Source: Chaetoceros tenuissimus (Eukaryota; Bacillariophyta; Thalassiosirophyceae; Chaetocerotales; Chaetocerotaceae). Taken from it: DNA of 64,000 bases. The stretch is taken from the NCBI GenBank assembly GCA_021927905.1, contig BLLK01000069.1, forward strand, positions 124,001 through 188,000, read 5' to 3'. A program made the translations under genes and the position numbers. Positions 1 through 64,000 of this stretch are shown here, in pieces. The stretch's first letter is position 1; every line of letters begins with the position of its first letter. The notes below the pieces were generated by a model. The model saw nothing but the letters and a program-made list of their open reading frames with translations. It was not told the DNA's origin and made no database searches.

Positions 1-1509
1 CTTAATGATTCCCTTTTCTAAATGAGCATCACTGAAAATATCAAGAGTGTTTGACATTGTTGTAGTCAATAGGTTCTTTCCACTAGGAGAAAAGAATGCA
101 CTATTGATGGAAAGATTGTTCCTATGTGTTGCAACAGGTTTGACTTTGGATCCGGATTTCAAAGATGAAAGTTTGCGCACGTCCCATAGATTGGTCTCAC
201 AGTCCAAACCACAAGTAGCTAGAATATTTCCATTTGGATGAAGACTATCAAAATGATCAAGATTAGCAAAAGTCACGATAGAGTAATGTATTCGAATGCA
301 CGATTCTTCTTACCTGACAGTGTTGATCTTTTTCTCACTCAAAGCCAAGTCAAAAGTAGCTTTATTCGCACGCAAGTCCAAATGCGCTACACCTCCAAGT
401 GATGTTGAAAGAAATAGACATTCCTCATTTCTATGATCATAGCATGCATATTGTGTATAGAAACGATAACCTTCATCCATTCCATAACCAATTTTGCCCT
501 TGTATTCTGGAGACTCATCATATGCCCCAAAAGCTTGACGAAAGCATTGTTTCTGTACGTCAAAGATACGAATAGTACCATCGTATGCAAGTGACAAGAG
601 ATTGGTTCCACTTTTATTCCATTCCAGATTATTGATGGCTCCCGAATGCGGTTTGAACAAATAAACTCCATCACTGTCACTATCTTTTGACTTTGCATCT
701 ACATCCCAAAGACCCAAGTAACCTTTTTTATCTCCTGTCGCAGCTATAATTTTATGCTCTGAAGGATGCAATGCTACAGAATAAATTCTTTCTGGTACAA
801 CTTTTGCTACACACTCTTCACTATCAACATTAAGATTCGCAACTTGAGATTCAAGAGATCCCTTGCTCTTTTTTGTCTTTTTGGTAGAAGAATATTCTTG
901 CACTACATTGAGAAGAGAGTTACTGACAAAATTATCTGCCTTGGACACAGAAGACTCTGATTGCCATTTCGGAGCACAATTCTCGACTGCATCTTTTATC
1001 ATGAAATCAGAGCCATCATTGACACGTCCATTGTAAAATTCAGGTTTTTCCTCTTCAACATAAACTTTGGCACTCGACTGTACATCCATGTTTCCACTCC
1101 CGCCTGCAACCACAAACTTTCCACCTGCCCGTTCTTCTTCAATGTAGATTCCATCCGATTGAATTCCTTGTAATCTACTACTCTTTCTTCGAACAGAAGG
1201 TAAAGCCGCTTCTTTCCGTTTCCGATCTGCTCTTAGACCTCTTTGAGATGCCTGCGGTTTCTTATCGGAAGATACATTTTCACGGAGACTTGCAGATGCT
1301 TCTAGTAGACCTGACTTTTTAAGCATTTCATTGTTAAAGTTTCTTTTTGCCTGGACCATTTCTTGATAACTTTCATATTGGACTCCTTTGAACATGAAGG
1401 ATGAAGTGATGCTGGTTGGTGATATCTCTGTTTTGACATCTTCCTTCTTTTCTTCTGCGTCTTCTGCTGCTGCAGCAGCTCTTGTTCTTCTGGTTCTTGT
1501 CCCTACCAT
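1..1509 (-). CDS. WDR76/CMR1-like WD40 repeat protein, partial (3' end beyond window)
   Basis: Starts at ATG 1509 and leaves the window at base 1. The N-terminal ~190 residues are basic and low complexity with a short 'RRKSSRLQG' motif typical of WDR76/CMR1 proteins. WD40 repeats follow, including 'LHPSEHKIIAATGDKKGYLG' then LWD, and a PHSGAINNLEW blade. An intron of 68 nt at 246..313 (donor GTAAG, acceptor TAG) is needed: splicing joins NTV to SLHPNGNILATCGLD and continues in frame with further WD40 sequence ending in FSDAHLEKGIIK at the window edge. Family members bind DNA or chromatin and act in damage response and histone-linked quality control in the nucleus; that role is family knowledge, not visible here. 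The gene is transcribed away from the hypothetical at 2008, with 498 bp between the starts. Confidence 0.8.
246..313 (-). other. intron in WDR76-like gene
   Basis: Minus-strand intron with donor GTAAG at 313 and acceptor TAG at 246. Without it the frame stops at 310. With it the WD40 pattern (LHPNG...ATCGLD...LWDVRK) resumes in frame. Confidence 0.85.
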
Positions 1510-2007
1510 GATAAATGCAGGCTTGATTATGAATAAGAATCTATAAGGCTTGTACTTCTTTTGAAATAGGAAAGTAATTCAATGGAAATAGATGTGTTTT
1601 CAGACCAGCTCATCATTTCATCTTCTTTTGGCTCAGTTCGTTTAGCGGGAATAGCTCATCCCTCTCTCCTCATTTTGATCGTGGAAGATATTTTGAATTT
1701 CAACCGCTCTCACTTCCACGCTACGTGATGAAGAAATCAGGCACAATTTGTACATGAACAGATGCACCAATATATATTTCTCCATTATTATCAAATAAGT
1801 GCGGTGAGTAGCTCAATGTTGAAAAGTAGTATGAGGGAGGCCGAATTAGGTACTAAAGAAGACAGTTTGCATTTATCTTACATTTTCTTTTTGTTCTTTG
1901 AATTATTTACAGCCTATACATGAGCACATTCCTATTGATACCGGTATTCACGTGTTTACCCATTTCTGATAATCATATAACCACGCATCATTCAATTACA
2001 AGTCCTC
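1510..2007. other. intergenic, shared 5' region of two divergent genes
   Basis: Lies between the starts of the WDR76-like gene (minus) and the gene at 2008 (plus), so it must hold both promoters. I see no RNA gene, repeat or recognisable motif that I can defend. Confidence 0.5.
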
Positions 2008-2601
2008 ATGAATCGGGGAAAAGCCAATGCTGCATTGAAAAATTCTTCTTCAAAGACACCAACTATGTTGAAAGAAGAGCCTACTACAAATGATTCTTCA
2101 CCCTCGTCAAATTGTTCCGTGGTAGAAATACCTTCATCTCATAACTCTTTGCCGAATGGTGAAAGATTCCCCTTACAATTGAAACAGGAGGCTAGAGAAC
2201 TATTTGTATTCTTTGTCAAGGCACTTCTCAAACATTTGGCATTTACAGATAAAAGCATGTTCTTGGAAGCTAGAATTGTCATTCGGATATGTAACATCAA
2301 ACACAAGGATGGATGCAAGGGCTATTCTATACTTTCAATCCAAATACAGAAAACTTTGCGACGGTTGGTGGGGTCGATAAATTGGATGGAAGCTAGAAAT
2401 TATGTTCGAACTTTATTAATGACGAGGTATGTTGAAAGTGGGAAATATTCGTATGAACAAGCAAGGGTGAGATCAGATCATTTCGCAACTCAATCAGCAC
2501 AGCAATTGCACGATGGGGACTTGGAACAAAATAGCAATGTAGGAAGTAGAGATAGACTTGCAGAAGAACTTGAAGCGTATGCTATCAAGTATGAAAAATG
2601 A
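2008..2601 (+). CDS. hypothetical protein, 197 aa
   Basis: Single-exon frame from ATG 2008 to TGA 2601. The first ~55 residues are Ser/Thr/Asn-rich and probably disordered. Residues ~58-130 form a helical, charged core (FFVKALLKHLAFTDKSMFLE, then ARIVIRICNIKHKDG) followed by a Trp-containing segment (VGSINWMEARNYVRTLLMTR). The tail is acidic with AEELEAYAIKYEK. There is no signal peptide or membrane segment. The core resembles conserved uncharacterised diatom proteins I have seen, but I cannot name a domain. The predicted product is soluble; function is unknown. Confidence 0.6.
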   Translation: MNRGKANAALKNSSSKTPTMLKEEPTTNDSSPSSNCSVVEIPSSHNSLPNGERFPLQLKQEARELFVFFVKALLKHLAFTDKSMFLEARIVIRICNIKHKDGCKGYSILSIQIQKTLRRLVGSINWMEARNYVRTLLMTRYVESGKYSYEQARVRSDHFATQSAQQLHDGDLEQNSNVGSRDRLAEELEAYAIKYEK

Positions 2602-2715
2602 TTTAAAATGATGGGGAACGTAAAAAATTAGTGACTACTATGAATACAGACTACTAAACTTACTCGTATGTTAACACTTTTTTACATTAACTGGCATAAG
2701 TTTCATAAACTTCAA

Positions 2716-4260
2716 CTATTCTACTGATTTACTTTCATTCTGCTCCAACATCCACTCATTATTTGAAACATCTACATATCTAGGTACTGTATGATTATTT
2801 GGACACTCGAGTGGCCGACCGTAAAGATCTCGGTGAAGTGCTCGGCATCGATTGCCTGCTAAGGCAGCCCCAAAGGCACCAAAAGATCCTATTCCATGTA
2901 CTACACATTTGCTTCCTCCAATTATGAGTAAGTCTTCAAACAATGGGTAGTAACTCTCCTCCGTCGATGAGGCATTGAATTCATCAATATGTTTAACAAC
3001 GGATCTTTGTCCAACTCCTAGCGCTTGCACTTTCGTCTCCTTCACTGTAATCTCATTGTTTAGAACATGATTTACAAGATCAATACTATCTGAAACAAAG
3101 AAAAAAGGATTCTTCATGTCTAATAATAATCCACATTCAAATGCATTACTTGTCAAGTCCAATAAGTGTGACTTGTAATTCCCATCAAAAGCTTCCACAT
3201 ACCTACCTTCATCGTAATCGTGGAGGTTCTCTTTCCCAACTATTTGTTTCATACGATATGTAGGATATCGAGCTCTCAGATGCACAGATTTATATTCACC
3301 TTCTATGAGATTGAGTCTAGCCATTGTAGTATTGATATTCCTTGCAATGGAAGGTATGGGCTTGAACAGTACTCGGAAAATATGTTCCATAAGATCCAGA
3401 TGGAACCATTCCGATGCCACTGGCATTTGATTTTTATATGAATGGACATTGAAAATATTATTCAAGAAATTCATTTTTTGTTTTGATCGAATTCCAAATA
3501 GACCTACGTATCGCTCAGATGACAATTTCATTTCGTTGATAAATTTGTTGAGCGCAGGGAAAAAAATAGGCTTTGTTTCCCCTGGAACTCCAGGATTCAT
3601 GCCTAAACTTTTCCTCCCTTCAAAATCTGACGGGCATTTCCAGTCCAAACCACCATCTGGTACTTCTAGAAAAGATTCTAATCGCATGGGCTTATCCCAA
3701 TGAATACATAGGACTCGGTTCGTCCTTGCCGCCATGAAAAGATGGAATGGCAGAACTCGCATTCGATCACTGACACCTCCACATCCACCTTCGCTCTTCA
3801 AGCACTTGACTACATAGAATCTAGTGTCTTTTACGTCTTTTGTAGCTCGTTCATTTTGATTCCAAGTGATATATTCTTGAAGCCAGGTTGGTAGCGCAGC
3901 TATTGAAGACTTTACTCTATGGTCCCCGTACATTGTAAGATATGTTCTATCGTCTTCTTTCTTCTCATGTAACTTCTGATATTCAATTGTTTCGTTGAAG
4001 AGATGTGTTGAAAGAGAATTTCTCTTTCGGTTCAATTTATTGAAGAACGCATCGGTTTCATTCTCATGAAGAAAATCTAAATCTAACCCAACTGGTTTCG
4101 AATTCTTTCTTTTTTGTATTTCCATAGTGAAGACTTCATCATCTTTCCATGTGGAATCATCATGTAAAAACGACGATGTTAATGTTTGAAACACCAAGAG
4201 TACCAGTGCAGCAATTAAGATTCCATATGTGTGGAAGCGAATATAGATTTTTCCTTTCAT
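2716..4260 (-). CDS. type II membrane glycosyltransferase, fucosyltransferase-like
   Basis: 514 aa from ATG 4260. A short basic cytoplasmic tail and one membrane anchor (residues ~12-29, YGILIAALVLLVFQTLTS) give the classic Golgi type II layout. A luminal stem follows to ~residue 145. The catalytic-looking part opens with GGCGGVSDRMRVLPFHLFMA and ARTNRVLCIHWDKP, the pattern of GT-B fold fucosyltransferase-type enzymes in which a Gly-rich N-lobe precedes a donor-binding Arg motif. The latter is seen as YKSVHLRARYP near residue 325. A conserved C-terminal stretch, CVVHGIGSFGAFGAALAGNR, fits the nucleotide-sugar binding lobe. There are several Cys and N-glycosylation sites. The exact CAZy family (GT23, GT37, GT65/68 or a diatom-specific one) cannot be fixed by eye. 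It is one of many glycan enzymes in this window. Confidence 0.6.
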   Translation of the reverse strand: MKGKIYIRFHTYGILIAALVLLVFQTLTSSFLHDDSTWKDDEVFTMEIQKRKNSKPVGLDLDFLHENETDAFFNKLNRKRNSLSTHLFNETIEYQKLHEKKEDDRTYLTMYGDHRVKSSIAALPTWLQEYITWNQNERATKDVKDTRFYVVKCLKSEGGCGGVSDRMRVLPFHLFMAARTNRVLCIHWDKPMRLESFLEVPDGGLDWKCPSDFEGRKSLGMNPGVPGETKPIFFPALNKFINEMKLSSERYVGLFGIRSKQKMNFLNNIFNVHSYKNQMPVASEWFHLDLMEHIFRVLFKPIPSIARNINTTMARLNLIEGEYKSVHLRARYPTYRMKQIVGKENLHDYDEGRYVEAFDGNYKSHLLDLTSNAFECGLLLDMKNPFFFVSDSIDLVNHVLNNEITVKETKVQALGVGQRSVVKHIDEFNASSTEESYYPLFEDLLIIGGSKCVVHGIGSFGAFGAALAGNRCRALHRDLYGRPLECPNNHTVPRYVDVSNNEWMLEQNESKSVE

Positions 4261-4798
4261 GTCTTCTTTTGATTATTCTGTAGATGCTTTGGCAACTGCA
4301 TGTTGATAATGTTGAATGTAGTTGAAAGTGGAAGGCAACTAGAATTGTGGCGAGCTTTTTGGCACAGACTTTTTTGTCAGTCTTGTCTAAATTTTAACGG
4401 TCAAATTCTTTTTTGCAACCCGGAAGTTTCTCTTGAGTCCCATCTTTGGAAACGAACAGAAATTGAAAATGAACTGATACACATTTCTTCTTTTCCCAGA
4501 GAAAAACTAATGGAAATTAAAGCTGCGATGATTATGATTTGGATATATAACTTGGGCTATTGGTGCGTGTTCTTTGCACACGAAATTAATGCATCTTCAG
4601 TCCCATATCTGGAAAGAAGACTATGGAAAGTTACGAACTTTGATACTATTCTAGCCAATGCTTTGAAAACAACACATTCTGGATTCGCTCTCAATAAGTA
4701 ATCTACATTCATTAAAATAGTATATGTCTTTTCTATTGTCAACTTCGCTAAACGCACACTCCTAACATATTGCTCGCCCATATCCTGTCATGGCTCAA
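4261..4798. other. intergenic, 538 bp
   Basis: Lies upstream of the glycosyltransferase start at 4260 and downstream of the membrane protein ending at 4799. A 133-codon plus-strand frame (4300..4701) has no recognisable composition or motif and I do not call it. Confidence 0.45.
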
Positions 4799-5536
4799 TT
4801 AAGCTTCTTTCTCATTCCTATTTCTCTTTTCATGTGCAATGATTTCAATGGCACAAGTTGAGACAGATTGAAATAATATTTGTATGACTGAATGAATAAT
4901 AACTGCATGAAATAATCTTGCAACAATGGTATTGTCACATATAAACATCTCTTCCACCTTGACCAATACTTGAACTGCAAGTAAACTGACCACTGCTCTG
5001 CACCACTTCCTCCATGCTCCTTTGCGTGTATCATCATTCCGATATTTATAACTCCTTATTCCCATTGTAATAATTGTATACAATGCAAATGGTGGGCTCA
5101 AGACTTGAAATACGATTTCTTGTTTACTTGGGTAAAACATGTTTGTTGCAATAAATATTACGGCGGATGCATATCCCACGAAACGTGCAGTATTACACGA
5201 AACATGAGCTTTTGAACCTAAGCTATTATTTAACCATAGAGAAAGAAATATGGAATGCAATCCTCCTCCAGAATCAAGATCGATCGGTACGTATCCGGTA
5301 ACATGTTGTTGAAGATTCAAATAGAATAGGAATAAAAGTGAAACCAAATAGAGCACAGCATCCATGTCTTGCATGTCCCGGTAACGTTTCATCATCAGTA
5401 CCACGGGGTACAGTTGTAACAGTAGAATAATGAGACCTGATACGGAACATGCAAAGTTATGGAATCCGTGCAATTTAGGAAGCTGATCTTCACATGAGAC
5501 AAAGTGTTCTTGATCGGAATGCCTAATGAAGCTCAT
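4799..5536 (-). CDS. multi-pass membrane protein, possibly CREST/ceramidase-like
   Basis: 245 aa from ATG 5536. About six or seven hydrophobic segments are visible (for example SGLIILLLQLYPVVLMM, AVLYLVSLLFLFYLNL, FVGYASAVIFIATNMF, VVSLLAVQVLVKV). A late CDN....LFHAVIIH pattern recalls the Asp/His arrangement of the CREST superfamily (alkaline ceramidase, PAQR, Per1), but the match is weak and the usual full motif set is not clear. Loops are short and the C-terminus is Lys/Arg/Glu-rich and cytoplasmic-looking. Treat it as an integral membrane protein of unknown function; the CREST idea is a hint only. Confidence 0.6.
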   Translation of the reverse strand: MSFIRHSDQEHFVSCEDQLPKLHGFHNFACSVSGLIILLLQLYPVVLMMKRYRDMQDMDAVLYLVSLLFLFYLNLQQHVTGYVPIDLDSGGGLHSIFLSLWLNNSLGSKAHVSCNTARFVGYASAVIFIATNMFYPSKQEIVFQVLSPPFALYTIITMGIRSYKYRNDDTRKGAWRKWCRAVVSLLAVQVLVKVEEMFICDNTIVARLFHAVIIHSVIQILFQSVSTCAIEIIAHEKRNRNEKEA

Positions 5537-6622
5537 GGGGGTTCTCTCGTTCTACTACGTCTTTGAGGCAATGTAAAGTTATCTACGTGTGCTTGATATT
5601 GGGAATCATCACAAGTATATCGGCTAAGGCTTTCAGGGAAAAAAGGATTACAAGCGTTTTTACCTTAACTGGCTATAACAATTACTAAATGGCAAGAAAA
5701 TATCATTAATTTTAATTATTTGTTTTCGTTTTGAAATCAATATTTTATTGAAAGAAATATGTAGAATATGCAATAGATTAGAGATTTTGAAACAAATGGA
5801 AAGTAGAGACTTCTACTGACATTAAGGAGCAAGTGATGACTTGCTTCTCAAAATATTATATTTGAGAGGACATTGGTACTTGTTGCTTCGTCACCAACAT
5901 CGCTTGTTTTTGGACTTTTGGATTACTTCGATTCTTGGTATGTAATATATAATATATCACCATATATTCTTGCATGGTCGTTGACTTCTATTGGCTTTTC
6001 TTCAACATCAGAATGTAGATTAAAAAGTGAGATTTTTGAAAACATCTACGTACTTCAAACATGCTCAAATTTTAGCTTACCTTCTTTATCTTCACAGATA
6101 CTCCACTCCTTCTTCAGCTGCTTCTTTTAGATTTTTTCTTCCAAGTTTTTATTGTATTTTGAATCGAATCGAAGATTCTTGGAAATAATCCCAGAGATCC
6201 AGAGCTAGTTGTCTGAAGTTGGTCTTGTTCACACCCTTGTTCTCAGGTATAGCTAAACAATGCCCCCAACCTCTATGCTTTTAATATGCAGAGTTGCCAA
6301 TTGTCTTGGTCTGTCGTGGACTCTGCCATTTTTCTTTATATGAGAACAATCAAGTGTGCTTGTTTCTTGTTAATACGAGTGAAAAAGTTCGTAGATCAAG
6401 TATGGTAAAAGAAATTGGAAGATAATTTGTGGCATAGAAAGATAATCCAGATCAAATAAGAGATATAATTGGCGACTTTGCCTTTGAATAACTTTTGTAA
6501 GGAAAAGATTTTGTTATTGATTTTAAGCCTTTTTTGTTTTGTGTTCTTTTGCACTCGGGAAATCGGAGAAACATTTTACTGGGAAACAGAAAATTTTGAT
6601 CTATTTTGGTCAAAACACGATT

Positions 6623-6700
6623 CATGTTTTCTCATGGTTCTCTTCATGTTTTCTCATGCTATGACCGCATGTTTCTCATGTTTTTTCATGTTTTCACATG
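6623..6700. repeat. degenerate ~10.5-bp tandem repeat with CATG core (array 1)
   Basis: Eight CATG words start at 6623, 6633, 6645, 6655, 6668, 6677, 6687 and 6697. Intervals are 9-13 bp with a mean close to 10.6. The spacer is T-rich (TTTTCT/TTTTTT). Confidence 0.75.
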
Positions 6701-7027
6701 TTTCTACCAAAATTCAAAAAATAGAGAGTAATTGAATGCCTTATTTCTCCTGCTATAAGTATTCCCAATAGACATAAAATCATTGATGTTTCATTAATAT
6801 ATGCTTCTTCCATTATGTTCTTAGTTTATAATATTTGGTCTACTACAGAATAAGAAATGGAGTTCATGATTTCACATGTTTTTACATTAAATTCAAAACA
6901 TGAGAAAACATGTGCCACAATAAAATGATCAATTGTGAAGCAAATAGCCAATCACGCTGACATGCTATTAATCGTGGTATTAATAATAAGGTTGTTGTGT
7001 TAAATCGTTAGAGTATATTGTATATAG

Positions 7028-7117
7028 CATGAATAAAGGCATCAAAGTAGCTTCAGTTCATGTTATGTTCATGTTTTTTCATGCTCGCTCATGTTTATTC
7101 ATGTTCCAACCTTCATG
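7028..7117. repeat. degenerate ~10-bp tandem repeat with CATG core (array 2)
   Basis: CATG words start at 7059, 7070, 7080, 7090, 7100 and 7114, plus an outlier at 7028. A smaller group with the same word lies at 6865, 6875, 6899 and 6909. Spacing again follows about one DNA turn. Confidence 0.7.
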
Positions 7118-8171
7118 AAATGACCCGTCTCATTGGCGATAGCTGAAGTGGGACTGTATGTTTTTAGCCTGCATAACACATAAAAGTCGCTCACTTTTTG
7201 TTTTTCGTTAAGTATGTCTACGTACGTACGTACTTGTGAAACTGGCCTTCATCACCACAATAACGTACAACACACACCGCAAATAGATTTCATTCTATAA
7301 TGAACAGAAAAGAGCATTCATTTTCTTATTTTATTTTGAAATAGCTGATAGGAACCTCTCTTACAGCCCCCTTCGATTGCAGAAAAGTTATCATAACACA
7401 CAAGTAGAAGAACAAATTTTTCGCTCTTTTTTTGCTGGCTATGATCGTTGATATCTGGCAAAAGATTTCAGTTGACGTAACACAAAAACCTTGCCCATAT
7501 CATTTGTTATAGTAATCCTTTTCATGAAAATATATGGTAATGGCTATGTGTTGTGTCGAGTGCCTAAAACTTTTCGTAAGTGGACGAACATTGTCTGTAT
7601 TAATGTCGTGTCTACATCACAGTACAGCACGATAGTAAATTATCAATGATAGGATTTAAAAATAACTTCAGAATAATATATTCCCAAAATACATCAGAAC
7701 AAATGGAGCAATAGATTTCGTGGTGATAATGAAGCCTGTGTAAGGTGTCAATTGATGGAACTGACTTTCGTCAAATGCATAGTAGTGACTGAAAATGAAT
7801 AGATCACATAAAATTGATGCGGCAATCCTGTCTGAAACTAGTTCAATCTAAATGAATGCATTTATACGTAAAATTAGAATGAGTTTTTCAGGTTCAATCT
7901 CTTAAAAAAACTGAATATTTTGAAAATTCTAGGAATTTCTCTGCGAAAAAGTCAAAACTCCGGATCGGATTCCAACTTGAAACTGTTTTCTGGGGTTATG
8001 AGCCTCTCATTTTCAATTTTTTCATACGTAGGTACATCTTCCTACGTAGCAAAGTCCAAAGACCCGGAATATTTTGAAAAAGGGGCTGAAAAAATCGAAA
8101 AATTGCCTAAAAATTCATATAATTCTTTTTTCCCTAAACGCCTAAGGGCGTCAGACATCAGATAGTTTCTT

Positions 8172-8180
8172 GAAAAAGAG
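8172..8180. repeat. left target-site duplication (9 bp)
   Basis: GAAAAAGAG, identical to 13840..13848, directly abuts the left inverted repeat. Confidence 0.9.
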
Positions 8181-8299
8181 GAGTTAGTGTTAGTACAGTC
8201 AGTAGTAGTACAGGCAGTGGACAGGCAGTCGTTAGGTAGCCGTTAGTGACGTCATTCCCAGGTCTATCCCGTATACCTTTTGTCGTATGACAAGTGTCA
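8181..8299 (+). repeat. left terminal inverted repeat of MULE
   Basis: Starts GAGTTAGTGTTAGTACAG and ends GACAAGTGTCA. Pairs with 13718..13839 on the opposite strand with one mismatch (G/C) and a 3-bp ATT indel. Confidence 0.93.
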
Positions 8300-8673
8300 T
8301 TCAAACTCTCATATTTGTGAGCCTGTCGCTTCTTCTCAACCACACAACCCAGAAACTCATTCAATGTACGAGTTGAGTAATGTACACAACACATTGCAGT
8401 GAATAAAGCATGCCATACAATTGCTCTTCTACTACTTTCATTATGTATTCATTTCACTACTTCTCCAACACCGTACAACAATGAGACTTGACTTCTACAA
8501 TTGATCCAGTGAGGTTATAGCTAGTCCTGCGACATGCGATGTTATTACCATTCACATTACACATGAAAAATATATGCACCGTGAAATGCCTTGGGCTTAC
8601 CGTGGAAACAGTTTTGCTATCAATATTCATTGCAATATGATATCGAACAACACATGTTATCATTTAATGCAAA

Positions 8674-11600
8674 ATGGGCCGTCAACATGATATTCGCTTC
8701 ACTGGAAACTTCAAGCAGAATGTACCAACTAACATTTTGGCAGCTGTTCCTGATGAATATGATGTTTTATTCAAGACAGCACCCTTCGAACATAACCTTC
8801 CACTAGGCATGGATGTAAATGAAGCAATGAATCTCGATGACAAGAACTTGGAGGAGAAGGCTGCGTTGTGTTTCCCCATTGGCTCTGTTTGGCAGCGAAA
8901 GGAATTTGAGCGGAAATTAACACATTTCTGTACGGCTTCTGACTTTAATTTTTCTTGGACATGTGATAGTAACACTAGTTTTCAATGTAGCAAGTATGGG
9001 AATCCAAGACCAAAGAAAGGCGAAAAGATCTCTGCAAAGGAAAAGAATACTATGAAATGTGGATGCACATGGCGCATCATAACAAGTAACTTATGGACAT
9101 TTCCTCCTAAGAAGGAAGGTGGACAGCAACAAAAATGGTTCACGACACCACCTGATGAAGAAACGAAGAACAGTATGTTCATTGTTGTGAAAGAACTACC
9201 TAAACAGCCACACAATCATCCAGGTGACAAAACTACATATCAGGATACATTGAAGAAGGGTGGTCATGTCTCAAGAGCAATTGGAGAAGATTCTGCAATG
9301 GTACGAAACTGTCTCTTAATTCTACGCAATAGAGGAGGACTAAGCAACCGAGACATCCAAACCTTAGGAAGAGTTTCTACCCCATCATGCGTTGTATGGG
9401 ATAATGATCGATGCTCTAACTGGAGAAAGAAAATGGTTCGATTATCCATGTCTTTAAAACCTGAGCAATACGAGACACAGAAGGCATTTGAAGCTTCATT
9501 CATGTCCTCCGAAATCCAAAAGATGTTCAAAGACGATATTGGAGATGCTGAATTCACTGATATAGTAAACAAAAGAGCAAAGGAAGAACTTAGTAAATTC
9601 TACAATGAACGCTTTCAAAGGCTTGATCCAGAAACACAAGAATCGGAAATAGATGCATGGTTCAACCGTATGAAGGAAATGGATCCGTTCTTTGACTATG
9701 AATTGATGTTAAACGATCAGAAAGAGATAATTGGCGTTGCCTGGATGACAGGTCAAATGCGATGTGATCTTGAAGATCTTGGTGACTATCTTATGTTGGA
9801 CATGATGAAGAAAGAGACCAACACAAGCCTATTTCTATATGCTTCCATTGTACTTCACCGTGCTGACCAGTCACTCTGTGTTGCATGCGAAGCCCTTCTG
9901 CTGAATGAATCTCTTCCAACATACAAGTTCTTATGTGATGCAACCTTTAATATGGCTTTCGAAATAAAAAAGGAAGACGTAGACATTATTGCTGGTGACG
10001 AATTTCTTGATCAAGACAAAATTCGGGATGTACTTGGATTTCCGAATGCCAAGTTTATTTTCGACCAATTTCATCTCATCCAGGTGAATCTAAGGAAGAA
10101 ATTCGCTGGTACAATGCTTTTTGAGCTGCTTGAATCTCAGATTTATAAATGGATAAATGCAACTACGGAACCAGACTTCATAGATCAGTTTGGGAACTTG
10201 AAGAAGCAAATGGAAAATCATGGCTGTACTGCTTCTCAAATCAATGCTATTAAAGATCTTAATTTGAAGAAAGATCACTTTGCATGGTATAAGCTTCGCT
10301 CTTATAAAGGAACTCTACGAAGGAAAGGAAATTCTGGTTCGGAATCGAATCATGCTAGTGTTGTCAGGTGTTTGAATTCAAATGCACTGCTAGAGATTCC
10401 AGTGATGTTCTCAACTCTATCAAATAGGCAACTTCATTTTAATTTTCGATCAAAACAGAATTATGAAAGTAGTAAGAGATTGCTGGATTTTGAAAACAAT
10501 CAAACGCAAATTCCCATTTTGATGAACGCTTCAGAATGCATTGATGGACGTACTCTCAATTATCATGGATACAAACTTCTTGAAGATCAGTACAATTTAT
10601 CAAATCATCTTAGCTACAAAGAAGACGAAGATGGAAACTTGATATTCGACGATGGAATCATTTTGGAGAAGAATAAACCCTGTAAATGCGAGTATCGGAT
10701 GGCAGATAAGATTCAATGTTGTCATGAGATTAAGCGTTCGGGTGTCTTTGATTTACAATGCTTTGCTAGACGTTACATTTATCACAACCGTCCATGGGAA
10801 CGTAGTATTCCCAGAAATGGCGTAGACAAAGAGTCACTTGGCAATTGTGATTTCAATCCGAGCAATGCACCATCAAACAAGACAGCCGGATTATCCACTG
10901 AGGAGAGAAGTGACTCTGATAACCTCGTGTACGAAGAAGAATCATCTGTTCTGCTTACTAAGTTCAGCTATCACGAGATGATGGATCTAACTAAGAATCT
11001 TGTTACCGCTTTAACCAACAGACCACGTGAATTCAAAAAAAGAGTGTGTGCTACTATCTTTGCCATGACACAACTTGCTAAAAGTGATACTATGAATACG
11101 AATTCAGAACTTGATTCTCTTTGGAACTCGTACTTGCATACTGAACAAGAACATTTGCGTTCCTCCAAGACTACAGACCCACCAAAAAAGAGTAGATCTT
11201 TTTCAGTCACAAAGAAAAGGATTAAATTTGGTACGGAGTATACGAATGGATCTACTGGATTAGGAAAGGGTAGAAGAAGATCTTTGAATTCTCGTGAAGA
11301 ACCAAAAGATGCTCAACAAGTAAAAAAATCAAAAAAAGATTGCAGTTTTTGCAACAATCCTACTTGTACATCTAAGACCACGAAGAACTGTCCAATTCTG
11401 TTGAAACATGGTGGTACTGTTATTGCAAGATATTCGAATTATGAAAAGAATCAGCCAAATCAGAATCTTCTAGACTCATTACTCCGTTGCAAGATATGTA
11501 TGCCTACTGATAACGAGTATACACTGAAGGGTACGTTTGATGGAAATAGTCAGAAGCACACAAGACATTTCATTCTTCATTCTGTGCATTGGAGAAAACG

Positions 11601-12390
11601 TCTATGCACTGAGCATGCGAATGACCCAAATAATGTGGATGTACTTGTCACAGCCATTGACTTCCAAGGTAACATTAATGACGATTGCAGGAAGCGCTTG
11701 GCTCCCTATATCGAATTTCAAAGATTTGTCTTGTTACGGGCAGAAAAAAACAGATTCATCATTGATAGGAGAGAATTTGATCAAGTAAATGATCATGACA
11801 GATCCCGGATGGTACCTGCAATTGAAAAGAACGTGATGGTACCAACTCTATCACGAGGTAACCAAGCTCCAAATGCGAGAATCGATGAAAGAAACACTAA
11901 TGAAAGCTCCCAGATTGTAGCGACAACAACAAACAACGGGGCGATGCCCTTTCCATCTCAAGATAACCAAGCTCTTAGTGCTGGAAACATGCAAGCATTG
12001 GCAACTACTATGCATGATATGCAGTTTCCAATGCCCGGATTGTCACAAGGCGTTCCTCTTTCTCAGCCGAATGGATTGTCACAAGGCGTTCCTCTTTCTC
12101 AGCCGAATGGATTGTCACAAGGTGTTCCTCTTTCTCAGCCGAATGGATTGTCACAAGGTGTTCCTATTTTTCAGCCGAATGGATTGTCACAAGGTGTTCC
12201 TATTTTTCAGCTGAATGGTCAAGTTTCTATGCACGGACATCAGCATTTTACTGCGCAAGGATATCAATTTCCATGTTGGCCACAAGGATATGCGTCTGGT
12301 AATGGATCCTTTAATGGAAGGGGATCTTACTCATATGACTGTAATCATCAATCACAAAATGATCCAAAAGAAAAGGAATTTGACATGTGA
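8674..12390 (+). CDS. MULE transposase (FAR1/WRKY-type N-finger, DDE core, SWIM)
   Basis: 1238 aa, one exon, ATG 8674. The N-terminal DNA-binding module has Cys129-x-Cys131 (KCGCTW) and His180-Asn-His182 (HNHPGD), the WRKY/FLYWCH-like zinc arrangement of FAR1/MULE proteins. The catalytic triad reads as Asp376 (LMLDMM), Asp442 (IIAGDEF) and Glu557 (GSESNH), with the MULE 'FDQFHLIQVNL' block between the second and third residues. A SWIM zinc finger follows: Cys670-x-Cys672-x9-Cys682-x-His684. Further on are a second Cys cluster (CSFCNNPTC...C), a basic region, and five 12-residue repeats near residues 1122-1181. It would cut and join element ends in the nucleus. Its location between matched TIRs argues against a domesticated host gene. 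Confidence 0.92.
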   Translation: MGRQHDIRFTGNFKQNVPTNILAAVPDEYDVLFKTAPFEHNLPLGMDVNEAMNLDDKNLEEKAALCFPIGSVWQRKEFERKLTHFCTASDFNFSWTCDSNTSFQCSKYGNPRPKKGEKISAKEKNTMKCGCTWRIITSNLWTFPPKKEGGQQQKWFTTPPDEETKNSMFIVVKELPKQPHNHPGDKTTYQDTLKKGGHVSRAIGEDSAMVRNCLLILRNRGGLSNRDIQTLGRVSTPSCVVWDNDRCSNWRKKMVRLSMSLKPEQYETQKAFEASFMSSEIQKMFKDDIGDAEFTDIVNKRAKEELSKFYNERFQRLDPETQESEIDAWFNRMKEMDPFFDYELMLNDQKEIIGVAWMTGQMRCDLEDLGDYLMLDMMKKETNTSLFLYASIVLHRADQSLCVACEALLLNESLPTYKFLCDATFNMAFEIKKEDVDIIAGDEFLDQDKIRDVLGFPNAKFIFDQFHLIQVNLRKKFAGTMLFELLESQIYKWINATTEPDFIDQFGNLKKQMENHGCTASQINAIKDLNLKKDHFAWYKLRSYKGTLRRKGNSGSESNHASVVRCLNSNALLEIPVMFSTLSNRQLHFNFRSKQNYESSKRLLDFENNQTQIPILMNASECIDGRTLNYHGYKLLEDQYNLSNHLSYKEDEDGNLIFDDGIILEKNKPCKCEYRMADKIQCCHEIKRSGVFDLQCFARRYIYHNRPWERSIPRNGVDKESLGNCDFNPSNAPSNKTAGLSTEERSDSDNLVYEEESSVLLTKFSYHEMMDLTKNLVTALTNRPREFKKRVCATIFAMTQLAKSDTMNTNSELDSLWNSYLHTEQEHLRSSKTTDPPKKSRSFSVTKKRIKFGTEYTNGSTGLGKGRRRSLNSREEPKDAQQVKKSKKDCSFCNNPTCTSKTTKNCPILLKHGGTVIARYSNYEKNQPNQNLLDSLLRCKICMPTDNEYTLKGTFDGNSQKHTRHFILHSVHWRKRLCTEHANDPNNVDVLVTAIDFQGNINDDCRKRLAPYIEFQRFVLLRAEKNRFIIDRREFDQVNDHDRSRMVPAIEKNVMVPTLSRGNQAPNARIDERNTNESSQIVATTTNNGAMPFPSQDNQALSAGNMQALATTMHDMQFPMPGLSQGVPLSQPNGLSQGVPLSQPNGLSQGVPLSQPNGLSQGVPIFQPNGLSQGVPIFQLNGQVSMHGHQHFTAQGYQFPCWPQGYASGNGSFNGRGSYSYDCNHQSQNDPKEKEFDM
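12037..12216 (+). repeat. 36-bp tandem repeat, 5 copies, inside transposase
   Basis: Five units encode GLSQGVPLSQPN, with later copies drifting to GLSQGVPIFQPN and ...QLN. Copies 1-3 are nearly identical at the DNA level, so expansion is recent. Confidence 0.9.
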
Positions 12391-12641
12391 ATATTGATAT
12401 TGTTCAGTAAAGTTTCTAAAGTATAATAGTATAGAATTATTAAGAGATTATAAGTAAAAAATACTATACTTGGTACTTTTACTTTGTATTTACTTCTACC
12501 TAAAACCAAAATCGTTTTTCGAAAATTTGTAGTTAAATAAGTAACATAATATTTTCGGAGTATCATCGAGAGCGTGTTTTCACCGTGGACAATGGATATG
12601 AAGGCATTGTAAACCAAATTCATGCCATAATTTTCGACATC

Positions 12642-13442
12642 ATGAGTAAACGCAAAGCAACAAAATTCACCTCGGATAGCGCAGGAGACGTATTCAATTC
12701 ATGTAATGGTGAGGAAAATGTAATCTGTCTGAACTCTGATAGTGAAGACTCCGGATCAGTTACCATCATTGAACCACATGCCGCACCATCATCAAAGAAG
12801 TTCAAGACTGCAAGGCAAGTATCTACCAGCTATGGCAAACAGGCATTCGGTTCATCATCTGCCAAGCAAGAGCGCAACTGCAAACCATATCGTTGTTCCT
12901 CAGGTATTCCGAAAACTGTAAGAAAAGAGAATGCATGGAAGAAGGCTGAATCTCCAACTTCTATTGCTCAAGATGTGAAACATGCTTCTCTTCCAAGCGA
13001 ATTTACCCTGAAGGCAATTGAGGAAGCTAGTGATGAAGAGAAGAAAGAGAATGATGTCTTCCATGACAAATTTGATAACTTCTTCGTGCAGTGGCAAACG
13101 GCAGTTGTGCACTACGAGCATGAAGGAAATGTAGAACTTGATGCTGCTAGGGATTACACCGATAAGCTTCGTAGCTCGTCTGAGTTCTTCTTGACCAACT
13201 ATTATCCATGGAAAAAGTTGGGCCATTCTGGATGGGGGGAATGTGAGATATTTAAGAAGCACGTTGCCCAACTTACTCGTTCTGTCAATGGTTTCGGACC
13301 TAAATCCGTCTATCTATTTGCAATGATAGCACGTGATGAATTCGGTGTGAATCACAAATTCGAATTTGGTCCTGGAACCAAGTATTCAACAATCTATATT
13401 AATGGATTCAGTCATTGGATAAGAGATCATCATGTGGCCTAG
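12642..13442 (+). CDS. MULE second protein with SUMO-interaction-like motif, 266 aa
   Basis: The first in-frame ATG is 12642 (upstream frame to 12585 lacks ATG). It lies inside the MULE, 251 bp after the transposase stop, on the same strand. N-terminal residues 27-30 read VICL followed by NSDSEDSGS, the hydrophobic-plus-acidic form of a SUMO-interaction motif. The middle is Ser/Lys-rich and disordered. The C-terminal ~130 residues look folded (DNFFVQWQTAVVHYEHEG, YYPWKKLGHSGWGECEIFKK, ...FGPGTKYSTIYINGFSHW). I recognise no family. By position it is an accessory transposon protein, comparable in place only to MURB of maize MuDR. Confidence 0.65.
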   Translation: MSKRKATKFTSDSAGDVFNSCNGEENVICLNSDSEDSGSVTIIEPHAAPSSKKFKTARQVSTSYGKQAFGSSSAKQERNCKPYRCSSGIPKTVRKENAWKKAESPTSIAQDVKHASLPSEFTLKAIEEASDEEKKENDVFHDKFDNFFVQWQTAVVHYEHEGNVELDAARDYTDKLRSSSEFFLTNYYPWKKLGHSGWGECEIFKKHVAQLTRSVNGFGPKSVYLFAMIARDEFGVNHKFEFGPGTKYSTIYINGFSHWIRDHHVA

Positions 13443-13717
13443 AACCTTCTTTTATGCGTCACATATGGTATTCCTCTATTGTATTCCGCTTGGGGCAGAT
13501 CGTGGAATCATGACATCGACAAGTCCTCCCTCTTCTGCTAGGTTCTGTTATCTCGATACCATTTCTAAGGAACTAATTGCACTACAGTATTGTAATATGA
13601 CTAATTATGCTACCCATTATCCAGCATATGTTATAATATCAGAACGGTGTGTGATCAGAACAGTGTGGTGTTGTGGTGTTGTTTGTTGCTATTGTACGTA
13701 ATTACATTAGGATTTAT

Positions 13718-13839
13718 TGACACTTGTCATACGACAAAAGGTATACGGGATAGACCTGGGAATGACGTCACTAACGGCTACCTAACGACTGCCTGTCGAC
13801 TGCCTGTACTACTACTGACTGTACTAATAACACTAACTC
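13718..13839 (-). repeat. right terminal inverted repeat of MULE
   Basis: Reverse complement of 8181..8299 apart from one substitution and a 3-bp insertion. It is followed directly by the right 9-bp duplication. Confidence 0.93.
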
Positions 13840-13848
13840 GAAAAAGAG
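13840..13848. repeat. right target-site duplication (9 bp)
   Basis: GAAAAAGAG, identical to 8172..8180. Confidence 0.9.
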
Positions 13849-14026
13849 GGAAGAAAAAGTGCAAGATGTGCCAATGTCGCGACGTAGCTACTTGTATGAA
13901 GTATTGATAGAAAGTCGTTAATAAAACGTTATGAAAACAATGATTTCAAAAAAAAACAAAATATCTTGATTCTCCATTTTATGCCGAGTCGTCCTCTATC
14001 TTAACTAAATTGATTCAAAATCCATT

Positions 14027-15277
14027 TTATATATATTCTTTACATTCAGGTATATCATATGGTAGACATTCAACATCATTCCGATATAAAGTACACAATT
14101 TCATCAATGCCAATTTGGCAAGCTCATTTCCATTTGTTGTCATGTTCACAAGTTCATTCCATTTGACTATCCAATCCATACCATCATTTTCATTTCCTCG
14201 TTTCATTAATGAAAATGACCGCTTGGGTTTATCACTGATTTCTTCTAGAGCATAAGTAACATTGTCCAAACTGTGTAAATCATAATACGTAGCTCGATGA
14301 CGAAGTTTATTCATGGAAATGAGATATGTAACTGGTGTAATATGTTGATCCCAAAATCCTTTTTCATCAAGTTCGTCCAAGAAATCAATTAGCCTTTGCA
14401 ATCGTCGTTCAGTAGTTGTTTGTAAGCTACCTTGACATTGATACTTTCCCTTGGCTTTGGATTCAACACCATAGGTTGCATTTAAACAAGTTTGATTCCA
14501 CCATGAAACATGTGGAGGTCGATCAATCGCACCATCTATCCAATTCAATCTCCAAAACACTTCAATTTGATGAAACCCAGCAAGTGCTCTATCCATAGGA
14601 TGACGTAATATAGATATAAACTTGTATTCATCCAAAGATGTTTCATTCATGTCTTCGAGTCGTTGTTCCAGTGTGTTACCTGCTATATATTGAAGTATAT
14701 TTTTGACAGTTGTACTAGCTGATTTGGTAATGAATGGTCCATATGCATAGTTTGTTCCATTACTTGGTATATATCCCATGTATTGCCCTTTGAAAATCAT
14801 TTTTGATGTGTTGAAGGAAAGAGATTCTACGTTGCAAATATCGATAGATGGAGGAAATAGCTTTGAATCTTGAGCTTTCGTTGGCTGATTCATAGATGGT
14901 GAGATTGTTGGTAATAATGTTGGTTCTTTGGTCAATGAATGAATTGGACTCAACGTTGGACTTTTCAAAGTAGATGTAGTTTCAATTGCTGGTAACTCGT
15001 GTTGTTGATTTACATGGACAGAAACACCAGAGTCAGTAGTAGCAGAGGTAGATGAAGTATCTACTTTATGTTGCTGATGATAGATTGAAGCTAATGAGCA
15101 GATACCAATACCAGCTGAAACACCAAGAGTAAAAATAAAGAAGAAGGACATGAAATTCAGTCGACGATGTTTGAGCGCAGCAGGAAAGGAATTTGCAAAA
15201 CCTTGGGCCTCCTCATCTTCATTCTTTGAAATATGTCCATTTCCATTTATAAATGATTCTTCTTCTTCTTTCATCAT
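14027..15277 (-). CDS. Golgi carbohydrate sulfotransferase-like protein
   Basis: 416 aa from ATG 15277. An acidic/basic cytoplasmic tail precedes one membrane anchor at about residues 43-65 (FMSFFFIFTLGVSAGIGICS). A Ser/Thr/Pro-rich stem with SPT-type spacing runs to ~140. The catalytic domain has a 5'-phosphosulfate loop, ITKSASTTVKNIL (~183-195), and a 3'-phosphate block, ILRHPMDRALAGF (~223-235), as in PAPS-dependent sulfotransferases. The C-terminus has the diatom-type LCTLYRNDVECLPYDIPEC pattern. It would transfer sulfate from PAPS to a glycan in the Golgi lumen; the acceptor is unknown. It is divergent from, and 269 bp away from, the exostosin-like gene, so the two may share a promoter. 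Confidence 0.8.
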   Translation of the reverse strand: MMKEEEESFINGNGHISKNEDEEAQGFANSFPAALKHRRLNFMSFFFIFTLGVSAGIGICSLASIYHQQHKVDTSSTSATTDSGVSVHVNQQHELPAIETTSTLKSPTLSPIHSLTKEPTLLPTISPSMNQPTKAQDSKLFPPSIDICNVESLSFNTSKMIFKGQYMGYIPSNGTNYAYGPFITKSASTTVKNILQYIAGNTLEQRLEDMNETSLDEYKFISILRHPMDRALAGFHQIEVFWRLNWIDGAIDRPPHVSWWNQTCLNATYGVESKAKGKYQCQGSLQTTTERRLQRLIDFLDELDEKGFWDQHITPVTYLISMNKLRHRATYYDLHSLDNVTYALEEISDKPKRSFSLMKRGNENDGMDWIVKWNELVNMTTNGNELAKLALMKLCTLYRNDVECLPYDIPECKEYI

Positions 15278-15546
15278 GATGGAAACTATTCTTACTTGAC
15301 GATTACAATTTCAATTGTTTTTCAGGTGAATGAACAAACAAAAAAATGAAAATTGAAGAAAAGAAGTCAGCAACATACGACTAAATAACTAGTAATTTAG
15401 TTGTCATGTTCGCTAAAAACCCTTCTCAACTGACAAACGAACAACAATGACGTTCTTCATTTCATTTTTGACCAGAAACATAATGGCTTAGCAAAACCCT
15501 TTCTCTATCCAACAGCCTCAAAATAAAAAGGAGAACATATAACTAA

Positions 15547-16734
15547 ATGATGAATTACTTCTTTCTAACAGTACTCCTTCTATTTCTAGTGTATTCTAAT
15601 TTCTCGATCATTACAATATTGGATCAAGCGCGATTGCAACAACAACAGGAAGAAATTGAAAATAATGCGAACTCGAATAGTTTCAGTTCCACTGCCAATA
15701 CAACATCTAAAGACTCTGGCAATACAGACAATGAAATATTCAATGAGACCAAACTACAGCAGTACATGTTGGACGAAAGGAGAAGGCTATTGAATGCATC
15801 TACAATCATGGATCTAGGCCAACATAAATTTGCACCAATGCCCAGTCAATTCTTTCATGATTTCTTTCAAGATATTCTATTTCTAAAATCTTGGAAAGAA
15901 ATACAAGAAGCAAATGAAACTACACGATTGGAATACTTTAGAAACTATACAGATGGTACTTCCAGTGATGTCGTACATTCTGTAGGAGTCTGTGATGCTA
16001 TACATGTATTCAAAGCTACAAATTCTACCAAGAAGCATATATTAATTGCAGGCATTAATGAAAACTGGGGAGCGTTTTCCACTCCTGTCCCGAATCGAAC
16101 TGTAGATTGGGGAGAATGGACTGAACACTTTTATAGTGAAGGATGTACCATGGATGATTTATGGCAATATCTGAACCATACAAACCTTGGAGCGATATTT
16201 ACCACAACGCATCAATGGCTAAATCATCCCAAAATATTTTCTATACCCTTGGGAGTCAAACAAAATATTCTTCATGTGATTGAAGATAACCTGGACTCGC
16301 CATTGCCTAATAAAACAGAGCTGCTATTTTTGAGTCTATCATCATCGTCAACTCGGATTCCAATTACAAATCGTATCATTCAAAATTTCAATGGAACCAT
16401 CAAAAACAAGTTTAAAGATGGGTCACATTATTTTGGAGAAATGAATAAGGCAAAGTTTGTACTATGTCCTAGTGGTATGGGATGGGATACTTACCGTGCA
16501 TGGGAATCGTTAATGATGGGTTCTATACCAATTTTGGAAACTTACTCTAGAGTAGACGGTTTTTATAAAACATTTGATGAGCTCCCAGTGCTGTGGGTCG
16601 AGCATTATGATAATGTTACACCAGCGTTGCTGGAACGTGAATATCCAAAGATACTGGCAAAGGCTTACCAATACAATTTTGAGAAATTGACAAATAAATG
16701 GTGGGTTGATTTCATTCAAAAGTTTAGAAGGTGA
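15547..16734 (+). CDS. exostosin-like glycosyltransferase (GT47 type)
   Basis: 395 aa from ATG 15547. An N-terminal hydrophobic anchor (YFFLTVLLLFLVYSNFSIIT) is followed by a Gln/Asn/Ser-rich stem. The C-terminal half carries the exostosin signature: a nucleotide-sugar binding stretch FVLCPSGMGWDTYRAWESLM and MGSIPILE at roughly residues 305-332. About ten NxS/T sites suit a luminal enzyme. GT47 proteins add GlcA, GlcNAc, Gal, Xyl or Ara to wall or matrix polysaccharides; which sugar is used here cannot be read from sequence. It sits head to head with the sulfotransferase at 14027..15277. Confidence 0.78.
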   Translation: MMNYFFLTVLLLFLVYSNFSIITILDQARLQQQQEEIENNANSNSFSSTANTTSKDSGNTDNEIFNETKLQQYMLDERRRLLNASTIMDLGQHKFAPMPSQFFHDFFQDILFLKSWKEIQEANETTRLEYFRNYTDGTSSDVVHSVGVCDAIHVFKATNSTKKHILIAGINENWGAFSTPVPNRTVDWGEWTEHFYSEGCTMDDLWQYLNHTNLGAIFTTTHQWLNHPKIFSIPLGVKQNILHVIEDNLDSPLPNKTELLFLSLSSSSTRIPITNRIIQNFNGTIKNKFKDGSHYFGEMNKAKFVLCPSGMGWDTYRAWESLMMGSIPILETYSRVDGFYKTFDELPVLWVEHYDNVTPALLEREYPKILAKAYQYNFEKLTNKWWVDFIQKFRR

Positions 16735-16865
16735 CAAGATCTATCTTTCCCTACACATTTTCATATTTTGGCAATGCTAAAAAAGACCCCCAAGTCCACA
16801 TAAATGTATAGTTTGAAGTTATAAAATGTATATGCAATGCTTATATGTAACCATTTCCCCAACGA

Positions 16866-18628
16866 TTACTTTTTGAATGGTGGATTGCAAACACAAGTGT
16901 CAGGGCAGAAGCTTCGAAGTTTCAATTTATTGCATCTCTTTTTAGTATTCTTTTTTCGAATGAATTGACACCATTTCCTCTTCTTTTTATTCACAATGAA
17001 TGGCCAAGTTTTGTCGGTACAGCCGCATTCTTCTTCAGCACAAGTAATGGGACACTGCTTTCTCAGCTCGGGTACTTTACAACTGCCTTCATCTATATGA
17101 TACCATACCCACTTGCAAGTCACTTTGTCTTCTTGATATATGAATCGGCGATGGTTATCGTAGCAAGGCTTTCTCTTGGTTGGAGACTTTGTTGGAGGGT
17201 CTGTAATTACCACAGGGCTCTTTGTTGGGGGATCAGTAATGACAGTAGGACTAATCGAAGGTCTTGCAGTCAAACAACTGGATGAAGGACTAGGTTGATG
17301 AACTGGCCAATCATCAGTGATACCTGACCCATACACACCACTCATGTAATGAATACCACCTTTTGAAAGTGGATAATCGCTTTCGACAAAGTCAAAGGCG
17401 TCGAACATTGCAGTCTCTGTCCTTTCATCTGCTCCTCTATCACAAACATCTTCGGCAACTTCACTACCTTTCACATGTGGTGAAAAGCTCATTTGACATA
17501 GTTCCGTTGGATTTGTATAAGCTAGACTGTACACTTTCGAAGTAGATGATGCCGTCGCTCCATTGTTTGTGGCAGCAAGCCAGTATTGGTAAGTTTTGTC
17601 AGTTCTATCAGACATTGCGCTTGGCGTATTGTATGCAACTAACCAAGTCGTTGAGGAAAAGTAGATGAAATATATAATTATGAACACTTTGCAATTTGAA
17701 CATACCTTGAACATCTACCGAATCTACAATTTCAACCATATGCTTCAACACCGATTGAGTTACTCCATTATTTACGGGCCATAGCAGTTCACGTGTAGCA
17801 TACGTGTCCGAACTACAAGAGCAGCAATCCCAATTCCATGAAACTGAGAAATGCACAGGTACAGGAGATGCATTATCCACTGTAGACTGTAACCGATCCA
17901 AATGAGTCTGTTGGGCTGCCACATTGATATCATTTTCATCTGTGTCATCATTGCAGTCTTTGATTGTACTGAAATACTCATTGTTCACAGCAACCCCATC
18001 AAAGTAAACTTCATCATCGCCACAGTTCTCATTAAACTGATTTGGATAACGAGCATATCTCTGTTCACTGAATTCTTCATTCGATGCCGAAAATAAAGCA
18101 TATACTGCAATGCCTCGATCATGTGCTTCCCTCAATAGGATAGTCAAAGTCGGATCGCATACTTCATCTGCGTTCAAGCCATCATTTTCGATTCTATTCT
18201 TGACATCTTCTACTAGGATGCGAGTAACTTCTCGTCCGGAGACGGAGCAGGATGCCCATAGTCTATTCCTAGCTTCTTCAGTCTCCCAACTGTGATTGAA
18301 GCAAGTGGCATTATCTCCATCGTCGTTTTCGGGGTATACACCATTGCAATGTGCAGCGTTGGGATCAAATGCTGTAGAAAAGTGTAAAAGGAAGAGCATT
18401 AGAACCTAATGAATACATATCACCTTTACGACCTCTTGTTTAGCGTGAGCATCATTAAACAACACGCAACTACCGCCATTTTCCTCTAGGCAGAGTTGCT
18501 AGCTACTTACCACTGGTCCAGACGTAAAGCAAGTACCCATCGTCCACACATGATGAAGATGCATTGACAAAAGCCTTCAAGAGCGGCAAAAGGCTGATTG
18601 ACAAAAAGAAACCTTTGTAAAAATTCAT
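16866..18628 (-). CDS. secreted barrel-like protein with two Cys-rich C-terminal units
   Basis: Three exons join in frame: 18628..18511, 18371..17706, 17638..16866 (introns 139 and 67 nt, both GT-AG). Exon 1 gives a signal peptide (MNFYKGFFLSISLLPLLKAF, cleavage near VNA/SS). The middle ~220 residues resemble a TIM-barrel glycosidase-like fold (LLREAHDRGIAVYALFSA, then DDEVYFDGVAVNNEYF and HFSVSWNWDC), but I cannot assign catalytic residues. A PPTKSP linker leads to two homologous ~43-residue Cys units (CYDN...CKW...C...CPITC and CTDK...WCQ...RC...FCPDTC), a type frequent in diatom extracellular proteins. It is likely secreted and wall-associated. Without exon 1 the signal peptide would be missed. 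Confidence 0.72.
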
Positions 18629-19053
18629 TTTAGTTTATCTATGGTCTAGATAATTTTGGACACATGGATCGATGCGTCGATACCGCGACCCTGGTTACTT
18701 TTCTTTTCATATGACCGCGTTTTATAAAATTAGCTCAATAGCGGTGCAATATTTCTCCGTAGGATGTTTTTTGAATTTTGACGGTTGTCATTCTGAAAGA
18801 AGTAGTAACAATTAGGATATTTTTCTAATGTTGACAAGTGTCATTATGATAGAAATAGTAGAAATGAAGATGACCTTCTTCCAGTCACTTTTCTAAAAGC
18901 GTTACAATTCTTTTGATTTGTAATCTATCGCTCAACCTCATTCCCTATATAAAAACAAGACGTACAAAGGCAACAAATAGTTCGTAGAACTTGTATAATT
19001 AAATCTTGGAAAAAACGATAGTTTTAGGTAGTAATTTACTTTATCGGAATTCA
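18629..19053. other. intergenic, 425 bp
   Basis: Upstream of the secreted protein and downstream of the fusion gene. It contains an imperfect direct repeat (about 18779-18810 and 18831-18862, TTGAC..TGTCATT.TGA.AGAA.TAGTA). Nothing else is seen. Confidence 0.5.
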
Positions 19054-22000
19054 TCAGCAAGATAAGTCGCCGTAGGAAAGATCATCAGCGAAACCCCTAA
19101 TCGCCTCTAAATCTTGAGACATTTGAGCTCTATCTAGTTCTTGTCGTCTTGGTAGTAATATCCTACCGTTATCCAAATCATATGTGTCAATCATATGCTC
19201 TGTCGAGGGTCGAGAATTCTTATCCCCTTGAAGAATTCTTTGATCAGTTCCAAGTTCCTTGAACGAATTTAATGTAGATGCATATGATTCATCGTCGTCA
19301 ATTTTAGACTGACTGTCCATATAACGCTTCATCTGTCCAGTTACATGCTGAATATCCTGGAAAAACTTCTTCCGATTGTCAACTTCAGTATCTTCTATAT
19401 CTTCCTTGAATTGTAGAGGCGTTTGTTTTGTAATTCGACCACTATCCAAATCATATATGCTTCTAATTCCCCTAATAGAAGTCTTTACCCTTTCGGGGTC
19501 CTCTTTTGTTTGTGTAATACTTCGTTCTTCTTCCCCATCCCCAGAAGGATTCAAAGTTGAATCATGGGATTCATTTTCGTCAAATTGTGATTGACTGTCG
19601 AGAAAACGCTGCATCTTCTCAGTTACATTCTCAATATCATGGAACAAATTCTGTTTGTTTTCTATTACCCCCTCCCTCTCGCTCATAGATTCAGTAGATT
19701 CTTGTGGGTCTTGGAATAAAATCTTTCCACTATCCAAATCGTATTTATTCACAATCTCTCCGTTTCCGTCTTGAAAGCCCTCTGAAGTCATGGCTTGATT
19801 GTCCATGTAACGTCGCAACTTCTCTGCAACATCTTCTATGCCCTGTAACAGATTCTGTTTATTCTCTTCATCCATCTCTGATTCTGTCGCTTCTGCTCTC
19901 TTTATTGAAATTCTGCTCGTAACTAAATCGTTTGTTTCACCAATTTTTCTGTTTAAAGATTCAAATCCTCTGGGATTGATCGTGTTGAAACTTTTAGGAT
20001 TGATCTTTTTCTTTATCGACGATTGTCTTGGTAGTGAAATTCTTCCACTTCCCATATTCATTGTGTTGCTGCTGATTTTCTTGTTGAGACTTCTGAACCT
20101 TTTCGGATTAACGGTGCTAAAACTTTTTGGATCATTAGTTCTTCTTCCTGAATATCCAGGACTTCCTGGACTTGACCTAAAGCGAGGACCAAAGCCCAAA
20201 CTATCTCTATCTAAAAATGGATTCAATGAAGAAACTTTGGATTGTTCATCATCGTATTTCGTTACATCTGCCAGAAAAGCCAAATCTAATTGATTCTTCC
20301 GTTCCAATCCAAAACTTGCATTAGACCAAGTTGATGATCTTCTTTCTACGGATGTCTCGCTATTGGCAACACGTGCAATGCGTCTATCTTCTTCATCAAT
20401 CATATCCGCATCTCCTTCCTTTCGGCGGTATATCTTGAACAGTAAAATCGCCAATACAGCACAATTTAACATGACATATAAACCAAACAATATCATTACT
20501 TCCATCCAAATTGACTCCGTATATGGATCGTTGAAGGTTGCCACATTTATTCCTCTCCTCTTCAAAATATCGATACCTACACTTTGCTCAATGTAACATT
20601 GGTTCGCTCCTACATCTGACTGACCTCCACTTCGACATCTATACGTATCTGAAGATCTGAATGACGATTTCAGTATTCCAGTGTATGTATACGTGACTGG
20701 AGATATGTAGCGCAAAAGATTGATCACGGGAGGTAATGTTGTGTAGAAACCAGCTGCTAGAAGTGAGGTCTGAGATACCAGAGTACTCACAATCATACCG
20801 ATGGATACATTTGAGGTTATTGCACCGAGGAAAGACCCGATAGAAACATAGCATAAGTTGTTCATCATTAGGAACATCGAGATCTTCAAGCACGAGTCAA
20901 TTCTTCCAAACATTCCAGCCATTGGGTAGGCGACTAGTACATGAATCAAAGGGAGCCAAGATTCGCAGACGAAAACAACTATTACCCTTGCGAGCCATAG
21001 TATGACGACATATTTCCTATTGGAAGGTAATGTGAGTGAGACGGATCATATGAATATGTAGCGAAACTTTCTTCACTTACATTTTTACATTCTTGTCCTC
21101 GAGCGACTTGGAAAAGTCAATGGCAAGGTTGCGCCAGATCGAAGTGGAACCAACCGCCGGATACATTCTTGTAAAAGTCCACAAAGTTAGAGAAAAGAAC
21201 AGAAGACCCGACTTTTGAGTGAGGCTCTCTGAGGTTTCTTTGTTCCCGACATCGTAAAATAGTAAGCCAACCAACATCGCAAGAGTCGAAACTTCAAAAA
21301 TGCGCCATAAATTTACACAACTACACAGAAGAAGTTTTAGAATGAGATAGTGTACTCATGGTCAAATGTTCGAAAAGTATTAGCTTGAGACTTACCCTGG
21401 TCTATATGCCTTGAATTGTGACGCAGTCAGTAGCTGGAGTTGTGTCCAAAAGTCGAGAGTAGAAAAGTATTGCTGGGAAATTTCATTGGATACCAAGTGA
21501 CTGATTCCTTTCTTTCCGGCAATCGAATTTTTCATATTAAATCTCATCACAATGGATTGTCTTTGGCTTTGCCTCATAGTTTCGGAGGTCTGTACTGAGC
21601 TGTTTTTAATGTAATGCTTTAATTGAATGACACTGAAAGTCAAGAAAGCAATGATTGCGAGAAAGATCAGCGTCAAACCATAATTAGGGATACGATACTG
21701 AGACCTCATTGATCTGATGTCCGTAAGAAGATTGTAAGTTACGAGTACACATGAAGATTTAATAAAAAATGCAATATATATGGTACTTACACTCCAGAAG
21801 GCTTATAAGAAAACAAGTGTGATACTTCGCTATCTACATGCGAGCATAAATAGTCACGACTGCAACGATAATCTTCTGTGAGCCCTATGCGCAGCACTGC
21901 ATCTTTATCCTGAAAGCATGTGCATGCAGGGTCTTTATTTGCACCTTTGAGAAATGGATGATCGCAACTTAGAAAATCTTCAGGTAACCATGACGAATCC

Positions 22001-23967
22001 TTAGGTGCAGTGTAGTTACCAACATTCATAATTAATGCCATCCCATCCTCTCGATGGGTTTCCAAGTGGCAATGAGCAAACCATACAGAAGGCTCAAATG
22101 TATGGATCCGAGTGACGACAGCTCCACCAGCAGGCAGAATAAAGGTATCTTTCATGACTCCATCACGAATTCTTGCATCAAGCTCTTGGAGTTTTTCCTC
22201 GGAATCATAAAATATTGGTAGCTCGCACGATGAGCGTGAGCAATGCAGCTCTCTTTTTGGTCGGTAAATGTCAAGTATTTCCATTTTATATCCATGAAGA
22301 TGTATTGGATGATCCATAAGAGACTTGTTCCTCCAAATGATGAGTACCGACGAAAATGAAGATACATGCAGCATAGCTGTATTCTCATGTAGCTCCAAGC
22401 CTGTTTGAAGAAAGTGACTATTGAGAGGATTTACATGCTGGTTGTTTAAACCGCCATCTATTCGCACAAAGTGAGCAAAGGATGGAGGAGGAGAGAACTC
22501 AAAGTCAACCGTGTGGGATTCAATAAATGTTGGTGTATATGTGAGTTCATTGTCATTCAATTCTTCTTCCTTCAAGGAAGCCAACTCAGTGATGGCTAGA
22601 CATTCTCCACTATTTTTAGCCTGTTCAATCTCGGACCGGCTATTACAGTTTATGGTCTTTCTTTCAAAGATAGGAAGATTTGATGATACTATATCCTCAA
22701 TAGGGTCAGGGATATTCATAGGAGACTCCAACACAATTGGGCTAGTAAAATTATTACTCGAATTCAATTTTCCTGGAGGCATCACATTCAATATCGCACG
22801 AACTCCATTCTAAGAAGTGCAGAACAACATTGTGTAAGTATCTAATTTCGAAGTAAATTGGCGCATTTGAAGCTTCGGCTCTAATTCACGTACCTGATAC
22901 CCTTGCTCTATGGATTCAAGTGTATCTGCTCGAATCCATACAGTTGTATTTGCCATGTCCAATGGAATATCAATTTCAACATCAAATCTTTCAGCACTAT
23001 GTAAAATCACTTCATCTACTTCATATGGTACAACTGGCTCCGAGTCAGCTGCAATGATAGTCATGGGCAAGCCATCAATACTAATACGAAATCCGTACAA
23101 GTTCCCTCCATTCAATAATCGTAACTTGTATCTTTGACCTGCTTCAACTGGAATAACTTCACGTAGTTTACCATTGCATGTTCCATAATGATACGGAAAA
23201 GAACCTACAGTAAATCCGTCATCATTTTTACACACAGGTGGATTGAGACCACCAGTCTTCTTCAATTGCTTATGTGATTCCGATACTAGATATCCATCAG
23301 CAAAGAATAAGAGTCTTTCATTACTGTAAAAGTTCAAAGAATCAAATGATCCCTGAGTCTCGATAAGAGAGTCTGTATTCTCATGTAGTTCCTTAACTAA
23401 TGTTTCTGAAAAAGTGGATCTAGGATGAACAATAAGAGGAGCTTTGATTTCATTTTTCGCGTTTACGCCAAGTGGGCCTGAATGAGTATGATACCAATAT
23501 GTACCCGGCGTCTCGTCGACTTGAAACTTGTAAACCATGGTTTCTTGAGGAGCTATGGGACACTGAGTGATACCTACAACTCCATCGTATTCGAGACTGT
23601 TCATCATTTCGAAGCCATGCCAATGAATCGAAAGTCCAGTAGAGTCAAGGTGGTTGATAAGTGTCACCTCTAGGATATCTCCTTCAATCACATGTATAGG
23701 TTGACTCATGAGAACCCCACCAGCTCCGACTCCTTGATGGCCGAATTCTGCATGTGTCGATGCAATTGTTGCATAGTCGGGTAAATGTTTATTAAATGCT
23801 GGCCATGTATTATATATAGCAGTGTTGACCTGCTGTAAGGATTGTTGAAGTGGAACATAGGAAGTCCGTATGTCGAACGTGAATTGTCTGGTTGTCGGCT
23901 GACCTAAAGCTGCACTAGTTGTGAGAATCAAGAGCAGCAGTCGTATATACCTTCTCCAGATGTCTTT
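19054..23967 (-). CDS. multicopper oxidase fused to ABCG-type transporter membrane domain, no ATPase domain
   Basis: Five exons: ~23967..22894, 22809..21791, 21713..21396, 21320..21081, 21016..19054. All introns (84, 77, 75, 64 nt) are GT-AG and frame is kept throughout, giving about 1,537 aa. The oxidase is complete: HWHG, HTHSG, HPIHLHG and HCHLETHREDGM supply the type 1, 2 and 3 copper ligands, the last Met being the axial T1 residue. A hydrophobic anchor follows (GLTLIFLAIIAFLTFSVIQL). Only ~56 residues separate it from FWTQLQLLTASQFK, where an ABCG (ABC2-membrane) domain begins. This contains TM helices and the ABCG pattern AGFYTTLPPVINLLRYISP. No Walker A, Walker B or LSGG exists in the space available. 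A ~450-residue tail contains three repeats. The oxidase would be extracellular or luminal and the tail cytosolic. The start is unresolved: the frame reads K-D-I-W-R-R-Y-I-R then a hydrophobic signal core, but no in-frame ATG precedes it; a mini-exon (ATG 24036 or elsewhere) is likely. Confidence 0.82.
19080..19880 (-). repeat. three ~91-96-residue repeats in tail of oxidase-ABCG protein
   Basis: Each unit has a helical part (NLLQGIEDVAEKLRRYMDNQ; NLFHDIENVTEKMQRFLDSQ; KFFQDIQHVTGQMKRYMDSQ) and a YDLDSG/NG-R/K-I motif. The DNA words encoding YDLD lie at about 19171, 19444 and 19732, i.e. 273 and 288 bp apart. Confidence 0.85.
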
Positions 23968-25085
23968 CTGCCTGGTGTGTATTCATTATTCTTTTGTCCT
24001 CTCTCTATCCTAATTCTCAACTGCTTTATCTTTCATGTCAGAAACTGGGAAAATTTTGAATTCGTTTTGTGTTGACTGATTACCTAGTGGCTGGTGATAG
24101 GGTTAGTTGAAGTGGCGGGCTCCTGATAATGTTCTTGTGTGGATTGATGAGGGAAACAGGATTGGAAAAATTGTATTGGGATAGATACGAATTGGATAAA
24201 TGAAATGGATTTCTTTGTCTAAACTGGTCATATTGTAGACCTTTTAATCATATTTTGACATTTAGGTGTCATTTGTAGACGTTGAGAAATTTCCTTCACA
24301 GCAGCTGCTCAGCTGCTCTTTTATATACGTACACGAACATGTTCTCCCTTTCAACTTTCAACGAAGAAGATCTACGGTGGTCTACGCACATTTGACACAA
24401 ATTTTATTAATAAAATGTAAAATAATGTAATGAGAACAAAAATCCAAATAATAATTAATTCCATTCTAATTTGATCATCCTTTTGTTAATCTATCTTGTA
24501 GGTTGTGTTCTGTGGAGTTTGCAAAATATACCAGCATTCGCAGTATGTAAGTAGGTACGAATGCTTTTATTGATTTCTTTCTTCTTACTTTGCAGTTGTT
24601 TTTCATATATGACTTGGGTATGTGTATCACTGCCGCAATGGATATAATCTAACTTTGAAAGTAAGTAGAAACATCAAATGAAAATCTTAGCTTTGAGAAG
24701 ATGAAATTTCGATTATTCAAGTGTATTGTATATTTGACTATTCGGAATACTTGCTTTTTGAGAATGACTGTCCAGTATCTTTCTTCATCATAAAGATTAA
24801 ATTATACTAATTCATGAATTACTAATCAAAAAGTTTGATTGCATTCTTAGTGGACTAGTAATGTATTTTTGAAAAAGAAGAGTGAGTTTCTCAAAACATT
24901 TTCCGTTCAGCTAAAAGACTGGATTGACACCTGTCTGGCGGAGTTTGCCTGCATCGCATTGAACAACATTCCAAAGCGTGATGATCAGTCAATAATGAGA
25001 GAGACAAAAGCACAGCAATCTAATCATCGTCTGTATACATCTCTTGCTATACATATACATTTGACTACATTAGCATTGCATCAAA
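23968..25085. other. intergenic, ~1.1 kb, shared 5' region
   Basis: Lies between the 5' end of the fusion gene (minus) and the primase gene (plus). It may contain an undetected first exon of the fusion gene. A GCAGCTGCTCAGCTGC palindrome lies near 24301. No RNA gene is seen. Confidence 0.5.
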
Positions 25086-26722
25086 ATGAATATAGGAGGA
25101 AAATCTCGCATCTCGACTCCGACTCTCAAGAAAGAAATCGTTTCTGGATCAAGTGGTCGCAATGATGTCATTCTTAGTTTCTATGGAGAGCCTCCTTCGT
25201 ACGAATTGAGTCTCGATGAATTTGAAGAATATGCGTTGGCCAGATTGAAGGTGTGTTTCGTTGCAACTTGCCTTTGCTTTGAAAAATCAAGATATTGACT
25301 TGAGATTATATCAACTTACTTGACACATGTTTTGAAATTACATGTTTTATTGACACATGTCTCTCATTACTTCTTTTCACTCCAAAGGTACTTCGCAAAA
25401 TTGAAGAATTGAAAACTCGTAATATTCCTTTTGATGTATACAAGACGTCACTTGAAAAGACTATTCAAGAAAATCTTTCCTACACTGACCCAGCCATCAA
25501 AGCTTCCTCGAAAGAAGCACTCCTAATGAAGCAAAAACGAGACACTGCATCGCATTTCATCCTTCGTGCAGCATACTGCAAAGATGAAGAATTGAGAAGA
25601 TGGTTCCTTACCCAAGAAGGTCACCTATTTAAATTTCAACTTGATAGACTTTCATCATCTTCTTCTGCTCTTCAATCCTTTCTTGACGCTAATAAACTCA
25701 AATTCAATCCTGTATCCAGTGAAGAGAAAAAGACAATCATGCCATATCTAACTTCCATTCTCAATAAAGACAAGAAAATTCCTTCTGTCAAAGAGGTGGC
25801 GGAAACTACATACTTTAAAATTCCATTTCAGGAAGCGACGGATTTGATTGCATCCAGGCAGTGTTTTGTCAAGAAGGGATTTGCATATGTGCCAATGAGT
25901 AAAATCGTCACTATTATTTTGCAAAAGTTTCGTGCTTCCTTGAGTAAAAGTTTAGCGCAGGCCAGTCGAGTGTTTGCATCTGTCACTTCGGACTTTGAGC
26001 AGATTTCTCCACTTTTGAATACCATGAATGCGCAATATACTGGAAAGGAGTACAAGGAAGATTCTGCTACGGATATGGGAGGGGAATACTCTTTGACAAG
26101 TGACAATGTGGACGACTATTCAAGTAATATGCCATTATGTATGAGAACACTTCATACTGGATTGAAACAAGATCATAAATTGAAGCATCATGGAAGATTG
26201 CAATATGGATTGTTTTTAAAGGCGGCTGGTATGAGTATGGAGGAATCCTTGAGATTTTTCCAAAAGGAATTTACAAAAATCATGACTGCCGAAAAGTTTC
26301 AAAAGGAGTATACGTACAATATTCGTCATATGTATGGTAAAGAAGGAAAGAGAACTAATTATTCTGCGTACAATTGTAACAAGATTATTATGGGCGCTCC
26401 ACCCAATACTGGAGAGCACCATGGATGTCCTTACAGACACTATGATGATGATCACCTTTCGTCGCTATTGAATAAGATGCAAATTGGAAAAGCAAGTGAT
26501 CGCAGTGAAATTATGGCTTTGAAGAAAAAGAAACATTTCACTTTGGCTTGTCAGAAGCACTTTGAAGTTTCACATCCGAAAGCAACAAGTATTCCTGATT
26601 TGAATTTGAGTGGAGTTGGTGAACATCCAAATGCATGGTATGCTGCCAGTGTCGCATATCGCGTAGCTCAAAGTGGTGGCGATTCTGTAAAGGAAGAAGG
26701 TAAAACACCTGAAAAAAAGTAA
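25086..26722 (+). CDS. PRI2: DNA primase large subunit
   Basis: Two exons, 25086..25250 and 25388..26722 (137-nt intron, GTGTG...AAAG), 499 aa, a normal length for eukaryotic PRI2/PriL. The C-terminal domain is unmistakable: SNMPLCMRTLHTGLKQDHKL, LKHHGRLQYGLFLKAAGMSM, then KEYTYNIRHMYGKEG and TNYSAYNCNKI. Four cysteines (MPLC, YNC, HGC, LAC) match the [4Fe-4S] ligands. It pairs with the small catalytic primase subunit and DNA polymerase alpha in the nucleus to start replication primers. The intron holds three ACATGT words 15 bp apart. This is an ordinary housekeeping gene. Confidence 0.93.
25251..25387 (+). other. intron in PRI2
   Basis: Donor GTGTGT after ...AGATTGAAG, acceptor ...CCAAAG. 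It joins LARLK to VLRKIEELK in frame. Confidence 0.85.
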
Positions 26723-27188
26723 GGAAGCAAGGATATTGAAATTCCAACCAAATACAAAATAAATTATATAAAAGAATAAGGGAAATTCTTTTACAGTTTC
26801 AGTTGGCATTCTTCCTCTTTTATATTTTTATATTTAGAAAGAAGATTTATTTTTGTGTATAATATACATGAAAGTAACCTTCTTTACTGACGACTTTTTT
26901 ATTGAAATTGGTTTTCCAATGACCTTTGTCTTCCAGGGAGCATAACACGACTAGCCCATCTTGACATCAATATAAATCTAATTTACATTGAATGTCATAT
27001 TAAAAAGTCGCACAGTTGTTCCAGCTCACATTCAACGCATTCCAAACAAAAAATCTATTTGCTGCACCAGTCATAGTATTGCATGACTTCTCGTCCCGAC
27101 ATTTATCGACGATAACTAATAGGATATTGCTTGAGATAGGAACTTCTGGATATCAAAGAGAAGCTTTGATTCATAAATTTACGACGAT
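26723..27188. other. intergenic, 466 bp
   Basis: AT-rich spacer between the primase gene and the surface protein gene. No feature recognised. Confidence 0.5.
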
Positions 27189-28679
27189 ATGATTTTCAAT
27201 TCTAAAACAATACTGCCTATCTTCCTGTTACTGTCATCCTCTCATCTAGGATCATGTTCCAGTAACATTCGGCATCGAGAGTTGGGCAGCTCAGCATCTA
27301 TCGATGTAGAAGGATTAGAAGTTGATATTCTTGGTCGATCTGGTAAAATGAGAATAGAAAGAGGAAACTCGAATGTACAGATTACATTTGATGCTCTACG
27401 AGAACTTGACAGTGAGGGAAATATTGTTGGAAAGCAGGGAAAAGACAAGCACAGCATCAATAACTTTGCACAAGTAGATTTCTCTTTTGAAGCTACAATA
27501 GATGGATATAGTTTGTATGATATTCCTTTGCAAACTTTTCTTGATCTTGATTCAAGAGGAATGACTCCTTCCATGATGGGTAACCTGACTGATTTCATAC
27601 TTGGTAATTGGACTGACGATATGTACTATATCGATGGTAACTCAACCGTTCTACCAATGATTGCAGATTACATGGTTGATTTTTCTGCTCCTCTTAATGA
27701 AACTATAGAAGAACTTGAGGGTGAGATTATAGAAGCAATGGATCAGGTATCTGCAAAGGGAAGTCTGATTGACTTTTCCACAACACTTTCTACTGGAAGC
27801 AAGCTTCGTATTCAAGGAATTGCAGTATCTCAGCCTGGACTTGCAGGTGATCTAGGTAAAAGCTGGTTTGTGAATCCTGGGGACTTTAAGTTTAATTTCA
27901 AGTTTGAAGATTGGCAATGGTGTGTCAGTTGTAAAGATGGAATTGGCGCATTTGTTGAATTAGACATTGAAATCAAGGGAAATAAAGACAATATTGACGA
28001 AGCTGCTGACTCAACGTATAGTTATGAGCTAGGAGAGTCAACCTATCTTGAACTTGAAAACAAATTCACTTCATCAGACGGAACCTTGCATGAAATGCCT
28101 TCTGGTTATCCTCTTGTGACGAGATCAGGCTCGAAAACATTGTTCACCTTTCGTTTCCCAAAGATTGGCGATGGAAGTATTAGTATTAGTTATGACCCTC
28201 TCATCCGATACACAGAGGCAAAAGAAGAGGTTACTAGTTCCCCTACCCAGTCTCCAACTTTTGCTCCGACAAATCAGCCCACTTTAGTTCCAACAAATCA
28301 GCCCACTTTAGCTCCTACGACAAAACCATCTTCGTCACCATCATTATCACAAAAGCCGAGCCCTTCACCTACACATCCACCAACGTACTCTGAATTCAAT
28401 TCTCACTCTCCATCCATCTCTCCCGCTCCTTCAAAGCCTCCAACTAATTCTCCAACGACATCTTCTCCTACAAACAAACCTACGTTGGCACCAACAATAC
28501 AAACGACAACATCCATAACAGAAGACAGCAATGACAGTACCATTAGTGAGAATGAAGATGAGGGATCGACTTGGGTCATATCAAGTGCTGAAAGTGCAAC
28601 AAGTGCAAGTACTCAAAAAGGTCTATCAGCATCATTCATTTTAACTGTCTTTGGTCTTGCTGTGTATCAAATATTTTAA
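27189..28679 (+). CDS. secreted, probably GPI-anchored surface protein with PT-rich linker
   Basis: 496 aa, ATG 27189. A signal peptide (FNSKTILPIFLLLSSSHLGS) is followed by a ~330-residue folded domain containing ITFDALRELDSEGNIVG, an acidic central part and a CVSC pair. Residues ~355-450 are a Thr/Ser/Pro linker with repeats such as APTNQPTLVPTNQPTLAP. The C-terminus is a small-residue region and a hydrophobic end (SASFILTVFGLAVYQIF) without a basic tail, as in GPI signals. The N-terminal domain type occurs in diatom cell-surface proteins but I cannot name it. It is likely displayed on the cell wall or plasma membrane. Confidence 0.7.
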   Translation: MIFNSKTILPIFLLLSSSHLGSCSSNIRHRELGSSASIDVEGLEVDILGRSGKMRIERGNSNVQITFDALRELDSEGNIVGKQGKDKHSINNFAQVDFSFEATIDGYSLYDIPLQTFLDLDSRGMTPSMMGNLTDFILGNWTDDMYYIDGNSTVLPMIADYMVDFSAPLNETIEELEGEIIEAMDQVSAKGSLIDFSTTLSTGSKLRIQGIAVSQPGLAGDLGKSWFVNPGDFKFNFKFEDWQWCVSCKDGIGAFVELDIEIKGNKDNIDEAADSTYSYELGESTYLELENKFTSSDGTLHEMPSGYPLVTRSGSKTLFTFRFPKIGDGSISISYDPLIRYTEAKEEVTSSPTQSPTFAPTNQPTLVPTNQPTLAPTTKPSSSPSLSQKPSPSPTHPPTYSEFNSHSPSISPAPSKPPTNSPTTSSPTNKPTLAPTIQTTTSITEDSNDSTISENEDEGSTWVISSAESATSASTQKGLSASFILTVFGLAVYQIF

Positions 28680-28812
28680 ATAGTAAAATATACCCTAAAA
28701 GTGATCGAAAATTGTAGGAAGGCAGTTGAAAAGATAAGCTGGAGTCAGGATCCAAAGACAATGGTAATATTACTAATGTAAAATGTAAAATTCTCAAATA
28801 AGTAATATACTA

Positions 28813-30915
28813 TTAAAATTTACTTTCGAATAAGTCTGTAAGCATCGAAAAGCCATCTATAGAGATGCTTTGGATTCCTTGAACCTCGTGCTTCATGAAA
28901 AAAGAAAAGCATTCGCTCCAATAGTCCTCCACTTTTTTGACACCATTTCTTTGACAAATATTATGAATCTCTTGTATTTTTCTAGTGAATGGTCGAAATT
29001 TAGAGCTCTTCTTTGCCCATCTGGCAAACCTATCGTTCTCTTCATACCGCCTCATCGCAGCAATTTGAGCTTTGTGCATTTCTTCATTCTTATGAGCTTT
29101 CTTACCATGATTATCTTGGATAGATACTGGTGCTAGTATACATGAAGCTGTGTGAGACGCACTATGAGTACGATTGAACTCTTCTGCTGCACCACACCAC
29201 ATGTTGTCTAATCCATAGTCAATTTCATTGTCCATATAGTCTTCGACCTGATCAAAGAACCAAACAGCGAAATTTGAGTCCATCAAAACAAAGCCATTTT
29301 CGAGATATGTTGTGACTGTGCCCTCTAACTTCTTATAAGATGCAGAAGTGTATTTATTAAAAAGCGCAGAATCCTGAAAATTCACCAACTCGTTGGGCTC
29401 ATGTACCAACAGTTTAATTTTCCTTTGAAGGGATATCTCTACATTATTTCTGTAAGGAGCTGCAATTATTGAATCCTTCTTTGTTTCCATGAATGTGCTC
29501 CATGGAAAGCCATCCAAGTAAATATGATTGTCTTTGAACAATACGAAGTCAAACATCCTTAGTTGCTTCTTTATTCGTGATACAAATGTGAATTTGTTGA
29601 ATGGTTTGTCATCGACACTGACATAGAATGACTCTTTTGGCAATGATAATGAAGCTATCTGATTCGCAAAGAAGTGTTTCAATTCGATATCTACCAAAAC
29701 GACGCTCACAAACCAAAATGATTTGGGGTTGGCTTTGGCTAGGATTGCCATATCTAACTTTATCCTGTCCAATTCATTTACAATTTCATTTTCATTCCGT
29801 AAACGACAGCTCATGACAACTGCAATGCTTTCATTACGAGTATGTGATACTTGTAAATTTGGTCGAGTTTCTGATTGACCAAAAGTCAAATCTCGTTTGC
29901 TACCCAAATTCATTGCAATTGTCGTCTCAACATCTCTAGCTGTTATCCAAGGATAAGTAGATGTATAGGGTTTTGACGTAAAATAATATAAAACTTCATC
30001 AGCTACTAAAATATAGGGTTCATCCAATCTCCATTGACCTTTTTGCGAGTTGTATAATTTATCAAGAAGCTCTTTCATGCCTTTTCGATTGATGGTATAC
30101 CCTACTGTCGACCAATGCTGTGGCTCCCAAGTGATCCAATAATCTCCGTGCTTATGCAAATCTCTTTTATTCACAGCAGGATTACTTGTTATAAGTTGCA
30201 GTATAGACCAATCACTTGGAGCTTCGGCTGCATACGATCTCCAGTATTTAGCAAAGTCATTTGTCAAAAGTGAATCATCTTCAATAACTACAGCAACTTT
30301 GACACCATCATCATATGCTTGTTTGATAGCTTTCAGATGAGATAAAGTACATGCAGCTTCTCCAAATTTGTATGTATCAGGCAGATGCCTATTCTCTGGT
30401 GCAGAAAGAGTGACATTATTATTCAAAAGAAAAGTATTTTCCTCCAGCATTTGTTTTACATCGTCAATTGTCACTGCAGATACTCTGTGCAATTCAAGAT
30501 GTGCTTTTAGATCTTCATCAAAGTTCGCAAAGTCATTTTCTATCTCTTTGCGACGGTCAGGAGATGAGTCCAAGTTGACATAGTACATAGGAATCTTTAC
30601 TGATTCATCTGAAAAGAATGGACTTTTCTCGAGCTGTATTGTATTTCTAATGTTGTGCTTTTGAATTTGCTCCTCTGTTGAGTCTTCCTGCTTCATCACA
30701 GAAATAGTTTTGCTGCTTTTAGAGTAGTTCAAGGTAACTATAAATATCAAGCCCAATATTACAAAGCTCAACAGTTTCCGTCTTATAGGTAGACAGTAGA
30801 TACTTCTTCTGCGGGTTCTTATCCATTTCTTTGACTTGGGTGGAGAATGGGGATCTAGGGGCGAAGTAATTTCCGTTTTAATACGATGTGGAGACTGGCG
30901 ATTGTTGCGAAGCAT
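28813..30915 (-). CDS. bifunctional-looking Golgi glycosyltransferase: GT25-type domain plus second GT-A-like domain
   Basis: 700 aa from ATG 30915. A basic tail and one anchor (~residues 48-66, KLLSFVILGLIFIVTLNYSK) are followed by a GT25 domain: IPMYYVNLDSSPDRRKEIEN, GEAACTLSHLKAIKQAYDDG, VAVVIEDDSLL (the acidic metal motif), and WSTVGYTINRKGMKEL. After residue ~345 a second globular domain starts (VVMSCRLRNENEIV) with a GT-A-like order: FDFVLFKDNHIYLDGFPW, YGLDNMWCGAAEEF, and a late His motif (APVSIQDNHGKKAH). GT25 enzymes transfer galactose or glucose (collagen, LPS). The second domain's activity is unknown. Two domains on one anchor suggest consecutive sugar additions. Confidence 0.75.
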   Translation of the reverse strand: MLRNNRQSPHRIKTEITSPLDPHSPPKSKKWIRTRRRSIYCLPIRRKLLSFVILGLIFIVTLNYSKSSKTISVMKQEDSTEEQIQKHNIRNTIQLEKSPFFSDESVKIPMYYVNLDSSPDRRKEIENDFANFDEDLKAHLELHRVSAVTIDDVKQMLEENTFLLNNNVTLSAPENRHLPDTYKFGEAACTLSHLKAIKQAYDDGVKVAVVIEDDSLLTNDFAKYWRSYAAEAPSDWSILQLITSNPAVNKRDLHKHGDYWITWEPQHWSTVGYTINRKGMKELLDKLYNSQKGQWRLDEPYILVADEVLYYFTSKPYTSTYPWITARDVETTIAMNLGSKRDLTFGQSETRPNLQVSHTRNESIAVVMSCRLRNENEIVNELDRIKLDMAILAKANPKSFWFVSVVLVDIELKHFFANQIASLSLPKESFYVSVDDKPFNKFTFVSRIKKQLRMFDFVLFKDNHIYLDGFPWSTFMETKKDSIIAAPYRNNVEISLQRKIKLLVHEPNELVNFQDSALFNKYTSASYKKLEGTVTTYLENGFVLMDSNFAVWFFDQVEDYMDNEIDYGLDNMWCGAAEEFNRTHSASHTASCILAPVSIQDNHGKKAHKNEEMHKAQIAAMRRYEENDRFARWAKKSSKFRPFTRKIQEIHNICQRNGVKKVEDYWSECFSFFMKHEVQGIQSISIDGFSMLTDLFESKF

Positions 30916-31327
30916 CTTTTATTTTGCTATCTCCAAGATATGTAGTTAGTGACAGACTTGTTCAAATAATACAGATCGGGATGATGCGAAGGATGTAGGA
31001 TGTAGTAACTTGTGAACATGTTCAGTCATGTGGAAGATGGAAGACGAAGTTTTTGTTTCTCACTTTTAAATGAGAGCTAAATACATGTAATCGACTGTCA
31101 TTTAAAAATTTTTTAGCTATTGACACTCACTGTTCAAAATGCTCTTCCATGTTTAGTAAACATGGATCCGTATGTACGTACGTGAAAAAGAAGTAAAATT
31201 TATTGAAAATAATTCGAAAAACAATTGTTTCTTTTTCTTTTTACAAACTTCAACTAGCTATAGAAACTCATACTGAAAACATAAAAGCTGCGATCTCCCT
31301 ACTATTTGTACGCAGGCGGGGCTTACC
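30916..31327. other. intergenic, 412 bp
   Basis: 5' region of the GT25-type gene and 3' region of the next minus-strand gene. No feature recognised. Confidence 0.5.
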
Positions 31328-33235
31328 CTATCGCTTTTTACTTTTCCGCCTAGGAGTCGCACATGATCTATTCCTTTGAAATATACCTTTTAGACAATAC
31401 GCTAAAAGAACTAAGACTACAACCTTTGTCAAAAACCCTTTGAGAAATCTGGACCAATGCCGTGTTTCGTTTTCGAATATCTTGTCAATCTTTTCACCAA
31501 CTCCTTTTCCTGTTCTACACTGAAAGTAATTCAATTTTGCAAAGAATTCATTTTTGATACTGTGAAGGTTATTGAATTGACCACCCTCAACTGATTCCTT
31601 GTACTCTTCGTCAAAAAAGAGAAAAAGTCTAATGATCTCCCAACCTTGCTTGTTCACAATGTGAGATAGCCACATATCCTCCAAAAATTTGTATTTCTCC
31701 TCAAGACTATACAATTCCTTGTACAGAAATATGGATGCATCTATTATAGACATCCCTGTGCCTCCATATTGATAATGTGTCACGTCAAGTCTATAGCCTG
31801 CCCTCTGGGATGGACGAGAGATTAGAAACGGAAAAGCATTCCAATAATCTTTGTCATTTTTTCGCCATGTCTTGCCAAACCATGTCTTGTATGTCATTGG
31901 TTGACGCTTCTTATACAATTCTGCGATTGTATCTTTTCTAACATATTGGTCATCATCAATCATAATGATATAGTCTCCAGGCTCCTTTTGTATGATTTTC
32001 TGAGCCAATAGAAACCGCGCAAAGCCTCCTTGATTCCCTCCCATGTTTTCAACGTCAATTGATAATGATAGTTTGTCGCTAGAAGCTCTGACAACATCAT
32101 TTGCTATGGAAGTCAATTCATTTTGCCTTTCCGGACTATTGTTGCAAATGTGTATTCTCAATTCATGTCCCGGTGGCAGTTTCGACATGGCAAGCCTATT
32201 GAAAAATTCGCGTGAATTTTTCCTCTTGTAAATACACGAAATGACGTGAATCACTTCATTCTGTTTCAAGGAAGGTGGACGATTATTAATCAATTCCTTA
32301 TCACCTTGAATCACTTCTTTCTTGAACACCTTTAGACCATTTCTAGAATCAAAGGTGTAATTATACAATGCCTTTTGATCACCAATGTACTTTATCCGAT
32401 CAAGTCCAGCCATTTCCATAAATTTGAAAATAAAGGGTCGATCTGTAGCTTTTTGCAACCAATTTCCATCATCTCTTTGAAAATCTTTTTCTTCCAAATG
32501 CTGTAGTAAATGCGTTTGAAACATTCTCGGATGGCAAAAGGACCAAATAGAATTCCGTATAGTCTTGACAGAAGTTCGCAATTTCCATTGTATAGGTTTA
32601 CACTGCTCACTGTATTTGCCATTATGTCGACCCCACGCAAACCATGCTTTGGATTCCTTGAGTCTCTTGTATACATACGCAATTACATGTTCATCTGCAA
32701 GACTATCATCTCCGTCAACAATCAATGTGTATTCATATGGCATAGCTTGCGATCGTATATATTCAAATAATTTCCATTTTCCATATGCAGAACCATATTT
32801 TTCCTGACCATTATTGGATAAAAACGTGACAGACATACGATCTTGATAATATTTCTTTTGTGCTTCGGTAAACATGTCAATACTATAGTCTTCAAAGACG
32901 ACCACGTGAACATTTGCAAAGCCAGTATTGACCTGATGTTGAATAGATTGTAGACATCTTTCGAGGCCTTTTGTTTCATTCCATGCTGGCATTGCAATCC
33001 ATAGTGTTTCATCAGTGCTATTGCTAGGTGTACATATTTTAGGCTCAATGACTTTGCTTTCAAGTTCAGAAGAAGAGTGTTTTATTCTGCGAATGTATCC
33101 CTTTATCCTTGAAGGTGCAGCAGCAGCTATTTGTGCACATGTAGCAAAGTCTAATGAACAGTACAAAGTAAATATGATCAATGTGAATGTATGTATCCTC
33201 CTTCCTATCCTTGATGTAGCATTTCTATTTTTCAT
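31328..33235 (-). CDS. double-domain GT2-type glycosyltransferase, copy A
   Basis: 635 aa from ATG 33235, N-terminal anchor at ~15-33 (HTFTLIIFTLYCSLDFATC). Domain 1 is GT2-like: ETLWIAMPAWNETKGLERCL, VHVVVFEDYSID, and YTLIVDGDDSL with an intact DxD. Domain 2 repeats the theme: VIHVISCIYKRKNSREFF, LRIHICNNSPERQNEL, YIIMIDDDQYV (DDD), then YGGTGMSIID and KFLEDMWLSHIV, the acceptor/base region of GT-A enzymes. The C-terminus has a second hydrophobic stretch and a basic end, so the protein may span the membrane twice. It is a diverged duplicate of the gene at 33729, head to head with it over 493 bp. Confidence 0.75.
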   Translation of the reverse strand: MKNRNATSRIGRRIHTFTLIIFTLYCSLDFATCAQIAAAAPSRIKGYIRRIKHSSSELESKVIEPKICTPSNSTDETLWIAMPAWNETKGLERCLQSIQHQVNTGFANVHVVVFEDYSIDMFTEAQKKYYQDRMSVTFLSNNGQEKYGSAYGKWKLFEYIRSQAMPYEYTLIVDGDDSLADEHVIAYVYKRLKESKAWFAWGRHNGKYSEQCKPIQWKLRTSVKTIRNSIWSFCHPRMFQTHLLQHLEEKDFQRDDGNWLQKATDRPFIFKFMEMAGLDRIKYIGDQKALYNYTFDSRNGLKVFKKEVIQGDKELINNRPPSLKQNEVIHVISCIYKRKNSREFFNRLAMSKLPPGHELRIHICNNSPERQNELTSIANDVVRASSDKLSLSIDVENMGGNQGGFARFLLAQKIIQKEPGDYIIMIDDDQYVRKDTIAELYKKRQPMTYKTWFGKTWRKNDKDYWNAFPFLISRPSQRAGYRLDVTHYQYGGTGMSIIDASIFLYKELYSLEEKYKFLEDMWLSHIVNKQGWEIIRLFLFFDEEYKESVEGGQFNNLHSIKNEFFAKLNYFQCRTGKGVGEKIDKIFENETRHWSRFLKGFLTKVVVLVLLAYCLKGIFQRNRSCATPRRKSKKR

Positions 33236-33728
33236 CTTCGAGCAGTTTTGTGCTTTAGCTAGCTAGTTACTTTTCTGGTTCTTTCTTTTTTTGCCTTTGG
33301 CGATGAAGAGTGGTCTATGGCTGTAATACAAGCCGATGAGTACAAGTAGCTGATTCTATTATTCGTAGAATACCTATGGACTCGTTGCCGATAATTGTAA
33401 TACCGCGTACGTCAAAGATGCAAGATGCAAAATGTGAAATGTGGAACATTTTTCAACCCGGTTCATCATTGGACATTTCCTAAAAAAGAATAAGGAAGAA
33501 AGGGGAAGAAAGGGGAAAGACAGAAAAAGAAAGCTAATTATCTCTAATTTATCATGGGTCTTACTCATTTTTAATTTGAACATCCCTTTTTTTTTTTCGT
33601 TTGCTTTTTTGAAAATATTTGAAGCGCAACCAACATGAGTTGAAACAGCAGCTAATTACAAACACATTCATATTTCTAAGAAATGCACAGCTCTGTAGCT
33701 GTGTTCAATATATTGCTTACTCTAAAGA
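33236..33728. other. intergenic, 493 bp, between inverted paralogues
   Basis: Shared 5' region of the two GT2-type paralogues. It contains a purine-rich run (~33485-33530) and a T11 tract near 33587. No other feature. Confidence 0.5.
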
Positions 33729-35594
33729 ATGTATATGAGTACAAGAATCTGTCTCGCCAAAGATATGTCCTCAAGAGACTATTCCAAAGATAGGCTTATG
33801 TCGGCTATTGTTTCCTTTATGATGATGGCTCTCTTGTGTTTTATAATTGCCGTCAACATTATAAGCAGTGATACGCTTTCATTGCAAAATGTTGTAATGA
33901 AAAGACAAAGCTATGGAAATTCTTTGTCTGCAGAGATTAAGGATGTATGTACTCCCTCGAGCACCACTACAAATGAAACGTTGTGGATCGCCATTCCTTC
34001 ATGGAGAGAAGATGTACAAGCTATGGAGAATAGTCTAGACTCTATTTCATCTCAAGAAAATACTGGATTCCAAAATATTCATGTCGTGCTCTTTCATGAT
34101 ACACAAAGTGTACAGAAGCGAAAATATGAACAAGATCCAAAGCTGCAAATCACATTTATAGCAAACAATGATGATGTATCCAATAACATACAGGAATCAT
34201 CATATAGACTATGGAAAGTGTTAAATCATATACGATCCGTTGCAGGTCCGAATGAATATACCTTGATTTTAAATGAAAATGATACATTTGCAAATGAAGG
34301 ATCTATCCGATACATGTATGATCGTTTGAAGAAGACAAAAGCATGGTTTGCTTGGAGCAATACCATCCTATACTCGTCGTTGCTAGCTAGAGTACAGCAA
34401 ATGTGGACTACAACTACAGAGCCAATTTGGTCGCCTTTTTATACTCGAGTGATGCAGACGCATCTTTTACAACATTTCACCATGGATGACTTTCACTCCA
34501 ATGGCAAATGGATGCAAATTTCAGAAACAAATGAATACATGACGAGAAAGCTAATTCAAATATCTGGTGCTTCACGACAACAGTTTCTTGACAAAATTGA
34601 GGCTCCTCACTCTTATTCAAAAGTATCATCGAGTTCAAGTCAACTTGAAAAAGAAGTAATACATGTCGTTGCATGTATATACAAGAGAAATAATTCTCAA
34701 CAATTCTTTTCCAAGTTTACAGCAACAGAATTACCGCAAGATCATGTGCTAAAGATTCATATTTGTAACAATAGTCCAGACAGGCAGGAAGAGCTTAAAT
34801 CCACAGCAAAAATCGTTTGGAAAACAGAAAATGTAGATGAATCGCGCATGTCCATTGATATCGTAGATATGAATGGAAATCATGGTGGATTCGCAAGGTT
34901 TATGCTTGCCAAAGAAATCATGCAGAAAGAACATGTAGACTATATCATTATGGTAGATGATGATCAATACGTCCGTCCAAATACGATATTAGAAGTATAC
35001 AATCAAAGAGAGCCTCAAACTTACAAAACATGGTATGGAAAGACTTGGTTGCAAAATGAATCAAGTTATTGGAAAGCATTTCCATTCATGACGTCTCAAC
35101 CACAAGCTAGAGCTGGACAGGAGCTCGAGATTTCCAAATATCAGTATGGTGGAACTGGAATGTCAATCATTGACTCATCTGTATTTACAATTCAGGAACT
35201 GTTTGAGTTAGAGGAACGTTACAAATTCCTCGAAGATATGTGGCTTTCGCATGTCGTACTGAAAAGAGGGTGGAATATAAGTCGCCTCTTTGTTTATTTT
35301 GATGACCACCGAGAGGCATCACTGAATGGGCAATTCAATCATTTGAAAGAAGTTAAAAATGAATTCTTTGCAAGTTTGAAGTACTTCCAATGCGGAAATG
35401 GAAAATCAATATCGCAGAAGCTTGAGAAGAGGAGACCGGCCACAAAGAATGATGTGGTGACTTCTATTGAAGGTCAGGTCTCATTGTCTATCAAATTGAT
35501 TAGAGATTTAATCTTGAGTGTATGCCTAGTATACTCTGCAATGTACATGAGTCAAAAACGGAAGTTGATGAGGCCTCATTTGAAAAGTATCTAG
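33729..35594 (+). CDS. double-domain GT2-type glycosyltransferase, copy B, first domain degenerate
   Basis: 621 aa from ATG 33729, with an anchor near 25-45 (LMSAIVSFMMMALLCFIIAV). It aligns with copy A along its length (ETLWIAIPSWREDVQAMENS; FLEDMWLSHVVLKRGWNISR). In domain 1 the acidic DGDD of copy A is replaced by NEND (YTLILNENDTF, ~34261-34290), which should impair metal and donor binding. Domain 2 keeps YIIMVDDDQYV and YGGTGMSIID. A C-terminal hydrophobic segment (LIRDLILSVCLVYSAMYM) is followed by a basic end. I infer that domain 2 is the active site here, and that domain 1 may be regulatory or lost. Confidence 0.74.
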   Translation: MYMSTRICLAKDMSSRDYSKDRLMSAIVSFMMMALLCFIIAVNIISSDTLSLQNVVMKRQSYGNSLSAEIKDVCTPSSTTTNETLWIAIPSWREDVQAMENSLDSISSQENTGFQNIHVVLFHDTQSVQKRKYEQDPKLQITFIANNDDVSNNIQESSYRLWKVLNHIRSVAGPNEYTLILNENDTFANEGSIRYMYDRLKKTKAWFAWSNTILYSSLLARVQQMWTTTTEPIWSPFYTRVMQTHLLQHFTMDDFHSNGKWMQISETNEYMTRKLIQISGASRQQFLDKIEAPHSYSKVSSSSSQLEKEVIHVVACIYKRNNSQQFFSKFTATELPQDHVLKIHICNNSPDRQEELKSTAKIVWKTENVDESRMSIDIVDMNGNHGGFARFMLAKEIMQKEHVDYIIMVDDDQYVRPNTILEVYNQREPQTYKTWYGKTWLQNESSYWKAFPFMTSQPQARAGQELEISKYQYGGTGMSIIDSSVFTIQELFELEERYKFLEDMWLSHVVLKRGWNISRLFVYFDDHREASLNGQFNHLKEVKNEFFASLKYFQCGNGKSISQKLEKRRPATKNDVVTSIEGQVSLSIKLIRDLILSVCLVYSAMYMSQKRKLMRPHLKSI

Positions 35595-35797
35595 CTAATT
35601 TTGAAATGTAATTTAAAAATGTGTAAATATAACGTGCTTTTCTGGTCAGATAAATTTATATGAAAGGTACCATACCTTTGTTACTACAAGAAATTCTAAA
35701 AGAAGACATCCTATAATCCAATTTCAGTTCTAATTAAGTACAATGTTGATGCGAATATCTCGAGAGGAAAGTTGAGTATAGATTTTTCGCTTTATTT

Positions 35798-36640
35798 CTA
35801 ATACAAAGTGAGTTGACGAAATAAATTTGTTCCCATTGTCCAAATGGCATTCATTACCACCAAAGCCAAATATGCCCAAGCAAAAAGTACAGGTTTGGAT
35901 ATTTTCGGCCAAAAATTTGTAGCTTGATATTTTCGATAAGTTTCATCTATTCTTTTTTTAATTTCATCGTCAGTTAGAGAAAAAGATTGAAACGAATCTG
36001 AATGTTGATCTTGTGGCTCATTATTTGAAAGCGCATTCGCTTCTGCCATCTTCGGTCGTATAATCTTTCCTGAATTTTGACCATTGACGCTTTTTCCATC
36101 TTGAGGATTCATTAGGTTCAAATGCCACCCTGAAATACTTTGGACAGTTTTAACATCCGTCAACTCCTCCTCTTTTCTAATATTGAAATCTTTGTCAATT
36201 TGATCTTTTGTAGTTTCATCAGACCAAAAAATGATAAATATGGAAAATATACTCAGTAGTTGCAAAACACGCCGTTGCCAATTTTTCGAAAGTACTGAAG
36301 AAAAACTTATCGACTTGTATGTTCTCCTTAACCCTGTTTCAATGGTAGACTTTTGACTACTCTTATTTCTACTTGATGGAGATTGTGAATATTCAAAATC
36401 TGCAATGTGCCCATTTTCCAATACGTCCAAGGAACCAGTGTCTTCATCTGATGAATCTATACTGTGTTTGTTCATTGTACTTTCATTAATAATGAGAACT
36501 GTCTTCCCAAGCAGTTCGGAATAGTTTGGCTTTCGTCTATTCCGTTTCCGATATATCTGCTTGTCAATTGACGTCCGAGATGATGGCGCTCTGCTTCTAC
36601 TTGAACACTTTAATTTTTCTGGTGAATGTGGACTGGACAA
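35798..36640 (-). CDS. membrane protein of unknown function
   Basis: About 280 codons open to 36640 but without an in-frame ATG until 36475 (MNKHSIDSSDEDTG). Either the shorter start is used or an upstream exon joins at a plausible acceptor (TTACTTGTCCAG just inside 36640). The first ~110 residues are Ser/Arg/Lys-rich. There is one membrane segment (VLQLLSIFSIFIIFW) and a second at the C-terminus (VLFAWAYLALVVMNAIWTMG). No catalytic motif is seen. The gene faces the convergent end of GT2 copy B (204 bp apart). Confidence 0.55.
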   Translation of the reverse strand: MSSPHSPEKLKCSSRSRAPSSRTSIDKQIYRKRNRRKPNYSELLGKTVLIINESTMNKHSIDSSDEDTGSLDVLENGHIADFEYSQSPSSRNKSSQKSTIETGLRRTYKSISFSSVLSKNWQRRVLQLLSIFSIFIIFWSDETTKDQIDKDFNIRKEEELTDVKTVQSISGWHLNLMNPQDGKSVNGQNSGKIIRPKMAEANALSNNEPQDQHSDSFQSFSLTDDEIKKRIDETYRKYQATNFWPKISKPVLFAWAYLALVVMNAIWTMGTNLFRQLTLY

Positions 36641-37160
36641 GTAAGTTCCATCACATTTTTAGAATTACCATATTCTAATCAAGACCTCCCCACGTCTTTT
36701 CAATAAGCACTACAGTTGTACCATGAAATAAGAAAGAAGAAGATGCTGGAATACTTTTTTTTTTGCCTTATGTTCAAGGTATGTACGACGTACCTATGTA
36801 CTGTTGCTACATAGACACGTCATTTTTTTGAAATTGCTACGACACGCTAATAGCCTATTTAGATATCGTCATTGGAATCGTCATTGGAATGTATCGGAAT
36901 ATTGATGAACTTCGAAAAGTTGTCATCAAACGCAAACAAAAAGTGTTAATGAGAAGCATATTCTTTCCTCTTCATCTCAACAATGCTTATAATTATAAAA
37001 ACGATTTATTTTGGTCATCGTCATTCATCCATACACACTGAAGTTCTGAGTGGGCGGAAAACTTGAGAAAAGATATTAATTAAGCCAAAAAAAGACCTCT
37101 GGTCGACAAAAAGATGAAGAAAATTCTATTTCAAAATTATTTTTGATTTACGAGTATGAA
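36641..37160. other. intergenic, 520 bp
   Basis: Contains a short tandem duplication (TCATTGGAATCG, ~36869-36890) and AT-rich tracts. No gene recognised. Confidence 0.5.
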
Positions 37161-38597
37161 TCAATGAAATGACCTTCTTGCGTCAACGAATTCTGCAATA
37201 GTAGTACAATTCCCACATCTTGGATCAATGATATTTTTTCGCAATTCATTAATAAGTCTGCTCCAATTACTCCCCGTTGAGAGGACATAACGATTTGCCT
37301 GCATACTAATCAACAAAGCTCCAAGTGATTGTAATCCAGCTTTTCCACCAGAATCTGCTGCAATTCTTTCCATTGCTTCATCTTTCTTTGACAGCTTAGG
37401 ACCCGACTGATGAATCACCCAATTGGTTGGGGCATCCTGGGAAAATTTTTCAATTGCAATTGGATCTTCTGAAGCAATGTATATGTTGACATTTTCATCA
37501 CCATCTAGTTCTTTTTGTGTCAGAATTTGTTTCGTAGCATTTATATAGTCTTGGATTGATACAAGTTTCATTTCTTTCCATTTATCACCCCATCTAATGT
37601 TTACAGTTATAAACGATGTTGATGGTACTGCTTTCATTTCCTTGAGCTGTGCTTCTGCTTCCTCAATGACAATGTCAGTAACATTTTGAAATAGAAACTC
37701 CATTGCAGCTCCATGCAATACGGGTCTTCCATATTTCATTGCCCACTTTTGGCAATGTGACTGACCTTTCTCCACGTTCCAATCCACAATGTTCTCAGAT
37801 TTGATTGAACCTTTTGGACATCTCTCTCCAGATTCGTGTTGCCCAAAATAGCACCATAATTGCGAAAAAGGTAAAGTAGAGTCAGAGTCTCTATGTCTTT
37901 TCCCAATCAATTCACCGCATTGTTCCGCATCATTCCATTCCCAAGGCCGACCGGTATTATCTACTGCCTCAGTAACCATTATTTTCCCCTGATACGTAGC
38001 TTCACATAATGCATTCGACCAAACATGAATGGAAGAACCCATACCAGATCGGTACAATTTATATTTGAGAAGTTCATTTTTCTGATTTGACACTTGACAT
38101 TGATTTTGTACCTGATCAAACATTTTACCAAAATATGTAATAGGTGGCAAGTTTCCCCAATTAAAACGCAATGAAGAAGGCGTATCTCTTTTCTTTGCCT
38201 CGTCTTCATATCTCTTCAAATTTTGAGTGTATATATCTTGTTGTTCCTTTGTCAAATCTGAAAATGTTTCTCTTTTAATTTCAAGAGAGTATTTGAAATC
38301 TTTTTCTTTCATGAATTGCTCCTCAGGACTTGTTGCTTCAGGACTTTTTGACTGAGTGGAATTGCTCGAAATAGGAGATGACAAGAAGCGGGGTTTTGCT
38401 ACTAACACAAGAATTGCAAGAACCACAACACCAATGAGAAATGACGGGATTCTCCTCCTACCACAACTAAATCTTGAGGCACCAAAATGCATTGATCTTT
38501 TAATTGGTATGAATTTTCTCATAGTAGGTGATGTGCAATGTAAGTTAGGTATCGTAACTTCTCTTTTGAGTAGAGTGATTGAAATTGGCAAATCCAT
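37161..38597 (-). CDS. GT23-type (alpha-1,6-fucosyltransferase/NodZ-like) Golgi enzyme
   Basis: 478 aa from ATG 38597, with an anchor at ~49-66 (FLIGVVVLAILVLVAKPRFL). A helical stem (FSDLTKEQQDIYTQNLKRYE) is followed by the catalytic domain. It has the N-lobe GMGSSIHVWSNALCEATYQG, a WSRLI-type end, and the donor motif ITVNIRWGDKWKEMKLVS, equivalent to the H-x-R-x-x-D-K of FUT8/NodZ enzymes (here N-I-R-W-G-D-K). YVLSTGSNWSRLINELR matches the conserved C-lobe of GT23. It would transfer fucose from GDP-fucose to a glycan; acceptor unknown. The His of the usual motif is Asn here, which is unusual. Confidence 0.7.
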   Translation of the reverse strand: MDLPISITLLKREVTIPNLHCTSPTMRKFIPIKRSMHFGASRFSCGRRRIPSFLIGVVVLAILVLVAKPRFLSSPISSNSTQSKSPEATSPEEQFMKEKDFKYSLEIKRETFSDLTKEQQDIYTQNLKRYEDEAKKRDTPSSLRFNWGNLPPITYFGKMFDQVQNQCQVSNQKNELLKYKLYRSGMGSSIHVWSNALCEATYQGKIMVTEAVDNTGRPWEWNDAEQCGELIGKRHRDSDSTLPFSQLWCYFGQHESGERCPKGSIKSENIVDWNVEKGQSHCQKWAMKYGRPVLHGAAMEFLFQNVTDIVIEEAEAQLKEMKAVPSTSFITVNIRWGDKWKEMKLVSIQDYINATKQILTQKELDGDENVNIYIASEDPIAIEKFSQDAPTNWVIHQSGPKLSKKDEAMERIAADSGGKAGLQSLGALLISMQANRYVLSTGSNWSRLINELRKNIIDPRCGNCTTIAEFVDARRSFH

Positions 38598-39332
38598 AAT
38601 TTCAATTTTACCTAAAATTTACAAATATTTTTTTTTCAATCACCCAGTGAAAAAATTTCAACTGAAAATTCTTGAAAATTACAAATATGACAGACACTCT
38701 TTTCCAAGATTTTTTAAAAAGTCACTCTTTTGGCTGTACCACAGCCATTCGGGCATCGTGCTCTTTATTATTCCTTCATAGTAACTAGATCTCTACTTCT
38801 TATCTATTTCATTCACTGCTTTAATTCCTATCTCCACATCTGTTTACCTGCATATACGTGATCTTTCTACTATACAATGGATAATGGTTCAGTAATGTGT
38901 TTGGATAGCGACCCTATTGTCGATTTTCGTGTACCAATCAGCTGATTCCCAACATGAAAAGGATTAAATTTTGGTTGAAATTTGGATTTTCATAATTTAA
39001 GAAAAACGGTAAATTTGATGATTTTCTTGTATTTGGAGCATCAAATTTGCGATAATTTAGGAAAAATATTTGCAAATTTGAAAAATCGTAATTTAGACAC
39101 AAATTTGGCAAAATTTCAATCACTCTAGTAAAACAGATAAAAGGTAGTACTTTAATTTGAATAAACTCCCCTTCTTCCTTCTTCTTCTTGCTTGATGTTT
39201 TCTTTTTTCAATCTGAGCTAAATGACTGTCATCTAGCTATTAATGACACTATTCAAATACTCTTCCTGATTACTAAACATGCTTTCAGAGAGATAGCTGT
39301 GTCATTTCCCTAAAACTCCTCACAACCAGAAT
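38598..39332. other. intergenic, 735 bp, AT-rich with repeated AAATTTG words
   Basis: Between about 38950 and 39125 the word AAATTTG or its complement recurs at least five times with ATAATTTA.GAAAAA-like spacers. No gene seen. Confidence 0.5.
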
Positions 39333-40677
39333 ATGAATCTATCACCTGCAACAGTAACAGAAATTTTTCTTGTCCTCATCATAGGGTATCAGAACCTTGA
39401 GCTTGGATCGTTTCTAGATCAATGGAAAGAAGGATTCCTCTTCAAATAATTTTGTTCGCAGCACCAAAGTTGAGATAAGGTATGAGTATCTGCCTTGTCC
39501 AGAGCCTCGTAATTCTACCACTGGAACAAGAGGAGCTAGTCCCATGCCTAAAACGCTTTAAGATTACAAATACAAACCAGCAGACACGGAGAACTTTGTC
39601 ATGGAGCATCTCAGTGATCTTGGATTCAACGAGGAAAACCATAAAAAATCAAAAGGATGCACCACCTTCTACCAGCTTGAAAATGATAATGATAGTGAAC
39701 TTGTTGATGATGATATTGAAGAAATCAATTCAGTAGTATCTGAAGATATAGCTTCGAAGTTCACAAGTTACGTTCAAGATCTAGAGGCTAATTTTACTCA
39801 TCATCAAAAAGAGTTTAAACCTGTACATGATATCATGAAGGCGATCAAAAGATCTTCTCAAGAAGATATACCAAATATATGCAAAATGCTAAGGCTTCAT
39901 AAGGAGGGATCAATTGATAATTTTTTCAAGAATAGTGAATTATCATATAGCTCCAAAATGGGATACATGGAACCTCTTCTCCCGCCAATGCGACATCCAA
40001 GATTTTGTGTTGAAAGAGAAAAGTATAAACTTAACATGGATTACTTGGTACATGACTTCGAAGCAATGTGCAATACTCTGAAACCCTACTCGAAATTGGT
40101 AATGATTGATATGGGCGCAGGTAAGCAGTCAACAACTTTTTGCTACTACATGAATATACCAGTCTAATTCTCAATCAACCTTCTTCTTTCGCAAAACTAA
40201 GATTTGGCACGAGAATCCGGGCCTGTGATTAAGCTTCTTGATCTCTATTCAAAGTTTGGCTTCGAGTTTGATCACATATATGGCTATGAAATCAAATTTA
40301 CAGATCCATTTACTGTGTACGAAAATCAACTTCCTGAGAAATATATGGCCTCGTTTCATTGGATAAATGTTGCTGTAGATGCAGACCCTGAGTCCAAAAT
40401 GAACCCACTGAAGTCTATTCTTAGTCAATTTGACGAGGATGATTTCATTGTAGTGAAACTTGATATAGATCACGGGCCAACTGAAGTTCCACTTGCAAAA
40501 CAAATTTACAACAGCGATGACTTGCTTGCAAAGATTGATCAATTTTACTTTGAGCATCATGTAAACATGAAGGAAATATCTCCTTATTGGTCATCTAGCA
40601 TGAAAGGAACCGTCAAGGAATCTACCTCCAGCACGGTTACCAGTAACCGTAAATTTTTAGGAGAAGGGCTTAAGTGA
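39333..40677 (+). pseudogene. FkbM-like/diatom methyltransferase-type gene, probably broken
   Basis: The best-supported coding part is 39601..40120 plus 40202..40677 (81-nt GT-AG intron). Splicing restores MIDMGA-D-LARESGPVIKLL in frame, a SAM-site-like Gly motif, followed by FDHIYGYEIK, DDFIVVKLDID and FYFEHHVNMKEISPYW, a pattern I know from diatom methyltransferase-like proteins. Upstream, ATG 39333 opens a frame with a membrane anchor (VTEIFLVLIIG). It continues one frame over from ~39418 as protein-like sequence (VEIRYEYLPCPEP), then hits an in-frame TAA at 39559 just before YKYKPADTENFVMEHL. So one frameshift and one stop separate the anchor from the body. The C-terminus also looks short. 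It could be a pseudogene or a downstream-start gene. Confidence 0.55.
40121..40201 (+). other. intron in methyltransferase-like gene
   Basis: GTAAGC donor and AACTAAG acceptor. It joins the two halves of the SAM-site region in frame. Confidence 0.75.
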
Positions 40678-41011
40678 GTCCCACAAAAAGAGGTGCTCCA
40701 TCACCTCTCATTTTTCTCAACGCTTCACACATCCACACATCCACACATCCACACACCATCGACGATCGTCGTCTCTTTTCTTTAATTCAACCTTTGTTTC
40801 AGTTGTCAGGCTGCATGCCTATATTGAATGGGTAATTTTCATGCCTTCTATTATAGAGGTGACATAAGATTGGCTACTAGGTAGTGAGATTGGAGTTTGG
40901 CTGCGGCTCTCTCTGAAAAACCATGCCCATCATGACAACTCCCCCTTTGCTGAGATTTTTATTTCTTTTGACAATCAGAACTAGTTGGAAGAGGAGAGGT
41001 TGTTGTTTAGA
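40678..41011. other. intergenic, 334 bp, with short tandem repeat
   Basis: Contains a CACATCCACA-type 10-bp repeat (about 40731-40760) followed by a CGACGATCGTCG palindrome. No gene. Confidence 0.6.
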
Positions 41012-41673
41012 TTAAAAGTCAAAGTCAAGTGAACATTCTATTGTTTCTTCATTGTCATCTTGATTTGCAAGGTAAAGTTCAACTTGTGCTGGTTTCAATT
41101 CACCTTTATATAAGCGCTCTAAATATCTTTTCTCATGAAGCAATATGTTATCCGGATGCTTCAACTCAACAGCTGTTGCATCTTTATCCTCTTTTTTCAC
41201 TAGAGCTACAAGCAATTCCTTCAGTTGTTTTGCGATCATCTTCTTTCCATCAATTTTGTATCCATTGATAACATATTCATGGTTGGGATTACGTGCTTCT
41301 ATTTCTTTCATGCAACACAAGCGGAGAGCGTTTCGGGTGAACCAGGTAAATTCCACTGTCTTTTTAAATGTATCACTTAAAGTAACTGGCCTCTGTTTTA
41401 GGTTTTTTGCATCTTTTATCCTTTTGTGACCAGCAGCAAGTTTCGGTCACGTGTAGCTTCTATTACCATATCATGAGCACTTGGCTTGTGATATACAAAC
41501 CAGAACGGCTCTTTGATACTCTGTTCATTATATTTCTCTATTGCACTTTGTAATAATGTTTTGAGTTTGATGAGAGATGCATTAGGCTTGGATTTGCCCA
41601 TGACGAATACTGAGAAAAGGGGTATATTCCACGGTCTGTTGGTAGAAGAAGAAAAGGGTTTGCTAGGGAACAA
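41012..41673 (-). pseudogene. unknown gene with probable frameshift
   Basis: Two overlapping frames on one strand look like halves of one protein. The first (from 41673, or ATG 41601 MGKSKPNASLIKLK) runs ...FWFVYHKPSAHDMVIEATRD then stops at 41416. The second reads LAAGHKRIKDAKNLKQRPVT to 41012 and its open frame overlaps the end of the first. Loss of one base near 41437 would explain the break; no plausible intron fits. The second half is Lys/Glu-rich and helical. I do not recognise the family. It could be a relic of a host gene or a mobile element gene. Confidence 0.45.
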
Positions 41674-42257
41674 ATGCTGGAACCTAATCGTTGAATGTGT
41701 GCTGAAATGATGTGTGGTATTTGTTCTCTAACAACCCTTTTATTTTTTTCATTAGAGCCAATTCCAATAGGCATGTAATTCACTAGGTGGTGTCGTTGTT
41801 TTTTTTCTATGTTTGCACAAAAATCGCTGAAAATGAGTGGCACAGAGGGGGTCTCTTTTCAGCGACAAAATGAGCTAAATACGTCGAACCTATTTTTTCG
41901 TGCTGGAGGTAGAATCTATGGAACTTTTTCATGGACTGCGTCATAAGGGTGTTGCCTTGCACTTTTGGGTTTAGATAGAAAAGATGGCTCCTTAAAGTAA
42001 ACAAGATAATTTCTTACAGTAGAATGTAGATGTGGTCAATTTAAATTCTCAATAACATTATTCAATTTCGTCATTGTTGATCCAAACCCACGTATTATGT
42101 TAAAAACCAGTATTTCTCTACCGGCTTTATGTAGAACGTACGTACTTACGAGGATCAATGCTTTTTTGGCAATTGGCATTCACTTTTTTTAAATATTGTA
42201 GTCTAGATGAGGCCAAGCATCAGAACATAATTGCACATATTTGAGAAAAAAGAAAGA
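41674..42257. other. intergenic, 584 bp, contains a strong hairpin
   Basis: 41823..41836 (TCGCTGAAAATGAG) pairs with 41852..41864 (CTCTTTTCAGCGA) around a 15-nt loop. No gene recognised. Confidence 0.5.
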
Positions 42258-43451
42258 ATGCCTCCGAGAAAGCTTTTTGTAAATATCTGCATAGGTGTTT
42301 TCTTCATATTTGCCACGACCATTGGGAGATATGAACGCATCCTTCGATCATTTGTTCGAGGATACCGAGACAACAAAGCATTGTTAGAACTTTACCAGCC
42401 ACCGAGTAATATAAGTGATTCTGATTATCCTACGATATGGATTCATGTTGGTGGCTTTGGAGAAGGCATGAGTAAATGGCGACACTCAGTTCCTCAGTTA
42501 TTAGGCTTTGCAAGGCTTATAAATGCAACACTCGTTGAGCCATGTATGCACGATGGTAGACTTTACTCCTGCAAAAATTTTCCCAATGTCACGTTAAGCT
42601 CTGTATTTTCAGATGCTGAGCAGTATAAGACTTCTACTGCCTCAAGTCGTTCAGCTCTCATGGCTACATATGACGAATTTATGAAGCTTTCTCAGTCTAA
42701 TACTACGGAACTCAAGTTTTGTTTGCACAAAGGCAGCTGTGGAAATACCGAGAATTACTTCATGAAACCAATACCATTTCTGCACAACATTTCAAAGTAT
42801 GCACTTGGATCTGGTAACCTTGTGCTGAATATACCATATTTTTGGATCAACGCTTTCGAAGTGAATGAGGTGGAAACTATCAAACCTGAAACATCGCTGA
42901 TAGAATTTCATCAAAGACATCATAAAAAGGTCGATGAGATCTTGCATCGTGCAAATATAACAAATGATGAGTTTGCAATCATTCATTGGCGTGGAGAAGT
43001 GAAAAATATGGATTACAGAGCATGTGCGAGAAAAATCATTCAAGGCAAAAGTAAAATGATTCAAAATGGAGGAGATATTACGAGTTTTCCTTTCATGCTG
43101 ATGAGCAGTATAAACGAGGACACGAGTACTATGTGGGGAGGAGCCAAAATCATGGCTGAAAACAGTAACTCAAGTGTTAAAGAAGCGCTTCAAACGCTGC
43201 ACCAGGCTGGTTTCCTCAAACTAGATTATCTCATGACAGAAAATGAAAAGCAGTCCTTGGAAGACTTTGGTATCCTTGCTGTATATGAACTCATACTCGC
43301 TGCACGTAGTAGGCGTTTTGCAACATGTACAAGACGTGATTGCCGTGGTGATGTCTGTCAGAAGTGCAATTATCCTGGAGGATTCTCAGAATATGCAGTT
43401 GACTATCGACAATTACAAGGAAGCAAGTCTAGTGATACTTGTTGGCCTTGA
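42258..43451 (+). CDS. O-fucosyltransferase-like Golgi enzyme
   Basis: 397 aa from ATG 42258. The membrane anchor is near residues 8-24 (VNICIGVFFIFATTIG). The luminal part opens with WIHVGGFGEGMSKWRHSVPQ and LLGFARLINATLVEPCM, the N-lobe pattern of O-fucosyltransferase/GT65-68-like GT-B proteins, then EFAIIHWRGEVKNMDYRAC, which corresponds to the donor-binding H-x-R motif. The C-terminus has a Cys cluster (CTRRDCRGDVCQKCNYPGG). It would use GDP-fucose on a peptide or glycan acceptor in the secretory pathway; family placement is by motif only. Confidence 0.6.
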   Translation: MPPRKLFVNICIGVFFIFATTIGRYERILRSFVRGYRDNKALLELYQPPSNISDSDYPTIWIHVGGFGEGMSKWRHSVPQLLGFARLINATLVEPCMHDGRLYSCKNFPNVTLSSVFSDAEQYKTSTASSRSALMATYDEFMKLSQSNTTELKFCLHKGSCGNTENYFMKPIPFLHNISKYALGSGNLVLNIPYFWINAFEVNEVETIKPETSLIEFHQRHHKKVDEILHRANITNDEFAIIHWRGEVKNMDYRACARKIIQGKSKMIQNGGDITSFPFMLMSSINEDTSTMWGGAKIMAENSNSSVKEALQTLHQAGFLKLDYLMTENEKQSLEDFGILAVYELILAARSRRFATCTRRDCRGDVCQKCNYPGGFSEYAVDYRQLQGSKSSDTCWP

Positions 43452-44020
43452 ACCCTGGTACATGAACGAAAGTTCAAAGTTTTGATTAATTCCAAGTTTT
43501 CCATGTTTCATCAGAACTTCCCGAAGCTTAGTTGGAGCGTCATTTAATTTCATAAGTTTGTAACATATTATCTTCTACCGTAGGGATGTCTGCGATGTAG
43601 GTATGTGTAAAAGTTCAAAAAGGGGTGATGTAGAAAGTCAAGCAAATTGATTATTGGCTAGAATTTAAACTGGTATTATAGTAATAGATATGCATAGTTA
43701 CAATGTACGCTGTCAAAGTATCTCAGTTACTACTTCCGTGAGAATTTGCAGTGCAAAGACTCCAAGTCTTGGCTCGCATGAATTTGTTCCACGGTTTGAT
43801 CTGTGTTGGCATTTTAATACTTGAGAAGCTTACTTTTTTCGGCCAAATACAATCCGTAGTAGCAGTGCAATATCCACATTGGATACCAGAATGCCTCATA
43901 GTCTTTTCACTTCACCTTCATATCAAATGATCTTGTAAAATCAAGGATAAAAACGTAGACTAAGTATAAGCGGTGGTTCTTGCTTTGCTCATCCAATGTT
44001 TGAAAAATCATAAAACAACA
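43452..44020. other. intergenic between convergent genes, 569 bp
   Basis: 3' regions of the genes at 42258 (plus) and 44021 (minus). No feature seen. Confidence 0.5.
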
Positions 44021-44998
44021 TTACAGTTCAGTTATGAACGTTGACCTCAGTGAGTATTCATCACCAAATGTATCTTCGACCATTCTGTAACCAAACTTCT
44101 CAAAGTCAGGTTGAGCAAAGTCATTTATCATCTTGATGGTTTTGGAATCCAAGTCACGATAGGTGAGTTTCCTTTCCTTGTCTGTGTAAACCCCACTATC
44201 TTTCTTCGAAGGCAATGTTGCATTGATTCCAAACTTTTTCATGAGTAAATCAAATTCTTTTCCTAGATCTTCATAGTGAATTAAATGTTGAATCACTACT
44301 TCGTCGCCATCAAACACGTATTCCACTTGATTGATAAAGTTGTTAAATGCCAAAATATATTCCGACTTTATTTGTTCTATCGTCAATGCACCGTTTTTGG
44401 TCCTCATTTTATATTCTTTTGTAGCATTTTTCACAGTAGATACAAGTTTTTGAGCCCACAAGTTCAAATTAACTGGATCATTCGGATCCTTGTCTCTCTG
44501 TATATCTTTCTTATATTTGGCTTGAAAGCCTGCCCAAGGGCAGTAATACTCACTTATAATTCTAGCATATGGATTGCGAATGACAGCAAATAATTCTGCA
44601 TTTGTATATGGATTTTGACTATTTTTCACATACTTTTTCAAGAATTTCGGGGGATTATGCCAGGGAGATCTCAATATATGTTTAGGGTTGTAATACTCAA
44701 AATCAGGTGTATTGCATCCAACTCCAAAGCCGACCTTGCTCAAACCAATTTTAGCAGCCAGCTTTGTAAAGTTTGACCAATGACATGATCCCCATAGAAT
44801 ACCATGCTGTGCTCCAACTTTTTCTATTGCCGACCCTCCCGTCTTTGTGATGTGTACAAACTCCAGTTGATTCATTAGCAGTGTGTTGGTAGCTTGTTCC
44901 TCATACCTATTGTTGTACAGATATGTAGCTTCAAAAAGCAGCAGACTTGAATACATAATCAAAGATGCTCTTAGAAATCCAATCATTTTCAATGGCAT
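44021..44998 (-). CDS. Golgi sulfotransferase-like protein, copy A
   Basis: 325 aa from ATG 44998, short N-terminal anchor (FLRASLIMYSSLLLFEATYL). 5'-phosphosulfate loop: VHITKTGGSAIEKVG (~48-62). 3'-phosphate block: AVIRNPYARIISEYYCPWAG (~138-157). The rest matches the Sulfotransfer_2-type layout, ending with DLDSKTIKMINDFAQPDFEKFGY. It is the closest relative in this window of the gene at 46029 (shared HITKTGGSA, RNPY.R.ISE.YCPWAG and DFEKFGY). It would sulfate a glycan in the Golgi lumen using PAPS. Confidence 0.8.
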   Translation of the reverse strand: MPLKMIGFLRASLIMYSSLLLFEATYLYNNRYEEQATNTLLMNQLEFVHITKTGGSAIEKVGAQHGILWGSCHWSNFTKLAAKIGLSKVGFGVGCNTPDFEYYNPKHILRSPWHNPPKFLKKYVKNSQNPYTNAELFAVIRNPYARIISEYYCPWAGFQAKYKKDIQRDKDPNDPVNLNLWAQKLVSTVKNATKEYKMRTKNGALTIEQIKSEYILAFNNFINQVEYVFDGDEVVIQHLIHYEDLGKEFDLLMKKFGINATLPSKKDSGVYTDKERKLTYRDLDSKTIKMINDFAQPDFEKFGYRMVEDTFGDEYSLRSTFITEL

Positions 44999-45002
44999 TT
45001 TA

Positions 45003-46028
45003 CTTATGTTCGATCATAGGTCTCTGATTCTTCACAGTCTATGAACTTGTCTTCAAAGCTATCTGTTCCATCTTTCCTTTTTGGGGCAGCGCCCCGATAT
45101 TCCTCCTCCGCGTCATATACGTTAAAGAGCCAGTAATGCCCTATTGGAGACCTACATTTTTTTTTTGAATTTTGTCGCAGAAACGAAATTTCCAAACCTA
45201 ATATCAACTCCATTTCAGAATATGCTGTATTGATAGTAGCAACTAGAAATCTTCATATCTATATTAACTAGGGACAATATAGGGTTTTGGAATTGTGCTC
45301 TTGTGTATGGAGATATAAGAGCACAAACACATTTATCGTTTTTTGCAGACTGTCGCAGAAATTAATTCAAAACATATTCAAGCGAAATTATGCATATGAA
45401 TATTGACAAGTCAATTCCTCGCTTTTTGTCACATTTAAGGTTTGAATCAATGGGATTGAAAATACATACCATACTATCTTACGTTACGTAGTTGCCCTGC
45501 CCTTAATTGCGACGGTGTGAGCGCTTCAGCGCGGGGGACACAACCGGCTTCTTGGAAGCTTGTTGCACAAATCAAACAGGTTTTGGCTTGCCAATCAAAG
45601 GGGTGAAAGGCGCGGCCCCACTTTGCACCGCAACCTGATTATTTACTTTTTTCTAACGGTTGAATATATGTGCCTGTGCTCGTGCAAAACCGTTATGGGT
45701 ATGACAGTTTTTAGTTTTTAATGACGAATGAGAAAAATACCGTTAGGAGCAAGGAACAATAAGCAATCAGTGTTAGCTGAGATTTTGGCAATCTCTCAAT
45801 GGAGACATCCGGCTTGCTAAATGTAGCAGGTTTTTAGCCAACTGAGTAAACAACTTAGGGAAATGAGTGCAATTATAAACTTTTTTGAAGAACGCAAATA
45901 ATACAATATTGACGGCCCCAGAACTTTTTCATTCTTTTGATGTACGTACGAACAAGCTATATCAATTTTAAAAAATCTAATTTTGTGTAAAATAGAATTT
46001 TAACGATATTGACATACGTACTGACAAC
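45003..46028. other. intergenic, ~1 kb, with a GC-rich island
   Basis: Contains GGGGCAGCGCCCC palindrome at ~45083 and a GC-rich island at about 45493-45636. A 69-codon frame at 45004..45213 is open but I cannot support it as a gene. Confidence 0.5.
45493..45636. other. GC-rich structured island of unknown nature
   Basis: Sharp local GC increase with short stems (GAGCGCTTCAGCGC; GCTTCTTGGAAGC; GTGTGAG...GACAC) in otherwise AT-rich DNA. It has no open frame. It could be an ncRNA, a transposon scrap or a promoter island; I cannot decide. Confidence 0.35.
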
Positions 46029-47165
46029 CTAGTCCAACTGCTCTTCCTCTACATCATCGCTATCATCATTGTCTACACTGCTGCTTTCCTGGTCAATATC
46101 ATTATCATTGTTGACAATAACTTCATCATCATCATCATCATCATCATCATTGTGAAAGCTTTTTGTGTGGATAAAGGGACTCCTTTCTATGCAATGATCC
46201 TCACGCATCATATTGTAACCAAACTTTTCAAAGTCCATCCTGTAAAACTCATTGATGACGCATATTGTCTCTGCATTGAAATCTTTGGTTGACAATTTTG
46301 AATATGTGCTCGTTTGATGGCCTCCTTCTTCTTCTTCATCGTCTCCTTGTTTTGCCTCATTTACTTCTTGCGGTAAGCTCAAGCCCAGATCATACATATT
46401 GCTCAATTGCATAATATCATGATCATAATATTCAAAATGTAAAATATGATCTACTACCCTATTCCCGAACTTATCATAAACATAAAAATGCTGAGGGATT
46501 TTATGCATACCTACACCTTCCGAAATAGTCCTAAGAATTTCATTCCATATCCATTCATTCATGATTGTTGCATTGTACAAATTTTCCATTGGACCTTTGT
46601 ATCCTGCCCACGGACAATAGAATTCACTAATCAACCTTTCATATGGATTGCGAACCATGACAAACGTAATTCGTCCCTCAAATGGATACTCTTTGAACCA
46701 ATGTGGAGGAATGTGCCATGGTGCCCCATAGCTTTTGAAACTATTGAGATTGACTGCAAGCTCATTAATCTCTTTTGAATGACGAGTAAGGGCTTCTCTA
46801 TTGGTGATTTTGCTGCAGTTTATATTTTCTAGGTTCTCATTATAGTGACATGCTCCCCATGTGATGTCAGCATCGGCTGCAGCTGCTTCAAGTGCCGAAC
46901 CGCCAGTTTTGGTAATATGGATCAATTCAACTTTAGGTCGCCCTCTATGTTTCAGCATTCGATATTTACAAGTTTTGACTGATACTCTTGATTCAGAGAA
47001 GAAGGAGTTGCCTAGGCCTTGCTCTCGGCAATGTGGTAGTAGTAATGAAGAAGGACTGGTTCTTCTTTGATGCAGCATTTGCAGCCTGTGTGTTGTAGAA
47101 ACAAATACCACTGCTAAAACTACTATTGTTGTCACAACAACCGCGAAGTATCTAAAGGTTGACAT
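46029..47165 (-). CDS. Golgi sulfotransferase-like protein, copy B, with acidic tail
   Basis: 378 aa from ATG 47165. Anchor ~5-24 (RYFAVVVTTIVVLAVVFVST). 5'-phosphosulfate loop: LIHITKTGGSALEAAA (~81-96). 3'-phosphate block: VMVRNPYERLISEFYCPWAG. It ends like copy A (FYRMDFEKFGYNMM) but adds a ~60-residue tail of mostly Asp/Glu/Ser/Asn containing an Asp run coded by an ATC/GAT microsatellite (~46126-46149). The tail should vary in length between alleles. Copies A and B are in the same orientation about 1 kb apart. Confidence 0.8.
   Translation of the reverse strand: MSTFRYFAVVVTTIVVLAVVFVSTTHRLQMLHQRRTSPSSLLLPHCREQGLGNSFFSESRVSVKTCKYRMLKHRGRPKVELIHITKTGGSALEAAAADADITWGACHYNENLENINCSKITNREALTRHSKEINELAVNLNSFKSYGAPWHIPPHWFKEYPFEGRITFVMVRNPYERLISEFYCPWAGYKGPMENLYNATIMNEWIWNEILRTISEGVGMHKIPQHFYVYDKFGNRVVDHILHFEYYDHDIMQLSNMYDLGLSLPQEVNEAKQGDDEEEEGGHQTSTYSKLSTKDFNAETICVINEFYRMDFEKFGYNMMREDHCIERSPFIHTKSFHNDDDDDDDDEVIVNNDNDIDQESSSVDNDDSDDVEEEQLD
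46126..46149. repeat. trinucleotide microsatellite (ATC)n in sulfotransferase tail
   Basis: Uninterrupted CATCATCAT... encodes consecutive Asp residues on the minus strand. Confidence 0.85.
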
Positions 47166-48160
47166 TATACAGGGCCTTCAGGACCATACAAAATTTAATG
47201 CCCACAGAAATCCTTGGAAATTTTTTATCCTTATTGGTTGGGTACCGTTCATTAGTAAATTGGTGGAAGTAAAAAGGGGGGACACTTTTTCTGCTCAAAT
47301 ACGATTTTCCAGAAAAACTTTTTGGAAAAACCGAAAACACTACCATAGAGAATCAAAAGTTCTATACGGTAGTGTTCTCGCTTTTTTGAATAGGTTTTTG
47401 CCGAAAATCGTATTTGAGGAGAAAAAAATTTGCTCTGATTTTTGTGTCGTCTCGACTTGGTCGTGCTTTTGGAGATGACACTTAATGATGACGTCATACT
47501 TAACAATCTTGTTTCAAAGTGTCCAATTTGTTAAGCTAATTCTCCAGAGACACCTGAAAATAAAGTTTGCTTAATTATGTAGAAACTTCATTTCTGTCTG
47601 TTTTTTTACTTTATTTGGCGGAATCAACGGATTCTCTGTCGTAAGAGCTTTCGAATGATGTGTCGGGTTTGTTTGTACCCCTCCAGGAAGGGGATGCTCC
47701 CTTCCACCAATTTTCTAATGAACGGTATGTAGGTTCTTACCTTTTATTTCTATTAGTCTAAGTTCAAAAATACGCAAAGCTTGCGAGCTTGTTCACTAAC
47801 TTTTTTCTTTTGTGAAAAAGTTCGTTTATGTGCAATTGCTGACGTCATAATTGCGTCAGAATATTGCATGTCATTGTTTCCATTTATGTATGCCTCATCA
47901 GTGTTCACACATGGTTCATGAATTTTTATACATTCACTCTATTCCACAATACCATTTATCATTGAACCACCATCATCAAAAAGTTCTTCACTACAGTGCA
48001 GATCGTTCCATGGCTTTTCTGAAAAAAAAATTAGGTGAAATCGGGGGTCAAAATCGCGTGAACAGAAGGGGCTTACAATTTGCAAACTACACCAGTATTT
48101 CATGTAGCTTGGCTTGTAGTATCCAAAGGAAAAATATATTCTGAAAATCAATTCATAAAA
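47166..48160. other. intergenic, 995 bp, occupied in part by a MITE
   Basis: 5' regions of two divergent genes (sulfotransferase B, minus; glycosyltransferase at 48161, plus). The MITE-like element 47245..47725 fills about half. Confidence 0.6.
47245..47725. mobile_element. MITE-like element flanked by TA, with internal hairpin
   Basis: 25-bp terminal inverted repeats, 47245..47269 (CCGTTCATTAGTAAATTGG then TGGAAG) and 47701..47725, with one mismatch. Each end abuts TA (47243-47244, 47726-47727), as for Tc1/mariner-derived elements. An internal foldback spans 47294..47418 with ~57-nt arms (CTCAAATACGATTTTC...GAAAATCGTATTTGAG; AACACTACC...GGTAGTGTT). There is no coding capacity. Confidence 0.75.
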
Positions 48161-50233
48161 ATGGTACTACCAACTCTAATAGGGACAAAAACATCATTTC
48201 CATTTCGAAACAGACGACAAAAGTCGGCTTGGAAGTACATTGTATTCACAATCATTGCACTTGCTACACTGGTCGCACTTTATAATATTCACTGTCTGAA
48301 ACAAGCCACTCGACCACTGTACAACTATTATTCAACGAGAAAGTCTAGACCATTACCTATATCCAAAAATGAAGTCAAGCCATCCAATGATGTACTAACA
48401 TTTGATGAACATGTAATGGAAAATATACTGGAAACATACAGAGGTGCAAAATCATATACAGAATGGGCACCGCAGCAATTGTCAATTATAGATTCTATTG
48501 ATGATTTACGAGGCCAATATCAGACCATTCCTTTGCATGCTACTGTAGATCGAAGACCACTGATTGTTCGAAAACAGCTCATGGAAGATAAACAGAAATG
48601 GCTGAGGCTTACTGCCAATGGGAATTTATTGGGTTGTGCTATGACAGGATCAACGTTTGTGTCTAATTTGGAAAAGCAATATCTCAAGCATTATAAAAAA
48701 TATAGACCAATGTGTGACATATGCTTTCAATTTTCAAATCGAGAGGATATGACAAATTTTGTTCCTACCCTAGGATACGAACTGCTGGAACCTAAACATT
48801 CCTCTATTGCTACAAAATGCTTTGGAGGGGAAGCTACCGTAGAAGCAAAATTTGCAAAGTGGCAGCAAAACGATGCAAGATTCAAAGGTTATGGGTATCA
48901 ATGGCAAGTAGATTGTGTCTTGCCCAATGGGATACCAGAGTTGACATGCCGGGAAATCAGTAGAATGCAAAAAGAAATTGACAAACGAGATGATTTGCGA
49001 AATATTTATTTCAAAACAAAAATTGAAATGGATGGATGGTTTTCAAATAGTAATGCTTCGAAAGAGACAGTGTTGGAAAAGCGTTTTCTTGTGTTTACAG
49101 AGTGGCCTTGGACTGCTCTTATGAGTCATGATGATGATCGTAGTGCTATTGCCAATAATCTATCCATGTCATGGAACGATGTAAACTCCAAGTTCATTCC
49201 CATCACACATAAGGAAATGACTGTTGCACATGTCGAAGGACCAGGGTATGACAAAACTCAATACAACGGGAGCCTCTCTCTCAAATCTATGAATATTGAT
49301 GAGAAATCGAAAGGAGGTATACATCCAAGGCTCGTTACAAATTTGTTTCATTTGATACGAAATGCTCCTGGGTTCACGCATATGATAGCAGTTGTAGATG
49401 GTCAAGCACAAAGGACCTATCAAGAAGTAGTGAAACTACTGAATACAAGTATAAGCGATTTGTACAAAGTGTATGGAGAGAGAGTCTTTGGAAGTACTGG
49501 ATCTATGGAATTACTTCTCGAAAAGGTTTTGATTCCCATGGACAAAATGAGACCAAATCCAAATGTGAAGTCATCATCGGTGTCTTTTCAATCCTCCATG
49601 ACGCTGATGGAACTTCTTCGCATTCGAAACATCAGAATACACATAATACCCATCATCACTCCTTCAATAGTATTTGAAAAGACAGTATGTGGCGGCCAAT
49701 ATACTTTTATGACATACCTTGCTGCAAGATATGCTGCTGATTATCAAGTCATCATGTTCCTAGATAGTGACACAGCCATTGTCGAAGGTAATAGCAAACG
49801 CACACTGAATGAAATGCTATACGATCGCTTCTTCTCCAAAAACTCATCCAAATGCGCAGGACATCGCATGAGACTGATTGAGCAGTATGTCAAGCCTGAA
49901 AATAATAATATAGAGAAAGTGTTGCAATGTACACAAGATCTAGCGCTGGATAAGAATAAGTGGAAGTATGCAATGGAGAACTGTCATTTGGCGATAGGTC
50001 ATATTGTGGCGCGAAGTGATTCAATATATGCCTTGAGTGTGCATCATCCAGATACTCTTCCTGAATATCTACCTAAAGGAGTAGACAATTGCATAACACC
50101 ACATGGAGTCATTTCTGATCGCTTTTATATTAGGGAGGATGAGTTTGTTCAGTTACATCTTCGCGATAGGGAGCGACAGGCTGAATGCGCTTGTTTCATA
50201 AACGAAGAAAGCACTAATGTAAAGTTGCGTTAG
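48161..50233 (+). CDS. large type II membrane glycosyltransferase-like protein with DxD
   Basis: 690 aa from ATG 48161. I prefer this start because it places the anchor (WKYIVFTIIALATLVALYNI) near residues 24-43 after a basic tail; an open frame to 48080 lacks that logic. The N-terminal half is helical and charged with scattered Cys and NxS/T sites. The C-terminal ~250 residues contain QVIMFLDSDTAIVEG, a GT-A D-x-D site, YTFMTYLAARYAADY before it, and CHLAIGHIVARSDSIYALSV. I do not recognise the CAZy family. The protein belongs to the glycan-enzyme run and stands 205 bp before a pogo-type transposon. Confidence 0.65.
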   Translation: MVLPTLIGTKTSFPFRNRRQKSAWKYIVFTIIALATLVALYNIHCLKQATRPLYNYYSTRKSRPLPISKNEVKPSNDVLTFDEHVMENILETYRGAKSYTEWAPQQLSIIDSIDDLRGQYQTIPLHATVDRRPLIVRKQLMEDKQKWLRLTANGNLLGCAMTGSTFVSNLEKQYLKHYKKYRPMCDICFQFSNREDMTNFVPTLGYELLEPKHSSIATKCFGGEATVEAKFAKWQQNDARFKGYGYQWQVDCVLPNGIPELTCREISRMQKEIDKRDDLRNIYFKTKIEMDGWFSNSNASKETVLEKRFLVFTEWPWTALMSHDDDRSAIANNLSMSWNDVNSKFIPITHKEMTVAHVEGPGYDKTQYNGSLSLKSMNIDEKSKGGIHPRLVTNLFHLIRNAPGFTHMIAVVDGQAQRTYQEVVKLLNTSISDLYKVYGERVFGSTGSMELLLEKVLIPMDKMRPNPNVKSSSVSFQSSMTLMELLRIRNIRIHIIPIITPSIVFEKTVCGGQYTFMTYLAARYAADYQVIMFLDSDTAIVEGNSKRTLNEMLYDRFFSKNSSKCAGHRMRLIEQYVKPENNNIEKVLQCTQDLALDKNKWKYAMENCHLAIGHIVARSDSIYALSVHHPDTLPEYLPKGVDNCITPHGVISDRFYIREDEFVQLHLRDRERQAECACFINEESTNVKLR

Positions 50234-50438
50234 TAGCTAAATAAAAATAAAAGTTAACCATGATAAGTGTGTAGAAGCCAATTTACTCTCACTGGATTGA
50301 GAAGCACGGTGCTTATTTCTCTAGTAAGAAATGTTCAAATGTGTGAAACTTTGGAATGGTGACAAGACATAATACCGTTATATGACGGTTTCAAAGAAGA
50401 GAAGAAAGAATACGGTACATTAGTTTGAGAAAAAGGAT

Positions 50439-50455
50439 ACCTGTTTAGTGACTAA
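50439..50455 (+). repeat. left TIR of pogo-type element
   Basis: CCTGTTTAGTGACTAAT preceded by TA; mirrored at 53717..53733. Confidence 0.85.
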
Positions 50456-50706
50456 TGGGAATCGGTCCCATTTTCGAGGTGCTCCAAATTTTCTACAAGA
50501 CCCATATACAAGACTTATTTTCACCGCCAAAACATTAAGTAATGTTCAATCCAATGTAACTACTCCATCATAAAGTGTGTTTTGTGCATAGTTCTCGCTT
50601 TGTTTATTGTTATCTGCCAAATTGGAAGATTACGAAGCTGAAATAGGTAAGTAGGTGAAATGTCGCAGATTCTTTGTTTTATCGGTCCCAAATGTAATAT
50701 GCTCAA

Positions 50707-53373
50707 ATGACAACTTTATTTTGCTCAAACGTAGGGACCATTTTGAATATAAGCTCTACGATACCAAGAAAGGGAGACCCTATCATTGCAGGGGCATGCG
50801 ATATTTTATTGAAGAAGCAGCACTTGGCAAAAGATGGAACAAATGGAAGGAAAATCGCTTTTCTGCAGGCTGGATTGGATGTAGATTTGCTCGACGCAAA
50901 GAAGAGAAAAAATAAACTCAAGCTATTGCGAGAGATGTATAAAAGAAAGAAGGCAGAAATTGATGAAGAGGAAAAGATGATGGCTGAGGAAAAGAAGTTG
51001 GCTGAATCTGCAGGTGATAGAAATAGCACTGTTGAATTTCCAGTTCAAAGTCCTCCAGCTATCAATCGGTCATCTCAGCAATCTGAATCTATCAGTGTGA
51101 CAATTAATATTAAAAGCTTAAAACCATCTAAAAAAGATCGCAAAGGATATCGCTTAACTTCAAAGCAAGTAATATCTATAAAAGCACAAAAGGAAAGGGA
51201 AAAAAGATTGAAGGAGCTAGCGTATAGAGAAGGTGTAGAAACTCTTCGACATGAAAGGGAAACGAAAGGAACAAAAGCAAAGAGTGCTCCTCAAGTTGCC
51301 ACAGAAATGAAACAAAAGTATGGTGTCGCCGTCTGTGCAAGCACATTGAATAAGCGGATCAAAAATGGAAAAACAGAGTTATATGCAGGTTGGAAAGGTC
51401 GAAGAGGAAATATTCCTCTTGGGGACTACTGCGCTCTGAAAGCAGCATTCCTCACAGCTGTTTTGTTGCACCAAGCAGGAAAACAGCATGAGTTCACTCA
51501 GGCGAAATGGAAGACAGTGCTCCAGACTTTTCTACATACTCATGCTAATGGTATCAGTGCAGGAAAAAATTTATATGAGAGATTAATTTGGGACACGGCA
51601 ATTGCCTTCACGGCAGAGAAAGAATATTTCGTGGAACTACGTCGACAAGTTTGGACCAACTCCCTTAACATTGATGTTTGGTTCTCAGGATTTAAGGAAA
51701 CATTGATCAATTTAGGATTTGCAACAGATGAAGAACATGTTGATGAAGACGGAAATATTGTAAGGGAAGTCACGTTCAAGAATGGTCAAACATTACGAAT
51801 TGTAAATTTAGACGAGACAAGTGATGACCTCGGAGAAGAGAAAGAAAGTGGAGGGAGACCAGCAACAACATTGATATCCAAAGGGGTCAATAGAACGGGT
51901 AGCAACCGTAGTAGTAACAATAGTTCGAAGACTACTTTCATCGTTGCACATAATGCAGCTGGGGAAGTAGGAGGTATTCATATTCAGTTTGCGTCAGATG
52001 CAAAGGACGTTGAAGATCAGAAGGTCTCCCTTGAATGGCTCACAGGACTCCCTCGTGGGAGAGGGAGATTTGGCTTTGATGAAGAGCGTGATATTTCCCC
52101 CACTTTTGGAACGAATGAAAAAGGTGGGATGGATTCGCAAAGTTTTTTTGAATATCTAAAAAATAATATTATTACTTTATATCCTGATGCTGAGGATGTA
52201 GAGGGTAAAAGAGTAATCATAAAATGCGATGGTGGACCTGGACGACTGGATTGGGATACGCTCGTGTATCTTCGACGCAGAGGATTTTACCTATTTCCAA
52301 CTGTACCAAACGCTACTTCTATCATGCAAGAATTAGACCAAAGTTTTGGTTATTTTAAGCAACTGACAAGAAAAAATCAGGCTGCCCTTTTGGCTTTTCT
52401 TACTGAAACTGAACAACCGGTACGAATTCAAAGAAGCGACTTGAGTATCATTCTCAATGGCGATGAGAAAGTTCCAAACACAGTTAAGGCTTTTGATATT
52501 GGATTCAGCAAAGAAAGGAATCTACAAGCTTGGGCAAAGGTTGGGGCTGTTCCTCTAACCCGTGCATGTCTCCAGGATCCAAGTGTCATGAAAATTCTTG
52601 AAAACCAAAAAGAAGAAGAGAATGAGCGAGTATACGACGTCACATCTCCTAACTTCCAAATGAAAGTCGAAGATATTTGCATGTCAAATGATTTGAAAAC
52701 AATGGAAATTATAAATAAACAAGCGGTCTCTTACCTGAATAGACAAGGGTGGAAAGGAGATGTACTCCTCAGGAAGGCACCTCAAATTTCTGACAAGCTG
52801 AAAGAAGTGGCAAAAGTGAAGGGTAAAACGTCTGAGCAGATAATTCAGGATCTAGGTAACTCCAAAAGAAAACATGGCACCATTGTGCAAACGGGGGGAA
52901 TGGCATTGAATTGCGATGTAGCAATCAATGCTGGTGTGTTTCGTGTCATTCAGATGGAGAAAAAAAGGAGGTTAGATGAACATAAAGAAAAAAAGAAAGC
53001 GTTTCAACGTCAGGAGAAAGCAAAGATTATACTTACAAATAATTCCTCAGGTACAAGGCCTTTTAATTCCAATGAATTAAAAGACCTCATTGCTTGGAGA
53101 ATGGAAGGTAAGGGCACTTCCAAATTTGTGAGCAAAATCCAAAGAGAAGCTCAATGGGAGAAGGTGAAAGGAAAAAATGTACCTTCAGTAGTCGATCCTG
53201 GTTCAGCGCCTTTTGATGAGGAACTTACTCATGTCCCTTCCAATGTGAATGAGTCTATGAAGCTGTTAGCTAATGAGACTCGTCCATCTCAATATTGGGA
53301 CATGGAAGTGTTGCCATCAGGTATTGTAGAAGTGCAAGAAGAAGATGTGTTGAAAAAAGAAGTTGCGTTGTAG
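50707..53373 (+). CDS. DDE_1 (pogo-type) transposase, 888 aa
   Basis: Single exon from ATG 50707. The N-terminal ~250 residues are basic with coiled-coil character (KKRKNKLKLLREMYKRKKAE) and a helix-turn-helix-like part (SAPQVATEMKQKYGVAVCAS). The DDE core reads Asp369 (RIVNLDETSDD), Asp508 (IIKCDGGPGRLD) and Asp544 (SIMQELDQSFGYFK), i.e. D-x35-D for the last pair, as in pogo/DDE_1 enzymes. The C-terminal third is Lys-rich. It would excise and insert the element at TA sites. The TIRs and TA duplication fit this superfamily. Confidence 0.88.
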   Translation: MTTLFCSNVGTILNISSTIPRKGDPIIAGACDILLKKQHLAKDGTNGRKIAFLQAGLDVDLLDAKKRKNKLKLLREMYKRKKAEIDEEEKMMAEEKKLAESAGDRNSTVEFPVQSPPAINRSSQQSESISVTINIKSLKPSKKDRKGYRLTSKQVISIKAQKEREKRLKELAYREGVETLRHERETKGTKAKSAPQVATEMKQKYGVAVCASTLNKRIKNGKTELYAGWKGRRGNIPLGDYCALKAAFLTAVLLHQAGKQHEFTQAKWKTVLQTFLHTHANGISAGKNLYERLIWDTAIAFTAEKEYFVELRRQVWTNSLNIDVWFSGFKETLINLGFATDEEHVDEDGNIVREVTFKNGQTLRIVNLDETSDDLGEEKESGGRPATTLISKGVNRTGSNRSSNNSSKTTFIVAHNAAGEVGGIHIQFASDAKDVEDQKVSLEWLTGLPRGRGRFGFDEERDISPTFGTNEKGGMDSQSFFEYLKNNIITLYPDAEDVEGKRVIIKCDGGPGRLDWDTLVYLRRRGFYLFPTVPNATSIMQELDQSFGYFKQLTRKNQAALLAFLTETEQPVRIQRSDLSIILNGDEKVPNTVKAFDIGFSKERNLQAWAKVGAVPLTRACLQDPSVMKILENQKEEENERVYDVTSPNFQMKVEDICMSNDLKTMEIINKQAVSYLNRQGWKGDVLLRKAPQISDKLKEVAKVKGKTSEQIIQDLGNSKRKHGTIVQTGGMALNCDVAINAGVFRVIQMEKKRRLDEHKEKKKAFQRQEKAKIILTNNSSGTRPFNSNELKDLIAWRMEGKGTSKFVSKIQREAQWEKVKGKNVPSVVDPGSAPFDEELTHVPSNVNESMKLLANETRPSQYWDMEVLPSGIVEVQEEDVLKKEVAL

Positions 53374-53716
53374 AGAGCTGCTCGATGAGTGGCAATCGAG
53401 CGTTGAGAGGAAGGTACGTACGTACTTCTGATAGGGGGACAGTTTTCTACCAAACAAAAGGAACATGGTATGGGACCGATATATGTGTTGCATGGTAGAA
53501 AGTAAAAAATAATCATATTTGTTTGAAACTAATACACAGTGTTCTAGTTTAGACTTATATGTATATGTTCTATACTTCAAATTAATTGACGAATCTTTTT
53601 GTATTGATTTATATGAGGTATTCGTCAAGGTGGATATATTTAGCAACAAATCGGTCCCTTCCGTTGCACGAGAGTCAACGGAGTGTCAACGTACTTGACA
53701 TACCAGGGCGGCTACA

Positions 53717-53733
53717 ATTAGCCACTAAACAGG
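53717..53733 (-). repeat. right TIR of pogo-type element
   Basis: Complement of the left TIR with one mismatch, followed by TA. Confidence 0.85.
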
Positions 53734-53764
53734 TAGTGAGAATATTGATTTTTGTTTAGCAAGA

Positions 53765-55063
53765 ATGATCAAATCCTACAAGAAAAAGGACCCGCCTCCC
53801 AACTCCCAACTGAGTCAAACCAGTTCCTCATAACAAAGCATAGTAGTGGGTGTAGTAGCATTTATTTATTTTACGTGGTCCTTTGGTTTCAGTCAACAGA
53901 AAGAAGCGGATACGACAAGTACAGAAATGCTGAACGAGATGGACACGTTTACTGTTGAAAATATATATTTTTGTGGTTGGCCTTTTGCAAAACAGCTTCA
54001 TTCGTCATTCTTTCCAGAACATGCAGATAAACTAAGTTCTGCGATTGAATTGAGTAGTTCAGAAGATGCTTATAAAACTCTTCAAGGAGCAACAAAGTGA
54101 GATTGGCTAGTCTCTGGTGGTGTAGAAGGATGTATCAAGTCAATAGGAAGGTTAGGATCATTGACTGAAATACAATGGAATGAATGGCTACGAAAGAATT
54201 TCAAAGGTACATATATAGTTTGTAAGTATCTTTTGCATTTCATTTTATGTCATAATAATATGATGCGAGGCTCAGAATCAATGAATTTTGTTCTAGACAA
54301 TGGCGAATGTTGTGGGGGTGAACAATGGATATCGAACAAAGCAAAAGAAAGGCATTTTCACGTAGGTTATGGTCATGACTCTTGTCGAAGTACTTCAATG
54401 CCACATATAACAACGTATATCAATGATGTTGATAAAAAGGGAATTACTCCATCAATGCTTCTGGAAAAGAAAGTAATGTCAACAAAAGAACACTTTCTTA
54501 TATATACCAATTCTCATTGTATAGGTTTTAGAGAAGATGCATTTGTAAGGATAGCAATCGCATTCAAAGAAAAACTAGTTTATAATGGTGGAAAGTGCAA
54601 TGGTACAAAAGTATCAAATCACTTACTCCAGAAGCAATTGGAAGATGTCAGAAACATAAAGGCATATGGTGGACACGAGCGCAGCTTGCATTTTCAAAAC
54701 AAGGACATGAATAAGAAGTTTCGATTTTGCCTCGTAATGGAAAACACCAAAATTGATGGATATATTTCAGAAAAAATACTAAATGCTTTTCTGGGAGGTT
54801 GTATACCTATTTATTATGGTTCAGAAGATATCTTCCAGATTTTCAACCGGAATGCTTTCATTTATTACAATGTTTCTGATCCTACAACAGCCCTGGATTG
54901 GATCTCTCATCTTGAAATGAACCACACTGCTTACGATGAAGTTATGAATGAGTCTATATTGGTATATGGCCGTGATACGATTGAGAATTACTTGGCTTTG
55001 AATGGTACATTAAAAACTAAAATACGAGAAATGGTAAAGAGGGAAACAGCGTATAAAGGATAG
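53765..55063 (+). pseudogene. GT10 (alpha-1,3-fucosyltransferase) gene with two in-frame stops
   Basis: A single reading frame from ATG 53765 to TAG 55063 has a GT10 layout: basic Pro-rich tail (MIKSYKKKDPPPNSQ), anchor (VVGVVAFIYFTWSFGF), then a luminal domain with the GT10 core FRFCLVMENTKIDGYISEKI and LNAFLGGCIPIYYG, plus SMPHITTYIND. Two stops break it: TAA at 53831-53833 just before the anchor and TGA at 54098-54100 between GATK and DWLVSGG. No reasonable intron removes either. A GTAAGT...GAG stretch (54222-54269) could be a 48-nt in-frame intron. The pogo-type element ends 30 bp upstream. I infer loss of function; assembly error or allele-specific loss are alternatives. Confidence 0.72.
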
Positions 55064-55529
55064 CGAGAAGGGGAAAGTAGGTTTCATCATTGGTTAGGAT
55101 TTTGAGAATCTTTTATTTAGAGATGAGTAAATCAAGTTGACAATGATGAGATGCTATTATACTTTTTTAAGAAAGCAAATCTTATGACTAATTTCCAATG
55201 ACGCTAACGGGCTTCTCAACATCAGGGTTCTCATACTGATCTCCCAACCTGACAAAATTCCCGCCACATCACACAGACACAACACATGTTTTTCTTCTTT
55301 CACTCGTCATCATCATCATCAGCTGCTGTTTCATTCCTAATTGCATTGTGATTCATTCCTAAAACACTTGTGTAGTATTCGTCATTCTCTATCTCTGCAT
55401 TAGTCTATCACATTCATTACAAAGTGATTCTGTGAGAAAAGAAGTGATAAGAAAGGACTGAGTCTACTCTCATAAAAATATAGAAACAAAAGAAGAAACA
55501 ATCCCATAGGAAAAATAATTACACAGAAA
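55064..55529. other. intergenic, 466 bp, 5' region of ABC1 kinase gene
   Basis: Contains a short TCATCATCATCATCAG run near 55309. No other feature. Confidence 0.5.
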
Positions 55530-58500
55530 ATGAAATTTTCAAGAGTATCATTGACGCTCTGTCTACTGACGGCTGCTTCAACACAAGCGTTCACAGTACC
55601 AACAAGATCGGCACGATCGACGAGAATCTTTTCCTCGACACTGGAAAAGCCAGAGACGACCGTAGATGAAATTCAGGAGAAGAAAGAAGAAACAGACTTG
55701 CTAGCGGTGAGTGCCAACCATGTAGTTATCAATGGCCGAATCGCAGAAGGAGGTCTGATTTCCAACGAAGGAATTACTAGTCCGAATCTTGTCAAGCCTC
55801 TGACTTTTGAAGAGGAACCTTTGCCTTCCGTCGCACATGATTCTTCTTCATCTTTCTCATCTCCTCATCAGAATTCCAATAGCGCAACAGAAGAACCTGA
55901 GAATTTAAAGTCGACACAGGGAATTAAAATGGCTTCTGTGGAAGATGCGAAAAAGTTGACGGGGGATGAAGAAGCTATGAAACGTAAGGCGGAAGAAATG
56001 CGTCAAAAAAAGCTTCAATCAGAAGAGAAATCTACCAGCAGTAGTAGTGCTACTTCTTTCTCGGACAAAATGGCCAATTCAGGTGTAGCTTCTGCTGCAG
56101 CTATGGCAACTGCTGCAGTCAATGCAGCAGTAGCAATGAAGACCTTGGAAGCGCCAGATGTACAAAAGTCATACATTGCATTGGATAACAACAAAGAATT
56201 GGATGAAGATGGTCTACCTTTGGTTTATGATAAAGATGCTATTGAGACCTATTGGAAGAAGGAAAGGGGAGCATTGAATAAACGTTGGGGAGTCTTCGTA
56301 GGTAAAGCTGTACCTTTTCTGACTAGATTGACTACACTGTTTATCAAAGATGGTAAAATTGATGAACAGTATATTCCTGAATTGAGTGAAAGGGCAAGAA
56401 TTGATTTACAGGATTTAGGTCCGACCTTTATCAAAGCAGGTCAGATGATGAGTGTTCGTCCAGACGTACTTCCTCAATCCACTTTGGATGAATTGACAAA
56501 ATTGCAAGATTCGGTTATTCCATTCCCTACTTCAGTTGCTGTAGAGCAGATTGAACGGGAATTAGGTGGGCCTTTGGGACAATTCTTTACTAGTATTTCA
56601 GAAGAACCAGTGGCAGCAGCTTCACTAGCACAAGTTTATTTGGCAACTCTCAATGACGGAAAGGATACTCGCGTAGCTGTGAAAGTTCAGAGACCAGATG
56701 TTCTAAGTACAGTTTCGAAAGATTTGTATGTCCTTCGTAGAGCAGCAGAAGTTTTCCAAGGATTGGTAGAACGTTTTGCTCCTCAGCAAAAGACAAATTA
56801 TGTAGCATTGTTGAATGAGTGGTCTATTGGATTCTATACTGAATTAGATTTCCAGAATGAAGCGAGAAATCAGCAAAGACTGCGTGATGCACTTAAGGAA
56901 AGAGGAATCAAAGGTGTCACTGTTCCAAAGGTATATGAAGATATGTGTACAAGACGTATCCTTGTGAGTCAATGGATGGATGGACAAAAGTTGAGTTCCT
57001 GTTCCGATGAAGAAATCGGCCAAATGATTCCAATATGCCAAGAGGCTTTCTTGACTCAGTTATTTGAAGTTGGATTTTTCCATGCTGATCCGCATCGTAA
57101 GTACCGTTTCATTAGAATTATTTCATGATTGATTTCCATGTCTGATCTTATAATATATTCTACAACTTTTTTTCAGCTGGTAATATTTTAAAGTTGAATG
57201 AACCTACTGAGGATGGCGATGTAGTAGCACTGATTGATTGTGGTTTGATGGCAGAAATAGACCCATTGGATAGAGAAAACATGATTAGTGCAGTAATTCA
57301 CCTTGCAAACAAGGATTATGCAAGTCTTGTGGATGACTTTATCAAATTGAATATTCTTCCTCCAGATAGTGATAGAGCAGCAATTATTCCATTGATGGAC
57401 AAGGCTCTTACACCATATGTAAAGGGAGGTGGAGCAAAGAAGTATGAAGAAGAATTGATGAAGATTTATGGAATGGAAGATTCAGTTCAGAGCAAGGTTG
57501 GAGGATTCCAAGCCATGACTCAAGATGCCTTGACAGTACTAAACGACGTTCCATTTTCTATCCCTCCATATTTTGCTATTTTGGGAAGAGCTATTGTGAC
57601 TCTTGAAGGAGTTGCACTCACTGGTAACCCTGACTACGGAATAATCATGGAAAGTTATCCTTTTATCGCCCGTAAGCTTATGAGTGAAGGTGCACCTGCG
57701 ATTCAACGTGCATTGCAAGAAGTTTTATACACTGGTGATGGAACTGGATTCAATTTCAATCGTCTTTTAGCTTTGATTAATAATGCATCTGGAGCAGTTT
57801 CAACTCAAGATGGTGCAGCATTTGTTGACCTTGATGCAGTTCCTGAAGATGGATTAACCTTTTCTGAAGGATTGAAATTCTTGTTATCAGACGATGCAGA
57901 AAGTTTGAGAAATCTATTGGAACCGGAAGTGGACAATATTGTAGACCTCATCACTAGGCAAATACTGCGCCAAGGTTTCAGCGAGGCAATAGTTTCACTT
58001 GCACCTCCAAGGCCGCCATCAATACCGCTCCTTGGAGATATCTTTCCTCCTTCACCAAAATTGGATGAGATTCCATTGCCTATTCTCTTGCCTGGCACAG
58101 GAGGAAATGCTGCTTCAGTTGGAATGTTGACTTTGAAGGAGTTCAGTGACCTTGTAGCTCCAAAGCTTACACAAGAAGAAGAAATCTTTGCATTGAGTCT
58201 AGCAGATGCTGTAGGAGAACTATTTGGAGAAGAAGCCGCAGAATTTGCACGTGGGGAGAGCGTGATTAGTTCAAAGAGTGCACAGCTATTGTTGCAGGGA
58301 GTTCGATCAGGAATTTTAGGACAGACCAACATACTCAGTGACGCAAATGTCAAGCAAATCACTGAGCAAGTAGGAAATGTATTGAGCAATGTAGTAGGTA
58401 ATGGTGACGGTGCGATCGAGGATAAGCTCAAGAATGCATTGGCTGATTTGAGTGAAGATGAAAGAAAACGCTTCAACTACATTACTGAAGAAATCATCCA

Positions 58501-58555
58501 GAGAAGCATTGCTAGATCAACCCAACGTTTGGAGAGTGTTCCAAGAGTATTGTAA
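55530..58555 (+). CDS. plastid-targeted ABC1/UbiB (ADCK-type) atypical kinase
   Basis: Two exons, 55530..57096 and 57177..58555 (80-nt intron), 981 aa. The N-terminus is a signal peptide ending in the diatom plastid motif STQAF/TVPTRSARS, then a Ser/Arg-rich transit part. The kinase has all UbiB signatures: FIKAGQMMSVRPDVLP (KxGQ), EEPVAAASLAQVY (Ala-rich loop), RVAVKVQRPDV (catalytic Lys), ELDFQNEARN, and HADP|HPGNIL split by the intron, followed by VALIDCGLM (DFG-like). A ~250-residue C-terminal extension is typical of plastid ABC1K proteins. Such kinases act in plastoglobules or thylakoids in prenylquinone and tocopherol metabolism. The gene ends 43 bp from ARL3, tail to tail. Confidence 0.92.
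57097..57176 (+). other. intron in ABC1 kinase gene
   Basis: GTAAGTAC donor and TTTTTTTCAG acceptor. It restores the HADPHPGNIL motif. Confidence 0.92.
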
Positions 58556-58598
58556 ATATAAAATTTAGATTATAAGAAGACCTGTGATTGATATTTCT

Positions 58599-59138
58599 CT
58601 AAACATCGTTTAAAAATTCCATGATCCACTCGAGGCCATCTTGGATTCCTTCTCCAGTTTTTGCAGAACAGGGTTGAATATTCCAAGGGCGATCGTCAAT
58701 GTTGGTAAGGTTAAGACCTTCCGATATTTCTTCAGAGCTGTATGCACTAAAGAGATCTTGCTTATTAGCAAATACAAGGAGTGGTACATTCTGAAGTTTC
58801 TGCTCTCCAAGTAAACCGTCGAGTTCTATTCCTGTTTCCTCCATCCGCTGTTCATCAGTGCTATCAATAACGTAGACAATGGCATCTGTTGCCTCAAAGT
58901 AATTACGCCAGTAAGGACGAATAGATTTCTGACCCCCAATATCCCACACATTCAAAGCGATTCCATTTTGTTTGAGAGACTTTACATTAAAGCCTTGAGT
59001 CGGTTGAATCGAATCAATCTCTTCGTCGCTCAGCCTCTTGAGAATACTGGTTTTACCAGAATTGTCTAATCCCAGTACTAATATTCTTGCCTCCTTTTCA
59101 CTTCTTTTCAGCTTTTGCAAAAGAGATAAAAGTCCCAT
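58599..59138 (-). CDS. ARL3: ARL3-type small GTPase
   Basis: 179 aa, single exon, start [11 protein letters not shown] with Gly2 after Met. P-loop GLDNSGKTS, switch [11 protein letters not shown], switch [24 protein letters not shown] at the guanine site and CSAKTG. PTQGFN and [13 protein letters not shown] favour ARL3 over ARL2. ARL3 releases lipidated cargo from carriers (PDE6D, UNC119) for transport into cilia and flagella. It is head to head with the DUF1769-type gene (135 bp) and tail to tail with the ABC1 kinase gene. Confidence 0.9.
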
Positions 59139-59273
59139 TGTTGATTTTCTACAAAAAGTTGTTGAGTTTGACTCTCTTCTTGTCTTCAGTAAAATTTGCT
59201 TTTTTTGTTGGATTGGAAAGCATCAGTCTCCTACTTTTTAGTGTGAAAAAGTCACAATGCCAATGCTCATAAA

Positions 59274-60215
59274 ATGAAGTCTCCATCATCAGCGAAGAAG
59301 AAGAAGGAACGTCAAGAATTCTTTGCTTACATTAAAGAATCAAATCTAGAAAAGTGGCCAGAAGGAAATGAGATCTTTTATACTCCGTCAATTCGGGCCC
59401 CTTTAATCAAATATGAATCTGCTCGACTGTCTTTGGATGGAAAAATTACAAAGTTTGATGGGCCCTTGTTCAAAGGCAAGATGATATCCAGGATAAAACA
59501 CCATGGACAATCTACTTCAAATGAAAGGTATTTTTCCAAAAAGTCTCGCAAGTTTGCATGGGTAGTGCAAGGTCGCTTCAAAAAGAGAATAAGATTTGAT
59601 CATGTAGTGACAGGTCAAGAATTTGAACGACCGTTCCGTAATAGGCCAAATGCTCAAGTAATAAAACGAGGTATCGAAATGCTTCGAAATCGGCTACCTG
59701 AATCATTTGAGTGCGACTTGTTCTCGTCAAAGCCACGCTTTGAACATCCTCTCATTTGTGGTTGTAACTCATTTCGAGTTGATCCATACGATCCAAAAAT
59801 AGAAACTTCAGACAAAATTATAGGAACAGATGGAAGCGGTCAGGTGATTGAAGATACTTCTCTTCTAAATGATGCTGACATTCCAAAAAATGGGGAGAAA
59901 CGCAAAAAGTTCTTTTCGAAAAATGAGGCACTGAAAAAATACTTCTTTGAACCCGACAAGTTGTATACGTTTGAGTTTTACTCCAATTGGTTTAATCCAC
60001 TCGACTTCCGCTTAGACCTTGCTCCGCCTATATTATCATTTGATCTCACACCTTATTTCAATGGATATCCATTACTATTTGCAATGGCCAAAGAAAAATC
60101 TAGTAATGAATACCTATTTGCTACCGAAATTTGGCATCGAAAAATACTGCGATTCGAGGTAGCAAAGACTCAGCCCAAAAGGTTAACCTTTCGTAGAAAG
60201 AATAGTAGAGCTTGA
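59274..60215 (+). CDS. DUF1769-type conserved protein, 313 aa
   Basis: ATG 59274. Basic N-terminus, then FDGPLFKGKMISRIKHHG, KSRKFAWVVQGRFKKRIRFD with GQEFERPFRNRPNA, and near the end KLYTFEFYSNWFNPLDFRLD with LAPPILSFDLTPYFNGYPLL. These blocks follow the layout of the DUF1769 family (fungi, oomycetes, algae). Function of the family is unknown. There is no signal peptide or membrane segment. Confidence 0.75.
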   Translation: MKSPSSAKKKKERQEFFAYIKESNLEKWPEGNEIFYTPSIRAPLIKYESARLSLDGKITKFDGPLFKGKMISRIKHHGQSTSNERYFSKKSRKFAWVVQGRFKKRIRFDHVVTGQEFERPFRNRPNAQVIKRGIEMLRNRLPESFECDLFSSKPRFEHPLICGCNSFRVDPYDPKIETSDKIIGTDGSGQVIEDTSLLNDADIPKNGEKRKKFFSKNEALKKYFFEPDKLYTFEFYSNWFNPLDFRLDLAPPILSFDLTPYFNGYPLLFAMAKEKSSNEYLFATEIWHRKILRFEVAKTQPKRLTFRRKNSRA

Positions 60216-60311
60216 ATGGAAAATGAGAAACGAGTGAATATGTACAGTAGATTTTTATATAATGATGGGATAGTAAACGTATTACTTTTGTTACTATATA
60301 TACGGACCTCG

Positions 60312-61021
60312 TCAACGTTGAGGTGCTACTTGACTCATCGCCTGAAGGATATCATGACGATGATTATGCCATTTTGTAATTGTCTTTTGATACGTACTCA
60401 CACTCACTTTGGGATTTGAATATAGAAATGAAAACTTCATTACAACATTCTGAGCAATCCCAATCAGTATTTGATCTAGTAAAAGATAGACGGTGTCCTT
60501 TTCAGATCCTATTCTCTCAAGCATCTGCAAAAGCTCTGGATCATTTTCGACAGTCTCGTAGACAGTTGTGAAACTATACTTTTCCTTGGCGAAATATTCG
60601 AAGCATTTTGGTACCATTTCACTCCCATAGCCCAAAAGCACATGAGAAGCATTATGCAAATTGTCGATATCCGTGATGAGGTCTTTGAAAGCATTCTTTG
60701 CACGTTCTTCATTGCATGTTTCTTCGCAACTATTTTGTGGCTTGCATGTTGCCTTATCGTCAACTCGCACGTGAGCTCCAATGTAATTTCTTGGCAGCTT
60801 CTTGTATATGGCAGCTAAAAGTTTCAGCATACCTGTAATTCAGTTGCCTCTTTTTTTCTGAAAAACAAAGCAATATTGTCTTCAAGAAGTGTAACTTCTT
60901 CGCCCACAGCAGTGAAAAGTAGTAATGTGTGTACAATGCAAAGAAAGGAAAAGAAGATGTATATTTTAAGCGTTTTCTTCTTACAAAACTTGGTCATATT
61001 ATCAAACTTTTCCGTAATCAT
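60312..61021 (-). pseudogene. remnant of a Golgi fucosyltransferase-like gene
   Basis: The 5' part from ATG 61021 has a basic tail and an anchor (TLKIYIFFSFLCIVHTLLLF) but stops at 60824. Overlapping it in another frame, from ATG 60830, are 172 aa starting LLAAIYKKLPRNYIGAHVRV then DDK, the H-x-R-x-D donor motif of O-fucosyltransferase-type enzymes, and ending in a typical C-lobe (YLLLDQILIGIAQNVVMKFS). The N-lobe expected between anchor and motif is missing, so an internal deletion plus frameshift is likely. No usable intron joins the parts. Confidence 0.55.
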
Positions 61022-61459
61022 TTTCTATTTGTCTACAGAATGATACAGTATTTTTGTTCTTTTGCTTTGCTTGCTTTTGTTTCCAATTTCTAAAGGGAAC
61101 AGGCTGTGTAGGTGATGAGGTATCTATGTATGAATGTTCATGAGGAAGCAGGTATGCTGCCGCCAACAGCGCATGCAATCGTTAACGTTTTTAAATGCAG
61201 AAGTACACCTCTGGGAAATATCGAATATCCTGTCCGCGTACACACTTACTCGTGCATGTTTCTATCAAGAATTGCTGTAAATAATGCGGCAGATTTCGAA
61301 TTTTTTGAGTGAAGGACGGACGGACGAAAAGGGAGATCCTTTCTTCGTTCTTCATCTGCGAGTATTTTCCATCAATAATTATGTTACACATCTTCATAAA
61401 AGAAAGAAATGGTTAAAACTAAGTGCAAAATTATCGCTTGCAACTTTTTGCTTGGTACG
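61022..61459. other. intergenic, 438 bp
   Basis: Lies between the fucosyltransferase remnant and the 3' end of the ZIP gene. No feature recognised. Confidence 0.5.
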
Positions 61460-62798
61460 TTATTCTGGTAGAAACAATTCTGTAGCAACCATCAAAATGA
61501 TTCCAATAACGGTTCCCCACCAAAAGTACTTTTTATCATTTGCCAAATGTCGCCATCCTTCTGGAAAAAGTTCTTTCACTGCAACAGTTACCATTATTCC
61601 GGCGACAAACCCAAGTATATTTTCAATACTGAACAAAGCGGTTGAATCACTCTGGACATCTTTCAAAGCCAACAATGCCACAAATGCACCAGCAGGCTCG
61701 GCTAGGCCAGAAACACTTGCCAATATAAAGGATAACCACGGTTGATCTGGTCTAGCTGCCAGACATGGAATAGCAATTGCAATACCTTCTGGGATATTAT
61801 GAATCATGATTCCAATCGTAACTGTTATCCCCAAGTTTGTAGATTCCAATGCAGAAGCAGCTACACAAAGCCCTTCTGGGAAATTATGCACCAATAATGA
61901 AATAAACAATAGCATAGCCACTTTCCATGCCTTCCGCTGTTCTTTACTTTGTAAATCTTGACCAGTTGACCAAGCCGATACACCATAAGCTTTCCCTCCT
62001 CCATTTGTTTTATTTTTGCCATTATTACCAGGTGAAGGAGGCTGTAATACGCCCATATGATCCAAATGTTCTCCCTTTTTCATTCTCGACGAAGGCGAAG
62101 TCTGTCCTCTATCGTTCTCTATAAATGGTTGAATTTCAATATCCCCATCATCCAAATGACTTTCATTCGCATGTGATATTCCCAATGTTTCTTCTAATAA
62201 TTCTTCAGGTTCAGGTACATTCATAGCCCAACTAAGTGCGAAATAAAGTGCTCCACCAAGTACAAATGATGCCAATCTCATTAAAAATATCGAACTGAAT
62301 ATAGGAATCATGTGAAACTGTTCATCGTGAAATGAATCATCCGTGAGACATTCTGGAATAATCGAAATGGCAGATACAGTGACCATGACACTGGAGGTAA
62401 AGAATTAGAATTATGAATGTTTGAATAAATATGTGAATCATATGTATGTAGACATACCTTCCTGCCAAAGCTAAGGAAAAGGCCATCAATCCAGGAGGCA
62501 CAATTCGTTTATCGTCCACTTTTGGAACAGAGAAGACTATGGCAGCTCCGATACATGTGCTTAGACCTGCAATTGTAGACATGTAAAGTGGTGTCCAGTC
62601 TTTAATCATTGGATCAGCCATCATATGTAACTTAGATGTATTTCGAGTATTGACTTGTCGATGTAAATTAGGAGAGAGGTTTGGAAAAGATCTCGATTGC
62701 AAGATTCTTGATTGGTTTGTCCGAATAATGAGACTGTCGACGGTGTAATGACTAGAGAAAAAAGTGAATAAAATGAGTAAAGCCGATCTTCCCTTCAT
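61460..62798 (-). CDS. ZIP-family metal transporter
   Basis: Two exons, 62798..62458 and 62390..61460 (67-nt intron), 423 aa. N-terminal signal or anchor (SALLILFTFFSSHYTVDSLI), then eight hydrophobic segments. Signature helix IV/V motifs are present: LLVHNFPEGLCVAASA and IMIHNIPEGIAIAIPC, the His/Glu metal path of ZIP proteins of the ZupT/GufA/ZIP11 type. The loop between helices III and IV is hydrophilic and Gly/Asn/Lys-rich. It moves Zn2+ (or Fe2+/Mn2+) toward the cytosol; which metal and which membrane cannot be told from this sequence. Confidence 0.9.
62391..62457 (-). other. intron in ZIP transporter gene
   Basis: GTATGT donor and ACCTCCAG acceptor. It joins SLALAG-S-VMVTVSA in frame. 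Confidence 0.88.
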
Positions 62799-63611
62799 GC
62801 ACTGACTAAAATATATATTTATAGCTTATCAGATTATTAAGTTGACGTTGGAAATGAATAGAGCTATTGGAGAGAGATACTTTCATTTACATAGTATGTA
62901 AAGTAGACTTCATGTAAAAAAGTGAAAGAGATTTTTCAGTTCACTGACAAGAAATGGCCTTTGCTTCTCCTTTGTATCTTTTTCTCGTGGATGGCCACGT
63001 CACGTTTACGTAGGGCCTCGTCAACAAAAGCTTGAAGGTTGTCATTGAACTTTCACTTTTTGTTGTGATTTTTTACACTCTTTATTCAATCATATTCACC
63101 AAAAACTTTCTATTTGAAAATATTCTCTTCAGACTAGTCATACATGTATATTATTAACTATATGCTTCAATCTTCTTCTTTTCAATATAGTGATGAACCA
63201 CGCTGATACGTTCCTACTTTTTCATAAGAATTTGAAAAATGTCACGCAATGACATGGATTTTCGCCACAGATGCATGTCAGAATTTCGTCGAGCTAAAAT
63301 GTTGCATTGCCATTAATTGAAATTCAAGAGAAAGCAATAAATACGTATTCCTTTTGACGATTTTATTTGAATACACTTCTATGTAAATACAAGTTTCTCT
63401 TACATTTCTGTAGGTCTAAATAAGTTTAAAAGTTATATATACAAATTCTATAGCCCATTCTGTACTTTCCTTTCTATGTACACACCTTAAAAAGTACAAA
63501 AGTTGTGAACGATTGGATACGTCTGTGGTATGCTTTCGACGGGTCGACATATCCTCTTATAGCGTAGTAGCATGATAACCCCTTCATCTACTTCTCAAAG
63601 CATGAAAATCT
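62799..63611. other. intergenic, 813 bp
   Basis: 5' region of the ZIP gene and 3' region of the last gene. AT-rich, no feature recognised. Confidence 0.5.
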
Positions 63612-63992
63612 TCAAGCAATAGCAGTGCAGGCTGTGTCAGCAGCTGCTGGCAAATCCTTGGTTGAGGAAGAAGCAGGCGGTAATAAACAAGATATCAAGC
63701 TTAAGTTGAGTTGAATATCTTCTTCATTACCAGGTTCACCTTCGCATGCTTTGATATGTTCCATTGCATTGTGCACATGGATGGGATGAACTCGTTCCCC
63801 ATTATGTTGATGAATAAACATTTTATCATCCTCCAAAACATTTTTCCAATCCCAATTTTCAGAACAAAATTCTATTGTATTTCTAGCTGCATTGGCTTGA
63901 ATTTCATAACTTGGAGTCCAGATCTTGGTCCGTACTTCTTCTGAATAATCTACCCTGGAAGGAATAGAAACAACAGAAACTGTAGCATGCAT
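63612..63992 (-). CDS. conserved stramenopile-type hypothetical protein, possibly partial
   Basis: 126 codons from ATG 63992, eight bases from the window edge, so an upstream exon may exist. Core: KIWTPSYEIQANAARNTIEF, ENWDWKNVLEDDKMF and GERVHPIHVHN. I recall similar W-D-W-x-x-V-x-E-D / VHP-x-H proteins as multicopy unknowns in diatoms. The C-terminus is Ala/Ser-rich. No function can be given. Confidence 0.5.
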   Translation of the reverse strand: MHATVSVVSIPSRVDYSEEVRTKIWTPSYEIQANAARNTIEFCSENWDWKNVLEDDKMFIHQHNGERVHPIHVHNAMEHIKACEGEPGNEEDIQLNLSLISCLLPPASSSTKDLPAAADTACTAIA

Positions 63993-64000
63993 CGATACAG

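Follow-up and report, generated by a model that had tools for sequence, protein, structure and literature searches.

In yeast, the oxidase Fet3 and the permease Ftr1 are two proteins, and in ABCG proteins the ATPase is placed before the membrane domain. A gene of the diatom Chaetoceros tenuissimus differs from both systems. Compared with the yeast Fet3p-type membrane ferroxidase (partner Ftr1p), its chain continues into an ABCG-type membrane domain at the point where Fet3p ends; compared with ABCG half-transporters (ABCG1, ABCG2, ABCG5/8 and plant ABCG25), it has no nucleotide-binding domain and carries an oxidase and an anchor in front. The ATPase-less family to which it belongs also differs from those half-transporters in lacking the coupling-loop Glu and in bearing new charged residues. 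Its members carry a multicopper oxidase of the Fet3/laccase type, which one anchor and a short linker connect to a complete ABCG-type domain; an ATPase is absent. The Fet3p match is not specific to ferroxidases, as the scores of fungal laccases differ from it by no more than 1 Z unit. Diatom MCO or 'FET' genes have been covered by iron surveys (e.g., T. pseudonana FET3, JGI 5574), with no ABC-type domain mentioned in passages of Groussman et al. 2015 (PMC4460010), whose main text has 0 occurrences of the term 'ABC transporter'. Searches of open-licence PMC papers listed no description of an oxidase-ABCG fusion, and the author of the first-pass annotation of this DNA, a model, knew of no described protein with this order.

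The window is the whole stretch of 64,000 nucleotides, positions 124001-188000 of contig C54 in a genome of 41.0 Mb and 68 contigs, and coordinates here are counted within it. Five minus-strand exons within 23982..19054 join into a single open frame of 1542 codons, and the four frame-keeping GT-AG introns that the first-pass annotation had proposed were all confirmed. Exon 1 (22894..23982, its 5' limit being that of the open frame) encodes a signal-peptide-like stretch (about 23943-23899), cupredoxin domain 1 (Cu-oxidase_3, 23736-23419, with HxHG at 23625-23617 and HTH at 23490-23482) and cupredoxin domain 2 (Cu-oxidase, 23199-22897). After intron 1 (22810..22893, GTACGT..TTAG, 84 nt), exon 2 (21791..22809) encodes cupredoxin domain 3 (Cu-oxidase_2, 22431-22018, with HPIHLH at 22311-22294 and HCHLETHREDGM at 22074-22039). 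Intron 2 (21714..21790, GTAAGT..TCAG, 77 nt) would, if retained, place a TAA stop directly after the oxidase. Exon 3 (21396..21713) holds the single-pass membrane anchor (about 21682-21614, about residues 714-736), a predicted cytosolic linker (21613-21497), the elbow helix and the start of ABC2_membrane. Intron 3 (21321..21395, 75 nt) and intron 4 (21017..21080, 64 nt) flank exon 4 (21081..21320), which encodes TM1-TM2 of the ABCG-type domain with Glu818 (21295-21293, in TM1) and Arg860 (21169-21167). The remainder of that domain, which ends at about 20413, lies in exon 5 (19054..21016), with Glu907 (20964-20962) inside a strongly hydrophobic stretch and a long polar tail of three similar units followed by the stop codon. 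No in-frame ATG lies in exon 1 upstream of the oxidase domain, and the ATG at 23986 is in another frame, so the earlier position of 23967 marks the start of the exon as drawn and not a demonstrated start of the protein. Five candidate 5' mini-exons could provide the start codon.

Pfam analysis of the window protein recovered Cu-oxidase_3 (4.1e-25), Cu-oxidase (2.2e-15), Cu-oxidase_2 (3.3e-20) and ABC2_membrane (9.3e-16), in that order. All 11 copper ligands (10 His and 1 Cys, covering types 1, 2 and 3) and the axial Met are present, with ligand roles assigned by motif rules. The membrane part is an ABCG-type six-helix domain with an elbow helix, and the ABCG fold match extends over the elbow-helix region. 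Together, the domain order and the 11/11 ligands bear out the earlier reading of a complete copper oxidase, an anchor and an ABCG-type domain in one chain. That reading had also held that the roughly 56 residues after the anchor leave no room for a nucleotide-binding domain; ABC2_membrane indeed starts at residue 793, giving a gap of 56 residues, and the scan found no ABC_tran at E<=1. An ATPase exon hidden upstream, which would have overturned the proposal, was not found either: minus-strand frames in the interval from exon 1 up to the next gene (23983-25303) reach at most 60 aa, and ABC_tran is missing from all 36 relatives scanned. We infer that the oxidase is outside and that the linker and tail are cytosolic.

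The genome contains further copies of the gene. A second copy on the same contig, L028 (six exons, 1192 aa), has an identical exon junction, with intron 1 at the identical position, and in the comparison made its DNA similarity to the window gene is confined to the gene itself. Between these two genes, dN/dS was 0.23 and 0.175 for the oxidase exons and 0.17 and 0.105 for the membrane domain, so both halves are under purifying selection; the anchor plus linker gave 0.34 and the tail 0.49. The paralog L029 (contig C16, 1227 aa) lacks intron 2, and one of its exons spans the end of the oxidase, the anchor and the start of the membrane domain, making the junction intronless. The 11 ligands and the axial Met are likewise complete in L028 and L029, which like the window gene encode multicopper oxidases with three cupredoxin domains and type 1, 2 and 3 ligands. 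ABC parts 94% and 44% identical adjoin MCO matches elsewhere in the genome, and since the architecture also recurs in other diatoms, the fusion stands far above chance. Judged by its copies, the window oxidase and ABCG-type domain are one gene. A further paralog, L033, is an anchored oxidase with a short tail and no membrane domain, nested beside L029 in the oxidase tree (100/100). Its membrane domain was most simply lost, which would make the oxidase and membrane halves separable; for at least this one paralog, the membrane domain is dispensable.

The same architecture was found in other species. In protein searches that each scored about 8000 candidates, the window protein had at least 43 matches, and 32 of the 43 listed carry a Cu-oxidase model together with ABC2_membrane: 27 have all three Cu-oxidase models and five further have at least one. 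Among the same 43, one has ABC2_membrane alone, and ABC2_membrane is missing from the precomputed domains in 10. A Pfam scan of 36 relatives (E<=0.1), which found 10 families, placed ABC2_membrane in 34 and the Cu-oxidase models in 31-35, and ABC_tran in none (0/36). Fused relatives bearing organism names are diatoms. Transcriptome-derived fused proteins come from Pseudo-nitzschia pungens (P0002), Coscinodiscus wailesii (P0013) and Conticribra weissflogii (P0018), with P0023 as another, and P. multistriata P0004, a whole fused protein, is named in UniRef as an ABC-2 type transporter domain protein. Read by eye, an isochorismatase-like domain sits in the linker of P0005 and in the tail of P0006, showing that the cytosolic slot can take up other parts.

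More distant relatives suggest how the ATPase came to be absent. A search with the Conticribra protein led to P0048-P0051 and a search with P0048 to P0072-P0076, giving at least nine relatives, from contigs and one EukProt transcriptome. In all nine, the oxidase is followed by an anchor (by eye), and a stretch some 250 residues long, at the site of the window linker, then leads into ABC2_membrane. Pfam alone failed to recognise this stretch, with ABC_tran only in P0072 (E 0.01) and P0076 (E 0.14), below the cut-off, among the nine; consequently, we used a profile built from the nine stretches, leaving out the similar but incomplete P0077. This profile had 231 PDB matches at E<=1, and the best 60 of the 231 are all ABC ATPases by name, including ABCG25 (8.3e-11), CDR1, ABCG1, ABCG5 and ABCG8, as well as LolD and MalK, which we take to be ABC ATPases. 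In the profile alignment, 9/9 are without the Walker A motif GxxGxGK[ST], the Walker B Asp, the LSGG signature and the H-loop His, and 3/9 still show Glu as the catalytic Walker B residue. Since the ATPase of ABCG proteins precedes the membrane domain, the stretch is most simply an ATPase remnant in place. The ATPase apparently decayed where it stood and was later lost, and the likely order of events is that an oxidase joined the front of a whole ABCG half-transporter, followed by decay and then loss. The earlier proposal that an oxidase had replaced the ATPase needs correcting: the window chain has no ATPase, but simple replacement does not fit the nine relatives in which a dead one still separates the anchor from the membrane domain.

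In ABCG2, the coupling-loop residue E458 is described, in a passage of PMC7756363, as part of a conserved R383-E458 bridge. The corresponding Glu is present in 0/33 ATPase-less fused proteins vs 15/15 controls, the latter comprising 6 membrane domains from ordinary ABCG proteins of the genome and the 9 dead-ATPase proteins. The coupling-loop Tyr (ABCG2 Y464) is kept in 6/6 of the genome's own ABCGs, 9/9 of the dead-ATPase group and 7/33 of the ATPase-less proteins, and the window protein has neither residue at the aligned positions; loop length varies among some members, in which single aligned positions are less sure. A looser criterion, Glu followed by Tyr at any point of the loop, gave 6/6, 9/9 and 4/33, respectively, and in at least three of those 4 the pattern sits elsewhere in the loop. 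To judge by these alignments, the docking loop persisted after ATPase activity had gone but disappeared along with the ATPase domain. Three charged residues, each within a membrane helix or next to one, are invariant in the ATPase-less proteins. Glu818 occurs in 33/33 of them, in 9/9 of the dead-ATPase group and in 0/6 controls (control L004 being poorly aligned there), and as it is common to both fused groups it ties them together. Arg860 and Glu907, each also in 33/33, occur in neither the dead-ATPase group nor the controls.

Phylogenetic analysis addressed each half. In the membrane-domain tree, both fused groups fall on one side against the six own ABCGs (99/96), with long ABCG branches and the incomplete P0020 falling among the ABCGs. 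In the oxidase tree, which took 25 of 56 family rows and used other MCOs as outgroups, the fused groups come together at 77/61 only, and rival placements were not rejected (p 0.20 and 0.22). A single fusion event would be the simplest reading, although it is unproven for the oxidase half.

In one fused clade, both folds are retained although the type-1 Cys and two of the type-3 His have gone. The Cys is missing in 19/19 of its proteins, so the ligand set of a multicopper oxidase is incomplete there and these proteins cannot be four-copper oxidases. Identity within the clade averages 63.0% for the outer domain vs 52.4% for the membrane domain (105 pairs, 15 proteins). The predicted model of one member, P0023, has a modest pLDDT of 69.2, and only its overall folds were used. 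Because this clade keeps its membrane domain, oxidation is not a universal driver.

According to a passage of Groussman et al. 2015 (PMC4460010), diatom MCOs do not conserve the residues of the yeast ferroxidase. A review (PMC7676907) states that in T. pseudonana FTR and reductase are iron-regulated and FET3 is not, and a passage of PMC3491386 has T. oceanica MUCOX2 going up under low iron. A six-frame exon search for FTR1 (PF03239) gave no match in the genome, with 1 candidate scored and the proviso that an intron-split gene could be missed. Of the window's open frames, at least 30 of which have 220 aa or more, the 20 scanned showed no iron-gene neighbourhood; the neighbours scanned are primase subunit-, glycosyltransferase- and sulfotransferase-like.

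The fused protein probably works without ATP as its driving force. The mechanism that we tentatively prefer, at somewhat less than even confidence, is an ATP-independent permease or transceptor gated by the oxidase; the redox-coupled transport that the first-pass annotation suggested remains conjectural. Once an oxidase had been placed ahead of an ABCG half-transporter, the intervening ATPase would have lost its catalytic motifs, as seen in one relative group, and would then have been deleted in the group containing the diatoms. The membrane domains may pair up in the manner of ABCG transporters and work ATP-free, with the overlying oxidase either opening the permease or transceptor or supplying it with substrate. 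At the outer face the oxidase would oxidise ferrous iron (alternatively a phenolic or some other reduced metal) and pass it to a membrane domain bearing the new invariant charges, and the substrate is probably iron. One chain would thus hold the oxidase and permease that are separate in yeast as Fet3 and Ftr1, and in the copper-dead clade the outer domain might serve as the binding and gating part only. Counting against this mechanism are L033, the copper-dead clade, the residue statement in that passage of PMC4460010 and the lack of iron neighbours among the window frames scanned; the catalytic Walker B Glu in 3/9 dead ATPases also speaks against it, as do the chance that the six-frame search overlooked an FTR1 gene split by introns and the 77/61 support for a single origin in the oxidase tree, where rival placements stand.

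Ranking close behind, and likewise credible at a little under even confidence, is a reading without passage, in which the ABCG-type domain is a pseudo-transporter that moves nothing, dimerises, and positions at the surface an oxidase or, in the copper-dead clade, a pseudo-oxidase that binds a metal or ligand. As part of this reading, a signal, or cargo for endocytosis, would be passed to the cytosolic linker and tail. Such a scaffold or receptor would account for the joint absence of the ATPase and the coupling Glu, for the clade-wide loss of copper ligands from an outer fold that is kept and is there more alike than the membrane domain, for the variable add-ons in P0005 and P0006, and for a paralog, L033, that manages without a membrane domain. 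The invariance of Glu818, Arg860 and Glu907 and the low dN/dS of the membrane domain suggest, however, more than anchoring.

Two other explanations fare worse than the oxidase-gated permease or transceptor. The membrane domain might draw on the ATP of a partner, either a second ABCG protein or an ABCG ATPase that exists on its own; ABCG proteins act as dimers, and the fold match includes the elbow-helix region. For free ABCG ATPases in the genome, 19 of 119 ABC_tran candidates were scored. The absence of the coupling-loop Glu from all 33 ATPase-less members examined speaks against a partner ATPase in trans, as does the small number that keep the essential Tyr or the loose pattern; we consider this pairing improbable, and the pseudo-subunit partnered with ABCG ATPases that the first-pass annotation had suggested is weakened accordingly. 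The same annotation claimed one gene and named two as its refutation. If intron 2 falsely bridged two distinct genes, or the parts of a chimeric assembly, this would suit the stop immediately after the oxidase when that intron is retained and the window copy's want of a clear start codon. We give this almost no credence and rejected the two-gene reading because one L029 exon crosses the oxidase/permease junction; the absence of a junction intron in L029 already contradicts it, L028 has the same exon junction, the transcriptome-derived relatives P0002, P0013, P0018 and P0023 cross the junction, and whole fused proteins occur in the transcriptomes of the three named diatoms and in P. multistriata.

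To our knowledge, ABC membrane domains are generally held to need their ATPase for work. In this marine family, one group has a dead ATPase and the others have none, and the membrane part is conserved behind a surface copper oxidase. The boldest account, which we regard as unlikely though worth stating, is that an ABC membrane domain has turned into an ATP-independent permease driven by oxygen chemistry, the oxidase converting a metal or phenolic outside and thereby loading and gating a path through the ABCG fold. If this were true, the decay would be traceable in living relatives, from a dead ATPase to a lost ATPase to the loss of copper sites in one clade, which would be a metal-binding transceptor, and many diatom 'FET3 ferroxidases' would be misread members of the fused oxidase-ABCG family. 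The family offers a natural experiment on the ways in which an ABC transporter can switch energy source or turn into a receptor, and it bears on iron and copper uptake in diatoms, whose MCO genes are catalogued as putative ferroxidases.

Synonymous divergence between the window gene and L028, the second gene copy on the same contig, is uneven along the coding sequence. It reaches 0.88 in oxidase exon 2 (window 22809-21791 versus L028:2425-3467), whereas exon 1 and the exons encoding the membrane domain give 0.26-0.32, the tail 0.37, and the anchor plus linker 0.41. The higher value in oxidase exon 2 suggests gene conversion or a mosaic history. The window gene tail (20412-19057) holds three similar units, each with YDLDxG(R/K)I near its end, whereas that of L028 is much shorter; both proteins terminate in ADDLSxGDxSC.

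The final exon of the membrane domain is also present as three partial copies, one in tandem after the second copy of the gene (L028:5263-5985) and two dispersed, at L030 (C32, about 5475-6401) and L031 (C47, about 4892-5786); no oxidase match accompanies any of them within the stretches retrieved. The oxidase paralog L033 (G000:C39:263501-271000) has an anchor and a short tail, and the ABC domain is absent. Because L033 is nested beside the fused paralog L029 in the oxidase tree, the domain was probably lost secondarily, giving an anchored, short-tailed oxidase that resembles Fet3 in layout. The protein search listed PF00857, an isochorismatase-like hydrolase domain, for relatives P0005, P0006, and P0021; read by eye, it lies within the P0005 linker and, in P0006, at the C terminus. 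As predicted from their sequences, this is another enzyme type fused onto the oxidase-ABCG chassis.

Several genes near the window gene are of polysaccharide type, with sulfotransferase-like frames at 14027-15310 (slightly under the Pfam cut-off), 44021-45013, and 46029-47177 (all minus strand), an RXYLT1/exostosin-like frame at 15547-16734 (plus), and glycosyltransferases at 28813-30918 and 31328-33262 (both minus). A DNA primase large subunit is encoded at 25304-26722 (plus), and a 53-bp unit is repeated about twice downstream of the window gene (18760-18860).

In both copies, read-through of intron 2 (window 21790-21714; L028:3468-3540) meets a stop codon immediately 3' of the oxidase. Transcripts that retained this intron would therefore encode an oxidase without its anchor.
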